A DNA stretch of 64,000 bases from Phytoactinopolyspora mesophila (lineage in GTDB: Bacteria > Actinomycetota > Actinomycetes > Jiangellales > Jiangellaceae), in NCBI RefSeq assembly GCF_010122465.1, contig NZ_WLZY01000014.1, positions 62,001 through 126,000 of the forward strand, read 5' to 3'. Position 1 is the stretch's first letter. Each line of letters opens with the position of its first letter. The translations under genes were made by a program, and so were the position numbers. Shown here one piece after another: positions 1 to 64,000 of the stretch. Under the pieces are notes generated by a model. That model was not told where the DNA came from and searched no databases. It saw only the letters and a list, made by a program, of their open reading frames with translations.

Positions 1-2057
1 CATTCGGTGAGCCAGCCAGCCGCCAGTGCGCCCCAGTCGGTCCCGAGTCCGACTGACAACGCGGACGGGTCCGGTGTGTAGACGTCCCCGCGGACCTTTC
101 GGGCCGGGTCTATCGCGACGAACGTCCGCTCGGCGCTCGCCTGCTCACGCATGAGATCGCCGGTGCGTTCGTCGGCCGTGAGGTAGTAGAAGAAGCGACG
201 GTAGGCGGCATTGGAGATGCGGAGCTGCTTGCAACTGCAGCCCCAATGCTGCACGTTGTGCCGGGAGCCCAACCCTGCCCACCGGCCCAGGTGATAGACG
301 TCGACTTCGCCGGTGTGCCGTGTCATCGCTTCGGCTAGCCGGAACACATGTGGGTGTCCGGTGCGCAGGAACTGATACCAGAGCCAGAGGTCAGGGGAGA
401 GTTCGGAGTTGTCCCACGCGTACCCGCCGACGTCGTAGCGCCACTGGTGCCGGTCGGGGTCGTAGGTGTGCATGACGTCGCCGTAGTGCCAGAACCCGTA
501 CCACCGGCGTTGTTCCTGCTGAGTGATGTAGAAGTCGACGAGGAAATCCAGCCGGTCCTCGATGGCCGCTCGCTCGGGTGTGGAGCGGTCGGCCGGAGCC
601 CAATCGCCGAAGACACCCGCACTGTGCAGGCGAGCGGGGCTGGGCACAAGAAGGGGCGGGTCGTTGAGCGCGGCCGCGTGGCTCGCGAGCTCGTCGTTCG
701 GGGGTGTGGCGGCGTAGGCGCGCAAGACCAGTTCGTGGGTGCGGGCGACCCCGTGCGGATCGCCGAAGCCCGGCTCGTAATCCTCGTAGGTGATCTCCAA
801 ACCCTCGAGCTGCTCGGCGAAGGTGTCCTGGCCGAGGCCGTCGTGGTAGAAGCGAAGATCCATAGCCGGAGCCGACGGCGACCACATCCAGGCGGTGACG
901 GTAGCTGTGTCCGATGCGGCGCCCCGGATGTCGAGCCGGGTCGGGTGCGCCTTCCAGAAGTCGCGCAGGCCGATCGCCAGCCCGCCGCTCACACCTCCGG
1001 CGTAGGCGTATCCAGCGGCCCGGGTGGAGGCTGGGATGGTGACCCATCCGGTGTCCTGAGCGGTGCGTTTGCGGAGTGTGAAGCCGTCGGCGCTGGGTTG
1101 TTCGAGAGTCCAGTCGCTCCACGTAGGGATCAGATGGGCTCGTTGGGACACCGCGGTATCCCAGTCCTGGACCGGGCCACAAGGGCGTCCGTCGACCTGT
1201 GCGGCGCGGAACTGCTCGCCGGGGTCGCGCCGCAGCCCCGTAATACCGCGGACAGCTTCGGTGTGGAATCCCGGCCGATGGTCCGCGCCGGCTGGGCCGG
1301 CCAGGCGAACGTGGCGGTCGTGCGGCTCGTCGCGCATCGGCACGTCGGCCCGTAGTCCGAGGCCGGCGAGGAAGTCCTGCTCCGCCGCGCCATCCCAGAT
1401 GACGGTGTGCACGACCCGCACGTCGTCGCTTCCCGCGTAGAAGTAGAGGCGGACCGAGAACGGCAGCCAAGGACCCCGGCCGCCCCGAGTGTCGCCGTCG
1501 CTGGTGTGCCGGCCCTCGAGGAGCAGGACAGCCCGGATCGGCCCCTCCTGCTCGACGGTGACCGATTCGACCCGGCCGGACAGCTCCTCCCGGACAGCGG
1601 AGCCGCCGTCATCGGCTGTTGGTTCCGCCTGCCACAGGCTGGTCAGGCGTACGTCTCGAGCGACCACCTGCCCGTCCCGGCTGGCCGAGCTGAGCAGGAC
1701 GGAGCCGACGCGGTCGACGGTCCAGGTGACCACGCCCGTGTCGACGACGACGCCGGCGCCGCTTGTCGTGACGGTGACCGGTGTATCCGGCTGGGTTGGG
1801 GCGCCGCCGGGCACGAGTTGGTACGACGGGCTCGGGTCGGGTTGCGGCGACATCGCGTGCGCAGACCATTTGACTGAGCCGTCCGGCCAGGTCGCTGTCA
1901 CCCAACTCTGCACCGGAACGCCGGCACTGTCGTCGCGGCGAAGCCCGAAGGACGAGCCCCCGGGCACGACCCCCCGCGGCCACGGCACGCCCCAGGTGGT
2001 GCCGGTGGGCCGGGCGGAGGTGAGCCAGCGGACCGTCGTCGGTGTGTTCGTGAGCAC
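1..2057 (-). CDS. YetA / exo-rhamnogalacturonan lyase-like protein (3' end cut off by window)
   Basis: About 685 codons are visible and the C-terminus lies outside the window. The start is GTG at 2057, preceded by AGGAG at 5 nt. The N-terminus has the VRWL...TWGVPWPRG pattern of the PcRGLX/YetA family, and the segment HWGCSCKQLRISNAAYRRFF lies in the conserved all-alpha region. Family members are polysaccharide lyase 26-like enzymes (exo-acting on rhamnogalacturonan) and B. subtilis YetA, which sits beside lplABCD just as here. No signal peptide is visible, so the protein probably acts on imported oligosaccharides in the cytoplasm. It is the last gene of the minus-strand transport operon, 155 nt after the LplC-type permease gene. 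The family call is good. The exact substrate is inferred from context. Confidence 0.8.
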   Translation of the reverse strand, partial: MLTNTPTTVRWLTSARPTGTTWGVPWPRGVVPGGSSFGLRRDDSAGVPVQSWVTATWPDGSVKWSAHAMSPQPDPSPSYQLVPGGAPTQPDTPVTVTTSGAGVVVDTGVVTWTVDRVGSVLLSSASRDGQVVARDVRLTSLWQAEPTADDGGSAVREELSGRVESVTVEQEGPIRAVLLLEGRHTSDGDTRGGRGPWLPFSVRLYFYAGSDDVRVVHTVIWDGAAEQDFLAGLGLRADVPMRDEPHDRHVRLAGPAGADHRPGFHTEAVRGITGLRRDPGEQFRAAQVDGRPCGPVQDWDTAVSQRAHLIPTWSDWTLEQPSADGFTLRKRTAQDTGWVTIPASTRAAGYAYAGGVSGGLAIGLRDFWKAHPTRLDIRGAASDTATVTAWMWSPSAPAMDLRFYHDGLGQDTFAEQLEGLEITYEDYEPGFGDPHGVARTHELVLRAYAATPPNDELASHAAALNDPPLLVPSPARLHSAGVFGDWAPADRSTPERAAIEDRLDFLVDFYITQQEQRRWYGFWHYGDVMHTYDPDRHQWRYDVGGYAWDNSELSPDLWLWYQFLRTGHPHVFRLAEAMTRHTGEVDVYHLGRWAGLGSRHNVQHWGCSCKQLRISNAAYRRFFYYLTADERTGDLMREQASAERTFVAIDPARKVRGDVYTPDPSALSVGLGTDWGALAAGWLTE

Positions 2058-2212
2058 ATGTACTCCTGTCCTGGGGGGAGCCGAGTCACACAACGCGCGT
2101 GGATGGGGACTCTCCATGGCGTGGTGGGCATCAGCGAGGGAGGTCGTTGGCGAAGCCTCTCTCCGACCGAGTCTGCTGGGCGAGGAGAGACCCCATCGAC
2201 GAGCGTTGCGCC

Positions 2213-3082
2213 TCAGCCCTTGACCGAGCCGATGAGGATGCCTTTGGCGAAGTGTTTCTGCAGGAACGGGTAGAAGAGCAGGATCGGCACCGTCGCGACG
2301 ACGATCACGGCGAACTTCAAGCCCTGCTCCGGCGGTATGTAGTTGGGATCCAGCTGCCCCATTGTGTTGGCCATGTCCGCGGAGACCGTCACCTGGCGGA
2401 CGAACATCTGCAGGGTCCACTTCGACGTGTCGTCGATGTAGAGCAGCGGGGACATGAAGTCGTTCCAGATGGCGACCGAGTAGAACAGCGCGAACGTCGC
2501 GATGATCGGCTTGGAAAGCGGCAGCACGATGCGCCAGAACACGCCGATCTCGCTGCAGCCGTCGATGCGGCCGGCCTCCTGCAGCTCTTCCGGAAGCTCC
2601 TGGAAGAAGTTCTTCACGATGATCAGGTAGAACGGATTGATGGCCAGCGGCAGGATCAGCGCCCAGTACGTGTTGAGCATGCCCAGCTCGCGCACGATCA
2701 GGTAGGTGGGGATCATCCCGCCGCTGAACACCATGGTGAAGATCACCAGGTTGAGCATGATGTTCCGGCCGGGAAGGTAGCGCTTGGACAGTGGATAGGC
2801 CATGGTGAGCGTCAGAGCCACCTGAATCACCGTGCCCACCGCTGTGACGCATATCGTCACGATCAGGCTGCGCAGGAACGTGTTCGTCGCGAAAATGTAG
2901 TCGTACGAGTCGGTGACGAACTGATGCGGCCAGAGAAAGAACGAGCGTGCGGTGATCTCCGACTCGCTGGCGAAGGAGCCCGCGATGACATAAAAGAACG
3001 GCAAGACCGTCACCGCGGCCAGCCCCACGAGGCCCACGATGTTGATCGTGTCGAAGATCTTGCTGCCAAGGGTGCTTTTCAT
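2213..3082 (-). CDS. Carbohydrate ABC transporter permease, LplC/YtcP type
   Basis: This 289-residue inner-membrane permease has about six transmembrane segments. The EAA-type loop LPEELQEAGRIDGCSEIGVF near residues 190-210 would contact the ATPase. The N-terminus MKSTLGSKIFDTINIVGL is typical of LplC/YtcP permeases. ATG 3082 is preferred because GGAGG lies 6 nt upstream. An in-frame GTG at 3100 would add only Arg-rich residues and overlaps the stop of the preceding gene. It pairs with the LplB-type permease immediately upstream. No ATPase gene is present, which is usual for this family: a shared MsmX-like ATPase encoded elsewhere would power the importer. Confidence 0.93.
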   Translation of the reverse strand: MKSTLGSKIFDTINIVGLVGLAAVTVLPFFYVIAGSFASESEITARSFFLWPHQFVTDSYDYIFATNTFLRSLIVTICVTAVGTVIQVALTLTMAYPLSKRYLPGRNIMLNLVIFTMVFSGGMIPTYLIVRELGMLNTYWALILPLAINPFYLIIVKNFFQELPEELQEAGRIDGCSEIGVFWRIVLPLSKPIIATFALFYSVAIWNDFMSPLLYIDDTSKWTLQMFVRQVTVSADMANTMGQLDPNYIPPEQGLKFAVIVVATVPILLFYPFLQKHFAKGILIGSVKG

Positions 3083-3100
3083 CGTTCGCCTCCGCCTCAC

Positions 3101-4195
3101 CTAGAACAGACCGTTCTGCTTGAAACGACGGGCCAGCCAGTTCGCCCCGAAGATCAAGATGATTCCGACGACGGCCTTGAACAGGCCCACAGCTGTCGAG
3201 TAGCTGTAGGCGCCTTGTGTGATGCCCATGAAGTAGACATAGGTGTCGAACACCTCGGCCACGGAGCGATTCAAGGCGTTGGTCATGAGGTAGATCTGCT
3301 CGAAGCCGGTGTCGAGCAGATTTCCGGCCGTCAAGATCGCCATGACCACGACGGTGCTCCGGATGGCCGGCAGCGTAATGTGCCACATCTGCTGCCAGCG
3401 GTTGGCGCCGTCGATCCGCGCAGCCTCGTACAGGTTTGGATCCACACTGGCCAGCGCGGCGAGGTAGATGATGGTGCCCCACCCGGTGGCTTTCCAGAGC
3501 GTTTGCATGATGATCAGCGGCCGGAACCAGTCCGGGTCGCTGAGGACGTCGAGGCGTTCCCCGGTGATCGTGTTGAGTAGCTGCGTTGCCGGGCCGATGT
3601 CCATCGCGAACAGTAAGTACGTCAGCGAGGCGACGATCGTCCACGACAGGAAATGCGGGATGTAGATGGACGACTGGATGGCCCGTTTGAGCACGGAGAG
3701 CCGGAGTTCGTTGAGCAGAAGAGCGACGATGATCGGCGCCGGGAAGACGAAGACGACGTGCAGCGCGGCGAGGATCAGCGTGTTTCCGAGGACGCGGGGA
3801 AAGTCCGGGCTGGAGAACAACGCCTCGAAATGCTTGAGGCCCACCCACGGGCTGTCGGAGAAACCCAGGAACGGCAGGTAATCCTGGAAGGCGATGGTGA
3901 CGCCGTACATGGGCGCGTACTTGAAGACGGCGAAATACACGACGCCGGGAAGTATGAGCAGGTACAGCCATCGATACCGGAAAATACGGATACGCAGCGG
4001 GGCCGCAGGACGAGCCGGGGGTCGCCGATCGCCACGGCGGCCACGCGGTCTGCGTCCGCTGCCTCCGCCTCGCCCACGAGTGCCGGGTGCGGAAACGGCC
4101 GAGCCGGTGGTGGCCTCGCCAACTGCGGCGCTACTCGCGGTGGAGCTCGGCGAACCCGCGCCAGGAACGGGCGCGACGGGTGGCTGAACAGTCAC
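3101..4195 (-). CDS. Carbohydrate ABC transporter permease, LplB type
   Basis: 364 residues. An Ala/Pro/Gly/Arg-rich cytoplasmic N-terminus (about 70 residues) precedes six membrane segments starting at RYRWLYLLILPGVVYFAVF. The EAA loop is PNLYEAARIDGANRWQQMW. This architecture matches LplB-type permeases for complex oligosaccharides. GTG 4195 has a near-perfect AGGAGG 4 nt upstream. Upstream in-frame codons would run into a hairpin and are unlikely to be coding. The stop is 18 nt before the start of the LplC-type gene, so the two are surely co-transcribed. Confidence 0.92.
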   Translation of the reverse strand: MTVQPPVAPVPGAGSPSSTASSAAVGEATTGSAVSAPGTRGRGGGSGRRPRGRRGDRRPPARPAAPLRIRIFRYRWLYLLILPGVVYFAVFKYAPMYGVTIAFQDYLPFLGFSDSPWVGLKHFEALFSSPDFPRVLGNTLILAALHVVFVFPAPIIVALLLNELRLSVLKRAIQSSIYIPHFLSWTIVASLTYLLFAMDIGPATQLLNTITGERLDVLSDPDWFRPLIIMQTLWKATGWGTIIYLAALASVDPNLYEAARIDGANRWQQMWHITLPAIRSTVVVMAILTAGNLLDTGFEQIYLMTNALNRSVAEVFDTYVYFMGITQGAYSYSTAVGLFKAVVGIILIFGANWLARRFKQNGLF

Positions 4196-4242
4196 TGCGC
4201 CTCCTCTTTCGGTGATCGACAGCTGGGTTTCGCGGCAGCGGG

Positions 4243-4297
4243 ATCGGCCGGGGCAGCGGGTGCGGGTCGTGCCCAACACCGGCTGCCCCGCCGATCA
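4243..4297 (-). terminator. Strong hairpin between binding-protein and permease genes
   Basis: Two G+C-rich arms (about 4243-4263 and 4276-4297) are almost perfectly complementary; the core is GGGGCAGC pairing with GCTGCCCC. There is no T-tract. The hairpin lies just after the stop of the solute-binding protein gene. Such hairpins commonly protect or partly terminate the mRNA so that more binding protein than permease is made. That role is inferred. Confidence 0.55.
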
Positions 4298-4307
4298 CCG
4301 TGGGGTA

Positions 4308-5848
4308 TCAGTCCAGCTGGGCGTAGAGCTCGTTCATCTCGTCGACCACCTGCTGGCCACCCTCGCGGTACCAGCGCTCGATCTCGTCTTCGAGGCCGTC
4401 TTCATCGATCTGGCCGGCGAGGTACTTGATCCGTGCGTCGGCGATGATCTGGTCCAGCTGCGCGCCGCGTTGCACGTAGGTGTCAGAGAGCAGCGCCTGC
4501 GCCGGGTTGTGCACCGCGGTCTCCATGTCGCGCTCGTGCAGTTCCCAGCGGTGGTCCCACAGCTCGCGCTCGGGTTCACCATCGGGAAGAAGGCTGTAAG
4601 CGAGATAGCCGTTGCTCTGTGTGCCCAGCTGAGCGAACGACGTGACGTCGTTGCGGATCACTTCGGCTTCCGAGTCGCCCTCGATCGGCACGGCGAAGTC
4701 ATCCTCGACCTCGAAGTTGCGGCCCTCGATGCCGTTGTTGAGCAGCATCTGGCCTTCCTTTGCGCTGAGGGTGTCGAGGAATGACAGGACCTCGTGCAGT
4801 TCTTCCTCGGTGCGAACACTCTGCCGGGAGATGGCCAGGAAGCCGTTGTAGCCGACCGTGGGGTAGGAGTAACGCTCGCCGTCCGGTCCGATCAAGTTGC
4901 CGGCCATCGTCACGTAGTCGCCGTAGTCGTCCGAATCGGCGTCCTTGAACAGGTCCATGAGGACGCCGGCCCGGGAGCTGACGTCGATGATGATGCCGCC
5001 GCGGCCGTTGAAGAACGGATCGTTCCAGTTCGCGCTGTCCATCGTGGCGAAATCAGGATTGATGTACTCCTGGTCGATCATGTCCTTGACGAAACGGTTG
5101 GCTTCGAGGAACTCGGGGGTGTCGAACCCGGGCACGAGTTCTCCGTCCCGCTCGCCCCATCCGTTCGGCGCGCCGAACCACGTCTCGATGACGTCGTAAG
5201 GACTGGCCGTGGCATAACCGCCTGGCCACTGCGGAATGATGATGCCGTAGGTATCGTCTTCGCCGCTCTCGTTCGGGTCGTCTTCGGTGAACGCGCGGGC
5301 CAGCTCGTAGAGGTCGTCCACCGTTTCCGGCAGGTCGAGTCCAAGATTCTCGAGCCAGTCCTTGCGGATGACCACCGCTGTGCGCATCTCGTCTCGCAGC
5401 CGGAAGACTCCGTAGTTGCGGCCGTTGATCGACGAGTTGAGCAGGATCTGCTCGTTCTCCGCCGTCAGGTTCGGATACTGATCCAGGATGTCGGTGAGGT
5501 CCCAGAAGGCGCCGGCTTCAGCGGACTGGACGAACGCCGGGATCTTGCTGGCGACCATCACCTGCGGAATGTTGTCCGATGCCATGGCCACTGACAGTCG
5601 GTCGCCGTAGTTGGAGTTCGGCACCCAGGTGATGTCGAGCGTCTTGCCGGTGTACTCCTCGATCGCTTGGTGCAACTCGCCGTCCGGTGCCGGAGCTTGG
5701 CTCTCCAGGAGAGGGCCATCAGGGTGATCGTGTCGAGTCCGCCTTCACCGGCCCCGCCGTTGTCGTCGGAGCCGCATCCGGCAACAGCCAGTGCGAGGGC
5801 AGTCGTGGTCACGAGGGACGTGCGAATGTTGCGAACGGTCGATCTCAT
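4308..5848 (-). pseudogene. LplA-type sugar-binding lipoprotein with an apparent frameshift
   Basis: Two reading frames together make one LplA-like extracellular solute-binding protein of about 512 residues. Frame one (from ATG 5848) encodes a lipoprotein signal with lipobox AVAGC and continues GSDDNGGAGEGGLDTITLMAL. The rest (ESQAPAPDGELHQAIEEYTGKTLDITWVPNS... to stop 4308) is in another frame. The switch falls at about 5706-5714, in a CCCTCTCC stretch where one base is missing or a CT is extra. The main part reads as a normal binding protein (residues such as GFLAISRQSVRTEEELHEV). The gene is first in line for the two permeases. Either it is inactivated or the assembly has an indel error. 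Without the first frame the product has no export signal. Confidence 0.8.
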
Positions 5849-5993
5849 CGTTTCGGCCTTTCGTGAGGGGGCGGGTCGTCGTTGACCGTCATCCAGCGGT
5901 GCTGGCAGCCGGGTCGAAGAGCTTGGTGCCGAGGTTGGTAAGCGGTTTCCGTCGGCGACAGTTCATTGGGCGAGAACGTAGGGGCATTGGTCT

Positions 5994-6671
5994 TCAGTGG
6001 ATCCGCAACGGCTCGGCCGGGAGTATCCGCTGGTCGGCGGGTGGCCCGGCGAGTGTCTGGTCGGCCAGCTTGGCGTCGTTCTCGGCGAAGAAGCGCAGGC
6101 ACAGCCAGGTGCTGAGATAGATCCACGCACCAGCTGAGATCGTCAGCAGGAGCACCGGGAACACGGCCGTGACGAAGGTGGTCGCGGCCAGGACGAACAG
6201 CAGGATGATCGTGGATGCGGGGTATGCGAGCGCGAAGCGGCTCGCCTGCCACGCGTACATCCGCAGTGGCAGGTCGAAATGTGCGTACATCGGGCCCACG
6301 TACGCGGCGATGCCGGCGAGAACGACGAGCGCTGCGAGGGTGGCCAGGCGGGCGGCGCTTGCGTCCGGGCCGAGGCCGGTGAAGAGCGAGTAGTTGCTCC
6401 ACAGGGTCATGGTCACCACCAGCACGGGCAGCATGACGGCGGTGCCGCGGAACAGTTCCCGGCGCCAGATCGTGGCGAAGTCGCGAACCGTTCGGATTCC
6501 GTATCCCTGGATGTAGCGGCGGGTCAGGGTGAATGCCGCGGCAAGGGCGGGTCCGATTCCGAAGATCACGCCGCCGAGGACGGTGAACGCCAACACCAGG
6601 ACGTTGATCAGGGCGCACCATGCGAGCACTGAACAAGTCGAATGCAGGCGGCTGGTCCAATGCTCCGTCAT
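5994..6671 (-). CDS. YesL family (DUF624) membrane protein
   Basis: 225 residues with about five hydrophobic segments, starting SVLAWCALINVLVLAFTVLGG. The GPALAAAFTLTRRYIQGYG region is the DUF624/YesL signature. YesL-type proteins accompany Yes/Lpl oligosaccharide importers in Firmicutes and Actinobacteria. Their biochemical role is unknown, and a membrane accessory to the transporter is the usual guess. ATG 6671 is chosen. A longer frame reaching 6785 would translate through the operator at 6764-6779 and is rejected. The gene precedes the binding-protein gene by 145 nt on the same strand. Confidence 0.82.
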   Translation of the reverse strand: MTEHWTSRLHSTCSVLAWCALINVLVLAFTVLGGVIFGIGPALAAAFTLTRRYIQGYGIRTVRDFATIWRRELFRGTAVMLPVLVVTMTLWSNYSLFTGLGPDASAARLATLAALVVLAGIAAYVGPMYAHFDLPLRMYAWQASRFALAYPASTIILLFVLAATTFVTAVFPVLLLTISAGAWIYLSTWLCLRFFAENDAKLADQTLAGPPADQRILPAEPLRIH

Positions 6672-6763
6672 AGCGTCACACCACCGAACTCGGGAGTGCA
6701 CTGCGAACGGACATCTGCCGGTCACCCCATCGTCGTCGTCGAAAACGTGGCGCTGAATGTAAC

Positions 6764-6779
6764 TTTGAAACGTCTCAAA
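6764..6779 (-). promoter_or_regulatory. LacI-type operator upstream of the yesL-lplABC-yetA genes
   Basis: TTTGAAACGTCTCAAA is a 16-bp near-perfect palindrome with a central CG (one mismatched pair), the classic LacI-family operator form. It lies 93 nt upstream of the yesL-like start, in the gap after the yesU-like gene. A second copy lies upstream of the yesU-like gene. No LacI regulator is encoded in the window. Confidence 0.72.
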
Positions 6780-6797
6780 AGTCAACGACTCCGGTGC

Positions 6798-7469
6798 CTA
6801 CCAGGTCGCGATCCGCAGGTTGGCGTACTCCCCGATCATGGGCGACATCTGCCGGAAACCGACCTTTCCGCCACGAATGGGAGGGCCGCCCACGGTGCCA
6901 TCGTCGTGCCAGTGAAAGACGGTCATGTGGTCGATGGTGAACGTGATGTGGTCGTCACGGATGTCGAGCCGCATGCGATAGGGGCCGGCCGCATCCGACA
7001 CGCCTGGGAGCGGATCGGGCCCCTGGGCGACGAGGTGGAATCCATGGCTTTTGCGCAGGTTGCACGTGTGGAAGCGCCGCTCGGCGGGCCACATGCGCCG
7101 GTAGTACGAGACGTGATAAGCGTCGATGTCCCCGTGGTGATACTGCTCGTACGGCCCGGTGCGCGGTGCCAGCGACGGATCGAACAGGTCGCGCTCGTCG
7201 TGGCCCCTGGCGTGAAAGAACAGGATGCAAAGACCAGGCTCACGGACCGGCCAGAAGTCCCATGAGATCGACACGTCGCCCGGAAGTTCCTCCGGGCACC
7301 ACAACACGATGTTGGCTTGCTGTCCGTCGTCGGGGGACCGAGTGCTTTCCAGGCGGAGCCGTTCCAGCGGAAAGCTGAGCGCGCCATCACCTTCGAGTGT
7401 GAAATGGCTCAGGTCAGCGGCGCTGCGGAGGGGATTGTCATAGAGGACGGTGCGAGGTTCGGTCGGCAT
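6798..7469 (-). CDS. DUF1961 family protein, YesU-like
   Basis: 223 residues, no signal peptide. The region LFFHARGHDERDLFDPSLAPR and the end GKVGFRQMSPMIGEYANLRI match DUF1961, a concanavalin-like beta-sandwich family that includes B. subtilis YesU. These proteins occur in rhamnogalacturonan and pectin loci, where they probably bind or process unsaturated galacturonyl-rhamnose oligosaccharides. No activity has been assigned that I can name. ATG 7469 has GGAG about 9 nt upstream. It is the first gene of the pectin locus, with a LacI-type operator 36 nt upstream. Confidence 0.8.
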   Translation of the reverse strand: MPTEPRTVLYDNPLRSAADLSHFTLEGDGALSFPLERLRLESTRSPDDGQQANIVLWCPEELPGDVSISWDFWPVREPGLCILFFHARGHDERDLFDPSLAPRTGPYEQYHHGDIDAYHVSYYRRMWPAERRFHTCNLRKSHGFHLVAQGPDPLPGVSDAAGPYRMRLDIRDDHITFTIDHMTVFHWHDDGTVGGPPIRGGKVGFRQMSPMIGEYANLRIATW

Positions 7470-7504
7470 GCTCAAACTCCGGTGGGGTGTGCGGTTGGAG
7501 GTTG

Positions 7505-7520
7505 ATTGAGTCGTTTCAAA
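7505..7520 (-). promoter_or_regulatory. LacI-type operator upstream of the yesU-like gene
   Basis: Read on the minus strand this is TTTGAAACGACTCAAT. It matches the operator at 6764-6779 in 14 of 16 positions, with the same central CG. It lies 36 nt before the yesU-like start codon, where a bound repressor would block transcription. The pair implies one sugar-responsive LacI regulator for the whole locus. Confidence 0.7.
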
Positions 7521-7557
7521 CCGACACCCTACTCGCGACTCGACGCAAGAACAGCGT

Positions 7558-7616
7558 CTTAGAACCCGCGCGAATTGGGGAGCCCGGCGACTCCCCCTAT
7601 TCGCGCGGGTTCTTAG
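7558..7616 (-). terminator. Long hairpin terminating fprA
   Basis: Outer arms 7558-7575 and 7599-7616 pair in 17 of 18 positions (AGAACCCGCGCGAAT core), and an inner GGGGAG/CTCCCC stem (7577-7582, 7591-7596) caps the hairpin. It overlaps the fprA stop codon and separates fprA from the pectin locus. It has no clear U-tract, which is common for actinobacterial terminators. Confidence 0.72.
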
Positions 7617-8971
7617 GATTCTCCGTGGGCGATGACCCGAAGCACTGTCTCGACATCGTCGACCACGATCGGATCGCCGCCTTGCGCCTGCCCCAGCTCG
7701 GTCTCGTAGGTTTCCAGGCGGCGCCAGTCGTCCCAGGTGAGCCGGTCGGCTCCACGTGAGGCGAGCAGCAGCTCGACATCCTCCGGCGATCCGCCAGGTG
7801 CGTTTCTGTCCGGCATGTCCGCGAGGATCGACTCCGCGACTTCGGCGGCGTCGGGGCGGTTGGTGCCGATCACGCCCGTGGGCCCCCTGCGCAGCCATCC
7901 GGTGACGTAGATGCCAGCAACCGGCCCGGAATGGTCGACCACACGGCCGTCATCTGACGGCACCGTGCCGGTGGCCTCATCGAACGGCAGCCCTGGAATC
8001 GGGCTGCCCCGGTACCCGATCGCCCGGATCAGCAACTCTGCGGTGAGGTGGAGTGGCCCAGCCGTGCCCGGGCGGGTTGGCTCGAGTTCGACGCCGGCGA
8101 CGGCGGTGTCGCCCAGGATCCGGACCGGCCGGCGCCAGAAGTGGAAGTGGATCCGCCGTGCTGCGTCGGTGGCCGGACGTTGTGCCCATTCGGTGGTGAC
8201 CTTGACGATGGTCTTGGCCTGGCGCCGGGTGTCGATCTCCGCCTGGTCCTCTGCCTCGAGTTTCAAACAGGCGGGATCGATCACGACATCGACGTCGTCC
8301 AGCTTGCCGATTTCGCGTAACTCGGGCGAGGTGAACTTCGCCTGGGCCGGTCCACGGCGGGCGACGACATGAACGTCGCGGAGTGTGCTGGCCTTCAGCG
8401 CGTCGACTACGGCACGCGGCATGCTGGTGGGGACGAGGCTCTCCGCATCGCGGGCCAGGATGCGGGCGATGTCGAGCGCGACGTTGCCGGCGCCGATCAC
8501 GACGGCGGTCCGCAGGTGCTCGGGAAGACTGATCTTCGGCGCTGCCGGGTGTCCGGTGTACCAAGCGACGAGCTCCGATGCCCCGATCGAGCCGGGGAGA
8601 TCCTCGCCGGCGATGTTAAGCCGGCGATCACCTCGCATCCCGGTCGAGACGGCCACCGCGTCGTACGACCGGCGGAGTTCCTCCAGCGTGACGTCCTTGC
8701 CGACGGTGACGTTGCCGAAGTATCGGGCCTCTGTGGTCTCGAAGCCTTGGGCCAGCACTCGGGAGATGCCGCGGGTCTTGGGATGGTCTGGAGCTACGCC
8801 GTAGCGCACCAGGCCGAACGGCGCGGGGGCGGCTTCGAACACGTCGATCCGGCGGAAGGTCCCAGCCTCGAGCAACTCGGCCAGCAAGTACAAGCCGGCC
8901 GGGCCAGCGCCGATGATCGCCGCGGTACGCGCCTTCGCGTGCTCCATTTCCTCATCCAACCAGATGTCCAT
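7613..8971 (-). CDS. fprA: NADPH-ferredoxin reductase FprA
   Basis: 452 residues, the usual length of mycobacterial-type FprA (adrenodoxin reductase-like). The FAD-binding GAGPAG motif is at residues 21-26 and an NADP-binding IGAGNVALDIARIL motif falls near residue 160. PFGLVRYGVAPDHPKTR is diagnostic, and the C-terminal YVTGWLRRGPTGVIGTNRPD contacts FAD. The enzyme passes electrons between NADPH and ferredoxins in the cytoplasm. The start is ATG 8971; an alternative ATG at 8947 would remove eight residues. It stands alone between the pectin and arsenite loci. Confidence 0.94.
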   Translation of the reverse strand: MDIWLDEEMEHAKARTAAIIGAGPAGLYLLAELLEAGTFRRIDVFEAAPAPFGLVRYGVAPDHPKTRGISRVLAQGFETTEARYFGNVTVGKDVTLEELRRSYDAVAVSTGMRGDRRLNIAGEDLPGSIGASELVAWYTGHPAAPKISLPEHLRTAVVIGAGNVALDIARILARDAESLVPTSMPRAVVDALKASTLRDVHVVARRGPAQAKFTSPELREIGKLDDVDVVIDPACLKLEAEDQAEIDTRRQAKTIVKVTTEWAQRPATDAARRIHFHFWRRPVRILGDTAVAGVELEPTRPGTAGPLHLTAELLIRAIGYRGSPIPGLPFDEATGTVPSDDGRVVDHSGPVAGIYVTGWLRRGPTGVIGTNRPDAAEVAESILADMPDRNAPGGSPEDVELLLASRGADRLTWDDWRRLETYETELGQAQGGDPIVVDDVETVLRVIAHGES

Positions 8972-8996
8972 GACCGGATGACAGAGTTGAGGCGAC

Positions 8997-10106
8997 TCAC
9001 ACTTGGCTCAGCGCCTGCTCATGCGGATACAGCCTGCGGCGAGCCCACAGCGCGACGTAAACGAGCCCCACGAGCACGGGCACTTCGATCAGCGGGCCGA
9101 CCACGCCGGCCAGAGCCTGCCCGCTGGTCACTCCGAAGACGCCGATCGATACGGCTATGGCCAGCTCGAAGTTGTTTCCGGCAGCGGTGAATGCGAGCGT
9201 CGTCGTCTTCTCGTAGCCGAACCCCAGCCGGTACCCGGCCAGGAAGGAGCCGGCGAACATGAGCACGAAGTACGCCAGCAGCGGCAGTGAGATCCGGGCC
9301 ACGTCGAGCGGATTGCCGACAATCGTGTCCCCTTGCAACGCGAACAGCGCGACGATGGTGAACAGTAACCCGTAGAGCGCCCATGGCCCCGCTTTCGGCA
9401 GGAACCGGTTCTCATACCAGTCGCGGCCCTTGACCCGCTCTCCTACGGTGCGGCTGAGATATCCAGCCAGCAGCGGTATCCCGAGGAAGACCAGCACCAT
9501 CGCCGCGATGGTCCAGACGGAGAAGCCGGCGCTGGTGGTCTCCAGCCCGAGCCAGCCAGGCAGCGTCTGCAGGTAGAACCATGCCAATGCGGAGAACGCG
9601 ATGATCTGGAAGACCGAGTTGACGACGACCAGCACGGCGGCTGCCTCACGGTCGCCGCATGCGAGATCGTTCCATATCAGCACCATCGCGATGCACCGGG
9701 CGAGCCCGACGATGATGAGGCCGGTCCGGTACTCCGGCAGGTCGGCCAGGAAGATCCATGCCAGCGCGAACATCAGGGCCGGCCCGGCGAGCCAGTTGAG
9801 CACGATCGACGTCACGAGCAACTTACGCTCGCCAGTGACCTGACGGGCTTCGTCGTAGCGCACTTTCGCCAAGACCGGATACATCATCACCAGCAGGCCG
9901 ATGGCGATCGGCAAGCTCACCGAGCCGATCTTGATGGCGTCCAGTGCTTCGTCCAGTCCCGGGACGACGTTGCCGAGGAGCAGGCCCGTAGCCATCGCGG
10001 CGGCGATCCACAACGGCAGGTACCGGTCCAGAGTGGAAAGCCGGGCCAGAACAGGAGCTTCGATGGACGTCTCAGAGCTGTTCGAGGGGTGGGCGCTCAC
10101 GGGCAC
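8997..10106 (-). CDS. ACR3-family arsenite efflux transporter
   Basis: 369 residues with about ten transmembrane segments. The segment GLIIVGLARCIAMVLIWNDLACGD contains the conserved Cys of ACR3 transporters, and TLAFTAAGNNFELAIAVSIGVFG is the second signature. It exports As(III) across the membrane using the proton gradient. The start at 10106 overlaps the end of the arsR-like gene by 10 nt, so expression is coupled to that regulator. The gene ends just before fprA. No arsenate reductase gene is visible. Confidence 0.94.
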   Translation of the reverse strand: MPVSAHPSNSSETSIEAPVLARLSTLDRYLPLWIAAAMATGLLLGNVVPGLDEALDAIKIGSVSLPIAIGLLVMMYPVLAKVRYDEARQVTGERKLLVTSIVLNWLAGPALMFALAWIFLADLPEYRTGLIIVGLARCIAMVLIWNDLACGDREAAAVLVVVNSVFQIIAFSALAWFYLQTLPGWLGLETTSAGFSVWTIAAMVLVFLGIPLLAGYLSRTVGERVKGRDWYENRFLPKAGPWALYGLLFTIVALFALQGDTIVGNPLDVARISLPLLAYFVLMFAGSFLAGYRLGFGYEKTTTLAFTAAGNNFELAIAVSIGVFGVTSGQALAGVVGPLIEVPVLVGLVYVALWARRRLYPHEQALSQV

Positions 10107-10435
10107 GGCCTCCGCACGTCAGCCTCGTCGACGATGGCCGCTGCCGCAGCCAATGCCTGGAGATATCCGGCAAGCTGCCGGACAACGCCGGCACTGAGCC
10201 GGTAGTACGTGTAGCGCCCGTGGGGCTCGATCTCGACGATGCCGGCCTGGCGCATCAGCCTCAGATGATTGGAGACATTGGTTTGACGAGCGCCGGTCAT
10301 CTCGACGATATGACAGGTACACAGCGCCTCTCGGGCGAGCAATTCAACGATTTGCAGGCGCAATGGGTCGGCCAGTATTCGTAGCCATTCGACGGGGCGA
10401 GTCGAACTCATATCAACGTCCACTGATGTCAGCAT
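10097..10435 (-). CDS. arsR: ArsR-family arsenite-responsive repressor
   Basis: 112 residues forming a winged helix-turn-helix (ADPLRLQIVELLA, then TNVSNHLRLMRQAGIVE as recognition helix). ALCTCHIVEMTG supplies the cysteine pair that binds As(III) in ArsR-type sensors. It is co-transcribed with, and overlaps, the ACR3 gene. ATG 10435 has no Shine-Dalgarno sequence, and an internal ATG at 10411 gives a 104-residue protein. A short inverted repeat ATCA-N8-TGAT (10412-10427) overlaps this start region and could be the operator, which would favour the internal start. The family is certain. The start is not. Confidence 0.9.
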   Translation of the reverse strand: MLTSVDVDMSSTRPVEWLRILADPLRLQIVELLAREALCTCHIVEMTGARQTNVSNHLRLMRQAGIVEIEPHGRYTYYRLSAGVVRQLAGYLQALAAAAAIVDEADVRRPCP

Positions 10436-10582
10436 CGGCTGATACGTTATGTGTCATGGCCGGATCGGTACAAACCGGCAGGTAGCCGAGTCCCCGCAGG
10501 TGTCCTCCGCAAGCGGATACGGGCGTTGTTCACCTGGACGTCGGCACGCGGACATGTATATGCCACACATTCCATCGCGTCC

Positions 10583-10626
10583 ATTCATGGTGCGTTCACT
10601 CGTATCCGGGAACGGTGTCACTTCGC
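10583..10626 (+). promoter_or_regulatory. Possible PHO box upstream of pstS
   Basis: Units in an 11-nt register read ATTCATGGTGC (10583) and GTTCACTCGTA (10594), with TGTCACTTCGC two units further on (10616). They resemble the actinobacterial PhoP direct-repeat core GTTCACC. A separate GTTCACCTGGA lies at 10528-10538. The position 66-110 nt before pstS suits phosphate-starvation control. The match is imperfect. Confidence 0.4.
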
Positions 10627-10691
10627 CTGCTTAGCGTCGGCGCTGTCAGCGAACAAGCGAAAGACCGACCCGATCCGGAAGGACATCCGAC

Positions 10692-11726
10692 GTGAAGATC
10701 AGCACTGCTCGTCGACGACTGGCGCCGCTTGCCGTCGTCAGTGCTGCGGCACTCGTCCTGGTCGCCTGTGGTGGCGACGACAACGGTGACGACACCAGCA
10801 CGACCGAGAACGACTCGTCCAGCGAGCAGACGCAGGACGACAACGAGGACGACGAGGAGTCGCCCGAAGCCAACGGTGAGCTTTCCGGCTCGGTCGTGGT
10901 TGATGGCTCGAGCACGGTTGCTCCCTTGGGGGAGGCCGCGGCGGAGCTCTTCATGATGGAGACCCCTGGCGTCCAGGTGACCGTCGGCACTTCCGGCACC
11001 GGCGGTGGCTTCGAGAAGTTCTGCAACGGCGAGACCGACATCTCCGAGGCTTCGCGAACGATCAAGGATGAGGAAGCCGATATCTGCGACGGCAACGGGA
11101 TCGCGTACGAAGGTCTCACCGTCGCCAACGATGCGCTGACGGTGCTCGTCCACCCGGACAATCCGGTGCAGTGCCTGAGCACGGAACAGCTCGGCCAGGT
11201 GTGGGCTCCCGACTCGGATGTCAGCCGTTGGGACGAGATCGACGGTATCGACTTCGACGCCGACCTCGACCTCTACGGGCCAGGCACGGACTCCGGTACG
11301 TTCGACTATTTCACCGAGGCGATCAACGGTGAAAGCGGTGCGCAGCGCACCGACTACAACAACATCGGTGAAGACGACAACACCGGCATCATCGGCGTCG
11401 AAGGTTCGGCCGGCGGCATGTTCTACGTCGGCTTCTCCTACTACGTGGAGAATCAGGACCGGGTGAAGGCACTCGAGATCGACGGGGGCGACGGCTGCGT
11501 CGCGCCTTCCGTGGAAACTGTGCAGGACGGCTCTTATACGCCGCTCGGCCGCGGGCTGTACATCTACCCGTCGGACACCGCTCTGGAGAAGCCTGAGGTG
11601 CTGGCGTTCATCGAGTACTTCATCAACAACGCCGATTCCATCGCCGCGGCGGCCGGCTTCATCGGCATGACCGACGAGCAGGCTGACGAAGCCCGCGCCC
11701 AGGTTCAGACCCTGGTCGGCGGCTGA
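10692..11726 (+). CDS. pstS: Phosphate ABC transporter substrate-binding lipoprotein PstS
   Basis: 344 residues. The lipoprotein signal ends LVLVAC (lipid-modified Cys26) and is followed by an acidic Ser/Thr/Asp linker. The phosphate-binding loops VDGSSTVAPLGEAAAELF and GTSGTGGGFEKFCNGETDISEASR are characteristic of PstS. It captures phosphate outside the membrane and hands it to PstCA. GTG 10692 has GGAAGGA about 8 nt upstream. It leads the pstSCAB operon, and the next gene starts 9 nt after its stop. Confidence 0.96.
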   Translation: MKISTARRRLAPLAVVSAAALVLVACGGDDNGDDTSTTENDSSSEQTQDDNEDDEESPEANGELSGSVVVDGSSTVAPLGEAAAELFMMETPGVQVTVGTSGTGGGFEKFCNGETDISEASRTIKDEEADICDGNGIAYEGLTVANDALTVLVHPDNPVQCLSTEQLGQVWAPDSDVSRWDEIDGIDFDADLDLYGPGTDSGTFDYFTEAINGESGAQRTDYNNIGEDDNTGIIGVEGSAGGMFYVGFSYYVENQDRVKALEIDGGDGCVAPSVETVQDGSYTPLGRGLYIYPSDTALEKPEVLAFIEYFINNADSIAAAAGFIGMTDEQADEARAQVQTLVGG

Positions 11727-11735
11727 CGGCCGACG

Positions 11736-12695
11736 ATGGCCATGCGTGGCGTCATCGATGCCTCCAGCGCCGGTGCGGAGTCTCCGCGCCGGTCGCTGGA
11801 GGCGCCCAGCCCTAGGTACGGCGAGAAGGCGATCAAGGTCTTCCTCGGCGCCTGCGGAGGGCTATCGGTCCTGGTCACCGCTGGGATCGTCCTCTCGCTG
11901 GCGTTCGGTGCGATCGACTTCTTCCGGGAGGTCCCGGTCCACGAGTTCCTCTTCGGTACGACGTGGGCTCCGTCGTTCTCGCCCTCACACTTCGGAGTGC
12001 TGCCGATCGTCACCGGCACGCTCAACATCGTGTTCTGGGCGCTGGCTGTGTCCGTCCCGGTGGGGCTGGCCTCGGCGATCTACCTGAGCGAATACGCGCC
12101 GAATCGGGTTCGCAAGACCATCAAACCCATGCTGGAGGTGCTCGAAGGCATCCCGACCGTGGCCATCGGCCTGTTCGCCTTGATGTTCCTCCGGCCGCTG
12201 GTCGCAGACGTCCTGCCGTTCCTCGACTGGGGCGGTGTCCACTCGATCGGCGTGGCCGGTATCGCCGTCGGCCTGCTCATCGTGCCGCTGGTCGCGTCGA
12301 TCTCCGACGACGCGATGCGTGCCGTTCCGCGAGGTTTGCGCGAAGGAGCCTATGCCCTCGGGGCGAGCAAACTCCGGGTGTCGCTGAGGGTGGTGTTTCC
12401 GGCTGCCATCTCCGGGATAGTCGCGGCCGTGGTGCTGGCGGTGTCTCGCGCCATCGGCGAAACCATGGTGGTGCTGCTGGCCGGCGGCGCCCGGGCACAG
12501 ATCACCGGCGATCCCACGGCGTCCTCCCAGACGATGACCGCGTACATCGGTCAGACGGCGACCGGTGAGATCGCGTTCGGAACGATCGCGTACTACACGA
12601 TCTTCGCGGTCGGTGCCCTGCTGTTCGTCATGACCCTGATCATGAACCTCTTCGCCATCCGCTTGGTCCGTCGTTTCCGTGAGGTGTACGAGTAG
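11736..12695 (+). CDS. pstC: Phosphate ABC transporter permease PstC
   Basis: 319 residues with six membrane segments. LEGIPTVAIGLFALMFLRPL and the EAA loop VPRGLREGAYALGASKLRVSLR are typical of PstC. A cytoplasmic N-terminus of about 40 residues precedes the first hydrophobic segment. It forms the phosphate channel with PstA. Its stop codon directly abuts the ATG of pstA, so translation is likely coupled. Confidence 0.96.
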   Translation: MAMRGVIDASSAGAESPRRSLEAPSPRYGEKAIKVFLGACGGLSVLVTAGIVLSLAFGAIDFFREVPVHEFLFGTTWAPSFSPSHFGVLPIVTGTLNIVFWALAVSVPVGLASAIYLSEYAPNRVRKTIKPMLEVLEGIPTVAIGLFALMFLRPLVADVLPFLDWGGVHSIGVAGIAVGLLIVPLVASISDDAMRAVPRGLREGAYALGASKLRVSLRVVFPAAISGIVAAVVLAVSRAIGETMVVLLAGGARAQITGDPTASSQTMTAYIGQTATGEIAFGTIAYYTIFAVGALLFVMTLIMNLFAIRLVRRFREVYE

Positions 12696-13643
12696 ATGTC
12701 CACCGATGAGAAGGCCCCGCCTCGCACGGCACGTACCCGGCTTGCCGTGGCAGGTGCGCGCGCCACTACCGAGAGTGTTCTCGGGGCTCGTTCCCGTGGT
12801 GACAGGATCAGCAACCGGCTCTTCCAGGCGGTGCTCCTGCTCGGTCTGTCGGTTGCCATCGCCGGGCTCGCGACGATGGTCATCTGGGCGTTCGTCGAAG
12901 GTTCACCTCGGCTCAACACGGCGCTGTTCACCGCGGGACCATCGACGCTGAACATCGAGCAGGCCGGGTACCGGCCGGCCATCCTCGGCTCCCTCCTGGT
13001 GATCGGCGGTGTCATCGTGCTCATCCTGCCGCTGGGCGTGGGCGCCGCGGTATATCTGGAGGAATACGCTGACAAGTCTCGCTGGTGGAACCGGCTGTTC
13101 GAGCTGAACATCCAGAATCTCGCCGGTGTGCCGTCGATCGTGTTCGGCATCCTGGGGCTGGCGTTCATCGTCCGTCAGCCGTTGGGCCTCGGGTTCGTTC
13201 CAGCAGCTGGCGCGCTCACCATCGCATTGCTCGTGTTGCCCACCGTGATTCTGGCCGCGCGGGAGGCACTGCGTGCCGTGCCGCCGTCGATTCGTGAGGG
13301 CTCACTCGCGCTCGGGGCTACCCAATGGCAGACCACCTGGCGTCAGGTGCTGCCGGCGGCGATGTCTGGAATCCTGACCGGGGTCATCCTCGCCGTCGCC
13401 CGGGCGGTCGGAGAGGCTGCGCCACTGCTCCTTGTGGGGGCTGTCACGTTTGTGACCTTCGACCCGAGCTTCTTCGATCCGGGCTTCACGACCCTGCCGA
13501 CCCAGATCTTCGACTGGGCTGGTCGTCCGCAAGAGGAATTCCAAGTGCTGGCGGCCGCAGGGGTGCTGATCATGCTGGCATTGGTGCTGGTCATGAACTC
13601 GTTTGCGGTCTGGCTACGCAACCGTTTCGAACAGAAGTGGTAG
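12696..13643 (+). CDS. pstA: Phosphate ABC transporter permease PstA
   Basis: 315 residues, six membrane segments after a polar N-terminus of about 45 residues. The motif [22 protein letters not shown] and the EAA loop [21 protein letters not shown] identify PstA. It pairs with PstC in the membrane. The ATG follows the pstC stop with no gap, and pstB begins shortly after. Confidence 0.96.
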
Positions 13644-13728
13644 GTGCCTTCCGGTGACCGACAACCTGACGCAGGAGATCACGCGTCCCCAGCCACGCGA
13701 GGCTGGCAAGAGCAAGGAGGCCGCCCGA

Positions 13729-14574
13729 GTGCAAGAACATGCCGAGATCTCGGTACGCCCGGAAGAGTTCCGGCAGCGTGGCGACGTCGAGCATCGAGAG
13801 AAGACGTTCGAACTCAACCACGTTTCGGTGTCGTATGGAGACTCACGCGCGGTCCACGACGTGTCGATCGACATCTTCCACAAGAACATCACCGCGTTGA
13901 TCGGACCGTCCGGGTGTGGCAAGAGCACACTTCTGCGCTCACTCAACCGAATGAACGACCTCATTCCGAGTGCTCGTGTCGAGGGCGAGCTGCTCTACCA
14001 CGGCGAGGACATTTATGGACCGAAGGTCGATCCGGTCCAGGTTCGCAAGGTCATCGGCATGGTCTTCCAGAAACCGAACCCCTTCCCCAAGTCGATCTAC
14101 GACAACGTCGCCTTCGGCCCACGCACAACTGGGATGAAAGGCGACATGGACGACATCGTGGAGACCGCGCTTCGCCGGGCCGGGTTGTGGGACGAGGTGA
14201 AAGACCGGCTCGACGACAACGCCTACGGCATGTCCGGCGGTCAACAGCAGCGACTCTGTATCGCCCGATGTATCGCGGTCGAACCGGATGTGATCTTGAT
14301 GGACGAGCCGTGTTCCGCGCTGGACCCGATATCCACTGGACGGATCGAAGACCTGATGCTGGAGCTCAAGGAGCGTTTCTCGATCGTCATCGTGACGCAC
14401 AACATGCAGCAGGCCGCCCGGGTCTCCGACATGACGGCTTTCCTCATGGTGGAGCTCACGGCGGACGAGAAGAGCCGGTGGGGAGAGTTGATCGAGTACG
14501 ACGACACCGCGAAGATCTTCACCAATCCGTCCGACAGCCGGACCGAGGACTACATCAGCGGCAAGGTGGGCTGA
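13729..14574 (+). CDS. pstB: Phosphate ABC transporter ATPase PstB
   Basis: 281 residues from GTG 13729, which has a perfect AAGGAGG 8 nt upstream. An in-frame GTG at 13654 would give a 306-residue form with a weaker ribosome-binding site. Walker A is GPSGCGKST, the ABC signature is [16 protein letters not shown], and Walker B is [33 protein letters not shown] is specific to PstB. It hydrolyses ATP to drive phosphate import through PstCA. It is the last gene of the operon; no phoU follows. Confidence 0.94.
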
Positions 14575-14596
14575 CGGAACTCGCCTCCCTGCCCAC

Positions 14597-14690
14597 CCGG
14601 TGATCGTCAGTGCGTTGTGGTCGCTGTGAGGTGATCATCAGTATGCCGTGGTCGCGGGCTAACAACCACAACGTACTGACGATCACCGGG
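14597..14690. repeat. Three-copy intergenic repeat forming a large hairpin after pstB
   Basis: The unit GGTGATCGTCAGTGCGTTGT occurs at about 14599 (plus), degenerate at 14630 (plus) and inverted at 14666-14688. The outer copies pair over 23 bp with one mismatch and enclose the middle copy. The element fills the gap between convergent pstB and the thrE-like gene and may end transcription from both. It could also be a small REP-like repeat family. Confidence 0.65.
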
Positions 14691-14737
14691 GAGGGCGTCG
14701 GGGTGCGGACCCTCTGAGATTGGCTCGGCATGGGAAA

Positions 14738-16216
14738 TTAAGTGCGGCTGCCGCGGGCTCGTTGCAGTACTCGGCGCTGCCAGCGGTCCATCCTGGTACG
14801 CAGCGGGCTCGCCAAGAACTCCCCGAGCGTCACGCCGGCGGCCAGCGCCAGCCCCACGCCTAGCGCGCCGAACAACATGCCCGCACCGGCCACGAGGTCG
14901 TCGGCATCGACCATCGTGAACATCGACTGGTAGATGAGCAGTCCGGGCAGCAGCGGGGTGATACCGCAGACCGAGACGGCCAGCGCGGGGGCGCCCAGGC
15001 GCTCGGCCACTCCGGCGGCGAGGACACCAACCACCAGCGCGGCGACGAAGGACGAGCCGGCTGGTCCTAGGCCGAAGTCGTTCACGATGAGAAACACCCC
15101 AGCGGAGACAGCGCCTACCGCGGAAGCCACCCCGACCGTGCGGAGGCGACTGTATGACGCCAGTCCCCACGCGCCCGCGATGACACCCCCGGCCAGAACC
15201 TGAACCCCGAAGGGTGTGCTCAACGCACTGTGATCGGTGATGTGCAGAGGCACACCGATCCGGTGACCGAGATCCAGGACGAAGCCGACGCCGACGACGA
15301 TCCCGATGGTGTAGAGCGCGACCTCGAATGATCGTGCCGCGGCGGTGAGCGGGAAGCCCGAGATGGCGTCTTCCGCGGCGCCGACCAGGGAAAGCCCCGC
15401 GAGAAGGACGACGATGCCGGCTGCCACGACGAGCGACGGCGCGATCAGCTGCGGTGACCAATCGAAAGTGGAACGGCCCCAGTTCAGGAAGAGCGCTACC
15501 CCCGTGGCAATGCCGGCACCGATGGCCTGCTGGAACATGTACGGCAAGCCTTTGTGCCGCAGCCAGCGCAGCGTCCGGTCGATGATCATCGTGGTGGCCG
15601 CGGCGATCGCGGCGGCCAGCCAGGAGCCATTCAGCAGGATCGCCACCCCGGCGGCCATGGCGCCGAGCGCGAGCGTGACCACCCACCGCCGGTATGGGTG
15701 CGGCGTCTTGCGGATCTCATCCAGCCGCTCGCGTGCCCCATTCAGGTCGAGTTCTCCGCGGTCAACCGCGTCGACCATCTCCATGAGGTCGGCCAGGCGG
15801 CTGTAGTCCGCTGTGCGAACACTGATGACGCGCACCTTGGTGATCGGATCGTCGTCTCGGTCGATGGACACGGTGATCGACACGAACGTGATGTCCACCT
15901 GGCAAGACGTGACGCCGAACCCCGCGGCGAGCCGGAGCAGGGCGGCCGTTGTGTCGGCGACCGGCGCCCCGGTGGTGATCAGTGCTTCGCCGGTGCGCAG
16001 GACCAGATCGAGTACCGATCGCTCGACCTCGGCCGCGAGCCCGCTGTTGGGCGGCGGCAGCGCGATGGGGACGGTGGGCGGTCCGGAACCGGTGAAAGCG
16101 CGGCGTGCGCGGTCGCGGAGGGGGCGGCCGAACCGGTCGACCGACTTGTTGGAGGAGGCCGACGCCGCGGGAGGGGGAGGCGGAGGCGGACCAGCCGGTG
16201 GATAAGACTTACTCAC
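14738..16216 (-). CDS. Threonine/serine exporter family protein (ThrE/DUF1212)
   Basis: 492 residues. A Pro-rich N-terminus (PPAGPPPPPPPAAS) is followed by the soluble ThrE/DUF1212 domain (VERSVLDLVLRTGEALITTGAPV, then DITFVSITVSIDRD) and about ten membrane segments from residue 185 onward. ThrE exports threonine and serine in Corynebacterium. The substrate here is inferred. It is transcribed alone, convergent with pstB and divergent from the nitrate cluster. Confidence 0.86.
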   Translation of the reverse strand: MSKSYPPAGPPPPPPPAASASSNKSVDRFGRPLRDRARRAFTGSGPPTVPIALPPPNSGLAAEVERSVLDLVLRTGEALITTGAPVADTTAALLRLAAGFGVTSCQVDITFVSITVSIDRDDDPITKVRVISVRTADYSRLADLMEMVDAVDRGELDLNGARERLDEIRKTPHPYRRWVVTLALGAMAAGVAILLNGSWLAAAIAAATTMIIDRTLRWLRHKGLPYMFQQAIGAGIATGVALFLNWGRSTFDWSPQLIAPSLVVAAGIVVLLAGLSLVGAAEDAISGFPLTAAARSFEVALYTIGIVVGVGFVLDLGHRIGVPLHITDHSALSTPFGVQVLAGGVIAGAWGLASYSRLRTVGVASAVGAVSAGVFLIVNDFGLGPAGSSFVAALVVGVLAAGVAERLGAPALAVSVCGITPLLPGLLIYQSMFTMVDADDLVAGAGMLFGALGVGLALAAGVTLGEFLASPLRTRMDRWQRRVLQRARGSRT

Positions 16217-16348
16217 AGCCCACCACAGTATGTGCTGAAGGCGGCATCGTACTACCGATCCGCGGGGTGCTGAAGATCAAGTATGACCTGCGAAGACGAT
16301 CCGTCTCACAGAGCCGGAGCGCGCCGGGTGAGAAGACTGTGACATCCG

Positions 16349-16379
16349 CGCGTTACGCATGCGACGGGCTTGTAACGCG
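16349..16379. promoter_or_regulatory. Inverted repeat upstream of the nitrate assimilation cluster
   Basis: CGCGTTAC (16349-16356) and GTAACGCG (16372-16379) form a perfect 8-bp inverted repeat with a 15-nt spacer, about 113 nt before the transporter start. The GTTAC/GTAAC half sites recall GlnR elements, but their 20-bp spacing does not fit the usual GlnR box. A nitrogen-control operator is plausible. Confidence 0.4.
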
Positions 16380-16491
16380 ACATCCATATCGTCGTTTCCA
16401 ACCGGGCCATTCGAACATTTCGTCCGGCTTCCCGGGCCGCAGTGTCGCCGCCACGGAAATAGCTCCAGCATCTGGCTCAGCGGAGGCGATG

Positions 16492-17934
16492 ATGACGCAG
16501 ACCCTCATTCGGGAACATCCGGCCGCGCGCACCAGACGCGGTTCGCGTTGGATCGAGCACTGGGACCCCGAGAATCCAGAGTTCTGGGAGCGCCACGGCA
16601 AGAAGGTAGCGCGGCGCAACCTGATCGTCTCGGTCTTCGCGGAGAACATCGCGTTCTCCGTCTGGCTGCTCTGGAGCATCTCGGCCGCTGTTCTGGTCGC
16701 ACACTACAACTTCGGATTCAGCGCGGCTCAATTGTTCTTCCTGGTAGCCGTGCCCAACCTGATCGGTGCGACGCTGCGGATCCCGTACACCTTCGCGGTG
16801 CCGAAATTCGGCGGCCGGAACTGGACGGTGGTCAGCGGCCTGTTCCTGCTGTTGCCCACGCTCTTGCTCGTAGTGGCGGTGAGCAACCCCTCGACGCCGT
16901 ACTGGGCGTTCCTACTCATCGCCGCGACTGCTGGCGTCGGCGGCGGGAACTTCGCGTCCAGCATGACGAACATCAGCTTCTTCTACCCGGACCGGAAGAA
17001 GGGTCTGGTGCTCGGCCTCAATGCGGCGGGCGGCAACATCGGCGTCAGCATCATCCAACTCGGGCTGCCGGTGATCGTCGGCGCAGGCGGACTGTTCGGT
17101 CTGGTCGCGGCGTCGGCCGGCGGTGTCGATCTGGCTCGCGCCGGCTACGTGTGGGGGCTGCTGGCCCTCGTTTCGGCCGGCTGTGCATGGTTCTTCATGA
17201 ACAACCTGTCGGTTTCGCTCGCGAGCTTCAGCGAGCAGATCAAAGTGGTACGGCACAAGCACACCTGGGTGATGTCCTGGCTCTATGTCGGGACGTTCGG
17301 CTCGTTCATCGGCTACTCGGCGGCGTTCCCGTTGCTCATCGGACTGCAGTTCCCGCATGTCAGCATCGCGAACTTCGCCTTCCTCGGAGCGCTGATCGGA
17401 TCGGTGGCCCGCCCGTTCGGTGGCTGGCTCGCCGACCGCCTCGGTGGCGCCCGGGTCACGTTCTGGAACTTCGTGGCGATGGCAGCCGGCACCGTGGTGG
17501 TCATCACGGCCGTGAACTCGGGGTCGTGGCCACTGTTCCTCGGAGCCTTCCTCCTGGTGTTCGTCACCACGGGTATCGGCAACGGATCCACGTACCGCAT
17601 GATCCCGATGATCTTCCAGCGGCAGGCGGTGCTGGAAGCGGAGGGCGCGGCGACCGAGACACGCGATGCGGCGCTGGCCCGGGGCCGGACCGAGGCCGCG
17701 GCCGTCATCGGGCTGTCGTCGGCGGTTGGAGCCTTCGGCGGCTTTCTCGTCGTCGCGACCTTCGGTGTGCTGGAGCTGCTGAGTGACGGCGAGGTGGCGA
17801 CCGGCAGCATAGCCACCGCGTTCGGGCTGTTCCTGGTCTTCTACGCGACGTGCATCCTGCTGACCTGGTGGCACTACCGGCGGCGGACGTTCATGATCCA
17901 GCGTGCGCCCAACCTCTCCATGGTCGACATCTAG
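16492..17934 (+). CDS. MFS nitrate/nitrite transporter, NarK/NasA type
   Basis: 480 residues, about 12 membrane segments. The first nitrate signature AGVGGGNFASSMTNISFFYP and the second, GLNAAGGNIGVSIIQLG, are clear. ATG 16492 lies 5 nt after GGAGG; an ATG one codon earlier is too close to it. The long hydrophilic N-terminus WIEHWDPENPEFWERHGKKVARRNL is typical of actinobacterial NarK proteins. It brings nitrate into the cell for the reductases encoded next, and the following gene starts 12 nt after the stop. Confidence 0.94.
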   Translation: MTQTLIREHPAARTRRGSRWIEHWDPENPEFWERHGKKVARRNLIVSVFAENIAFSVWLLWSISAAVLVAHYNFGFSAAQLFFLVAVPNLIGATLRIPYTFAVPKFGGRNWTVVSGLFLLLPTLLLVVAVSNPSTPYWAFLLIAATAGVGGGNFASSMTNISFFYPDRKKGLVLGLNAAGGNIGVSIIQLGLPVIVGAGGLFGLVAASAGGVDLARAGYVWGLLALVSAGCAWFFMNNLSVSLASFSEQIKVVRHKHTWVMSWLYVGTFGSFIGYSAAFPLLIGLQFPHVSIANFAFLGALIGSVARPFGGWLADRLGGARVTFWNFVAMAAGTVVVITAVNSGSWPLFLGAFLLVFVTTGIGNGSTYRMIPMIFQRQAVLEAEGAATETRDAALARGRTEAAAVIGLSSAVGAFGGFLVVATFGVLELLSDGEVATGSIATAFGLFLVFYATCILLTWWHYRRRTFMIQRAPNLSMVDI

Positions 17935-17946
17935 GAACGTCTCCGG

Positions 17947-20138
<2,192 letters not shown>

Positions 20139-20142
<4 letters not shown>

Positions 20143-21683
20143 ATATGAGCAAGAAGATCGTCGTTGTCGGACACGGCATGGCGGGGGCGCGCTTCGTCCA
20201 GGAGCTACGCACACGTGACCCGCTGCGGCAGTTTCACGTGACGGTCCTCGGCGCGGAGCGCGAAGCCGCGTACAACCGGGTGCTCTTGTCATCCGTGCTG
20301 GCGGGTTCGCTGACTCCGGAGGACACCGAGATGGTCCCGTCGGCCTGGTACGCCGCCGAGGACATCGATCTCCAGCTGGGTGTCGAGGTGGAGCACATCG
20401 ACCGGAAACGCGGGCGGGTGCTGACCAGCGAGGGACGATACGTCAGCTACGACCATCTGGTGCTCGCCACCGGCAGCCGTCCGTGGGTGCCCCCGATCGA
20501 GGGTGTGGTGGACGGCGACGAGCTGGATCGCGACGTGGCGGTCTTCCGCACGTTGCAAGATTGCCGCGACATCATGGCCAGGCTGAGTTCGTCCCGCGGG
20601 AACAGCCGCCCGGACGGACCGCGGCGCGCCGTAGTGCTGGGGGGCGGGCTGCTGGGACTCGAAGCGGCACGCGGGCTGGCTGGACGTGGCGTCGAGGTCG
20701 AGGTGGTCCACCCCGTGAACCGGCTGATGGAACGCCAGCTGGACCTTGACGCCGGGCGAGTTCTGGAGCGGACGCTGGGCAAGGTCGGGGTGCGGGTCCG
20801 GCTGGAGGCGCAGGCGAAGGCCTTCGATCATGTCGCCGGCCAGCGGGTTCTTGTCCTCGACGACGGCACCAGGGTCGCGGCCGACCTGCTGATCGTCGCC
20901 TGTGGTGTGCGCCCGAACGCGGGGCTGGCGCGGGCGGCCAGATTGCGCGTGGACCGGGCCGTCGTCGTCGACGACCAAATGACCTCGGTGAGTGATCCGC
21001 GGATCCATGCGATCGGCGAATGCGCCCAACACGACGGTCAGGTGTACGGCCTCGTGGCGCCCGCGTGGGAACAGGCCGGCGTGCTGGCGGACGTGCTCAC
21101 CGGCGGCGCTGCCCGTTACCGCGGCTCCCAGCTGGTCACCCGGCTGAAGGCGGCCGACGTCGACTTGGCCGCCATGGGCGAGACCGACGTCAGCGACATC
21201 CCCGACGCGACCGACGAGGGGCTCGAAGTGCTCCGCTTCGCCGACCCCACTCGCGGCTTCTACCAGAAGATCGTCATCCGAGACGACAGGATCACCGGCG
21301 CCATCATGCTCGGGGGCGCCGAGACCGTCGGGACCGTCACCCAGCTCTTCGACCGGGCCGGCCGGATCCCGGCCGACCGAAGGGCGCTGATCTTCCCCGG
21401 GGTCGCGGACGGGGTCGCGGTGACAGATCCAGCTGATCTCGCCGACGACTCGGTGATCTGCCGCTGCAACACCGTGACGGCCGGTCAGATCCGCCGGGCC
21501 TGCGCCGACGGAGCGGGCACCGTCGCCGAGATCGCGATGTGCACCCGCGCGACGACAGGATGCGGAGGCTGCCGCGACGATGTCGCGGGTCTCGTCGCGG
21601 CCACTGCGGGAACCGCCGGACCTTCCGGCACCAACGCTGCCGGAAGAGCGGAGACAACCGAACTCGTGGAGGTACCGGCATGA
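20139..21683 (+). CDS. FAD-dependent electron-transfer subunit of nitrate reductase (NasB-like, NirB N-terminal homologue)
   Basis: 514 residues. An FAD Rossmann motif GHGMAG near the N-terminus, an NAD motif VLGGGLLGLEAARGL near residue 165, and a C-terminal BFD-like [2Fe-2S] domain (ICRCNTVTAGQIRRAC...CTRATTGCGGC) give the layout of the front half of NirB without a siroheme domain. It very likely passes NAD(P)H electrons to the nitrate reductase. GTG 20139 overlaps the reductase stop (GTGA) and has GGGAGG 7 nt upstream. The end overlaps nirB by 4 nt. Confidence 0.88.
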
Positions 21684-24214
21684 GCCAGGACGCGACACAC
21701 CGGCTGGTGGTGGTCGGCAACGGAATGGTCGGCCAACGGCTCGTGGAGGCGGTCCGGGAACGGGACGTGGACCGTCGCTGGCGGATCACCGTTCTGGGCG
21801 AAGAGCCGCGACCGGCTTACGATCGCGTGGCGCTGACGTCGTACCTGACCGGGACCAGCGAGGAAGAACTCTGCGTGGTGCCGGACGGTTGCTACGACGA
21901 CGGCTGCGTCCTGCACGTCGGCGAGGCAGTCGCATCGATCGATCGGCACGCGAAGACGGTGACCACGGCGGCCGGTCGCGTCGTCGGCTACGACGCCCTC
22001 GTCCTGGCCACGGGATCGTCGCCGTTCGTGCCTCCGGTTCCCGGTGCGGACCTGGACGGTTGCTTCGTCTACCGCACCATCGACGACCTGGACGCGATCC
22101 GGGAACGTGCGGGCGTCGCTGGGACGGGCGTCGTGATCGGCGGTGGTCTCCTGGGGCTGGAAGCGGCCAACGCGCTGCGTTCGCTGGGTGTCGACACCCA
22201 CGTCGTCGAGTTCGCGCCTCGCCTGATGCCGGCGCAGGTCGACCAGGGCGGCGGGGAGATGCTGCGCCGCAAGGTCGAGGATCTCGGGCTGAGTGTGCAT
22301 ACGGGCACGGCCACCGAACGGATCGAGCAGCTGGACGGCGGCCGGCTGCGGTTGGTGTTCGCCGACGCGGATCCGATCGAGGTGGGCATGGTCGTCTTCT
22401 CCGCCGGCATCCGGCCACGTGACCAGCTGGCTCGAGACGCGGGCTTGGACGTCGGCGAGCGCGGCGGCATCGTCGTCGACGACGGCTGCCGCACCTCCGA
22501 TCCGGCGATCTGGGCTGTCGGGGAGTGTGCCCTGGCGGGCGGGAAGATCTACGGCCTGGTGGCGCCGGGCTACGAGATGGCCGAGGTCGCGGCCGACCGG
22601 GTAGTCGGTGGGGCGGCTGTGTTCACCGAATGTGACACGTCGGCCAAGCTGAAGCTGCTCGGGGTGGATGTCGCCAGCTTCGGTGACGCACACGGCGCGG
22701 CGGCGGGCGCGCTCGAGGTGGTCTACGCCGATCCGGTCGGCGGTGTGTACAAGAAGCTGGTGGTGACCGACGACGCCTCGACGGTGCTGGGTGGCGTGCT
22801 GGTGGGGGACGCCTCGCTGTATGCCGCGTTGCGGACCATGGTCGGCCGGCCGCTGCAGGATGCACCGGAACAGCTGCTGATGGCCGGTCCGGCCGCGTCG
22901 GGTCTGGACGACACCGCCCAGGTGTGCTCGTGCCAGAACGTCAGCGCCGGGGCGATCCGCTCGGCGATTGGTGACGAGGGCTGCTGTGATGTCGCGTCGG
23001 TCAAGGCGTGCACCAAGGCGGGAACCGTGTGCGGGAGCTGTGTGCCGCTCATCAAGACGTTGCTGGCACAGTCCGGCGTCGAGGCGAGCACCGCGCTGTG
23101 TGAGCATTTCGACCTGAGCCGGGCCGAGCTGTTCGATGTCATCCGGGCCACGGGCATCCGCACGTTCAGCGAGATCATCACCCGGCACGGCCGGGGCCGC
23201 GGCTGCGACATCTGCAAGCCGGCCGTGGCGTCGATCCTGGCCAGCCTGGGATCCGGGCATATTCTCGACGGCGAGCAGGCGGCGCTGCAGGACACCAACG
23301 ACCGGTTCCTGGCGAACATCCAGCGCAACGGCACGTACTCGGTGGTACCCCGGGTTCCCGGAGGTGAACTCACTCCGGAAAAGCTCATCGTGATCGGTGA
23401 GGTCGCACGCGACTTCGGTCTGTACACCAAAATCACCGGTGGCCAGCGCATCGACATGTTCGGCGCCCGGGTGGACCAGCTGCCGGCCATCTGGCGGCGG
23501 CTGGTGGATGCCGGGTTCGAGTCGGGCCACGCCTACGGCAAGGCGCTGCGGACGGTGAAATCCTGCGTGGGCTCCACGTGGTGCCGGTTCGGAGTGCAGG
23601 ACTCGACGTCGCTGGCCATCATGCTGGAGCTGCGATACCGCGGGCTGCGGTCACCGCACAAGATCAAGGCCGGTGTCTCGGGATGTGCCCGGGAGTGTGC
23701 GGAGGCGAGGGGGAAAGACTTCGGGGTGATCGCCAGCGAGACCGGCTGGAACCTCTATCTCGGTGGGAACGGCGGTTTCACGCCCCGGCATGCGGAGCTG
23801 TTCGCCTCGGATCTCGGCAGTGACGAGCTCGTGCGGCTGATCGACCGCTTCCTCATGTTCTACATCCGTACCGCCGACCGGCTGCAGCGGACGTCGGCCT
23901 GGCTGGAGGCGCTCAACGACGAGCACGGCGACGGGCTGGGCTACCTGCGCAGGGTGATCGTCGACGACGAGCTCGGCATCTGCGGCGATCTCGACGCCGC
24001 GATGTATGCCCATGTCGACACCTATGCCGACGAATGGGCGGCGGTCCTGGAGGACGAAGAGAAACTCAGCAGATTCGTGTCCTTCGTGAATGCGCCGGAC
24101 GTGCCGGACCCGAGCATCCAGTTCGTCACCGAGCGCGACCAGATCCGTCCCGCCGACCAGCCCGCGGATCCGGTGCCGATCGCGGGCCCGACACTCGAGG
24201 TGATGCGCCGATGA
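21680..24214 (+). CDS. nirB: Nitrite reductase [NAD(P)H] large subunit NirB
   Basis: 844 residues, the full family length. In order: FAD/NAD oxidoreductase domains (VVVGNGMVGQRLVEAVRER; IGGGLLGLEAANALR), BFD-like [2Fe-2S] domain (CSCQNVSAGAIRSAI...CGSCVP), ferredoxin-like half domain (YTKITGGQRIDMFGAR), and the siroheme/[4Fe-4S] domain with CVGSTWCRFG and GCARECAEARGKDFG. It reduces nitrite to ammonium with six electrons. ATG 21680 overlaps the preceding stop (ATGA) and has GGAGG 8 nt upstream. It also overlaps nirD by 4 nt. Confidence 0.97.
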   Translation: MSQDATHRLVVVGNGMVGQRLVEAVRERDVDRRWRITVLGEEPRPAYDRVALTSYLTGTSEEELCVVPDGCYDDGCVLHVGEAVASIDRHAKTVTTAAGRVVGYDALVLATGSSPFVPPVPGADLDGCFVYRTIDDLDAIRERAGVAGTGVVIGGGLLGLEAANALRSLGVDTHVVEFAPRLMPAQVDQGGGEMLRRKVEDLGLSVHTGTATERIEQLDGGRLRLVFADADPIEVGMVVFSAGIRPRDQLARDAGLDVGERGGIVVDDGCRTSDPAIWAVGECALAGGKIYGLVAPGYEMAEVAADRVVGGAAVFTECDTSAKLKLLGVDVASFGDAHGAAAGALEVVYADPVGGVYKKLVVTDDASTVLGGVLVGDASLYAALRTMVGRPLQDAPEQLLMAGPAASGLDDTAQVCSCQNVSAGAIRSAIGDEGCCDVASVKACTKAGTVCGSCVPLIKTLLAQSGVEASTALCEHFDLSRAELFDVIRATGIRTFSEIITRHGRGRGCDICKPAVASILASLGSGHILDGEQAALQDTNDRFLANIQRNGTYSVVPRVPGGELTPEKLIVIGEVARDFGLYTKITGGQRIDMFGARVDQLPAIWRRLVDAGFESGHAYGKALRTVKSCVGSTWCRFGVQDSTSLAIMLELRYRGLRSPHKIKAGVSGCARECAEARGKDFGVIASETGWNLYLGGNGGFTPRHAELFASDLGSDELVRLIDRFLMFYIRTADRLQRTSAWLEALNDEHGDGLGYLRRVIVDDELGICGDLDAAMYAHVDTYADEWAAVLEDEEKLSRFVSFVNAPDVPDPSIQFVTERDQIRPADQPADPVPIAGPTLEVMRR

Positions 24215-24666
24215 CAACCGACCTGGAAGCCCTCCACAGCGTCCTGCACAATGTGGCCCCGAACGCTCCCTCTGCAGGACACAACCAGTGGCACGCAGTG
24301 TGCGAGGACGAGCGGCTGGCGCCGGAGCGCGGTGTCGCCGCGCTGGTGGACGGTCAGCAGATCGCCGTGTTCCGGACCTACGGCGGCGACGTGTACGCCC
24401 TGTCCAACCGGGATCCATTCTCTGGAGCGTACGTGCTGTCGCGGGGGATCATCGGAACCCGCGGAGATATCCCGACCGTGGCCTCGCCCATGCACAAGGA
24501 GGTATTCGACCTCCGTACGGGGGAGTGCCTGGACAACCCGGTCATCGGTGTGCAGGCGTTCGGCGCCCGCGTGCGGGAAGGACGGATCGAGGTGCTTGTT
24601 CCGGGCACGACGCCTCCGCGCCAGGTCGATGCCACCGGCCGCGGGTCCGATGTGGCGGTCTCATGA
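24211..24666 (+). CDS. nirD: Nitrite reductase small subunit NirD
   Basis: 151 residues with a Rieske-like fold (RGVAALVDGQQIAVFRTYGGDVYALSNRDP; SPMHKEVFDLRTGECLDNP) that lacks the Cys-X-His cluster ligands, as is normal for NirD. It completes the NirBD enzyme. Its ATG overlaps the nirB stop and its stop overlaps the next start, both by 4 nt. Confidence 0.94.
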   Translation: MTTDLEALHSVLHNVAPNAPSAGHNQWHAVCEDERLAPERGVAALVDGQQIAVFRTYGGDVYALSNRDPFSGAYVLSRGIIGTRGDIPTVASPMHKEVFDLRTGECLDNPVIGVQAFGARVREGRIEVLVPGTTPPRQVDATGRGSDVAVS

Positions 24667-25811
24667 CGGCGGCCTTGCCGTTGGAGGGATTCACGGTGGC
24701 GCTGACGGCGGCACGTCGCCGGGAGGAGCTCGGTGCGTTGCTGGAGCGACGCGGCGCACGGGTCGTCCAGGCTCCGGCGATCCGGATCGTTCCGCTGGAC
24801 GACGACGCGGAGTTGTTGGCGGCCACCAAGGAGTGTGTGGATCACCCGCCCGACATCGCGGTCGCCACCACGGGCATCGGGTTCCGCGGCTGGATGGAGG
24901 CGGCCGACGGCTGGGGCCTCGGTGAGCCGCTACTGGACCGGCTGGGCTCGGCCACCCTGCTGGCTAGGGGGCCGAAAACCCGCGGCGCGATCCGTGCTGC
25001 TGGTCTGGTCGACGACTGGTCTCCGGCGTCGGAGTCTTCCGCCGAGGTTCTCGACCACCTGTTGGCGCAGGACTTGCAAGGCAGGCGAATCGCCGTGCAG
25101 TTGCATGGCGAGCCCTTGCCGGACTTCACCGACGCGCTGGAAGCGGCCGGCGCCACGGTGGTGCCCGTGCCCGTGTACCGCTGGGTGCTGCCGGATGATG
25201 TCGCGCCGCTGGAACGTCTCATCGAATCAGTCGTGTCGCGCGGCGTCGACTGTGTGGCATTCACCAGCGCGCCGGCCGTGGCGAGTTTGATGTCCCTGGC
25301 CGAGAAGGCCGGCATGACCGAAGAGATCGTTTCGGCGTTCCGCGCTGACGTCGTGCCCGCGTGCGTGGGCCCCGTGACGGCGGCCCGCCTGGAGCGAATC
25401 GGCATCACGACCACCCAGCCGCAGCGGGCCCGGCTGGGTGCGCTGGTCCGGGAGATCGTCGCGGAGTTGCCCGCGCGCTGCCGTACCTTGCGAGTGGCCG
25501 GGCACGATATCCAGATCCGTGGTCACGCGGTCCTGGTCGACGCGACGGCGCGCGAGCTCCCGCCTGGCCCGATGGCTGTGCTGCGCGAGCTGGTCCGGCG
25601 GCCCGGCGTGGTGGTCTCCCGGGCCGAGCTGCTCGGCGTGCTTCCCGGTGGCGGGAGCGATGAGCATGCCGTCGAGATGGCGATCACCCGGCTACGGGGT
25701 GTACTCGGTTCGAAGGTGGTCCAGACCGTGGTGAAGCGGGGCTACCGGTTGGCGTACGAGCCGGAGTCGGCCGCTGACAAGTACGGCGAGCCGATCAACC
25801 TTGGTGGTTGA
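24663..25811 (+). CDS. Uroporphyrinogen-III synthase fused to an OmpR-type DNA-binding domain
   Basis: 382 residues. Residues 1-265 form the HemD domain (FTVALTAARRREELGALLERRG; PVPVYRWVLP; CVAFTSAPAV). Residues about 285-370 form a winged helix of the OmpR/PhoB kind (ARELPPGPMAVLRELVRRPG, then EMAITRLRGVLGSKVVQTVVKRGYRL). There is no receiver domain. The enzyme makes uroporphyrinogen III, the precursor of NirB's siroheme. The DNA-binding domain suggests it also regulates, perhaps this cluster. Similar fusions occur beside nitrite reductase genes in mycobacteria (from memory, Rv0260c). ATGA overlap with nirD. Confidence 0.9.
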   Translation: MTAALPLEGFTVALTAARRREELGALLERRGARVVQAPAIRIVPLDDDAELLAATKECVDHPPDIAVATTGIGFRGWMEAADGWGLGEPLLDRLGSATLLARGPKTRGAIRAAGLVDDWSPASESSAEVLDHLLAQDLQGRRIAVQLHGEPLPDFTDALEAAGATVVPVPVYRWVLPDDVAPLERLIESVVSRGVDCVAFTSAPAVASLMSLAEKAGMTEEIVSAFRADVVPACVGPVTAARLERIGITTTQPQRARLGALVREIVAELPARCRTLRVAGHDIQIRGHAVLVDATARELPPGPMAVLRELVRRPGVVVSRAELLGVLPGGGSDEHAVEMAITRLRGVLGSKVVQTVVKRGYRLAYEPESAADKYGEPINLGG

Positions 25812-25846
25812 GGGATTGGTGTCGCTATGGCGACACCAATCCCTCA
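25809..25846 (+). terminator. Perfect 17-bp stem after the HemD-fusion gene
   Basis: Arms 25809-25825 (TGAGGGATTGGTGTCGC) and 25830-25846 are perfectly complementary around a TATG loop, and the left arm includes the TGA stop codon. It has no U-tract. It probably ends or attenuates the nitrate operon before the chelatase gene 29 nt further on. Confidence 0.75.
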
Positions 25847-25874
25847 GCCACGTGTGGTTTGGCATGCTGGGATC

Positions 25875-26570
25875 ATGAATGAGAGTGTCCGGCCCTTAGT
25901 CGCAGTCGCACACGGCACGCGGGACCCGGAAGGGCCCGTCGTGTTGGAGAAGCTGCTCGAAGAAGTCCGCACCCGGGTACCGGGCGTCGATGTCAGGATC
26001 GCCTACGTCGACGTCATTGGGCCGATGCTCGATGAAGTCCTTGCCGAGGTGCCGGGCACGCCGGTGGTGGTCCCCATGTTCCTGGCCTCGGGCTACCACG
26101 TGCGTTCCGACGTACCCGCAGCCGTGGAATCGACTGGTGGGCGCGCCGTCGTGACGCCGGCCCTCGGTCCGGACGATGCCGTTGTCGAGGCTGTAGCCGA
26201 CCGCCTGCGTTCGGAGGGAGAACTGCCTGATGCCGTGGTGATGGCCGCCGCGGGTTCGGCGGATCGCAACGCCCTCCGTGAGGTGGAGGTGGCTGCCGCG
26301 AAGCTGGCCGCGGCTCTCGATCGGGAGGTGGTGGCGGCATACGTCACCACGGCCGAGCCGTCGGTCGGCGATGCCGTTCGCACTCTGCGTGACGCCGGAT
26401 TCAAGCGGGTGGGGGTCGCGTCCTATCTGCTGGCGCCCGGGCTTTTTCTCCGCCGGCTGGCCGATGTGGGTGCCGACGTCGTTGCCCCGCCCATCGGGAT
26501 TCATCCTGCGGTCGTCGATCTCGTGGCTCACCGCTACCGGGAGGCCATGCGGGATTCCACCCAGGCCTGA
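25875..26570 (+). CDS. Sirohydrochlorin chelatase, CbiX/SirB family
   Basis: 231 residues with two CbiX-like halves. The N-terminal VAVAHGTRDPEG has the metal-binding His, and PMFLASGYHVRSDVP supplies the second. The second half begins near VVMAAAGSADRNALREVE. In this setting it most likely inserts Fe(II) into sirohydrochlorin to give siroheme for NirB; a cobaltochelatase role is less likely. ATG 25875 is preferred over an upstream frame that would start inside the terminator hairpin. Confidence 0.9.
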   Translation: MNESVRPLVAVAHGTRDPEGPVVLEKLLEEVRTRVPGVDVRIAYVDVIGPMLDEVLAEVPGTPVVVPMFLASGYHVRSDVPAAVESTGGRAVVTPALGPDDAVVEAVADRLRSEGELPDAVVMAAAGSADRNALREVEVAAAKLAAALDREVVAAYVTTAEPSVGDAVRTLRDAGFKRVGVASYLLAPGLFLRRLADVGADVVAPPIGIHPAVVDLVAHRYREAMRDSTQA

Positions 26571-26625
26571 TCCGAGCGGGCCGGTGTGGTCCGCCGGGCG
26601 CCTGGCTTGGCGGGAACCACGGGGA

Positions 26626-26650
26626 TTTGAGAGGTCAGTGACCTCTCAAA
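26626..26650. terminator. Perfect 12-bp palindromic hairpin between convergent genes
   Basis: TTTGAGAGGTCA (26626-26637) and its exact complement (26639-26650) flank a single G. The hairpin sits 55 nt after the chelatase stop and 6 nt past the end of the small minus-strand frame, so it probably terminates transcription from both sides. Confidence 0.65.
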
Positions 26651-26656
26651 CCGATT

Positions 26657-26848
26657 TCATTCCGCTGCTGCGTAGGTCATGCGTTTGCTCGGCGGCAGTG
26701 GCTCGTTGTGGACGACCACATCGAATTCGCCGCGTATCTCAATGCGGCGGCCATCGCCGTCGGCAAGGTCGAGAGCTTGCGCCCATACCGTCGGGTTGAC
26801 TTGGAAAACCGAAACACTCTGCTTGGATTCTTTCCCCACATTTCCCAC
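26657..26848 (-). CDS. Small hypothetical protein (63 residues)
   Basis: Reads VFQVNPTVWAQALDLADGD, then RRIEIRGEFDVVVHN. It has a helix followed by two strands and an ordered codon-third-position GC pattern, as a real coding region would. Comparable small proteins with a W-x-x-A-L-x-L-A-x-G-D pattern followed by R-L/I-x-V occur in actinobacteria (from memory). The start is GTG 26848 or GTG 26839; no ribosome-binding site is clear. It lies 95 nt downstream of rocD on the same strand and ends just before a terminator-like palindrome. The function is unknown. Confidence 0.45.
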   Translation of the reverse strand: MGNVGKESKQSVSVFQVNPTVWAQALDLADGDGRRIEIRGEFDVVVHNEPLPPSKRMTYAAAE

Positions 26849-26943
26849 GTTACTCGGTACGGTCGCCGAACGTCATCTGGGGTACCGATAACACTGCTTC
26901 GGCCGCTGTCTAAGACGTCTGGGGAGCCGATTCAAACACTGCA

Positions 26944-28158
26944 TTATTTAGCTGTGAGAACTCGGGAGAGTGCGTCGATGACCATGTCGATCTCCTCGGG
27001 CGTTATGACCAAAGGCGGCGCCAATCGGATGGTCGAACCGTGGGTGTCCTTCGCCAGAATTCCCTCGGCGAGAAGCGCCTCGCATGCCGCGCGCCCGGTC
27101 ATCAGATCCGGATCGATATCTATCCCCGCCCACAGGCCGCGGCCCCGGACATCGATCATGCCCTTGTCGGCCAGCCGGCCCAACCCTTCGAACAGGTGCT
27201 GCCCCAGCTCGGTGGCAGTGCGCTGCCAGTCACCGGTCGTCAGCATGTCGACGACGGCCCGGCCGGCGGCACATGCCAGCGGGTTGCCGCCGAAGGTGCT
27301 GCCATGCTCGCCAGGATGGATGACACCGAGCACGTCGGCGTCGCCGATGACCGCCGACACCGGCACGATCCCGCCGCCGAGTGCCTTGCCCAGAATGTAG
27401 AGATCGGGAACGACATCCTCATGCTCGCAAGCGAACGTGGTGCCGGTCCTGCCCAACCCGGATTGGATCTCGTCTGCGATGAACAACATCTGTCGTGCGT
27501 CGCAGAGCTGGCGCACCTGCGACAGATATCCAGCAGGCGGAACAACGACGCCGGCTTCGCCTTGGATTGGCTCGATGAGTACGGCCACAGTAGTGTCGTC
27601 GATCGCGTCGGCCAAGGCGGGCGGGTTGCCATATTCGACTACCCGGAAGCCCGGCGTAAAGGGACCGAAATTAGTGCGGGCGACCGGATCTGTCGAGAAG
27701 CTCACGATACTGATGGTCCGGCCGTGGAAATTGCCGTCCATGACGACGATCGTGGCTTGATCTTCTGGTACGCCTTTTACTTCATAACCCCATTTACGCG
27801 CCACCTTCAGCGCGGTTTCGACGGCCTCTGCTCCGGTGTTCATCGGCAGCACGAGATCCTTGCCGGCGAGATCGGCGAGTTCCCTCGCGAACGGGCCGAG
27901 CACGTCGTGGTGGAAAGCGCGGCTGGTCAGCGTCACACGCTCGAGCTGTGCACGTACCGCGTCAACGATGCGCGGATGCCGATGGCCGAAGTTCACCGCG
28001 GAATACGCGGCCAGGCAATCGAGGTATCGGCGGCCGTCCACGTCGGTCACCCACGAACCGTCACCCTCGGAGATCACGACGGGCAGCGGGTGGTAGTTGT
28101 GGGCCGTGCTGCGCTCGGTCAGGGAAATAAGCTCGGCGCTGCGCTGAAGATCGGTCAT
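26944..28158 (-). CDS. rocD: Ornithine--oxo-acid (ornithine delta-) aminotransferase
   Basis: 404 residues, class-III PLP aminotransferase. MNTGAEAVETALKVARKWGYEVKG and VVMDGNFHGRTISIVSFSTDP are typical of ornithine aminotransferases. FIADEIQSGLGRTG holds the cofactor Asp, and ILGKALGGGIVPVSAVIG has the PLP Lys. It converts ornithine plus 2-oxoglutarate to glutamate-5-semialdehyde and glutamate. It starts 15 nt after the stop of the guanidine-modifying enzyme gene, and both face away from an Lrp regulator, which indicates an arginine catabolic unit. Confidence 0.94.
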   Translation of the reverse strand: MTDLQRSAELISLTERSTAHNYHPLPVVISEGDGSWVTDVDGRRYLDCLAAYSAVNFGHRHPRIVDAVRAQLERVTLTSRAFHHDVLGPFARELADLAGKDLVLPMNTGAEAVETALKVARKWGYEVKGVPEDQATIVVMDGNFHGRTISIVSFSTDPVARTNFGPFTPGFRVVEYGNPPALADAIDDTTVAVLIEPIQGEAGVVVPPAGYLSQVRQLCDARQMLFIADEIQSGLGRTGTTFACEHEDVVPDLYILGKALGGGIVPVSAVIGDADVLGVIHPGEHGSTFGGNPLACAAGRAVVDMLTTGDWQRTATELGQHLFEGLGRLADKGMIDVRGRGLWAGIDIDPDLMTGRAACEALLAEGILAKDTHGSTIRLAPPLVITPEEIDMVIDALSRVLTAK

Positions 28159-28173
28159 CGTCGTGCTCCTCGT

Positions 28174-28977
28174 CTACGTGTGTAGTTCAAGGGTGGCGCA
28201 TTTGACTCCGCCGCCGGCCTTGAGTAGCTCAGAAACATCGACCGGGACCGGAATGAACCCTCTTTCGGCGAGCTGATCGGCCATCTTCTTGGCCTGCGCC
28301 GCCATGACGACGTTCTGCCCATCGCTCGTCGCGTTCAGGCCAAGGTGCATGGCATCCTCTTCGCCGACGACGATTGCGTCCGGGTAGAGCGCGTCGAGTT
28401 GCCGGCAGCTGGCGGCAGAGAACGCCGGTGGGAAGTACGCGATCGTGTGTTCATCGAGCACGGTCAGCGCGGTGTCGAGATGATAGAAGCGAGGATCGAC
28501 CAGGTCGAGCGCGATAACCGGCACACCGAAGACGGAAGCGATCTCCGCCAGTGCCTCCGGGCTGGAACGGAATCCGGTCCCCACCAGGATGTGCTTGCCG
28601 GTCCAGGCGAGGTCGCCCTCGCCTTCGTTGATCGCCTGTGGGACATGTACGTCGAATCCGCGGCTGGTCAGCCATTCCCGGTGAACAGGCGCTTCTGGAG
28701 TGCGGACTTCTTCGCGGAACCGGGCGCCCAGAGCCCGGCGCCCGAGGACGAACGCTCCGTTTGCGGTGAACACCATGTCGGGCAGGCCCGGAACGGGATC
28801 GATGACATCGACTCGATGACCGAGACCCGTGTAGGCCTCGCGCAAGGTCGTCCATTGCGCCACCGCTAAGTCCCTGTCCACCGGCTGCCCCGGGTCCATC
28901 CAGGGGTTGATGGCGTAGGTCACGGCGAAATGCGTTGGGGGGCACATGACGTAGTGCCGCGATTCGATGCTGGTCAC
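28174..28977 (-). CDS. Guanidine-modifying enzyme, probable arginine dihydrolase (or dimethylargininase)
   Basis: 267 residues, pentein fold. Candidate catalytic residues are Glu118 in NEGEGD, His166 in RFYHLDT and Cys260 in GGVKCATLEL. Automatic pipelines usually name it DdaH. However it carries Asn24 (INPWM) and Asn73 (PDMVFTANGAF), the positions I recall as Asn22 and Asn71 of cyanobacterial arginine dihydrolase (ArgZ/AgrE), where deiminases and DDAH carry an acidic residue at the second site. Overall wording (MCPP...YAINPWM, GFRS, ELLKAGGGVKC) also follows ArgZ. That enzyme gives ornithine, the substrate of RocD encoded 15 nt downstream. Fold certain, substrate inferred. Confidence 0.85.
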   Translation of the reverse strand: MTSIESRHYVMCPPTHFAVTYAINPWMDPGQPVDRDLAVAQWTTLREAYTGLGHRVDVIDPVPGLPDMVFTANGAFVLGRRALGARFREEVRTPEAPVHREWLTSRGFDVHVPQAINEGEGDLAWTGKHILVGTGFRSSPEALAEIASVFGVPVIALDLVDPRFYHLDTALTVLDEHTIAYFPPAFSAASCRQLDALYPDAIVVGEEDAMHLGLNATSDGQNVVMAAQAKKMADQLAERGFIPVPVDVSELLKAGGGVKCATLELHT

Positions 28978-29003
28978 GTGAAGAACTTAAGCGGCGCCGG
29001 TGG

Positions 29004-29028
29004 TGCAACGCGATACTCGTCTGTTGCA
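29004..29028. promoter_or_regulatory. Possible Lrp-type operator between divergent genes
   Basis: TGCAAC (29004-29009) and GTTGCA (29023-29028) form an inverted repeat with a 13-nt spacer, midway between the divergent start codons of the guanidine-modifying enzyme and the Lrp regulator. The position suits autoregulation and arginine-responsive control. The arms are short. Confidence 0.35.
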
Positions 29029-29111
29029 TACATGGGGGCGATTTCTTGCGCATTCTGATGCTGACACGCTCGAATCTTGCGTGGGCGAGCCGGTTGCTGG
29101 ACGATGTCCCA

Positions 29112-29561
29112 GTGGAACTCGACCAGATCGACCGCCGCATCATCCAACTTCTGATGGCGGACGGGCGGGCCAGTTACGGCACGATCGGCGCTGAGGTCAA
29201 CCTTTCCGCTCCGGCGGTCAAGCGGCGGATCGACCGGCTCCGCGACCGCGGCGTGATCAGTGGGTTCACCGTGCGGGTTGACCCCGCCGCGACGGGCTGG
29301 ACCACCGAGGCTTACGTCGAACTGTTCTGTAACCGGAGCACGTCCGGTGCGGAGGTCCTCCGGCGGGTGGAGACATATCCCGAGGTGGTCGAGGCATTCA
29401 CCGTGACCGGCGATGCCGACACGTTGCTGCATGTCTTCGCTGCCGACATGCAGCACTTCGAGCGCGTTCTGAGTCAGGTCTCGGCCGAGCCGTTTGTAGC
29501 GCGAACCCGTAGTGTCCTGGTGTTGTCGCCGCTGTTGCGCCGGGATTTTCTCAGTATGTGA
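29112..29561 (+). CDS. Lrp/AsnC-family transcriptional regulator
   Basis: 149 residues from GTG 29112. The DNA-binding part is ELDQIDRRIIQLLMADGRASYGTIGAEVNLSAPAVKRRIDRL, followed by an RAM-type ligand-binding domain (AYVELFCNRSTSGAEVLRRV...VTGDADTLLHVFA). Longer starts (TTG 29046, ATG 29058) would add residues that Lrp proteins do not have. It is divergent from the arginine-catabolic pair and is the likely arginine- or ornithine-sensing regulator of it, as ArgP/BkdR-type Lrp members do elsewhere. Confidence 0.88.
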   Translation: MELDQIDRRIIQLLMADGRASYGTIGAEVNLSAPAVKRRIDRLRDRGVISGFTVRVDPAATGWTTEAYVELFCNRSTSGAEVLRRVETYPEVVEAFTVTGDADTLLHVFAADMQHFERVLSQVSAEPFVARTRSVLVLSPLLRRDFLSM

Positions 29562-29750
29562 GATGGCGCCTTTGTGGGTGCGCCGCTGCGCGTTCGTGGG
29601 CAGGGCCTGGCCTTTCATAATTACACGCATGTTCTTCGTCAAGGCGACACGCCGAGTGGCTTGTGAGAATCTTGTGGTCTGTGTTCCCTGATGTGATGAG
29701 AGTGGTTAGGCTCATCCCCTGTGACGTCTGATAGCGGGGAGGTCGGTCAC

Positions 29751-31166
29751 GTGCGTAGTCGCAACAAGACCTGGGCGCCTGTGGTGGGTGGCGTGTTCAT
29801 CAGCGTGCTCGCGGGTCTTGTTGTGGCGCCTGTCATCGTCCCGGCCGCTGCGGAGCGGAGCTTCCCCACGGAGCAGGACATTGACGACGCGCGCGAGTCC
29901 GAGCGTCAGGCCGAGCATGCGGTAGCCGCGACAGAGGGACGCCTCGCGTCGATCAACGCCGAACTCGACCAGCTGCGAGTGGATGTCGCCAAGGCGGGTG
30001 AGAATTACAACGGCGCCCGGTTGGCTCTCGAGGAGGCCGAAGAAGCCGAGGACAGCAGCCGGCGTAACGCTGAACGCGCCGAGGACCGAGCCGAGGAAGC
30101 TCGCGACGTGCTCGGCCAGGTGGTGGCTGCTTCCTACCGGCAAGGCGGCGACCTGGCCCGCATCGGCATCATCTTGTCGGCCGAGGACAGCACCGAGCTC
30201 TACGACAGCTTCGCCGCGTTCCGTTCCGTCACGGAGTCACAGGCCGGCGCGTTCCAGCGGGCGACGGTCAAGACCGCGATTGCCGAAGAAGCCGCGGCCG
30301 ACGCCCAGTTGGCTCTGGAAGAGCGCCAGCGTGCCACGGAAGCGGCGGAGGAAGCGTTCCAAGCTGCCGCGCGGTTGGCCGAACAGCACGAGGCGGCCGC
30401 AGCCGCGGCGGAGGCCGAGCGGCAGGAGCTGATCGGCGAACTGGCGGCCGCGCGTGGAACCACTGTGGCCCTCGAAGAAGAGCGTCAGCAAGCGATCGCG
30501 GACGAGGAAGCCGCTGAGCGTGAGCGCGAGGCTCGGGAAGACCGGCAAGACCGGGAAGACCGGGAAGAGGTGGAGGACCCGCAGCCAACCACCGAGCCGA
30601 CCCGGGAGCCGACCAGCGATCCGGACGAAGACTCCGACGAAGACCGAAACGAGCCGACGCCGACCCAGACACCGTCCTCCTCGCCCACACCCACGTCAAC
30701 CCCGACTCCGACTCCGACACAATCGCCTACGCCCACCCAGACCCCCACGCGCACCCCGACTCCGACGCCCACCCCCACTCCGACACAGCCGCCGCAACAA
30801 CCTGACGGGGCCGAGGCCGCCATCGAGTACGCCAGGCAGCAGATCGGTAAGCCGTACGAGTGGGGTGGATCCGGTCCACATGGCTTCGACTGCTCCGGAT
30901 TGACGATGCGCGCCTGGCAAGCCGGAGGCAAGAGCCTTCCGCATTGGAGCGTTGCACAGGCCCAGCAGGTCACCCGGATTCCCTATTCGCAGATCGAGCG
31001 CGGAGACCTGATCTTCTGGTCGGACAACGGTCAGGCATCAGGGGTGTATCACGTCGGCCTGTACATCGGTGGCGGGCAGATGATCCACGCTCCCCGCCCG
31101 GGCAAGAACGTCGAGGTCCAGAGCGTCTTCTACTGGCGTGACCCGGCTTTCTACGGCCGGGTGTGA
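29751..31166 (+). CDS. Secreted NlpC/P60 peptidoglycan endopeptidase with coiled-coil domain
   Basis: 471 residues. A signal peptide (APVVGGVFISVLAGLVVAPVIVPAAAE) is followed by a long Glu/Ala/Arg-rich coiled coil (about 45-285), a Thr-Pro/Ser-Pro linker of about 60 residues, and a C-terminal NlpC/P60 domain with catalytic Cys in GFDCSGLTMRAW and His in YHVGLYIGGG. It is a RipA-like hydrolase that cleaves peptide stems in cell-wall remodelling; the coiled coil usually keeps such enzymes inactive until FtsX-type activation. GTG 29751 is preferred, with GGGGAGG about 8 nt upstream, over GTG 29721. Confidence 0.92.
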   Translation: MRSRNKTWAPVVGGVFISVLAGLVVAPVIVPAAAERSFPTEQDIDDARESERQAEHAVAATEGRLASINAELDQLRVDVAKAGENYNGARLALEEAEEAEDSSRRNAERAEDRAEEARDVLGQVVAASYRQGGDLARIGIILSAEDSTELYDSFAAFRSVTESQAGAFQRATVKTAIAEEAAADAQLALEERQRATEAAEEAFQAAARLAEQHEAAAAAAEAERQELIGELAAARGTTVALEEERQQAIADEEAAEREREAREDRQDREDREEVEDPQPTTEPTREPTSDPDEDSDEDRNEPTPTQTPSSSPTPTSTPTPTPTQSPTPTQTPTRTPTPTPTPTPTQPPQQPDGAEAAIEYARQQIGKPYEWGGSGPHGFDCSGLTMRAWQAGGKSLPHWSVAQAQQVTRIPYSQIERGDLIFWSDNGQASGVYHVGLYIGGGQMIHAPRPGKNVEVQSVFYWRDPAFYGRV

Positions 31167-31993
31167 ATCTGAGCCGAGTCCCGGCCGGATGCGAAGCGGG
31201 CCGGAGTGGTGCCCACGTATCGTCTGAAGTGGCGAGTGAAATGGGACTGGTCGTAGAAGCCGGCCGCGAGGGCGACTTCCGACGGGCGTTGCCCGGCCAG
31301 CAGCAGCCTGCGCGCGATGTCGATGCGCCGGCCAGTCAGGTACAGATGTGGCGGTAACCCGAAGGACATCGTGAACGAGCGCACCAGGTGCGCCGGATGA
31401 GCGTGCAGGTGCTCAGCCGCGTCCGCGAGAGTCAACCCGGTGGTCGTCCGCGCGTCGAGCAGATCGCGTAGCTGCCCGGCGAGGCGCTGCGGGGCGGGCG
31501 CGTAGCGGCGGGTCGCCGCCGGAGCCAGGTGGCGCAGATGGCGGCGCAACCTTTCCCGGATGAACGCCAGTCGGCTCTCCGCCTCGAAGGCATCACCTGG
31601 ATGTGACAGCGACACATGTAGCTGGTGGATCCGGTGCCAGAGAACGGCGTCGTCGAATCCCGGCGAGTCCACGGCCGCGCCGACCAGGCCGCTGCCCAGG
31701 ACGGACGGCTCCAGGTACAGCACGCGCTTGCGGAACCCGTGCGCGGTGGCCGAGCGGCCGTCGTGGGGCACGTCAGGCGGCAGCACGGTGACCATCGAGC
31801 CGGCGGTGCCGTGCTGCTGGCGGTCCAGGTCGAAGCGGATCGCGCCGTCGTCGACGATCAACAGGGTCCACGCGCTGTGAGTGTGGACCGGATAGATGTG
31901 ATCGACGAAATGCGCATGGAAAACCTCGGCGATGCCGGGCACCGCCGGTCGCCAGGCCGTGGGCCGGCCGCGCTGCGAACCCGCCTCGTCCAC
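31151..31993 (-). CDS. AraC-family transcriptional regulator
   Basis: 280 residues. An N-terminal cupin domain (FVDHIYPVHTHSAWTLLIVDDGAIRFDLD, VTVLPPDVPHDG) precedes two C-terminal HTH motifs (GLTLADAAEHLHAHPAHLVRSF; RPSEVALAAGFYDQSHFTRHFRRYVGTTPARF). GTG 31993 is used; a TTG five codons earlier is possible. It is divergent from the DUF2000 gene and probably controls it. Its 3' end overlaps the NlpC/P60 gene by 16 nt in convergent orientation. Confidence 0.9.
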   Translation of the reverse strand: MDEAGSQRGRPTAWRPAVPGIAEVFHAHFVDHIYPVHTHSAWTLLIVDDGAIRFDLDRQQHGTAGSMVTVLPPDVPHDGRSATAHGFRKRVLYLEPSVLGSGLVGAAVDSPGFDDAVLWHRIHQLHVSLSHPGDAFEAESRLAFIRERLRRHLRHLAPAATRRYAPAPQRLAGQLRDLLDARTTTGLTLADAAEHLHAHPAHLVRSFTMSFGLPPHLYLTGRRIDIARRLLLAGQRPSEVALAAGFYDQSHFTRHFRRYVGTTPARFASGRDSAQIHTRP

Positions 31994-32122
31994 GCAAAGA
32001 ACGTACAAGACCGGCAGGGTTAGCGGCCAGCAGAGTTGAGGCAGGGTTCCGCGGTGCCTTCCGGTGAATCCCGGATGGCGGTGCCCTTTAAGTCAGATTG
32101 GCACGAGTAGGAGATGAGTACG

Positions 32123-32545
32123 GTGGCAGAGCAAATCCGATTCGACACGAAGATCGCCGTGCTGCTGCGCGACGACCTCGAGACCTGGCAGCGGCTCAAT
32201 GTCACGGCGTTCATGATCAGTGGCGTGGCCAGTGCGGACACCGAGCTGATCGGTGAGCCGTACGAAGACGCGGACGGCACGCGTTATCTCTCCATGTTCC
32301 GCCAGCCGGTGCTGATCTTCTCCGGCTCGAAGGAGACGCTCACCAGCGCTCACACCAAGGCGCTCAGCCGCGGTCTGAGATTCGCGGTCTTCACCGCCGA
32401 CCTGTTCACCACCGGCAACGACCGTGACAATCGGGCCGCTGTACGCGCCGTCGCCCGCGACCAGCTGGACCTGGTCGGGCTGGCGCTTCACGGTCCGAAG
32501 AACATGGTTGACAAGATACTCAAAGGTGCCGAACTGCACAGATGA
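32123..32545 (+). CDS. DUF2000 family protein
   Basis: 140 residues. FDTKIAVLLRDDLETWQRLNVTAFMISGV and MFRQPVLIFSGSKETL match DUF2000, a family of small cytosolic proteins with a peptidyl-tRNA hydrolase 2-like fold and no established function. GTG 32123 has AGGAG 9 nt upstream; ATG 32114 lies directly on that AGGAG and is less likely. It is paired head-to-head with the AraC gene. Its stop is only 12 nt from the convergent pyrophosphatase stop. Confidence 0.8.
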   Translation: MAEQIRFDTKIAVLLRDDLETWQRLNVTAFMISGVASADTELIGEPYEDADGTRYLSMFRQPVLIFSGSKETLTSAHTKALSRGLRFAVFTADLFTTGNDRDNRAAVRAVARDQLDLVGLALHGPKNMVDKILKGAELHR

Positions 32546-32556
32546 GGCCGACCTCG

Positions 32557-33045
32557 TCAGTGACTTGCGTTCTTGGCGCGTTCGTAAGAAGCGCGGATCT
32601 CCTCCTCAGCGGCGGCCCGGTCTACCCACGACGCCCCTTCCACCGACTTGCCGGGCTCGAGATCCTTGTACACCTCGAAGAAGTGCTGGATCTCGAGGCG
32701 ATCGAACTCGGGCAGATCGCCGATGTCGATGAACGGGTCTTTGCGAGGATCGTCCGACGGCACACACAGCACTTTGTCGTCGCCCCCGGCCTCGTCCGTC
32801 ATCCGGAACATGGCTATTGCCCGGCAGCGGATCAAGCAGCCCGGGAAGGTCGGCTCTTCGATGAACACCAGGGCGTCGAGCGGATCACCGTCCAACCCGA
32901 GAGTGTTGTCGATGAAGCCGTAGTCGTGTGGGTAGCGTGTTGACGTGAACAGCCTCCTGTCGAGCCGGATCCGGCCGGTGTCGTGATCCATCTCGTACTT
33001 GTTCCGGCTGCCTGCCGGGATCTCGATGGTGACGTCGAACTCCAC
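32557..33045 (-). CDS. ppa: Inorganic pyrophosphatase (family I)
   Basis: 162 residues, the exact length of actinobacterial Ppa. [24 protein letters not shown] is the canonical N-terminus. The metal-binding [10 protein letters not shown] contains the DXDPXD signature, and [17 protein letters not shown] follows. It hydrolyses PPi to drive biosynthesis. GTG 33045 has AGAAGGG about 8 nt upstream; upstream codons are not conserved. Divergent from dacB, as in many actinobacteria. Confidence 0.96.
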
Positions 33046-33157
33046 GGTCGCGCCCTTCTGGTTGCCGCTGCTGCTCATGATGCCAGTGTCCCGTACCTTG
33101 GCACATGACGGATCATTGGTGGGTGTTCTGTTCGTCACCATCTTGTGAGTTGCCACG

Positions 33158-34585
33158 ATGAGCAATGAGAACGGTCCGCCCGGGCGGGCCCGATTCCGGC
33201 GCGCCAAGCCTCGTCGTGTCAAGTTGTGGGTCGCCGTTTCCGTCGCGGCCACAGCTGTGTTGGTCAGCGCGGTGCTGGTGGGCACCGGCCAGCTGACGCC
33301 CACGGATGGCCCCCCGAAGGCGTCGCAGCAGCTCGACAAGGCTCTGGCGGCATCGTGGGAGCCGGCCGAGGCAGTGCTGGCGGCTGCCGGACCGGATGCC
33401 GACACCGGCGCCGATCTCAGCAACCGGCTCGCGTCGCTGGCCGGAGCGTCCGAGCTCGGGGGAAACGTCGGGGCCGTCGTGATCGACTTGGGATCCGGAG
33501 CCACGATCTACGAGTCCAACGCCACGGATGCGTTCGTCCCGGCCAGCACCATGAAAATCCTCACGTCGGTGGCTGTTCTGGACGTGCTTGGCCCTGACCA
33601 CCGGTTCGAGACCAAGACCGTGCTGGTCGACGACGACGCGGGAGAGGTCACCATCGCACTCGTCGGCGGGGGCGACCCGATGCTGGCCTCCACCGACGAC
33701 GGCGCCGTGAGCGCTGCCTCCGCGAGCCTCGAAGGGCTGGCCGCCGCTACCGCGGAAGCGGTGGCCGAGACAGGCGCCGAGTCGGTGCGGCTGACCTTCG
33801 ACGACAGCCTGTTCACCGGTCCGGCCATCGATCCCGACTGGCTGCCAACCTACGTTCCCAATGGCGTTGTCGCCCCAGTGAGCGCATTGGCCGCCGATGG
33901 CGGCCGGATCCGAGCGGGGTTTCGCGACCGCGCTGACGATCCTGCCCTGAGCGCCGCCGAACTCTTCGCCGGCTTTCTCGCCGATCACGACGTCCCGGTG
34001 GCGGACGCGTCGCCAGAGCGGACCGACGCCGGAGCCGATCTTCCCGAGCTGGCAGCTGTCGCGTCGCCGCCACTGTCCGCGATCGTGGAGCACGTGATGC
34101 GTACCAGTGACAACGACGCCGCCGAGGTCCTGGGCCGGCACGTGGCGTTGGGCCTCGGGCGTCCTGCGACGTCGAACGAAGCTGGTGAGGCCACCGTCGA
34201 GGTGCTAGCCGGGCTCGGCATCGAGCCCGGCGGACTGGACATCCGTGACGGCAGCGGGCTAGCCCGTGGAAACGCGGCCACAGCTGCTGCCCTGACTAGT
34301 GCGCTCGGTCGGGCGGCTGATCCGGACCACCCGGATCTACGCACCGTGCTGGCCGGGCTGCCGGTGGCCGGCTTCACCGGGACGCTGGCGGAGCGTGCGC
34401 CGGACGGGAGCGCCGGATACGTTCGCGCCAAGACCGGTACGCTCACCGGCGTGCACAGCCTGGCCGGTCTGGCCGTGGCACCCGACGGCGCGGCGTACAT
34501 ATTCGCCATCCTGGCCGACGACGCTGACGACGCACTTGCCGCGCGGGCAGCGCTGGACCGGTTCGCCGCCGCCCTCGTCTCCTGA
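33158..34585 (+). CDS. dacB: D-alanyl-D-alanine carboxypeptidase/endopeptidase (PBP4, DacB)
   Basis: 475 residues. A basic N-terminus and signal anchor ([22 protein letters not shown]) precede a class-C penicillin-binding domain with SxxK in [10 protein letters not shown], SxN in [10 protein letters not shown] and KTG in [15 protein letters not shown]. It trims or cleaves peptidoglycan peptides outside the membrane. It is the first gene of the conserved dacB - metalloprotease - tilS - hpt - ftsH - folE run and is divergent from ppa. Confidence 0.94.
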
Positions 34586-34645
34586 AACGCTGGCATCTAG
34601 GCACAGCAGGTGGTCGAGGAACCGGCTCTCACGTAGCGTGAAGGC

Positions 34646-35740
34646 ATGTCGACTCGCGATTCGGGCCCTGAGCTCGTCGATTGGGATCTTGCTGCCAGGA
34701 CGGGCAAACGCCTTGCCGGGTCGGGGCCTCAGGTCAATGCCATGGAAGCCCAGGAAACCGTCGCGGAACTGCATAGGTTCGCGAGCAAGGCCGAAGGCTA
34801 TGTCCAGGAGGTGACCGGTCTCGACGGGTCTGCTGTGGTCGCGCCGGTCATGGTCGTCGACCGTGGAGGTTGGGTGACGGCCAACACCGAGAGTCTGCGG
34901 ACCGTCGTCGCTCCGCTGACCGAGAAGATCCACGAAGCCCGGCAGGGCCGCAGCTTCGGACCGCTCGACTACATCGGTCCCAAAGCCACTGGGATGGAGA
35001 CGGGAGCTTTCCTGGCTTTCATCGCCGGCCGGGTGCTGGGACAGTTCGACCCGTTCTACAACGGCGCCAACGCAGCGGCTGAGTCAGGGCGGCTGCTGCT
35101 GGTCGCGCCCAACGTCGTGCACGTCGAGCGCGAGCTCGACGTTGTGCCCCGCGATTTCCGGCTGTGGGTGTGCCTGCATGAGGAGACCCACCGCGTGCAG
35201 TTCACCGCGGTGCCGTGGCTCCGGGAGCACCTCAAGGCGGAGATCAAGGAGTTCGTGGCGTCCACCCAGGTGGACGCCAGCGTCCTGACCGCAAATGTCC
35301 GAGAAGTCCTCCAAGCCTTGATCCGCGCGGTGCGGGGGGAGGGCGATGGACTGAACCTCTTGGATGTTCTACAGACGCCGGAGCAGAAGGCGATCGTCAA
35401 GCGCGTCACCGCGTTGATGTCGTTGCTGGAGGGGCACGCCGACGTCGTGATGGATCGCGTCGGACCGGAGGTCATTCCCACCGTCGACACCATCCGGCGG
35501 CGTTTCCAGCAGCGCCGCCGCGGGAACTCCGGCGTTGACCGCGCTGTGCGACGGGTGCTGGGAATGGAGGCGAAGATGCGTCAGTACCGCGACGGCGCCG
35601 CCTTCGTCAACGCGGTCGTCGAGCTCGTCGGCATGGACGGATTCAACCGGATCTGGGAATCTGCGGAGACGCTGCCCACGCCGGGGGAGATCGCAGAACC
35701 GCGGCAATGGGTCGACCGGGTACACGGAAGCGCGGCGTGA
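34646..35740 (+). CDS. Zinc-dependent metalloprotease, DUF2342 (F420-biosynthesis-associated) family
   Basis: 364 residues, no signal peptide. RLWVCLHEETHRVQFTAVPWLREHL contains the zinc-binding HEETH, and a second conserved stretch is LMSLLEGHADVVMDRVGPEVIPTVDTIR. The family is found almost only in actinobacteria between dacB and tilS and is often labelled 'coenzyme F420 biosynthesis associated'; its substrate is unknown. A -10-like TAGCGT ends 6 nt before the ATG, so the mRNA may be leaderless. The stop abuts the tilS start. Confidence 0.9.
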   Translation: MSTRDSGPELVDWDLAARTGKRLAGSGPQVNAMEAQETVAELHRFASKAEGYVQEVTGLDGSAVVAPVMVVDRGGWVTANTESLRTVVAPLTEKIHEARQGRSFGPLDYIGPKATGMETGAFLAFIAGRVLGQFDPFYNGANAAAESGRLLLVAPNVVHVERELDVVPRDFRLWVCLHEETHRVQFTAVPWLREHLKAEIKEFVASTQVDASVLTANVREVLQALIRAVRGEGDGLNLLDVLQTPEQKAIVKRVTALMSLLEGHADVVMDRVGPEVIPTVDTIRRRFQQRRRGNSGVDRAVRRVLGMEAKMRQYRDGAAFVNAVVELVGMDGFNRIWESAETLPTPGEIAEPRQWVDRVHGSAA

Positions 35741-36790
35741 GTGGTTGAACGTCGAGGGGACGCGCCGCATCTGCTCGTACGGCGCGCCGTTCGCGATGAG
35801 CTGGCTGATGTTCTCAATGAGCACGCGTCGGTCGCTGCCCGCCGCGAGGCGTCTCTGGAACGCCCGTGCGTCCTGGTCGCCTGCTCCGGTGGCGCCGACT
35901 CGCTATCACTCGCGGCTGCCCTGGCGCATGAGGCTCCGCGAGCCGGGATCCTCGCGGGCGGGGTGAGCGTCGATCACGGTCTGCAGGAAGGTTCGGCGCA
36001 TCGGGCCCGCGCGGTGGCGGCCGCGCTGGCGGGTATGGGCCTCGAGCCGGTCGAGACGGTGCACGTACGCATCGGTCGCAGTCCGGCCGGTCCGGAAGCC
36101 AGCGCACGCTCCGCGCGATACGCAGTGCTCGACCATGCGGCCACCCGGCACGGAGCCGATGCGGTGTTCCTCGGGCACACGTTGGAGGATCAGGCAGAGA
36201 CAGTTCTGCTCGGCCTGGCCCGGGGGTCGGGGGCGCGTTCGCTGGCGGGGATGGCAACGCGGCTCGGACTGTACAGGCGTCCTTTGTTGCGCCTGTCTCG
36301 AGGGATCGTCCGGGCTGCCGTCCCACCCGGATTGGAGCCATGGGAAGACCCCCACAACGTGGACCCCGCTTATGCCCGTGCCCGGGTGCGGCACCGTGTG
36401 CTGCCGGTTCTGGAGAAAGAACTCGGGCCCGGTATCACCGCCGCGCTGGCCCGCACCGGTGAGTTGCTCCGGGCCGATGCCGAGGCCTTGGATGTGCTCG
36501 CTGATCAGGCGCTGCAAGCCGCCACTCGGCCGGCTCCCGGATCGTCGCCGGGTTCGGCGTATGACATCGGTCACCTTTCGGGCCTGCCGCAAGCAGTGCG
36601 CTGGCGGGTGCTGCGCACGGCCGCGATCTCGGCGGGCTGCCCGCCTACCGACCTGACCGCCGCGCACGCAGAGGCGGTTGACAAGCTGCTCACGGCGTGG
36701 CACGGGCAGAAAGGGGTGGACTTGCCCGGCGCCGTCAGGGCGAGCCGGCGACGCGGCGTCCTGACCTTCGGGCCGCTCCCAGGGTCCTGA
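35741..36790 (+). CDS. tilS: tRNA(Ile)-lysidine synthetase TilS
   Basis: 349 residues. The PP-loop ATP motif VACSGGADSLSLAAALAHEA lies near residue 46, and GHTLEDQAETVLLGLARGSG and RPLLRLSR are TilS motifs. It converts C34 of the AUA-reading tRNA-Ile to lysidine. GTG 35741 directly follows the preceding TGA, so translation is coupled. It is followed by hpt as in many bacteria. Confidence 0.95.
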   Translation: MVERRGDAPHLLVRRAVRDELADVLNEHASVAARREASLERPCVLVACSGGADSLSLAAALAHEAPRAGILAGGVSVDHGLQEGSAHRARAVAAALAGMGLEPVETVHVRIGRSPAGPEASARSARYAVLDHAATRHGADAVFLGHTLEDQAETVLLGLARGSGARSLAGMATRLGLYRRPLLRLSRGIVRAAVPPGLEPWEDPHNVDPAYARARVRHRVLPVLEKELGPGITAALARTGELLRADAEALDVLADQALQAATRPAPGSSPGSAYDIGHLSGLPQAVRWRVLRTAAISAGCPPTDLTAAHAEAVDKLLTAWHGQKGVDLPGAVRASRRRGVLTFGPLPGS

Positions 36791-36864
36791 TCCGGGCACC
36801 GGTTTCGGGCCGGCATGTCACTCCCGGCAGACTGGGAGCGGCACCGTATGGCAGGCTTCTTTTC

Positions 36865-37416
36865 GTGGATCCGCAGCATATTGACGGCGATCTCGAGAAG
36901 GTCGTCCTTTCCGAGCAGGAAATCCAGAGTCGGCTGGCCGAGATGGCCGCGGACATCCAGAGAGACTACGAGGGCAAGGACGTACTGCTCGTAGGCGTGC
37001 TCAAGGGTGCGGTCATGGTGATGGCCGACTTGTCTCGCCACCTTTCACGTCACGTCGAGATCGACTGGATGGACGTCTCCTCATACGGCTCAGGCACCCG
37101 CTCCAGTGGTGTTGTGCGGATTATCAAGGATCTGGACGCGGACATCTCCGGGCGCCATGTCCTCGTGGTCGAGGACATCATCGACACCGGCCTCACGCTC
37201 TCGTGGCTGGTCTCCAATCTCCGGTCCCGGGGGCCCGCTTCGGTGGAGATCTGCACCATGTTGCGCAAGCCGGAGGCGGCGAAGACCGACGTGGACGTGA
37301 AGTACGTCGGTTTCGACATCCCGAACTCGTTCGTCGTGGGTTACGGACTTGATTACGCCGAGCGATACCGCAATCTCCGGGTCGTCGCGACCCTCGCGCC
37401 CCATATGTATTCGTGA
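36865..37416 (+). CDS. hpt: Hypoxanthine phosphoribosyltransferase
   Basis: 183 residues. The PRPP-binding loop is HVLVVEDIIDTGLTLSWL, and VLKGAVMVMADLSRHL and SSYGSGTRSSG are typical. It salvages hypoxanthine and guanine to IMP and GMP. GTG 36865 gives the standard length; a longer in-frame extension would overlap tilS and is not conserved. It lies between tilS and ftsH, the usual arrangement. Confidence 0.95.
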   Translation: MDPQHIDGDLEKVVLSEQEIQSRLAEMAADIQRDYEGKDVLLVGVLKGAVMVMADLSRHLSRHVEIDWMDVSSYGSGTRSSGVVRIIKDLDADISGRHVLVVEDIIDTGLTLSWLVSNLRSRGPASVEICTMLRKPEAAKTDVDVKYVGFDIPNSFVVGYGLDYAERYRNLRVVATLAPHMYS

Positions 37417-37545
37417 CGTGCGGGTAAGGCCCTGTGCGAATGGTCGCGGCAATGCTGTGCAGGGTATCGTCGTAACGATCCGACACCTTGGGATGTGTGC
37501 GGCCTACCGCTATGTCGTGCCAGCCGGAGGTGGACCCGACTCAGC

Positions 37546-37573
37546 AGGAGGAACGGGGTCCTGACCCCGCATC
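37546..37573 (+). promoter_or_regulatory. ftsH ribosome-binding site with hairpin between Shine-Dalgarno and start
   Basis: A strong AGGAGG (37546-37551) lies 22 nt before the ftsH ATG, too far for direct use. The intervening CGGGGTC/GACCCCG (37554-37560, 37563-37569) folds into a compact hairpin. With it folded, only six nucleotides (AA plus CATC) separate the two elements. No closer Shine-Dalgarno sequence exists, and an in-frame TGA at 37562 rules out an earlier start. Confidence 0.65.
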
Positions 37574-39586
37574 ATGAACGCTAAGCGATTTCTCCGACCG
37601 GCGATATGGTTCATCATGTTCGTCCTCGTGGCGGTCATGCTGAACAACTTCCTGTCCAATGGCGACAGCCCGGAGCATGTCGATACTGCCCGCGCGATAC
37701 ATGAGGTCGAGGACGGCAATGTCTCGTCGGCCTTGATCATCGGTGGTGACGTCCAGCGGATCGAGCTGACCCTCAACGACGGCGAAGAGATCTGGGCGTA
37801 CTACGTCGAGGGTCAGGACCTCGAACTCGAGAGTGAGCTGCGCCAGCAGGCCCGCGACGGCACATTGGCCGAGGGCTACGACGTCGACATTCCGCAGTCC
37901 AACCCATGGATGGCGGTGCTGGGTACGGTCCTGCCGCTGCTGCTGCTCGTCGCGCTGATCATCTTCTTCATCAGCCGCATGCAGGGCGCCGGCGGGCGGA
38001 TGATGCAGTTCGGTAAGAACAAGGCCAAGCTCGCCTCGAAGGACGCGCCGAAGACGACGTTCGCCGACGTCGCCGGTGCCAACGAGGCCATCGAAGAACT
38101 GCACGAGATCAAAGAGTTCTTGCAGGAGCCCGCGAAGTTCCAGGCCGTCGGGGCCAAGATTCCCAAGGGTGTTCTGCTCTACGGCCCGCCCGGCACCGGT
38201 AAGACACTGCTCGCCCGGGCTGTCGCCGGTGAAGCCGGTGTGCCGTTCTACTCGATCTCGGGTTCGGACTTCGTCGAGATGTTCGTCGGTGTAGGTGCTT
38301 CGCGGGTCCGTGACCTCTTCAAGGAGGCCAAGGAGAACGCACCGGCCATCGTCTTCGTCGACGAGATCGACGCCGTCGGGCGGCACCGTGGCGCCGGCAT
38401 GGGCGGCGGGCACGACGAGCGTGAGCAGACGCTGAACCAGCTTCTCGTGGAGATGGACGGCTTCGACGTCAAGACCAACGTGATCTTGATCGCGGCTACC
38501 AACCGGCCGGACATTCTCGACCCGGCGCTGCTGCGGCCGGGCCGGTTCGATCGCCAGATCACCGTGGCCGCTCCTGATCTCGACGGCCGGCGCAAAATCC
38601 TCGAGGTCCACGCCCGTGGCAAGCCGCTGGCACCTGATGTCGACCTCATGACGGTCGCTCGCCGTACGCCGGGTTTCAGCGGTGCTGACCTCGCCAACGT
38701 GTTGAACGAAGCCGCGCTGCTGAGTGCCCGCAACGACGCCAAGGTCATCACGCCCAAGTTCATGGACGAAGCGATCGATCGGGTCATCGCGGGTCCGCAG
38801 AAGAGTTCGCGGCTGATGAAGGACGAAGAGAAGCGCATCACCGCATACCACGAGGGCGGCCACGCTCTGGTAGCGGCGGCGCTGCACCACACCGACCCCG
38901 TTCACAAAGTGACGATCCTGCCCCGCGGCGGTGCGCTCGGCTACACCATGGTGCTGCCTGACGAGGACAAGTACTCCACCACGCGCAACGAGATGCTCGA
39001 CCAGCTCGCCTACATGATGGGCGGGCGAGCAGCCGAAGAGCTCGTGTTCCACGACCCCACAACCGGCGCGGCCAACGACATCGACAAAGCCACCACCTTG
39101 GCCCGGCGGATGGTGACCCAGTACGGCATGACCGAGCGGCTGGGTGCCATCAAGTTCGGCTCCGACAGCTCCGAGCCGTTCCTCGGCAAGGAGATGGGCC
39201 ATCAGCGCGACTACTCCGAAGAGGTCGCGGGGCAGGTGGACGAAGAGGTCCGCAAGCTGATCGAGACCGCCCACCAAGAGGCGTTCGACATACTTGTGGA
39301 GAACCGCGACATCCTCGACTCGCTGGTGGTCGCGTTGCTCGAGCGTGAGACCCTCAACAAGGAAGAGGTCGCCGAACTCTTCCTGGAGGTCCGCAAACTC
39401 GGGCGTCGCCCGGCCTGGACCGGGTCAGCCACACGTAAGCCGTCCGAGCTCGGTCCTGTCGATGTTCCGGTGAAGATCTCCAGCAACGGCTCCGAAGCAG
39501 ACCACAGCGAAGAAACGGCCACAGTGGGAGCCGACCAGCCTAGCCTCGGTGGGAGCGGGTCGGCCGACGAGACATCCGGGAGCTGA
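37574..39586 (+). CDS. ftsH: ATP-dependent zinc metalloprotease FtsH
   Basis: 670 residues. Two N-terminal membrane segments ([33 protein letters not shown]) flank a periplasmic-type domain. The AAA module has Walker A GPPGTGKT and Walker [12 protein letters not shown] with the second region of homology [20 protein letters not shown]. The protease zinc site is [13 protein letters not shown]. It degrades membrane and regulatory proteins. The C-terminal 60 residues are a disordered Ser/Glu tail. folE begins 4 nt after the stop. Confidence 0.97.
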
Positions 39587-39590
39587 TCTC

Positions 39591-40193
39591 GTGGGCGAGG
39601 TTCCGGCGCGCGCTCAGGCCGCGGGCGGCGCGTTCGATCACGCGAGGGTCGAACAAGCCGTCCGCGAACTCCTTGCGGGCATCGGCGAGGACCCCGAGCG
39701 TGAAGGGCTACTGGACACGCCCGCCCGGGTAGCCCGCGCCTATGAGGAGATGTTCCGTGGCCTCGGCCAGGACCCAGCACAGGCTTTGACCACGACTTTC
39801 GAGCTCGGGCACGACGAACTCATCCTGGTCAAGGACATCGAGCTGGCCTCCATGTGTGAGCATCACCTGGTGCCGTTCTACGGGTATGCCCACGTCGGCT
39901 ACATCCCGGGTGACGACGGCCGGATCACCGGCCTGTCGAAGCTGGCCCGGCTGGTAGACGTGTTTGCCAAGCGGCCCCAGGTTCAAGAGCGGCTGACCAC
40001 CCAGGTGGCGGACTCTATGGTGGACCTGCTCAAGCCGACCGGAGTCATCGTGGTCGTCGAGGCGGAACACCTGTGTATGACGATGCGCGGGGTCCGCAAG
40101 CCCGGATCCAAGACCGTCACGAGCGCCGTACGCGGGCAGTTGCGTGATCCTGCGACGCGTTCGGAAGCAATGAGCCTGATCATCGGCCGGTAG
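39591..40193 (+). CDS. folE: GTP cyclohydrolase I FolE
   Basis: 200 residues. The zinc site uses Cys and His in [19 protein letters not shown] and Cys in [38 protein letters not shown] is the N-terminal signature. It makes dihydroneopterin triphosphate, the first step of folate synthesis. GTG 39591 has GGGAG 8 nt upstream. The usual followers folP, folB and folK are missing here. The 3' end overlaps the convergent XRE gene by 14 nt. Confidence 0.96.
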
Positions 40194-41028
40194 CCGTGCC
40201 GGTAGGCCGTTCTGGCTCGGCTGCCGCGGTGGCTGTGGCTGCCGTCGCGGTTGCTTGTTCGGTCAACCAGTCGCGCATCACGCCCAACACCCGGGCGACC
40301 TCGCGGCTGGCGCCAGGGCTCTCGATCTCATGGAAAGGCTGCACCTTGATCGATCCATGGGGAGTGCTCAGCCGGACGTATCGAGCCAGGCTCGCTGATG
40401 GTGAAAGTCGAAGCCGAATGTGATGCAGGCCAGCACGGATCCAGAACCATCGGTCCGGACAGCTGTCGCCGATGATCCGGGTCATGGTCTCGCCCGCGGT
40501 TTTCGGATCGCCCTCCGGATGCCACATCTCATACCTCGGCATGTCTGGTGAGCGGAGCATCCCTGCCTCATCCCGCAACCACAGGGCCAAGGCCTCGAAG
40601 GTGGCCGGCTCGTCGGCCACACCGATGTCAATGACGTCAACTGGCACCGGTGCGCCCAGGAGATTTGCGGCCGCCAAGCCCTCGAAGCGATATTCCAGCC
40701 TGGACATCCAGGTCAAGTACTCCCATGCGGCGGCCGCTTCGCATGCTCCTATCGGCTCCGCGGCCTGGCGCTCGATCGCCGCCCTGACATCGGCGTTCAA
40801 CAACTCGAGGTCGACCCGAAGTTGTCGCCCGGCGGCAGCCAGCACTATTTCTAGCGTCGCTATCGTCGGAACACGACGCCCGCGTTCGTAGTGCGACAAC
40901 GTGTACCGGCTGATACCCGCACGGGCGGCCAGCTCGACCTGTGTCAGGCCGGCGGAGTGCCGGGCTTCGAGGATCAAGGAGGCCGCTTCCATGCCCCGAG
41001 CATGCCGGTCTGCCACGGCATCGGCCAA
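40180..41028 (-). CDS. XRE-family HTH regulator with a conserved C-terminal domain of unknown function
   Basis: 282 residues. The Cro/CI-type HTH occupies about residues 17-70 ([38 protein letters not shown]). The remaining 200 residues, which include [32 protein letters not shown] and several Trp-rich strands, match nothing I can name. ATG 40992 ([15 protein letters not shown]) is an equally good start. It is monocistronic and convergent with folE. Its target is unknown. Confidence 0.8.
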
Positions 41029-41085
41029 GGGCTTGTCGCTAGCCTGTGGATAACTCGTGAGACCTGGCTACCGCACTTCGAAGTC

Positions 41086-41122
41086 GGTGACACGGAGGCC
41101 AACAGTTGGCGTCTATGTCACC
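41086..41122. terminator. Hairpin in the gap between purB and the XRE gene
   Basis: GGTGACA (41086-41092) pairs with TGTCACC (41116-41122), and an inner GCCAAC/GTTGGC stem (41098-41103, 41105-41110) lies across a 5-nt internal loop. It lies 93 nt beyond the purB stop and could terminate purB. The same gap also has a 13-nt tandem duplication (ATGTCTGCTGGG at 41184 and 41197). Confidence 0.4.
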
Positions 41123-41214
41123 GAACCCGAAGGGGTGTGTGTCTCACTCCGGTGTCGCACGACCCGCAGCTGTCTACCTGGACATGTCTGCTGGGTATGT
41201 CTGCTGGGGTCGGG

Positions 41215-42648
41215 TCAGAGGATGGGGGCAGGTGTATAGGCTGCGGCTTCGGGGTAAGCCGCCGCGACGTCCTCTACCCGTTGGAGGACCTGCGCGACCT
41301 GGGTGGTGGCTGCGCCAGTGAAGGTCAGCGGGGAGCCGACCAGCGCGTCGAGCTGGTCGTGGCTGATGTTCAGACGAGTGTCGGCCGCCAGCCGGTCGAG
41401 GAGGTCGTTGCGTTCTGCGCCACGCTCACGCATGTCTAGTGCGACATCCACGGCGTGCTTCTTGATCGCTTCATGGGCGGTCTCGCGCCCGACACCTGCC
41501 TTGACGGCCGCCATCAGGACGGCCGTGGTGGCCAGGAAGGGCAGGTAGCGGTCGAGTTCGCGGCCGATGACGGCGGGGTATGCGCCGAACTCGTCCAGCA
41601 CGGTCAGGAAGGTCTCGAACAGCCCGTCGACAGCGAAGAAGCCATCGGGCAATGCGACCCGGCGGACCACCGAGCAGAAGACGTCGCCTTCGTTCCATTG
41701 AGCTCCCGAGAGCTCCGCTGCCATTGACGCATATCCGCGAAGTACGACGGCGAGGCCGTTGACCCGTTCACAGGAGCGGGTGTTCATCTTGTGCGGCATC
41801 GCGCTGGAGCCCACCTGACCGGCCTGGAAACCTTCGGTGGCGAGTTCGTGACCGGCCATCAACCGGATGGTGACCGCCAGGCTGGACGGACCGGCTGCCA
41901 CCTGGACGAGCGCCGACAATACGTCGTGGTCGAGCGAGCGGGGATAGACCTGGCCGACGCTACTCAACACCCGGGTGAAGCCGAGGTGAGCCGCGATCCG
42001 GTGCTCGAGTTCGGCCAAGCGCGCCGGGTCGCCGCCAAGGAGGTTCAGCATGTCCTGGGCGGTGCCGACCGGGCCCTTGATCCCCCGCAGCGGATAGCGG
42101 CTGATCAACTCGTTCACCCGCTCGTATGCCACGAGCAGTTCGTCGGCCGCGGTGGCGAAACGCTTGCCCAACGTGGTGGCTTGGGCGGCAACGTTGTGGC
42201 TGCGCCCGGCCAGGACCAGGTCTGAGTATTCGCCGGCCCTGGCTGCCAGCCGCACGAGTGTCGAGACCATCCGGTCACGGACGTGCTCCAGAGACAGCCG
42301 GATCTGTAGCTGTTCGACGTTCTCTGTGAGATCGCGGCTGGTCATGCCTTTGTGGATATGCTCATATCCGGCGAGGGCGTTGAACTCCTCGATCCGCGCC
42401 TTGACGTCGTGCCGGGTGATCCGCTCGCGGGTAGCGATGCTCTCGAGATCTACATCGTGAAGTACCGCCTCGTAGGCGTCGATGGCGCCCTCGGGGACCT
42501 CCACACCGAGGTCGCGCTGGGTACGCAAGACCGCCAACCAGAGCTGACGCTCCAGAACGACCTTCTGTTCTGCCGACCAGAGCCGGGTGAGTTCTGGTGA
42601 GGCGTAGCGGGCGGCGAGGACATTGCGAACGACTGATTTCTCGGGCAC
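41215..42648 (-). CDS. purB: Adenylosuccinate lyase PurB
   Basis: 477 residues. The fumarase/aspartase signature is GQVGSSAMPHKMNTRSCERV, with catalytic Ser in its loop; TSRDLTENVEQLQIR and AGRSHNVAAQATTLGKRFA are conserved. It acts twice in purine synthesis (SAICAR to AICAR, and adenylosuccinate to AMP). GTG 42648 (VPEKSVVRNVLAARYAS) matches the family N-terminus. It is divergent from the LLM oxidoreductase gene across a gap with an 18-bp palindrome. Confidence 0.96.
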   Translation of the reverse strand: MPEKSVVRNVLAARYASPELTRLWSAEQKVVLERQLWLAVLRTQRDLGVEVPEGAIDAYEAVLHDVDLESIATRERITRHDVKARIEEFNALAGYEHIHKGMTSRDLTENVEQLQIRLSLEHVRDRMVSTLVRLAARAGEYSDLVLAGRSHNVAAQATTLGKRFATAADELLVAYERVNELISRYPLRGIKGPVGTAQDMLNLLGGDPARLAELEHRIAAHLGFTRVLSSVGQVYPRSLDHDVLSALVQVAAGPSSLAVTIRLMAGHELATEGFQAGQVGSSAMPHKMNTRSCERVNGLAVVLRGYASMAAELSGAQWNEGDVFCSVVRRVALPDGFFAVDGLFETFLTVLDEFGAYPAVIGRELDRYLPFLATTAVLMAAVKAGVGRETAHEAIKKHAVDVALDMRERGAERNDLLDRLAADTRLNISHDQLDALVGSPLTFTGAATTQVAQVLQRVEDVAAAYPEAAAYTPAPIL

Positions 42649-42688
42649 GACGCCTATTCTCCCGTACCGAGTTCCGAGCAGCGGATAC

Positions 42689-42706
42689 GGTGCCGATGTC
42701 GGCACC
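42689..42706. promoter_or_regulatory. 18-bp palindrome between purB and the LLM oxidoreductase gene
   Basis: GGTGCCGA-TG-TCGGCACC is a perfect 8-bp inverted repeat. It lies 41 nt before purB and 69 nt before the divergent oxidoreductase gene, where a dimeric repressor could control either or both. The regulator is unknown. Confidence 0.5.
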
Positions 42707-42774
42707 GATCGTGGGTAAGGTCGTGAGGACACAGGTATCTGAAGTCGTCACAGCCGGACGAAAGGGCAAAGCGC

Positions 42775-43572
42775 GTGAACCGTCCGATTCGCATCGGTGT
42801 CCAGATTCAGCCGCAGCACGCGGACTACAAGCGGATCCGTATGGCGGTGGTCGAAGCTGAGGAAACTGGCGTTGACATCATCTTCAACTGGGACCACTTC
42901 TTCCCCCTCAGCGGCGACTCCGAAGGTCTGCACTTCGAGTGCTGGACCATGCTCGGTGCCTGGGCCGAGTTGACGAGTCGCGCCGAAATCGGCGCCCTCG
43001 TCACCTGCAACAGCTATCGAAATCCCGATCTGCTGGCTGACATGGCGCGTACCGTCGATCACATGAGCAACGGCCGGCTGATCCTCGGCATCGGCGCCGG
43101 CTGGTTTCAGCGAGACTACGACGAGTACGGCTACGAATTCGGCACACCGGGCACTCGGCTGGCCGACCTCGCGCAGGCGCTGCCCCGGATTCGTGCCCGG
43201 TGGCGCAAGCTCAATCCGCTTCCCACACGCAACATCCCGATCCTCATCGGGGGTGGTGGCGAGCGTAAGACATTACGAATGGTCGCCGAGCACGCCGATA
43301 TCTGGCACAGCTTCTCGGACGTGAACGCGTTGGTCCGTAAGAGCCGGATTCTGGCCGACCACTGCGTAGATGTGCGCCGCGACCGGAACACCATCGAGAG
43401 GTCAGTAGCGGTGCCTGCCCTCGGCAAGACCCCTCCGGCGTCGTTTGCCCGCCCGCTGATCGAATCCGGCGCCACATTGTTCACCATCGGCGTATCGGGG
43501 CCGGACTTCAACCTGGATTCGGTGCGCGAGTGGGTGGCCTGGCGTGATCAATACAACGCAGCCAACCGATAG
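42775..43572 (+). CDS. F420-dependent LLM-class oxidoreductase
   Basis: 265 residues, luciferase-like TIM barrel. IRIGVQIQPQHADYKRIRMAVVEAEETGVDIIFNWDHFFPL and GIGAGWFQRDYDEYGYEFGTPGTRLADL are typical of short actinobacterial F420-dependent members; IPILIGGGGERKTLRMVAEHADIWH binds the cofactor phosphate. Substrate unknown. GTG start at 42775. Confidence 0.9.
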   Translation: MNRPIRIGVQIQPQHADYKRIRMAVVEAEETGVDIIFNWDHFFPLSGDSEGLHFECWTMLGAWAELTSRAEIGALVTCNSYRNPDLLADMARTVDHMSNGRLILGIGAGWFQRDYDEYGYEFGTPGTRLADLAQALPRIRARWRKLNPLPTRNIPILIGGGGERKTLRMVAEHADIWHSFSDVNALVRKSRILADHCVDVRRDRNTIERSVAVPALGKTPPASFARPLIESGATLFTIGVSGPDFNLDSVREWVAWRDQYNAANR

Positions 43573-43603
43573 AGTGCGGTCAGAGACATGATCGCCAGGC
43601 GCG

Positions 43604-44665
43604 TTATCGAGGGCTTGGTGCTGCCTCGATGATGTAGAAGCCCACCTTTGGTGGGAGCGGCACAAACCGGGTGATCTCGAATCCCGCGCCCGCGCACAGT
43701 TCGGTGAATTCCGCTCGCGTGCGCTCGCGGCCCCCGAGGTTCACGAGCATGTTGAGATCGCTGAGGTATATACCGGGCCGGGCATCCGGTGGCACTACAT
43801 CTGGCAGAACTGGCTCGATGATCAGCAGCCGGCCATGTTCGGGTGCGGCGGCACGGCAGTTCCGAAGGATCAGGCTCGCGTCGGCGTCGTTCCAGTCGTG
43901 GACGATGCTCTTGAGTAGATAGAGGTCTGCTCCGTGAGGCACGCTGTCGAAGAAGTCTCCATGTTCGACACCAGCTCTTCGCGCGAGTCCAGCCTCGTCG
44001 AGCGTGTCAGGAGCCTGAGCGGCGCCGCTGGGGGTGTCGTACACCGTGCCGTGGAGGTGCGGATGGCTGGTCAGAATGGCTGATAACAGCGTTGCGTCGC
44101 CTCCTCCAACATCAACGACGGTCTCGTAGCTGCCGAAGTCGTAATGTCCGGGCAGCGTGGCACCAACGGCACGGGTGGCCTGACTCATCGAGGTGTTGAA
44201 CAAGGCGGAAAGCTCTGGCTGCCCGGCCAGATGGTCGAAGAAGGGCGCGCCAAAGACATCGTTGAACTGGGGTTCGCCGGTCTGCATCGCGGTGTCCAGC
44301 CGGTTCCATGCGCCCAGCATCACGGGATCGGTGAACATTCGGGCGAAGCCATGCAGTGAGGCAGGGTGATCGCGGCGCAGCAGGTTCCCGGCTTCGGTAA
44401 GCGCGAACTGATCTGATTGGTCTTCGGCGCACAACCCCAGCGCGGCCAGTGCCCGAAGCAGTCGAGTCATCGACTGGGACGGTACGCCGCATCGCTCGGC
44501 GACGTCCTCGGCCGCGGTCGGGCCATCACCTAGCGTGTCGGGGACGCCCATGCGGGTCGCGGTAGCGATGACCTGAGCTGCCATGCCACCGAGAATGGAG
44601 CGCATGGCAGTGGTCCGAGCGTCGGCTGTACGAACTGTTTGCTCGGAAGCGGGCGGCTGATTCAT
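43604..44665 (-). CDS. Small-molecule O-methyltransferase (AdoMet-dependent, dimerization-domain type)
   Basis: 353 residues. A winged-helix dimerization domain (AAQVIATATRMGVPDTLGDGPTAAEDVAERCGV) precedes a Rossmann methyltransferase domain with AdoMet loop VVDVGGGDATLLSAIL and the catalytic-region SIVHDWNDADASLILRNCRAAAPEHGRLLIIEPVLP. It resembles O-methyltransferases of polyketide, carotenoid or phenazine pathways, but no biosynthetic genes are nearby. ATG 44665 has GGGGACC upstream and lies 24 nt after the stop of the amino-acid ABC ATPase gene, so the two are probably co-transcribed. Confidence 0.85.
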   Translation of the reverse strand: MNQPPASEQTVRTADARTTAMRSILGGMAAQVIATATRMGVPDTLGDGPTAAEDVAERCGVPSQSMTRLLRALAALGLCAEDQSDQFALTEAGNLLRRDHPASLHGFARMFTDPVMLGAWNRLDTAMQTGEPQFNDVFGAPFFDHLAGQPELSALFNTSMSQATRAVGATLPGHYDFGSYETVVDVGGGDATLLSAILTSHPHLHGTVYDTPSGAAQAPDTLDEAGLARRAGVEHGDFFDSVPHGADLYLLKSIVHDWNDADASLILRNCRAAAPEHGRLLIIEPVLPDVVPPDARPGIYLSDLNMLVNLGGRERTRAEFTELCAGAGFEITRFVPLPPKVGFYIIEAAPSPR

Positions 44666-44688
44666 ATCCAGGTCCCCATCGTCGGGTG

Positions 44689-45444
44689 CTAGAGCCGGCC
44701 CGCATCGATGATGCGGGCCAAGAACTGCCTGGTGCGTGCTTCGATCGGATCGCCGAGTACCTGCGCGGGCGGGCCATGTTCGAGGACAACACCTTGGTCG
44801 AGGAAACACACGTGATCGGCCACCTGTTTGGCGAACCCCATCTCGTGGGTGGCCATGAGGATGGTCATACCTTGCTCGGCCAGTTCCCGGACGAGACGCA
44901 GGACATCTCCGACCAGTTCGGGGTCCAGCGCGCTGGTGATCTCATCCAGGAGCAGCAGCCGCGGATCGGTGGCCAGGGCCCGGACAATGGCCGCTCGCTG
45001 CTGCTGGCCTCCGGACAGCCGGTCGGGGTACTCACCAGCTTTGTCGCTCAGTCCAACTCGCTGGAGCAGTTCGCGGGCGCGTTCCTCGGCCTCATCCCGG
45101 GATGCGCCGTGGACCACGCGGGGGGCGAGAGTGATGTTGTCCAGGACGGTCATGTGTGGGAATAGGTTGTAAGCCTGAAACACCACGCCGATCCGCCGGC
45201 GAACGTGATCGGGGTCGACCCGAGGATCGGTGATGTCCTCACCATCGAGGCTGATCACGCCGTCGTCGATCACCTCGAGCAGGTTGACGCAGCGCATGAG
45301 TGTCGACTTGCCGGACCCGGACGATCCGATCACGGTCACGACTTGATGCTCGGCGACGTCCAGGCTGATGCCACGCAGCACCTGATGGTCCCCGAAGAAC
45401 TTGACGACCCCGTCGATGGACAACACAGGCATGCGCGGACTCAC
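44689..45444 (-). CDS. Polar amino-acid ABC transporter ATPase (GlnQ-like)
   Basis: 251 residues. Walker A is GSSGSGKST, the Q-loop is VVFQAYNLFPHMTVLDNI, the signature is RLSGGQQQRAAIVRALA and Walker B is RLLLLDEITSALDPE. TLMATHEMGFAKQVADHVCFLDQGVVLEHG is diagnostic of amino-acid importers. GTG 45444 overlaps the permease stop by 4 nt (GTGA). It works with the permease and binding protein encoded upstream. Confidence 0.95.
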   Translation of the reverse strand: MSPRMPVLSIDGVVKFFGDHQVLRGISLDVAEHQVVTVIGSSGSGKSTLMRCVNLLEVIDDGVISLDGEDITDPRVDPDHVRRRIGVVFQAYNLFPHMTVLDNITLAPRVVHGASRDEAEERARELLQRVGLSDKAGEYPDRLSGGQQQRAAIVRALATDPRLLLLDEITSALDPELVGDVLRLVRELAEQGMTILMATHEMGFAKQVADHVCFLDQGVVLEHGPPAQVLGDPIEARTRQFLARIIDAGRL

Positions 45445-46301
45445 ACCAGACCTCCGGCTTGCTGGCGGCGAGCCGCCCGATTGGTCACCCAGTCCGCGAT
45501 CCGCGCCGAAGGTACAGCCAACAGGACGAAAAGCAGCCCGGCCATCACATAGGGGGTGAAGTTGAACGTCTGCGCGACCTCGATCTGGGCACGCCGGATG
45601 GCATCCACCGCGCCGAGTACCGAGATCAGCCCCACGTCCTTCTGGAGTGCCACGAAATCATTGAGCAGCGGCGGTGTGACTTTGCGGACCGCTTGTGGCA
45701 AAACGACGATCCGCATGGTCTGCCGGTAGGTCAGGCCGAGCGAACGAGCCGCCGAGCGCTGGCTCGGATGGACCGCTTCGATTCCGGCTCGGAACACCTC
45801 CGCGACATACGCCGAGTAGGTGAGCACTAGCGCGATCGTCCCGAGCACAGCGGCACTGCTGGGCACCCAGTCGAGCCGCAGCGCCGGCAAACCGAACCCC
45901 ACGAGGTACAACACGATCAGCAGCGGCATGCCGCGGAACAGATCCGTGTAAAGGGTGGCCATCAGCCGCAAAGGAAGAAAGATCGGCCCGCGCAACGTCC
46001 GTAAGAGCGCCAGCGCGAGCGCAACCACGACCACCGCCACGGCGGCCACCACCAGGACTCGGATATTCAGCCACAGTCCTTCGAGGACAGTCGGCAGGAC
46101 CTCCCAGCCGTACGAGAAGTCGAAAAACGTAGCTCTGGTCCGCTCCCAGCCGGGTGCGTTGGTGACCGTGAGATAGGCGACAACGGCGAACACGAGTGTG
46201 CTGAGCAGGGCGACCGCCGTCGATCGCCTGGCCCGCGACTGGCGGTACTGCCGCCGTTTCTGCTCGAGCTCGCTCGGCTCGAACGTGGATGTGGTACTCA
46301 A
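45441..46301 (-). CDS. Amino-acid ABC transporter permease
   Basis: 286 residues. A charged N-terminus of about 28 residues is followed by a hydrophobic segment (AVALLSTLVFAVVAYLTVT), a short extracellular region, and a His/Glu/Gln-type permease domain with YTDLFRGMPLLIVLYLVGFGLP and the EAA loop VHPSQRSAARSLGLTYRQTMR. A TTG at 46301 is the only in-frame start that keeps the N-terminus; it is 7 nt after the binding-protein stop. One permease gene implies a homodimer. Confidence 0.92.
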   Translation of the reverse strand: MSTTSTFEPSELEQKRRQYRQSRARRSTAVALLSTLVFAVVAYLTVTNAPGWERTRATFFDFSYGWEVLPTVLEGLWLNIRVLVVAAVAVVVVALALALLRTLRGPIFLPLRLMATLYTDLFRGMPLLIVLYLVGFGLPALRLDWVPSSAAVLGTIALVLTYSAYVAEVFRAGIEAVHPSQRSAARSLGLTYRQTMRIVVLPQAVRKVTPPLLNDFVALQKDVGLISVLGAVDAIRRAQIEVAQTFNFTPYVMAGLLFVLLAVPSARIADWVTNRAARRQQAGGLV

Positions 46302-46308
46302 CTAGCCG

Positions 46309-47202
46309 TCAGGATAGTTCTGGCGCGTCGGCTACCTCGGCCAGCCATTCCTGCTTGAGAGCGTCGAGCGTGCCGTCTTCGCGCAGGGAGTCCACGGCCT
46401 GGGTGACACACTCGGTGAGCGCGCTGTCCTTGTCCAGCAGTAGACCGAACTGCTCCGGCTCGCCGCCGGCGTCCGGCAGCTGGCCGACGATCACACCGTT
46501 TTCGATCTCTACTGCTGTCATGTAGAACGCAGTGGGCAAGTCGACTACGAGTCCGTCGATCTGGCCGTTGTCCAGGGCGAGCTTGGCGTCGTCGTTGGTG
46601 TTGAAGACCGACGGTTCGTTGTCGAGTTCGATGGCGGATTCCAGCGCCTGCAGGCTCGTGGTGCCCACTTGGGCGCCCAGGCGCAGGTCACGGAGCTCTT
46701 CGAGCGAAGCCGCGTCCGCGGCCGGGTTGCCCTCGACGGCGATCACCGTCTGGGCGACGTCGTAGTACGACGACGAGAAGTCCACGGCGGCCTTGCGCTC
46801 TTCGGTGATGGAGAACTGGCTGACGGCGAAGTCGAAGTCTTTCGGCCCGGGCTGGATGGCGGCATTGAAGTCGACCCGAGTCCAGGTGACGTCGTCAGCG
46901 GTGAAGCCGAGCCGTTCGGCCACCGCATACGTCACCGCGCCTTCGAAACCTTCGCCGTTCTCCGGTTCGTTGCCGACGATCCACGGCTCGTAGGAGGGTT
47001 GTCCGGTCGCGGGGGTCAGGGTGCCGGGCGTCAGTGTCTCGAGGCTTTCCGGCGTGCACTGATCATTTTCGTCTACTGTGGAGTCGGCCGCGTCGTCGCC
47101 GGACGATGCGGCGGTCCCGTCGTCGTCGGACCCGCAGGCGGCGACGAGTAGCAGTGCGGTTATCGGCAGACTGGCAAGAAAAGCTCGAGACAAACGTGGC
47201 AT
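46309..47202 (-). CDS. Amino-acid ABC transporter substrate-binding lipoprotein
   Basis: 297 residues. The lipoprotein signal ends ITALLLVAAC. The binding domain has GEGFEGAVTYAVAERLGF, VSQFSITEERKAAVDFSSSYYDVAQTVIAV and LRDLRLGAQVGTTSLQAL, the family-3 binding-protein pattern. The specific ligand is not evident. ATG 47202 places the signal peptide directly at the N-terminus. It is the first gene of the importer operon and is divergent from purC. Confidence 0.94.
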   Translation of the reverse strand: MPRLSRAFLASLPITALLLVAACGSDDDGTAASSGDDAADSTVDENDQCTPESLETLTPGTLTPATGQPSYEPWIVGNEPENGEGFEGAVTYAVAERLGFTADDVTWTRVDFNAAIQPGPKDFDFAVSQFSITEERKAAVDFSSSYYDVAQTVIAVEGNPAADAASLEELRDLRLGAQVGTTSLQALESAIELDNEPSVFNTNDDAKLALDNGQIDGLVVDLPTAFYMTAVEIENGVIVGQLPDAGGEPEQFGLLLDKDSALTECVTQAVDSLREDGTLDALKQEWLAEVADAPELS

Positions 47203-47354
47203 ACCGGAGATGGTATCTGGCATGTCCAAATACTGGTCCACTGGTTTCGAATTTCGAGAATTTGCGATGCGCGGAGACGAGCACCCGGGAGGAGTGGGAC
47301 GGGCGTCGTCCCTGCTTTGGGCGGCCGTTCAGGCCAGCCGGTACGCTGCGATGC

Positions 47355-48230
47355 GTGACTGCACCGCCGCTTCCGGGCTACCGGCACGTCTACTCGGGCA
47401 AAGTCCGTGACTTATACGAGCCCGAGGACGACAACAGCAGGCTGTTGATCGTCGCCAGCGACCGGATCTCCGCGTATGACTACGTGCTCGCTTCGCCGAT
47501 TCCCGACAAGGGACGCGTCCTCACCGCGATGTCGTTGTGGTGGTTCGAACAACTTGCCGATGTGCTGCCGAACCACGTCGTGTCCGCCGACGTTCCGGAC
47601 GCCGTGGCCGGGCGCGGCGTCCTGGTGGAAAAGCTCACGATGGTGCCGGTGGAGTGCATCGCACGTGGGTATCTGACCGGTTCCGGGCTGGTCGAGTACC
47701 GGCAGAGCGAAACCGTGAGCGGCATCGCGCTGCCGGCCGGTCTGGTCGACGGCTCCCGGCTCGACGAGCCGATCTTCACACCGACGACGAAGGCGGAGAT
47801 CGGCGAACACGACGAGAGCGTGGACTTCTCTTACGTGGAGAAGGCCGCCGGTACGGAACTCGCGAACAAGCTACGGCAGCTGACCCTGGAGATCTATTCA
47901 CGCGGTGAGGCGATTGCCCGTCAACGTGGCATCGTCCTCGCCGACACGAAGGTCGAGTTCGGACTGCGCGCCGACGGCACGGTGGTGCTGGCCGACGAAG
48001 TCCTGACGCCGGACTCCTCGCGGTTCTGGCCGCTCGACTCGTGGCAGCCGGGCCGCGCTCAGCCGTCGTTCGACAAGCAGTTCGTACGCGATTGGCTCAC
48101 CTCGGCATCGTCGGGCTGGAACCGCGCGAGCGGTGAGCCTCCTCCGCCGCTGCCCGATGAGATAGTGCAGCGCACCCGCGCGCGCTATGTCGAAGCCTAC
48201 GAGCGCCTGACCGGTCACGCGTTCGTTTGA
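47355..48230 (+). CDS. purC: SAICAR synthetase PurC
   Basis: 291 residues. YSGKVRDLYEPEDDNSRLLIVASDRISAYDYVL and VLVEKLTMVPVECIARGYLTGSGL are signature regions, and VLADTKVEFGLRADGTVVLADEVLTPDSSRFW completes the active site. It joins CAIR and aspartate in purine synthesis. GTG 47355 follows a -10-like TACGCT by 7 nt with no ribosome-binding site, so the message is probably leaderless. It leads the purC-purS-purQ-purL run. Confidence 0.96.
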   Translation: MTAPPLPGYRHVYSGKVRDLYEPEDDNSRLLIVASDRISAYDYVLASPIPDKGRVLTAMSLWWFEQLADVLPNHVVSADVPDAVAGRGVLVEKLTMVPVECIARGYLTGSGLVEYRQSETVSGIALPAGLVDGSRLDEPIFTPTTKAEIGEHDESVDFSYVEKAAGTELANKLRQLTLEIYSRGEAIARQRGIVLADTKVEFGLRADGTVVLADEVLTPDSSRFWPLDSWQPGRAQPSFDKQFVRDWLTSASSGWNRASGEPPPPLPDEIVQRTRARYVEAYERLTGHAFV

Positions 48231-48281
48231 CGTATCCTTGCTGTGCCCAAGTCTCTTAAGCCGCGCAAGGAGCGTCTGCCC

Positions 48282-48527
48282 GTGGCACGTGTCGTCGTCG
48301 ACGTCATGCTCAAGCCCGAAATCCTCGACCCTCAAGGCAAAGCCGTACACGGTGCCCTGAACCGCCTGGGCTTCGACGGTGTTGCCGCGGTGCGGCAGGG
48401 GAAGCGGTTCGAAATCGAACTCGAGGGGATAGCCACCCCTGAGGTGGTCGCAGAGATCGAGCGAGCCGCGTCCACGCTGCTTTCCAACCCGGTCATCGAA
48501 GACTTCTCGCTAAGAGTCGAACCGTGA
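48282..48527 (+). CDS. purS: Phosphoribosylformylglycinamidine synthase subunit PurS
   Basis: 81 residues, normal for Pur[22 protein letters not shown] and [20 protein letters not shown] define the family. It holds the PurL-PurQ complex together so that ammonia can pass between them. GTG 48282 has AAGGAG about 9 nt upstream; a longer frame from 48243 adds a non-conserved basic stretch. Confidence 0.95.
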
Positions 48528-48542
48528 CCGCTGGTATCAGAG

Positions 48543-48582
48543 CGGCGAGGCGACAAGCGCGGGACGAACGAGGAGCCCGAGC
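48543..48582 (+). repeat. purQ leader, copy A of a duplicated leader
   Basis: The segment CGGCGAGGCGACAAGCG... ending GAGCGTGA at the purQ start is about 80% identical to the purL leader at 49261-49301, in the same position relative to the start codon. It contains the Shine-Dalgarno GAGGAG. Confidence 0.7.
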
Positions 48583-49254
48583 GTGAAAATCGGAGTCGTG
48601 ACTTTCCCAGGTTCGCTGGACGACAGCGATGCCATCCGCGCGGTGCGGATCGCCGCTGGCGACGCTGTCTCGCTGTGGCACGGAGACGCCGACCTCAAGG
48701 GTGTGGATGCGATAGTCCTGCCTGGTGGCTTCTCATACGGCGACTATCTGCGGTGCGGCGCGATCGCCCGGTTCGCCCCGATCATGGAGCCGCTGATCGA
48801 TGCCGCCCGGGGTGGCATGCCGGTGCTCGGGATCTGCAATGGCTTCCAGGTGCTGTGCGAAGCTCACCTCCTGCCGGGCGCTCTTGTGCGCAACGACCAC
48901 CGCAAGTTCGTCTGCCGTGACCAGAAGCTGCGGATCGAGGACGCCTCTACACCCTGGACCTCGGCCTACAGCGAGGGCCAGGAGATCGTCATCCCGTTGA
49001 AGAACGGTGAGGGTGGTTTCGTGGCCGACGATTTCACCCTCGACCGCCTCGAAGCCCAGGGACAGGTTGTCGCGCGATACCTCGACTGCAACCCCAACGG
49101 CTCGTACCGCGAGATCGCAGGTGTCCGCAATGAACGCGGCAACGTGGTCGGCCTGATGCCGCATCCGGAACACGCGGTCGAGGCGCTGACCGGGCCGAGC
49201 ACTGACGGTCTCGGCTTCTTCACCTCGGTACTGGAGTCGGTGCTGGCGGCATGA
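48583..49254 (+). CDS. purQ: Phosphoribosylformylglycinamidine synthase subunit PurQ (glutaminase)
   Basis: 223 residues, class-I glutamine amidotransferase. Catalytic Cys in [22 protein letters not shown] and the His/Glu pair in [13 protein letters not shown]. It releases ammonia from glutamine for PurL. GTG 48583 is preceded by GAGGAG in a leader that is nearly repeated before purL. Confidence 0.97.
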
Positions 49255-49260
49255 CCGGAA

Positions 49261-49301
49261 CGGCGAGGCGACGAGCGAGGGCCGAGTGAGGAGTTCCGAG
49301 C
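49261..49301 (+). repeat. purL leader, copy B of the duplicated leader
   Basis: CGGCGAGGCGACGAGCGAGG and the following bases up to the GTG of purL repeat the purQ leader (48543-48582) with about eight differences and a 1-nt length change. The Shine-Dalgarno GAGGAG is shared. Confidence 0.7.
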
Positions 49302-51563
49302 GTGACCATTGACACCGTTGACAACGCGACAAAGACACCTGACCTGGTTCAGCCGTGGAAAGAACTCGGTCTGAAGGAAGACGAGTACCAGCGCATCCGT
49401 GACATCCTCGGGCGCCGCCCGACCAGCTCCGAGCTGGCGATGTACAGCGTGATGTGGTCCGAGCACTGCTCGTACAAGTCGAGCAAGATGCATCTGCGCC
49501 GTTTCGGGGAACTCCAGCAGGAGACGCCGGTCGGCAAACTGCTCGCGGGTATCGGTGAGAACGCCGGCGTGGTCGACGTAGGACAGGGCTACGCGGTCAC
49601 GTTCAAGGTCGAGTCGCACAACCACCCGTCCTACGTCGAGCCGTATCAGGGCGCTGCTACCGGCGTCGGCGGCATCGTCCGCGACATCCTGGCGATGGGC
49701 GCCCGGCCGGTCGGCGTCATGGACTCGCTACGTTTCGGCCCGCTGGACGCGCCCGATACCCAGCGCGTCTTGCCGGGCGTCGTCGCCGGTGTCGGCGGCT
49801 ACGGCAACTGCCTAGGCCTGCCGAACGTCGGCGGCGAAGTGGTGTTCGATGCCTCGTATGCCGGCAATCCTCTGGTCAACGCGCTCTGTGTGGGTGTGAT
49901 GCGGCACGAAGACCTGCATCTCGCACACGCGTCGGGGCCGGGGAACCAGGTCATCCTCTACGGGGCGCGTACCGGCGGAGACGGTATCGGAGGTGTCTCC
50001 GTACTTGCCTCGGAGACGTTCGAGTCCGAGGGGCCGGCCAAGCGCCCCAGTGTTCAGGTCGGCGACCCTTTCATGGAGAAGCTGCTGATCGAGTGCACGC
50101 TGGAGCTGTTCGCCGAAGACCTCATCGCGGGCATCCAGGACCTCGGCGGTGCTGGCCTGTCATGCGCCACCTCCGAGCTGGCCAGTGCCGGCGACGGCGG
50201 CATGCACGTAGTCCTGGACCGGGTTCCGCTGCGAGACTCCACGCTTGCTCCCGAGGAGATCCTCATGAGCGAGTCGCAGGAACGGATGATGGCGGTCGTC
50301 GAGCCTGGCAACGTCGAGCGGTTCATGAAGATCTGCGCGAAATGGGATGTCCAGGCCGACGTCATCGGTGAGGTTGACGATTCCGACCGGCTGACTATCG
50401 AGTGGCGTGGTGAGACCGTCGTCGATGTGCCTCCACGCACCGTCGCCCACGAGGGCCCGGTCTACGAGCGTCCCTACGCGCGCCCGGACTGGCAGGACGA
50501 GCTGCAGGCGGCATCGCCGGCAGGACTGGCTCGACCGGCCGATGGTGACGAACTGCGCTCGACGCTGCTGCGGATGGTTGCCTCGCCGAACCTGTGCTCA
50601 CGGGCGTGGGTGACCGACCAGTACGACCGGTACGTGCTAGGCAACACCGTGCTGGCCCAGCCGGAGGACGCTGGTGTGCTGCGCATCGATGCCGAAACGG
50701 GCCTGGGTATCGCGATGTCGACCGACGCCAACGGGCGGTTCGCCAAGCTTGATCCCTATGCCGGGGCGCAGCTCGCGCTCGCTGAGGCCTACCGCAACGT
50801 GGCGGTCACGGGTGCTCGCCCAGTAGCGGTGACGAACTGCCTGAATTTCGGCTCGCCCGAGGACCCGGCGGTGATGTGGCAGTTCGCCGAGGCGGTGCGC
50901 GGCCTGGCTGATGGCTGCCAGGCCCTTGGTACGCCGGTCACGGGTGGAAACGTATCGCTGTACAACCAGACCGCGGAGACCGCGATCCACCCCACCCCGG
51001 TGGTGGGCGTGCTCGGCCTCCTCGATGACGTCAGCCGCCGGGTCCCCCATGGGTTCCAGACGCCTGGCCACATCATCTACCTGCTGGGCGACACCCGTGA
51101 CGAGTTCGGTGGTTCGGAGTGGGCCAACGTCGTCCACGGGCATCTCGGTGGGCTGCCGCCGGCGGTTGACCTCGGTGCGGAGAAGGCGCTGGCGGACATC
51201 CTGCGCAGCGCCGCGAGTGACGGAATGATCGCCGCCGCGCATGACGTGTCGGATGGCGGGGTCGCCCAAGCGCTCGTGGAGTCGGTATTGCGGCACGGCG
51301 TCGGTGCCCGGGTGTGGGCGCCGGCCGGGCTCGATCCGTTCGTCTTCCTCTTCTCGGAGTCCACGGCCCGGGCTATCGTCGCCGTGCCACACCCCGAAGA
51401 GGTTCGGTTCACCGGGATGTGCGGCGCGCGCGGATTCCCGTACGAGCGGATCGGCGTGGTCGACGACGAAGGTGTGCTGGACGTGCAGGGCCAGTTCAGT
51501 GTCGGACTGGATGAACTGCGCCGCGCACACGAGGAAACGCTCCCGGCGGCCTTCGGCGAATGA
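49302..51563 (+). CDS. purL: Phosphoribosylformylglycinamidine synthase subunit PurL (small form)
   Basis: 753 residues, the small-type PurL that needs separate PurS and PurQ, both present upstream. [45 protein letters not shown] and [24 protein letters not shown] are conserved; [15 protein letters not shown] marks the ATP-binding half. It makes FGAM from FGAR. GTG start at 49302. A long hairpin follows its stop. Confidence 0.97.
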
Positions 51564-51570
51564 CGCCTCC

Positions 51571-51626
51571 TTGATCATTGTCCTCCTTTAGGTGTGATAG
51601 CGCCTAAAGAAGGACAATGATCAAGC
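51571..51626. terminator. Long interrupted hairpin between convergent purL and the MFS operon
   Basis: CTTGATCATTGTCCT (51571-51585) pairs exactly with 51612-51626, and CTTTAGG (51587-51593) with CCTAAAG (51604-51610), each side separated by one unpaired base. The 22-bp stem lies 7 nt after purL and runs into the last codons of the small minus-strand gene, so it likely terminates both transcripts. Confidence 0.75.
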
Positions 51627-51803
51627 TCGGCATGCACGTGCCAGTTCGACGAGCTTCGCGGCGAGGCGGGCACGTCGCCGTTCGCGCCGTAGCAACCGGC
51701 GTTCGAGGCGTCGTTTCTCGGCGGCGATGTGCCGCAGCCCGGCGTCGTGAAGGTCGCGTGTGCGCTCTCGGTGCAGGCGCTGGTAGTCGTGGAAGTGCGT
51801 CAT
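51621..51803 (-). CDS. Tiny Arg-rich protein translationally coupled to the MFS transporter gene
   Basis: 60 residues: MTHFHDYQRLHRERTRDLHD, then an almost continuous basic helix (EKRRLERRLLRRERRRARLAAK). ATG 51803 overlaps the MFS stop (ATGA) and has GGAAAG 5 nt upstream. About a third of its residues are Arg or Lys. It has no membrane segment and matches no family I can name. It could bind nucleic acid or an acidic partner, or assist the transporter. Confidence 0.65.
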   Translation of the reverse strand: MTHFHDYQRLHRERTRDLHDAGLRHIAAEKRRLERRLLRRERRRARLAAKLVELARACRA

Positions 51804-53149
51804 AGGCTTTCCGATCTCTCCGCGGCTGCTCTCGCCGCGTCGATCTGTGCGGTGTTGATCCGAGGCAGGGCGTAGACCAGCAGGACGACATGGATCGCCG
51901 CGGCGAGCAGGAACGGCGCGCGCAGTGCCCATTCCCGGCCGAACAAGGGCTCGCCGATCGTCACGACCACACCACCCAGCAAACTGCCGAGCGAGATAGT
52001 TCCCCATCCGAAGAACCGGTAGACCGAGTTGACGCGTCCGAGCAGATGATCGGGGATGATCGTCTGGCGCAACGAGACGGTGATGATGTTCCACAGGACG
52101 ATCAAGAATCCTGTCCCGGTCATGATCACCCATACTGCCGCGCCGATCGAGAGCAGCCCGATGACGCCGAGGCCGGCGCCCATCCCGATCATGGACACGA
52201 ACAAGGACGTGCCAGGCCCCAGCCGCCGGCTGACCCGGTCGGCGAGCAGTGAGCCGGCTACCGCCCCGGCGGCCCCACCGGTCAGCAACAGGCCGAAGCG
52301 CCCGGCGTCGAGATCGAGTATCTCCTGGGCGAAGAGCACCATGATGGCCATGCAGGTGGCCGACATCGCGTTGAGCCCGCCCAGAATGATCGCGAGCGAC
52401 CGGAGCAACTGATGGTTCCACAGCCAGCGGAACCCTTCGCCGATCTCGGCCCGCCAGGCGATCTGTCCACTCGTGGTCTGGCCTTTGGGGACGAAGGTTC
52501 CGGCGAGGGCGAAGACCAGGGCCGCCGCTACCGCGAACGTGCCGGCGTTGATGACGAACGGCAGCGCGAAGGCGACGCCCAGCAGGACGCCGGCGAGGGG
52601 CGGGCCGATGAAGTTGTTCATCACCGTCTCTGCGCCCCACATCCGGCCGTTGGCCTTCTCCAACCGGTCTTTGGCGACGATCGACGGCAGTAATGTCTGA
52701 GCGGAGTTGTCTCTGAGCACTTCGGCGAAGCCGATCAACAGGGCGGTCAGGTACAACAGTCCCAGGAGCAGGCCGGCATTGCCCGGCGGGCTCGCCGTGC
52801 CGTCGGCGATGTCTTCTGGCATGGAAAGGCTGCCCTGGTTGGCGAAGACCAGGACGGCGAAGGCGAACATCGCGATACTGCGCGCCACATCCATCAAGGC
52901 CACCAGCCGGCGCCGGTCGAAGCGGTCGGTGATGACGCCGGCGGGAAGTGAGAACAGCAGCCAGGGCAACCGGGTGGCTAGGGTGACCAGAGCGATCTGG
53001 AGGGGATCGCGCGTGATGGCCGAGGCCAGCCACGGCACGGCGACGGTCATCAGGCCGTCTCCGAGATTGGAGACGGTGGTGGCGGAGAACAGTCGCCAGT
53101 AGTTCGTCCCGAGCCGTTGGCGGGGAGGCTTGGCGGCGACGGAACTCAT
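51800..53149 (-). CDS. MFS transporter (MFS_3/enterobactin-exporter-like, drug-efflux type)
   Basis: 449 residues, about 12 membrane segments. NYWRLFSATTVSNLGDGLMTVAVPWLA and PAGVITDRFDRRRLVALMDVARS (the loop 2-3 motif) place it with MFS_3 efflux proteins such as macrolide or siderophore exporters. Substrate unknown. Its start overlaps the regulator stop and its stop overlaps the small Arg-rich gene, each by 4 nt, so all three form one tight operon. Confidence 0.9.
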   Translation of the reverse strand: MSSVAAKPPRQRLGTNYWRLFSATTVSNLGDGLMTVAVPWLASAITRDPLQIALVTLATRLPWLLFSLPAGVITDRFDRRRLVALMDVARSIAMFAFAVLVFANQGSLSMPEDIADGTASPPGNAGLLLGLLYLTALLIGFAEVLRDNSAQTLLPSIVAKDRLEKANGRMWGAETVMNNFIGPPLAGVLLGVAFALPFVINAGTFAVAAALVFALAGTFVPKGQTTSGQIAWRAEIGEGFRWLWNHQLLRSLAIILGGLNAMSATCMAIMVLFAQEILDLDAGRFGLLLTGGAAGAVAGSLLADRVSRRLGPGTSLFVSMIGMGAGLGVIGLLSIGAAVWVIMTGTGFLIVLWNIITVSLRQTIIPDHLLGRVNSVYRFFGWGTISLGSLLGGVVVTIGEPLFGREWALRAPFLLAAAIHVVLLVYALPRINTAQIDAARAAAERSESL

Positions 53150-53778
53150 GGGAGCTGCTCGGGGGCAGCGCCGGACACGTGGTCGGGCTCGGGAAGACGC
53201 TTGCGACTCGTGGGGTAGATACCGGCGACGAAACCGTAGGTGACGTCACCGCCCCGTGGCTCACCGGCGAATTCCATGATGAGTTCGTTGATGCGCTGGC
53301 TCCATTCCTCGGCCCGCTCGGCCGGGATACGCGCGTATCTGGCGTTGGCATTAAGCGGCAGATCGGTATCGGCTGGTACCTCGGCGATCTCGGTAGCCGC
53401 TGTCGACAGGATCTGTTGTGGAACGGTGGCCGCCTCGCCCGCCTTCTGGAAGATGAAGACGCGGGCGGTGCGGCCGTAGTACTTGGCTTCGAGCGCACGT
53501 ACCCGCTTGGTGCGCACGACGCGAACCAAGCCGGCATCTTCGAGCACTTTGAGGTGGTGGCCCACGGTGCCCTTCGGCTTTTCGAGGGCAATCGCCAGGT
53601 CAGACGTGGTGGCCGCGCGCTCGAGAAGCAGGCCGACGATCGCCTGGCGGGTCTGTTCGAACAGGGCGCGGTATTGATCCGGCCGGCTGAGAGAGAGCTG
53701 CTCGTCGAGCGGATAGTCCGGAGTCGGGGGCTGCCCTGGAACCGAAGTATGGTCTGGAGTTCCCGTATGGTCGGCCAT
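53146..53778 (-). CDS. ArsR-like winged-helix transcriptional regulator
   Basis: 210 residues. The HTH is ALFEQTRQAIVGLLLERAATTSDLAIALEKPKGTVGHHLKVLEDAGLVRVVRTKRVR, followed by a Tyr-containing wing (EAKYYGRTARVFIF) and a C-terminal region of about 100 residues that could sense a ligand. The first 27 residues are low-complexity (Pro/Thr/Asp) and are encoded by operator repeats. No ribosome-binding site precedes ATG 53778. It very likely represses itself and the MFS gene. Confidence 0.88.
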   Translation of the reverse strand: MADHTGTPDHTSVPGQPPTPDYPLDEQLSLSRPDQYRALFEQTRQAIVGLLLERAATTSDLAIALEKPKGTVGHHLKVLEDAGLVRVVRTKRVRALEAKYYGRTARVFIFQKAGEAATVPQQILSTAATEIAEVPADTDLPLNANARYARIPAERAEEWSQRINELIMEFAGEPRGGDVTYGFVAGIYPTSRKRLPEPDHVSGAAPEQLP

Positions 53779-53806
53779 AACAATATGGTCGGCAAATCCC
53801 GACCAA
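53748..53806. promoter_or_regulatory. Operator array with 18-bp period at the regulator start
   Basis: TATGGTC occurs at 53748, 53766 and 53784, exactly 18 bp apart; the last two share the 10-mer TATGGTCGGC. A converging half site CCGACCAATA (53799-53808) makes an inverted repeat with the third copy. The array spans the start codon and first ten codons of the regulator gene. Confidence 0.6.
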
Positions 53807-53890
53807 TAGTCAAGGTGCGTGCCTCTCGTGGTTGCACGGGATGGCCGGGCGGGCGGGGCTCCTCGTGCGCTGGACCGTTAGCGTATTGCC

Positions 53891-54682
53891 GTGGTGAAAC
53901 GAATCGACCCCGGTAAAGCCTGGGACGCGTACCAGGCCGGGCATGAGGCATTACGTGGCTGGCTCGAGCGGCTGCCTGAGCCGGAGTGGGCTCGCGCGAG
54001 CGAGCTGCCGGGGTGGACGATGGCGGATCTGGCCGCCCACATCGGTATGGTCGCCGATTCGATCGACGCCCTGTCTGTTGCCCCGCGTGGTGAAAATCCC
54101 AAGACTATCGGCGGGTATGTCAGTGGATACGAAGCCGCCGCGGAATCCGTTGCGGACATGACCCGTGCCATAGGTGACAAGGTGGGCCGGGGGCCGAGCG
54201 AAATCCTGGCGGTCATAGACGAGCGGTTCGGTGCGGCGGTCAGTCGTGTCCAGGAGGTCGGTTTGTCGGACCAGGTGGTGCTGGCCAGGCGGGGGCCGAT
54301 TCGCCTCGGCGACTTCCTGCTGACGAGAGTGATCGAAATCGTCGTGCATGCGGACGACTTCACCCGCTCGCTGCCCACCGCTCGGGCCGCGGTTCTGCCG
54401 CGCGACGCCCAGCGGCTGGCCGTGCGGGCTCTGTTGGGCATACTCGCCGAGCGGGCCCCAGGGCGCACGGTCGAGGTCCGGGTGCCGCCGCATGCGGCGG
54501 TCCAATGTGTCGAAGGGCCCCGTCACACCCGGGGCACGCCACCGAACGTCGTCGAGATGGAGCCGTTGACCTGGATCCGGCTGGCGGCAGGGAGGTCCAC
54601 CTGGGGGACGGAGGTGGAGTCGGGGCGCGTTGCTGCCAGTGGTGAGCGTGCGGATCTCAGTGCGCATCTTCCCGTGTTCTAG
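53891..54682 (+). CDS. TIGR03083/maleylpyruvate isomerase-type (DinB-fold) protein with C-terminal SCP-like domain
   Basis: 263 residues. WDAYQAGHEALRGWLERLPEPEWARASELPGWTMADLAAHIGMVADSI is the mycothiol-dependent maleylpyruvate isomerase N-terminal type, with the metal-binding His pattern (HIGMV; VIEIVVHADDFTRSL). The last 90 residues resemble a sterol-carrier-like domain. In actinobacteria such genes often follow purL. The reaction is unknown. GTG 53891, immediately followed by another GTG. Confidence 0.82.
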   Translation: MVKRIDPGKAWDAYQAGHEALRGWLERLPEPEWARASELPGWTMADLAAHIGMVADSIDALSVAPRGENPKTIGGYVSGYEAAAESVADMTRAIGDKVGRGPSEILAVIDERFGAAVSRVQEVGLSDQVVLARRGPIRLGDFLLTRVIEIVVHADDFTRSLPTARAAVLPRDAQRLAVRALLGILAERAPGRTVEVRVPPHAAVQCVEGPRHTRGTPPNVVEMEPLTWIRLAAGRSTWGTEVESGRVAASGERADLSAHLPVF

Positions 54683-54713
54683 TGGCGAGCCGGCCAGGAC
54701 ACTTGGCATATCG

Positions 54714-54729
54714 GGGAACATATGTTCGA
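54714..54729. promoter_or_regulatory. LexA-type SOS box upstream of the radical SAM gene
   Basis: GGGAACATATGTTCGA matches the actinobacterial LexA box TCGAAC-N4-GTTCGA at 10 of its 12 defined positions, missing only the first two. It ends 7 nt before the ATG, so LexA would cover the promoter or start of transcription. Confidence 0.65.
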
Positions 54730-54736
54730 ATGAAGT

Positions 54737-55789
54737 ATGCGATGGGAGACGCAATCGCTCGAGATCGAAGCCGACGGCGCACTGCCTGGTCTGCAACGCA
54801 TACCCGGCTTGGTGCGCAGCGTCACCACGCCCGACTTCGCCGGCGTCACCTTCCACGAGGTGTTGGCCCGTAGCGTCCTCAACGAGGTACCCGCCAGCTC
54901 TGACGTGCCGTTCCGCTGGACGGTCAACCCGTACCGCGGATGCACCCATTCATGCCGGTATTGCTTCGCCCGCCGTACTCACGAATGGCTCGACTTCGAC
55001 GCCGGACGAGACTTCGACTCAGAGATCGTCGTGAAGGTCAACGCGCCTGAGTTGCTGGCCCGTGAGGTAGCCCGGAAGTCGTGGTCGCGCGATCACGTGG
55101 CGCTGGGTACCAATACCGACCCGTATCAACGGGCCGAGGGGCGCTACAAGCTGATGCCGGGCATCATCCGTGCGCTGGCCGGATCCGGAACGCCGTTCTC
55201 CATCCTGACCAAGGGCCCGCTGCTCAAGCGTGACCTTCCGTTGCTGGTCGATGCGTCGGCCACAGTCGAGGTCGGACTGGCGGTGTCCATCGCCATCCTC
55301 GACGATCAGCTGCACCAGAGTGTCGAACCTGGAATCCCGTCGCCCCGCGCGCGTATGTCTCTGGTTCGTGCCATCCGTGAGGCGGGATTCCACTGTTCAG
55401 TCTTGTTGGCTCCCGTCTTGCCGTGGCTGACGGACTCCGCTGAGCAACTCGACGAGATCGTCAGCCGCCTTGCCGCGGCGGGAGCCAGCCGAGTCACCAT
55501 GATCCCGCTGCATCTACGCCCGGGTGCTCGTCAGTGGTTCATGCGATGGCTCCAGGACGAACACCCCGCTTTGGTGCCCCGCTATCAGCAGCTTTATGGC
55601 CGCGGCGCGTATGTGCCCGCGGGTTACAAAGAAGAGCTCAGCGCCCGGCTGAGACCCATCCTGCAGCGCCACGACCTGGATCGTCGACGCACGGTCACGG
55701 CCGCGGCCGGCTTCCGCGGAACTCGACCGGCGCGGGTGGACGAACAACTCTCCGCGACGCCGGTCGCCGGTCAGTTACGCCTCTACTGA
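54737..55789 (+). CDS. Rv2578c-family radical SAM protein
   Basis: 350 residues. The radical SAM [4Fe-4S] motif CTHSCRYCFARRTHEWLDFD lies near residue 71, with NPYRGC before it; ALGTNTDPYQRAEGRYKLM and SILTKGPLLKRDLPLL are family-specific. The family (also called spore-photoproduct-lyase-related or Rv2578c-like) has no proven substrate. ATG 54737 directly follows a LexA-type box, consistent with a DNA-damage role. Confidence 0.92.
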   Translation: MRWETQSLEIEADGALPGLQRIPGLVRSVTTPDFAGVTFHEVLARSVLNEVPASSDVPFRWTVNPYRGCTHSCRYCFARRTHEWLDFDAGRDFDSEIVVKVNAPELLAREVARKSWSRDHVALGTNTDPYQRAEGRYKLMPGIIRALAGSGTPFSILTKGPLLKRDLPLLVDASATVEVGLAVSIAILDDQLHQSVEPGIPSPRARMSLVRAIREAGFHCSVLLAPVLPWLTDSAEQLDEIVSRLAAAGASRVTMIPLHLRPGARQWFMRWLQDEHPALVPRYQQLYGRGAYVPAGYKEELSARLRPILQRHDLDRRRTVTAAAGFRGTRPARVDEQLSATPVAGQLRLY

Positions 55790-55915
55790 TCCGGACCAGC
55801 CGGAGCAGCAGGGGCGATCTGATCCGGCGAAATCGTCCCTCGAACGCGGCTGTCCAGGGCACGGGGTAGCGTGACAAGATCTGATTCACGGTTCGTTTCT
55901 CGTTGGAGGTTTCCG

Positions 55916-56119
55916 ATGCGTCTGGTCAGGCGTACACGTCGTCTTATGCTCTCCGCCGCCTTCGGCGTCGCTGGTGTCGGATTGGTAGCCGGTCCGGCTG
56001 CTGCGAATGCTGGCGGCCCGCTGCCGGACACCGGTTCGTCTCCGCTGCCCTGGATCATCGGCGCCATCGTCGTGCTCGGTCTGGGTGGCGGTCTGTACGC
56101 CCTGTCCCGGCGGAAGTAG
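55916..56119 (+). CDS. 67-residue minimal LPXTG-motif protein
   Basis: A signal peptide (MRLVRRTRRLMLSAAFGVAG... ending AAANA) is followed almost at once by LPDTG, a hydrophobic segment (WIIGAIVVLGLGGGLYAL) and the basic tail SRRK, which is a full sortase signal. If cleaved at both sites, only about seven residues (GGPLPDT) would be anchored to the wall. ATG 55916 has GGAGG 7 nt upstream. It sits between the radical SAM gene and the nuclease gene, 27 nt before the latter. Confidence 0.8.
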   Translation: MRLVRRTRRLMLSAAFGVAGVGLVAGPAAANAGGPLPDTGSSPLPWIIGAIVVLGLGGGLYALSRRK

Positions 56120-56146
56120 ACCCGGTTCTACCGGTCCGCCGCGCGA

Positions 56147-58105
56147 ATGGCCACGTCTAACCGGGTGGTATGGCCGGTGGTCGCGGTCGCGGCGGCCGGA
56201 GTTGTGGGAGCAGCGTGGTTCGTCGTCGTCCCGGTGTTCAGCGGCGACGAACCACAAACGTTTGACGATACGCACTCGATTTCCGAGATTCAGGGTGAGG
56301 GCTCTTCCTCCCCGCTCGAAGGCGAGACTGTCACCACCTCCGGGGTGGTCACGGCCGTCTATCCATACGGTGGGTTCGACGGCTACTACATTCAGACACC
56401 GGGTAGCGGCGGCGACACCGACCTGGCGGATCGAACCGCGTCGGATGCCGTATTCGTCTACTCGCCGTCAACGGCTCAAGACATCGAGATCGACGACTAC
56501 GTACAGGTCACAGGAGACGTCGTCCAGTACCACGGCTTGACCGAGATCGTGGTCGACGAGCCCGGCCTCGCCGTCAGCGACGAGCCGGCCGAGGCGGTGA
56601 AGGCGGTGCCGTTCGAGCTGCCTGCCGCGGAAGAGCGCCGTCATGCGTTCCAGAGCATGCTGGTCCGGCCCACCGACGGATACGTCGTCTCCGACATATT
56701 CGGCCTCGGCGGCTGGGGAGACAACGCGTTCGGCTCCATTGGCCTGGGCTACGGCGGACCGTTGGTGCAGGAAACCGACGTCGCCCGGCCGGGCACTGCC
56801 GAGTACGACGCCGCTGTCGCCGACAACCAAGAACGGGCGGTGACCCTCGACGACGGCCGGTCCCACCGAACCGCGCCCGATCAGCATGTGCCGTATCTCA
56901 CCCTCTCCACCCCCGTCCGCACAGGCACCGAGCTCACGTTCGTCGACGACGTGATATTCGACTACCGGTTCGAGCAGTGGAACTTCCAGCCGAGGCGCCC
57001 GGTCAACGGTGAGGCGTCGGACGTGGTGCTCTTCGACCAGGGAAACACGAGGGAATACAGCGCGGTGCCGGCCGACGTCGGGGGTGACGTCGTGATAGCG
57101 AGCTTCAACGTGCTCAACTACTTCACCACGCTCGGCATTCACATTGACGGATGCACGCCGTATACGGACCGTGACGGCAACCCGCTCACCGTCCGGGGCG
57201 GCTGCCTGGCGCGGGGCGCCTGGGACGAGGCAAATCTCGCCCATCAGGAAGCGAAGATCGTCACCGCGATCAATGCGCTGGGTGCCGACGTCGTGGCGTT
57301 GCAAGAGATCGAGAACTCAGCCCGTTTCGGGCAGGACCCCGACGTCGCGGTGGCGGCCCTGGTCGATGCGCTGAACGTCGACGAGCCAGGTACCTGGGCG
57401 TATGTCGCGACGCCAGCCCGGATGCCGGCTGTATCCAGCCAAGACGTGATCCGCAACGCGTTCATCTATCGTGATGACACGATCGAGCCAGTCGGCGATT
57501 CTGTCGTGCTGGTGGACGATCCCGCCTTCCACAACGCCCGGGAACCGCTGGCGCAACAGTTCACTGTCACCGCCACGGGCTACTCGTTCATCGGCATCGT
57601 CAACCATTTCAAGTCCAAGGGAGGCGACTGCCCGCCCGCCACCCCACAGGGCTGTCACAACGACGACCGCGTCGCCCAAGCCCATGCCCTGACGGATTTC
57701 GCCGGCGAGCTGGCTGCCGATACCGGTGTCGAGGACGTGTTTCTGATCGGCGACTTCAACGCCTACACCCGTGAGGATCCGATGGAGGTGTTCGAGGCGG
57801 CCGGATACACGAATCTGAACTCCGAATTCCACGGCGGGGCCAGTTACGTGTTCGACGGCCGGATCGGCTCACTGGATCACGTTCTGGCTAGCGCTCCGGT
57901 CGTCGAGGCCGATCTCATCCGTGGCGTCGACGTCTGGGATATCAACTCGGTCGAGTCCGTGCTGATGGAGTACTCCAGGCGCAACTACTTCGCCAGCGAC
58001 CTCTTCGAGGCGGGCACAGTGTGGCGCTCCAGTGATCATGACCCGATCATCGTGGGGGTGGGGCCCCCAGACGGTGTTCAGGGGCCCCGATCGAGGACCA
58101 GGTAG
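56147..58105 (+). CDS. ExeM/NucH-family extracellular endonuclease
   Basis: 652 residues. An N-terminal membrane segment (VVWPVVAVAAAGVVGAAWFVVV) exports or anchors the protein. An OB-like domain (SISEIQGEGSSSPLEGETVTTSGVVTAVYP) is followed by an endonuclease/exonuclease/phosphatase domain: VIASFNVLNYF, ADVVALQEIEN (catalytic Glu), GIVNHFKSKGGDC, FLIGDFNAY and RSSDHDPIIVG (catalytic His). Such enzymes degrade extracellular DNA. It overlaps the convergent permease gene by 28 nt. Confidence 0.93.
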   Translation: MATSNRVVWPVVAVAAAGVVGAAWFVVVPVFSGDEPQTFDDTHSISEIQGEGSSSPLEGETVTTSGVVTAVYPYGGFDGYYIQTPGSGGDTDLADRTASDAVFVYSPSTAQDIEIDDYVQVTGDVVQYHGLTEIVVDEPGLAVSDEPAEAVKAVPFELPAAEERRHAFQSMLVRPTDGYVVSDIFGLGGWGDNAFGSIGLGYGGPLVQETDVARPGTAEYDAAVADNQERAVTLDDGRSHRTAPDQHVPYLTLSTPVRTGTELTFVDDVIFDYRFEQWNFQPRRPVNGEASDVVLFDQGNTREYSAVPADVGGDVVIASFNVLNYFTTLGIHIDGCTPYTDRDGNPLTVRGGCLARGAWDEANLAHQEAKIVTAINALGADVVALQEIENSARFGQDPDVAVAALVDALNVDEPGTWAYVATPARMPAVSSQDVIRNAFIYRDDTIEPVGDSVVLVDDPAFHNAREPLAQQFTVTATGYSFIGIVNHFKSKGGDCPPATPQGCHNDDRVAQAHALTDFAGELAADTGVEDVFLIGDFNAYTREDPMEVFEAAGYTNLNSEFHGGASYVFDGRIGSLDHVLASAPVVEADLIRGVDVWDINSVESVLMEYSRRNYFASDLFEAGTVWRSSDHDPIIVGVGPPDGVQGPRSRTR

Positions 58106-59565
58106 TCGAGTTCCTCATCGGTGAGCTTGGCGTTCTCCCGGCGTCGAAGCATGAAGATGATCAGGCCGATGACGATCCACACCCCGAGCGCGATCAGTGA
58201 TTCCGCTCCCAGGGCGGCCGGAGAAGCCGGCACCAGAAGTAGGGCGAGGAACGAACACCCGATCACCGCACCTAGCAGGCTCAGCAGCTTCTTCGCCGGT
58301 GTGCCCAGCTGTTCCGCACCGCCGCCGCGGAGGCTGCCGGACCAGTGGAACATGCGGTAGGCGACCACACACGTGTAGGTGTAGGCGATTGTCACGCCGA
58401 CGGCCGACATGTCCACCACCCACAACAGGGCTTCCCGTCCGAACCAGGGCGCGATCAGGCAGATGGCGCAGACGAACGCGATTCCGGTAGACGGTGTGCG
58501 GGCACGCGGATTGAGCCTCGCGAACGCGCTCGGGATCATCCGGCCGCGCCCCATGGCGAACAGCAAGCGGCTGGCGGCGATGTAGAAGCCGTTGAGACCG
58601 GTGCAAATTCCCATCGAGACCGACACAGCTAGCAGCGTGGTGCCAGCTCCGCCGAACAGATCGGACACCGCGTCGCCGGTGCCCCAGAGGGGATCTTCGG
58701 CCACCAGGTCCGTCCACGATGTCGCGGCTGCCGTGACCAGGATCATCGCGGAATAGAGCAATGCGGCGGCGAGGATGGCGAAGACGATCAGCCGGAATGC
58801 CTTCCGCGGCGAGAACGCGAACTCCTCGGCTGCCTGTGGAACATTGTCGAACCCGACGTAAGCCCAGGGGGCGATCGCGACGATCGCGAGCACTGCCACC
58901 CACGGCGCGGAGTCCACCGCGAAGAGCGGGTCGACGCGGCCGAAGCTGCCGTCGGGATGGATGAGGACGCCAACCAGCAAGGCGGCGACACCAGTCACCA
59001 TGACCAGGCAGAAGATCAGTTGTAGTCGTCCGGAAAGGGTGGTGCCGCGCACGTTCAGCACCGCGAACACCACAAGCGCGGCACTGGCGATCAGCACCTC
59101 ACCCAGGTAGACCTCCCAGCCGGCGACCTCGTACAACAGGGCACGTTCGGCCACCTCCGGCAGGACATACCTGGCCAGCAGGGCCAGAGCGGAGGCATTG
59201 AGCGCGACGATGCAGACGTATCCCAGGGTGAGGAACCACCCGCAGAGCACGGCATGGTTGCGTCCGAACGCGGAGAGTGTGTAGGCGAACTCGCCGCCGG
59301 ATACCGGCAGAGCACGAATGAGCGTGCCATAACTGGTGGCGATCACCAGCATGAGCAGGCCGCCGATCAGAAAGCCGAGGATAGCTCCGAGGGGACCGGC
59401 GGTCCGCATCCAGTCGGCCGGGAGGACGAAGGCGCCCCAACCGACAGCCGAGCCGAGTGCCACGGCCCAGATCCAGCTTGGCCGGAACGTCCTGGACAGT
59501 CGCGGTCTATCGGCGTCCGGGCCAGGTTGTGGGGATGGCGCTGTACTGTCTGCGTGGTCATCCAT
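58078..59565 (-). CDS. APC-family amino-acid permease
   Basis: 495 residues, about 12 membrane segments. FRPSWIWAVALGSAVGWGAFVLPADWM is the APC entry motif in helix 1, and ALPVSGGEFAYTLSAFGRNHAVLCGWFLTLGY follows. The C-terminal tail RRRENAKLTDEELDYLVLDR is cytosolic. It probably imports an amino acid or amine by proton symport; substrate unknown. ATG 59565 has AGGAG about 10 nt upstream. Confidence 0.92.
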   Translation of the reverse strand: MDDHADSTAPSPQPGPDADRPRLSRTFRPSWIWAVALGSAVGWGAFVLPADWMRTAGPLGAILGFLIGGLLMLVIATSYGTLIRALPVSGGEFAYTLSAFGRNHAVLCGWFLTLGYVCIVALNASALALLARYVLPEVAERALLYEVAGWEVYLGEVLIASAALVVFAVLNVRGTTLSGRLQLIFCLVMVTGVAALLVGVLIHPDGSFGRVDPLFAVDSAPWVAVLAIVAIAPWAYVGFDNVPQAAEEFAFSPRKAFRLIVFAILAAALLYSAMILVTAAATSWTDLVAEDPLWGTGDAVSDLFGGAGTTLLAVSVSMGICTGLNGFYIAASRLLFAMGRGRMIPSAFARLNPRARTPSTGIAFVCAICLIAPWFGREALLWVVDMSAVGVTIAYTYTCVVAYRMFHWSGSLRGGGAEQLGTPAKKLLSLLGAVIGCSFLALLLVPASPAALGAESLIALGVWIVIGLIIFMLRRRENAKLTDEELDYLVLDRGP

Positions 59566-59727
59566 CGGCTGAGACTCCTGCGCAGTTGGTTGCCGCTGCA
59601 ACCTTAGAACCTGTTCCTGAACCTTCGCCGGATCAGCAAGCGCGCCAGCCGGCGACTGCTCGTTCACGCGGGTTCTCAATCACATCGGGCCTTCGGTGTC
59701 TTGAACCAGAGCATTAGAGTGCCTCGT

Positions 59728-61062
59728 GTGAGCGACGTACGCGAAGCAGTAGAGAGTTTGTTCCCATCCGTCCGCGCCGATCTGGAGCGGCTGGTCCGCA
59801 TCCGTAGTGTCAGTGCCGATCCGGCCGCCGCCGACGCCGTGCAGGCGAGCGCCGAGGCTGTGGCTGACCTGGCCAGGGGGGCGGGAGCCAAGGAGACGGA
59901 GATCCTCTCCGTGCCGGGTGGCCAGCCGGCTGTGGTGGCGCGATGGCCAGCGCCGGCTGGCGCGCCGACCGTTCTTCTCTACGCACATCACGATGTGCAG
60001 CCCACGGGAAACCCGCACGAGTGGAGTAGCCCACCGTTCGAGCCGAGCGAGCGCGACGGCCGCATCTTCGGGCGGGGCGCGGCGGATGACAAAGCCGGTG
60101 TCATGGCGCACATCGCGGCTCTGCGTGCGTTCGGCGGTGCGCCGCCGGTTGGGGTGACGTTGTTCGTCGAGGGTGAGGAGGAGATCGGCTCGCCCACCTT
60201 CTCCGCATTCCTCGAGACATACCGCGATCGGTTGAGTGCCGACGTCATCGTGGTGGCCGATTCGGTGAACTGGAGTACCGACGTACCCGCGCTCACCACG
60301 AGCCTGCGTGGCCTGGTGGACTGCGAGGTCGAGCTGCGGGTGCTCGAGCACGCGGTCCATTCCGGAATCTTCGGCGGCCCCGTGGTCGACGCGCTCACGT
60401 GCTTGTGCCGGCTGCTCGCGACCCTGCACGATTCCAGCGGTGATGTGGCGATCGAGGGGCTGGTCTCCAGCCAGGCGGCCGATGTCGACTATCCCGTCGA
60501 TCGATTCCGCGCCGAGTCCAGCCTGTTGGAGGGCGTCGAACTGGCCGGGACGGGTTCCCTGGCCGATCGCCTGTGGGCCAAACCCGCTCTCTCGGTGATC
60601 GGCATCGACGCGCCCTCGGTGGCGGAGTCCGCCAATATCCTCATCCACCGCGCCCGAGCCAAGATCAGTCTCCGGCTCGCGCCCGGACAGAATCCCCGCC
60701 ATGCCCTGGACGCGCTGCGAGAGCACCTGACCAGCCACGTCGAGTTCGGCGCCGAGGTCACCGTCACAGACGGCCCAACGGGGGCGCCGTGCGTACTGGA
60801 CACGACATCACCTGCTTACCAGGCAGCGGTGGACGCGTTGACGGAAGCATTCGGTGTGGAACCGGTTCAGATCGGTATGGGCGGATCCATCCCGTTCATC
60901 GCTGAGTTCGAGGAGGCCTTTCCTGACGCGCCGGTGCTGGTCACCGGGGTGGAAGACCCGGACTCCCGGGCGCATGGGGTAGACGAAAGTCTGCATATCG
61001 ACCAGTTCGCCAAGGTGTGCCTGGCCGAGGCTCTATTCCTGCGACGTCTCGCGGACCGCTGA
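59728..61062 (+). CDS. M20-family dipeptidase
   Basis: 444 residues. Metal-binding residues are visible in VLLYAHHDVQPTG, FGRGAADDKAGVMAHIAALRA and FVEGEEEIGSPTF, with the dimerization (lid) domain in the middle and GIDAPSVAESANILIHRARAKISLRLAPGQ after it. It is a cytoplasmic zinc peptidase, probably releasing amino acids from dipeptides. GTG 59728 gives the family N-terminus (VREAVESLFPSVRADLERLVRIRSVSAD). A -10-like TTAGAG lies 8 nt upstream, suggesting a leaderless message. The stop overlaps the next ATG by one base. Confidence 0.92.
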   Translation: MSDVREAVESLFPSVRADLERLVRIRSVSADPAAADAVQASAEAVADLARGAGAKETEILSVPGGQPAVVARWPAPAGAPTVLLYAHHDVQPTGNPHEWSSPPFEPSERDGRIFGRGAADDKAGVMAHIAALRAFGGAPPVGVTLFVEGEEEIGSPTFSAFLETYRDRLSADVIVVADSVNWSTDVPALTTSLRGLVDCEVELRVLEHAVHSGIFGGPVVDALTCLCRLLATLHDSSGDVAIEGLVSSQAADVDYPVDRFRAESSLLEGVELAGTGSLADRLWAKPALSVIGIDAPSVAESANILIHRARAKISLRLAPGQNPRHALDALREHLTSHVEFGAEVTVTDGPTGAPCVLDTTSPAYQAAVDALTEAFGVEPVQIGMGGSIPFIAEFEEAFPDAPVLVTGVEDPDSRAHGVDESLHIDQFAKVCLAEALFLRRLADR

Positions 61063-61622
61063 TGGCCGGAGATCGCTACGTAGCGCTGCTGCGGGGCATC
61101 AACGTCGGCGGCAAGAACAAAGTGGCCATGGCGGACCTGCGCTCGTGGGTCGCCGGCCTCGGGCACACCGAGGTCTCGACGTACATCAACAGCGGCAACG
61201 TCGCCTTCACGGCGCGGGCCGGGGCAACGGACGATGTCACGCCTGGCCAGCCGAACAACGCGTTGGCCACCGAGATAGAACGACGGATCGAGTCCGAGGC
61301 AGGCTTGCGGATCACCGTGATGGTGCGCTCGCACGCGGAGTTGACGGAGGCCGTCGCGGCCAACCCGTTTCCTGACGCCGACCCGTCGAAGCTGCTGTTC
61401 GGCTTCCTAGGCGCGGAACTCGATGCCGCGACCGTGCACGGCTGGAATTCGATCGAATCCGGCGACGACGAAATGCGGGTCCACGGCACGGTTCTCTACG
61501 TGCACTGCCCGGATGGCCTGGGCCGGAGCAAGCTGGCCGACCAACTGCTCGCGCGCCGCGGTCCGACGATGACCACGCGCAACCTGCGGACGGTACGTAA
61601 GCTGATCGAACTGAGCTCGTGA
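61062..61622 (+). CDS. DUF1697 family protein
   Basis: 186 residues. YVALLRGINVGGKNKVAMADLRSWVAGLGHTEVSTYINSGNVAF is the DUF1697 signature, and TTRNLRTVRKLIEL closes it. Function unknown. Its ATG overlaps the dipeptidase TGA, so the two genes are coupled. Confidence 0.93.
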   Translation: MAGDRYVALLRGINVGGKNKVAMADLRSWVAGLGHTEVSTYINSGNVAFTARAGATDDVTPGQPNNALATEIERRIESEAGLRITVMVRSHAELTEAVAANPFPDADPSKLLFGFLGAELDAATVHGWNSIESGDDEMRVHGTVLYVHCPDGLGRSKLADQLLARRGPTMTTRNLRTVRKLIELSS

Positions 61623-61664
61623 TCTTGCGCCCGTCCGCATGCAGGCGGCACGGCGTTCATGGTC

Positions 61665-61846
61665 TATACTCGACATTAGCCGCGGCCGAGTCCACGTTGA
61701 CTCGGCCGTTTCAGTGCCCGGGTTGTGAACGCGTCGATAGTGAAATCGCCAGATGTGTTCAGCCGACGGTGGAACGTCGCGCGAAGTCGGGTGCCCGCAC
61801 CCAGTGGCTCGTCGTGCACCGCACCCTGCGGCGCGCGCAAGGGTGC
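61665..61846 (+). promoter_or_regulatory. Promoter and structured leader of the DEAD-box helicase gene
   Basis: A clear -10 TATACT (61665-61670) predicts a leader of about 200 nt. It begins with a perfect 10-bp hairpin CGGCCGAGTC/GACTCGGCCG (61683-61692, 61699-61708) followed by TTT. Further on lie GGGTGC (61789), GCACCC (61797), GCACCC (61821) and GGGTGC (61841), which can pair in two alternative ways. The remaining leader shows no coding signal. Confidence 0.55.
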
Positions 61847-61877
61847 GCCCGACAGCTCAGTCAGCTGGAGCATGCCC

Positions 61878-63362
61878 GTGACATTCGATCAAGCCAGTCT
61901 GTCCTCCGACCGTTCAGGCCGGCACGGCCATCAGCACACCCGCCGTGACGGCCGCCCGTTCAACCCTCGCCGCGGCGCCGACCCGCGCAAGCGCCGGGCC
62001 GGCGGCCCGCCGCGTGAGCGACGCGGCCTCGACCCCGCACGCAGAGCGGCCATCGAAGCATTCGACCCCGCCACATCGGCCTTCTCGGAGATGGCCGTCC
62101 CGGAGCGGGTCGTGAAGATCCTCGGTGTCGACGGCATCTCGCAGCCCACTCTGGTTCAGGCTGCCGTGATTCCCGATGCGATGGCCGGGCGTGACGTGCT
62201 CGGACGCGCCCAGACCGGCTCTGGCAAGACGCTGGCCTTCGGCTTGCCGATCCTGGCCAAACTGGCCGGATCCAAGAGCCGCCCCAATCATCCCCGGGCG
62301 CTGATCGTGGTGCCGACACGTGAGCTGGCCGGGCAGGTTGTCACTGCTCTCGAACCGCTCGCCGAAGCTCTGCAGCTGCGTATGGTCACCGTCTACGGTG
62401 GCTCCCCTTACGACCGCCAGATCCGTCGGCTCGAGCGCGGCGCCGACATCGTGGTCGCTACACCTGGCCGGCTCGACGACCTCGTCCGCCGTGGAGCATG
62501 CCGCCTCGACGACATCCAGATCGTCACTCTCGATGAAGCCGACCACCTGTGCGACCTCGGCTTCTTCCCCGTCGTGGACGATCTCCTCAGCAAGACCCCC
62601 GAGGGAGGGCAGCGGCTGCTGCTCTCGGCGACCCTGGACGGAGACGTCGACCGTCTTGTCCGCCGTCACCTGAGCGATCCGGCTCGGCATGAGGTAGACC
62701 CGGACGTCGGCTCGGTCACCACCATGGATCACCACGTGCTCGTCGTCGGCGCCGGCCGCAAGATCGACGTGACGATGGCGCTACTCCGGGAGAACCCGCG
62801 CAGCATCGTGTTCACCCGCACCAAGGGCGGGGCGACGCGGCTTGCCGCGGACCTCGAGGAGGCCGGCGTACCGGCGGTCGATTTGCACGGGGACCTGTCG
62901 CAGCGGGTGCGTGAGCGTAATCTCGATCGTTTCAAGAGTGGGCGGGCTCAGGTAGTTGTGGCGACGGACGTCGCCGCCCGTGGCATCCACGTCGACGGCG
63001 TGGGCCTGGTCGTACATTTCGATCCGGCCGGCGAGGCGAAGGCGTATTTGCACCGCTCCGGGCGTACTGCCCGGGCCGGCGCTTCCGGCGCGGTGGTCAC
63101 GATGGCCACGCCAGGACAGGCGCGGGACTTGGGTGATCTCTTCCGGCGTGCCGGGGTCGAGGCCAAGAATGTCGATGCCAGGATGGTCGCCAGCGGTCCG
63201 ATGACCATCGAGAGCCTCGCCGACGCGCCTGAGATGCCTGCACCGGCTCCGAGCAGTGGAGACAGGGGTTCTCGCCAGGGCGGTAAGCCGCCTCGGTGGG
63301 CACCGGGACGAAGCGGGTACGGCAACCGTTCGGGCCGACCTCCCCAGCGTCGACGCAGATAG
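61878..63362 (+). CDS. DEAD/DEAH-box RNA helicase
   Basis: 494 residues. A basic N-terminal tail of about 60 residues precedes motif Q (SQPTLVQAAVIPDAMAGRD), motif I AQTGSGKT, motif Ia PTRELAGQV, motif II as DEAD in TLDEADHLCDLGFFP, motif III SAT, and motifs V-VI ATDVAARGIHVDG and HRSGRTARAG. The C-terminal tail is Gly/Arg/Pro-rich. It remodels RNA, perhaps in the cold or in RNA decay. GTG 61878 has GGAG at 7 nt; ATG 61872 is nearly as likely. Confidence 0.93.
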   Translation: MTFDQASLSSDRSGRHGHQHTRRDGRPFNPRRGADPRKRRAGGPPRERRGLDPARRAAIEAFDPATSAFSEMAVPERVVKILGVDGISQPTLVQAAVIPDAMAGRDVLGRAQTGSGKTLAFGLPILAKLAGSKSRPNHPRALIVVPTRELAGQVVTALEPLAEALQLRMVTVYGGSPYDRQIRRLERGADIVVATPGRLDDLVRRGACRLDDIQIVTLDEADHLCDLGFFPVVDDLLSKTPEGGQRLLLSATLDGDVDRLVRRHLSDPARHEVDPDVGSVTTMDHHVLVVGAGRKIDVTMALLRENPRSIVFTRTKGGATRLAADLEEAGVPAVDLHGDLSQRVRERNLDRFKSGRAQVVVATDVAARGIHVDGVGLVVHFDPAGEAKAYLHRSGRTARAGASGAVVTMATPGQARDLGDLFRRAGVEAKNVDARMVASGPMTIESLADAPEMPAPAPSSGDRGSRQGGKPPRWAPGRSGYGNRSGRPPQRRRR

Positions 63363-63388
63363 CCCTCCGGGGACGTACACTCAAGTAT

Positions 63389-64000
63389 GTGGCGCGCGGG
63401 GATGGACAGCTGACGCAAGAACTCGACCCTCAGGACCAAGGTCCGAAGGACGCGTGTGGCGTATTCGGCGTGTGGGCGCCGGATGAAGACGTGGCGAAGC
63501 TCACCTACTTCGGGCTCTATGCTCTGCAGCATCGAGGCCAGGAGGCGGCCGGTATCGCTGTAGGCAACGGCGACAACGTCCTGGTCTACAAGGACATGGG
63601 ACTGGTCAGTCAGGTCTTCGACGAGACCACGCTGAACACCCTGGTCGGTCACGTCGCGGTGGGGCACGCGCGTTACTCGACCACAGGTGCCAACGAGTGG
63701 CAGAACGCCCAGCCCACACTGGGCGCCACCCCGGCCGGAACGGTCGCGCTGGGGCACAACGGCAACCTCACCAACTCCGAGGAACTGTTCGAGCTCGTCC
63801 GGAACCGGGCCGGCTCGGACGTCGGAGAGCTCCGCTACGGCAACACCACCGACACCGCGTTGATCACGGCGCTTCTCGGCTCCTACCCTGGGCATACGCT
63901 GGAGGAAAGCGCCGCCGAGGTCTTCGCTCAGGTGCGTGGGGCGTTCTCGTTGGTGTTCTGCGACGAGTCAGCCCTTTACGCCGCCCGGGATCCGCAGGGT
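63389..64000 (+). CDS. purF: Amidophosphoribosyltransferase PurF (5' part, runs off the window)
   Basis: The first 204 codons are present. The propeptide (ARGDGQLTQELDPQDQGPKDA) ends before Cys23, the N-terminal nucleophile in CGVFGVWAPDEDVAKLTYFGLYALQHRGQEAAGIAV. VGHARYSTTGANEWQNAQP and GHNGNLTNS are glutaminase motifs. It starts purine synthesis from PRPP and glutamine. GTG 63389 lies 7 nt after a -10-like TACACT with no ribosome-binding site, so the message is probably leaderless, as for purC. Confidence 0.95.
   Translation, partial: MARGDGQLTQELDPQDQGPKDACGVFGVWAPDEDVAKLTYFGLYALQHRGQEAAGIAVGNGDNVLVYKDMGLVSQVFDETTLNTLVGHVAVGHARYSTTGANEWQNAQPTLGATPAGTVALGHNGNLTNSEELFELVRNRAGSDVGELRYGNTTDTALITALLGSYPGHTLEESAAEVFAQVRGAFSLVFCDESALYAARDPQG

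Follow-up and report, generated by a model that had tools for sequence, protein, structure and literature searches.

A probable ArgZ-type arginine dihydrolase, annotated as dimethylargininase, is predicted to feed RocD in Phytoactinopolyspora mesophila

Introduction

Which reaction is catalyzed by the product of a gene that carries the name dimethylargininase and lies immediately upstream of an ornithine aminotransferase gene? This question is raised by a locus of Phytoactinopolyspora mesophila located in the window, the whole stretch of 64,000 nucleotides that was analyzed (contig NZ_WLZY01000014.1, positions 62,001 to 126,000). A related question comes from Mycobacterium tuberculosis, in which the Rv2319c-rocE-rocD-Rv2323c cluster, with the regulator gene Rv2324 beside it, is induced more than 20-fold by arginine (Hampel et al., 2015; PMC4569260). 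Knockout of Rv2323c impaired growth on arginine and lowered the 13C label in proline from 49.8% to 6.4%, M+5 ornithine arises from arginine in the absence of a known arginase, and in Mycobacterium smegmatis rocD is required for growth on arginine (PMC4569260). The reaction of Rv2323c was left open by these authors, who proposed that a still unknown arginase, or else an amidinotransferase, might be involved (PMC4569260), and a 2024 review keeps the DDAH name for this protein (PMC11008464).

Results

Organization of the locus

The features of the locus are as follows (positions in the window; those of single codons were computed from the ORF start):

28174..28977, minus strand: predicted ArgZ-type arginine dihydrolase (NCBI name dimethylargininase, NF045659), 267 aa, GTG start
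28759..28761, minus strand: Asn73 codon, counterpart of ArgZ Asn71 (dihydrolases have Asn, deiminases Asp)
28906..28908, minus strand: Asn24 codon, counterpart of ArgZ Asn22
28198..28200, minus strand: Cys260 codon, counterpart of catalytic ArgZ Cys264
26944..28158, minus strand: rocD, ornithine aminotransferase, 404 aa (TIGR01885), 15 bp downstream of the dihydrolase gene and on the same strand
29046..29561, plus strand: divergent Lrp/AsnC-type regulator (ORF; real start probably near 29100)
28978..29045, no strand assigned: intergenic stretch between the divergent genes, presumed operator/promoter from the gene layout

Both neighbors named in an earlier note on this DNA, an ornithine aminotransferase gene and a divergent Lrp gene, are present. 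RocD passes the ornithine aminotransferase model TIGR01885 (496 bits; cut-off 378.4), and the conserved part of the Lrp/AsnC regulator starts at about residue 20-25. A promoter and terminator scan gave no match above chance. The genome is 99.5% complete and contains one NF045659-type family member.

A gap of about 370 bp separates the 3' end of rocD from a nitrate/nitrite assimilation island (16105-26570). By ORF reading, the genes of the island code for a NarK-like transporter, a nitrate reductase, an FAD protein, NirB, NirD, a HemD-HTH protein, and a CbiX/SirB-like protein. Such an island lies about 2-5 kb from rocD in loci L167 and L168, the linkage is partly kept in L166, and no island was found within about 9 kb of the roc locus in L163-L165. 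Arginine co-induces nirBD with the roc cluster in M. tuberculosis (PMC4569260).

The protein resembles ArgZ in its active-site residues

Comparison of the window protein with proteins of solved structure by phmmer gave as best matches ArgZ (Sll1336) from Synechocystis (E 3.5e-48) and AgrE (Alr4995) from Anabaena (E 1.6e-42), bacterial DDAH coming next (E 9e-7). Family-profile scores were 227 bits for ArgZ/AgrE vs 45 bits for DDAH. Since identity to ArgZ extends to 38% over 255 residues at that E value, this likeness is not a product of chance. In the phmmer alignment, Asn24, Asn73, and Cys260 lie on Asn22, Asn71, and Cys264 of ArgZ, the last two columns being those occupied by Ser in the N71S (6juz) and C264S (6jv1) crystals. 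The pairing of both Asn residues with those of ArgZ, given in the earlier note, was in this way confirmed, and Asn73 showed no misalignment. Residues Glu118, His166, and Cys260 sit on the catalytic Glu, His, and Cys, and are invariant in 141 family members. Across these homologs Asn73 was found in 140/140 and Asn24 in 139/139 of those with a letter at the position, a pattern that is biased in 80 of the loci, found with a motif including AN; the unbiased test is given by the 30-genome and 17-genome sets, which were found without that motif and agree with it.

Position 73 of a common alignment is Asn in the window protein (FTAN), in ArgZ and AgrE, and in Escherichia coli AstB (VANA), an established dihydrolase. 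The same position is Asp in the arginine deiminase (ADI) of this genome (FTRD) and in three DDAHs, L148-L150 (FVED), so that the claim of an acidic residue in deiminases holds for the comparators tested. All these proteins have His166, Cys260, and Arg137 in common, and the position of Glu118 is Asp in the three DDAHs. An Asn at the Asn71 position may not by itself be enough to confer dihydrolase chemistry.

Some ArgZ-like proteins depart from this pattern. One of them, L153 (G031:C74, about 16801-17583; 33% identical), has Asp at the position of Asn71 (FSGDAG) and, therefore, the fold does not force Asn. It would be a natural candidate deiminase within the ArgZ-like group, useful for testing the Asn rule. 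Two others, L154 and L155 (G053:C34 and G029:C98; about 39% identical), carry Phe where Glu118 would stand and MN for AN, and possibly have a different chemistry or are inactive.

An AlphaFold model of the window protein (pLDDT 95.4) has ArgZ as its closest solved fold (Z 40.6, 1.3 Å over 261 residues), followed by DDAH (Z 31.3), AstB (28.8), and ADI (28.1). The check by structure model that the earlier note had called for thus gave superposition on ArgZ at 1.2-1.3 Å. Sharing a fold with ArgZ does not prove the reaction. In a phylogenetic tree, which carries a long-branch warning, the family groups with ArgZ/AgrE and apart from DDAH and ADI.

The dimethylargininase name and the DDAH alternative

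NCBI at present names the protein dimethylargininase, as the earlier note had it: the window protein scores 409 bits against NF045659 (DdahMtb), above the cut-off of 300. It reaches 193 bits against the bifunctional ArgZ model and 192 of 450 bits against the cyanobacterial-type arginine dihydrolase model NF052232; remaining below this narrow equivalog cut-off does not speak against a dihydrolase activity. The reverse pattern was obtained with a real actinobacterial DDAH, L148, which scores 387 bits against NF045660 and 74 bits against NF045659. Because the scores of the two proteins run in opposite ways, NF045659, judged by its sequences, is an ArgZ-like family bearing a DDAH name, and this name is probably wrong for the whole family.

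A true dimethylarginine dimethylaminohydrolase would convert methylated arginines into citrulline and methylamines. Such an activity would be in keeping with the NF045659 score and with the fold, which is common to both kinds of enzyme, but the window protein reaches no more than 88 and 26 bits with the other two models of that name (NF045658/NF045660), compared to 192 bits for arginine dihydrolase, and FTAN replaces the FVED motif. Moreover, a citrulline producer would not feed RocD, whose gene is linked to this one; genome G039 contains the separate DDAH gene L148 besides a rocD-linked family gene; and Rv2323c acts on arginine flux (PMC4569260). We consider a DDAH activity very unlikely.

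Arginine metabolism in the rest of the genome

Two P5C dehydrogenases over cut-off are encoded in the genome, and they complete the predicted route from arginine through ornithine and glutamate semialdehyde to glutamate. No canonical arginase over cut-off was found in 60 genomes (this one and 59 relatives), and no urease alpha subunit in this genome. Two divergent ureohydrolase-family proteins, L002 (G000:C2:120808) and L003 (G000:C11:36949), were rejected as canonical arginases (52 and 74 of 227.6 bits); on reading their sequences, both have Cys for the usual first-motif His (GGDC and SGDC, respectively), and L002 is also devoid of DAHxD. An ornithine cyclodeaminase was likewise rejected as partner, since the sole PF02423 gene lies elsewhere in the genome, unlinked, and the named model that fits it best gives 119 of 322 bits.

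The genome also codes for a full-length arginine deiminase on another contig (L004; G000:C4:235877-236956), with no transcarbamylase or carbamate kinase gene adjoining. A carbamate kinase-like gene adjoins, by sequence reading only, a cyanuric-acid-hydrolase-like gene and not arginine genes, and an ADI pathway through it was rejected because of this neighbor. The earlier note had described a route without citrulline, urease, or arginase. The absence of a urease alpha subunit and of a canonical arginase bears this out; since ADI and carbamate kinase-like genes exist elsewhere in the genome, "without citrulline" is true of the dihydrolase-RocD route and not of the cell, which may have a different way of forming citrulline.

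These genes bear on a second alternative, in which the window protein would be an arginine deiminase whose site is atypical, and its citrulline would be converted to ornithine by a transcarbamylase before entering the RocD reaction. A canonical ADI, with Asp at this position, is already encoded in the genome, whereas the residue of the window protein is Asn, as in ArgZ and AstB; the window protein also scores 20 of 489 bits against the arcA model TIGR01078, below the level for an arginine deiminase. The superfamily is common to both, and a carbamate kinase-like gene does occur in the genome; however, the cluster contains neither transcarbamylase nor kinase, and the gene neighboring the kinase-like one is not related to arginine. 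We consider an unusual deiminase very unlikely as well.

Gene neighborhood across genomes

The rocD gene is the next gene, on the same strand, in 40 of the 47 genomes found without a motif search (26/30 and 14/17), which upholds RocD as the partner of the enzyme; it also adjoins four members of an outer group (37-41% identical). A divergent Lrp gene was present, with no rocD within 6 kb, at L039, L043-L045, L059, L060, L062, L068, L070, and L076 (Nocardia, Amycolatopsis, and relatives), and some family members stand alone, with no recognized ornithine-using neighbor at the locus.

Some paralogs without rocD were located near genes for flavin Lys/Orn monooxygenases (L042, L055, L064, and L072) and for formyltransferases (L028, L042, and L046), a pair of enzymes known from hydroxamate pathways. 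Ornithine would be the substrate at these loci. In 80 loci, four monooxygenases were observed near family genes vs 0.36 expected from genomic density (P 5e-4). Monooxygenase or formyltransferase neighbors in loci split by the presence of rocD gave 5/42 vs 0/38 (Fisher p 0.056, weak), so the comparison with genomic background is the stronger of the two. The common thread among the neighbors of the family appears to be the consumption of ornithine, a role that in cyanobacteria falls to the fused cyclodeaminase.

Locus L055 (Streptacidiphilus carbonis, 3141-8220) codes for a thioesterase-like protein, an arginine deiminase, an ArgZ-like protein, and a Lys/Orn monooxygenase. By its gene content, it looks like a locus of natural-product type in which the genes of two guanidine hydrolases adjoin each other.

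Discussion

Proposed reaction and pathway

We consider it very probable that the window protein is a stand-alone arginine dihydrolase of the ArgZ type that feeds RocD. The earlier note had already preferred this activity over that of a dimethylargininase, a preference supported, at the level of sequence, by Asn73, the ArgZ fold match, and the RocD partner. The steps proposed here draw on knowledge of the guanidine-modifying superfamily and on the titles of PDB entries, which refer to a covalent intermediate in N71S, the substrate in C264S, and a product complex. Cys260 would attack the guanidinium carbon of L-arginine, assisted by Glu118 and His166, to give a thiouronium intermediate, whose first hydrolysis would release ammonia. 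With Asn73 in place of the Asp of deiminases, the intermediate would be hydrolyzed a second time, and the products would be L-ornithine, CO2, and two ammonium. RocD, presumably encoded in the same operon, would convert ornithine into glutamate semialdehyde (P5C), which could either undergo oxidation to glutamate by a P5C dehydrogenase of the genome or be reduced to give proline. Arginine presumably acts through the divergent Lrp/AsnC protein to turn the operon on.

The substrate could also be an arginine derivative (e.g., N-acylated or hydroxylated), the route from free arginine being then a minor one. AstB, acting on succinylarginine, and NnhA, acting on nitroimidazole, belong to the superfamily and give this idea some ground; against it, the ArgZ positions tested are retained, Asn24 included, no acyltransferase gene is present in the cluster, and RocD takes free ornithine. 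We regard it as the least probable of the readings weighed, and prefer free arginine as the substrate of the dihydrolase.

Implications for mycobacteria and other Actinomycetota

Two Mycobacterium loci, L066 and L078, contain a divergent lrp gene followed by the family gene, rocD, and an amino-acid permease gene, and score 471 bits against NF045659; these are the mycobacterial sequences scored here, the data on Rv2323c being those of PMC4569260. An arginine dihydrolase would directly explain the mycobacterial 13C labeling (PMC4569260). It seems likely, with less assurance than for the window protein, that the NF045659 family, including Rv2323c, consists of arginine dihydrolases forming with RocD an arginase- and urea-free pathway across Actinomycetota and, in some lineages, supplying ornithine for hydroxamate-type natural products. 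If so, the name of a widespread family would be corrected, the missing first enzyme of mycobacterial arginine use would be supplied, and arginine use by bacteria without arginase would be explained. The question raised on Rv2323c (PMC4569260) would be reduced to one simple assay. Arginine dihydrolase would then be a module rather than a cyanobacterial speciality, combined with a cyclodeaminase by fusion, with RocD, and possibly with hydroxylases of ornithine. Enzymes of this kind have been described in cyanobacteria; the stand-alone, RocD-paired actinobacterial branch appears to be undescribed in the literature searched; this search, with subscription papers outside its scope, found no assayed actinobacterial arginine dihydrolase.

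Comparison with known systems

The window protein shares with ArgZ and AgrE (38 and 36% identity, respectively) the fold, the catalytic Glu, His, and Cys, the residues equivalent to Asn22 and Asn71, and the GG-x-KC end motif. In ArgZ and AgrE the dihydrolase domain is fused to an ornithine cyclodeaminase, which leads to proline, whereas the window protein ends at 267 aa with no such domain and its ornithine is predicted to pass to a separate RocD, leading to glutamate semialdehyde. With the mycobacterial Rv2323c-rocD-rocE / Rv2324 cluster, the locus has in common the NCBI family and the order of divergent regulator, enzyme, and rocD (PMC4569260); it differs in that a permease gene lies beside the mycobacterial cluster and none adjoins the window genes, and in that rocD is intact in the window but frameshifted in M. 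tuberculosis. DDAHs of the DdaH type (NF045658/NF045660) share the fold and the catalytic Cys and His, and are about 32% identical where they align, but they have Glu-Asp at the site, where the window protein has Ala-Asn, and no Asn24 region. The RocF-RocD route of Bacillus also leads from arginine through ornithine to glutamate semialdehyde, although it makes use of an arginase, manganese, urea, and urease, while the route predicted here would employ a cysteine hydrolase releasing ammonium directly. Finally, the N-succinylarginine dihydrolase AstB, about 23% identical, is a longer protein acting on a succinylated substrate, and shares with the window protein Ala-Asn at the site and the dihydrolase chemistry predicted for it.
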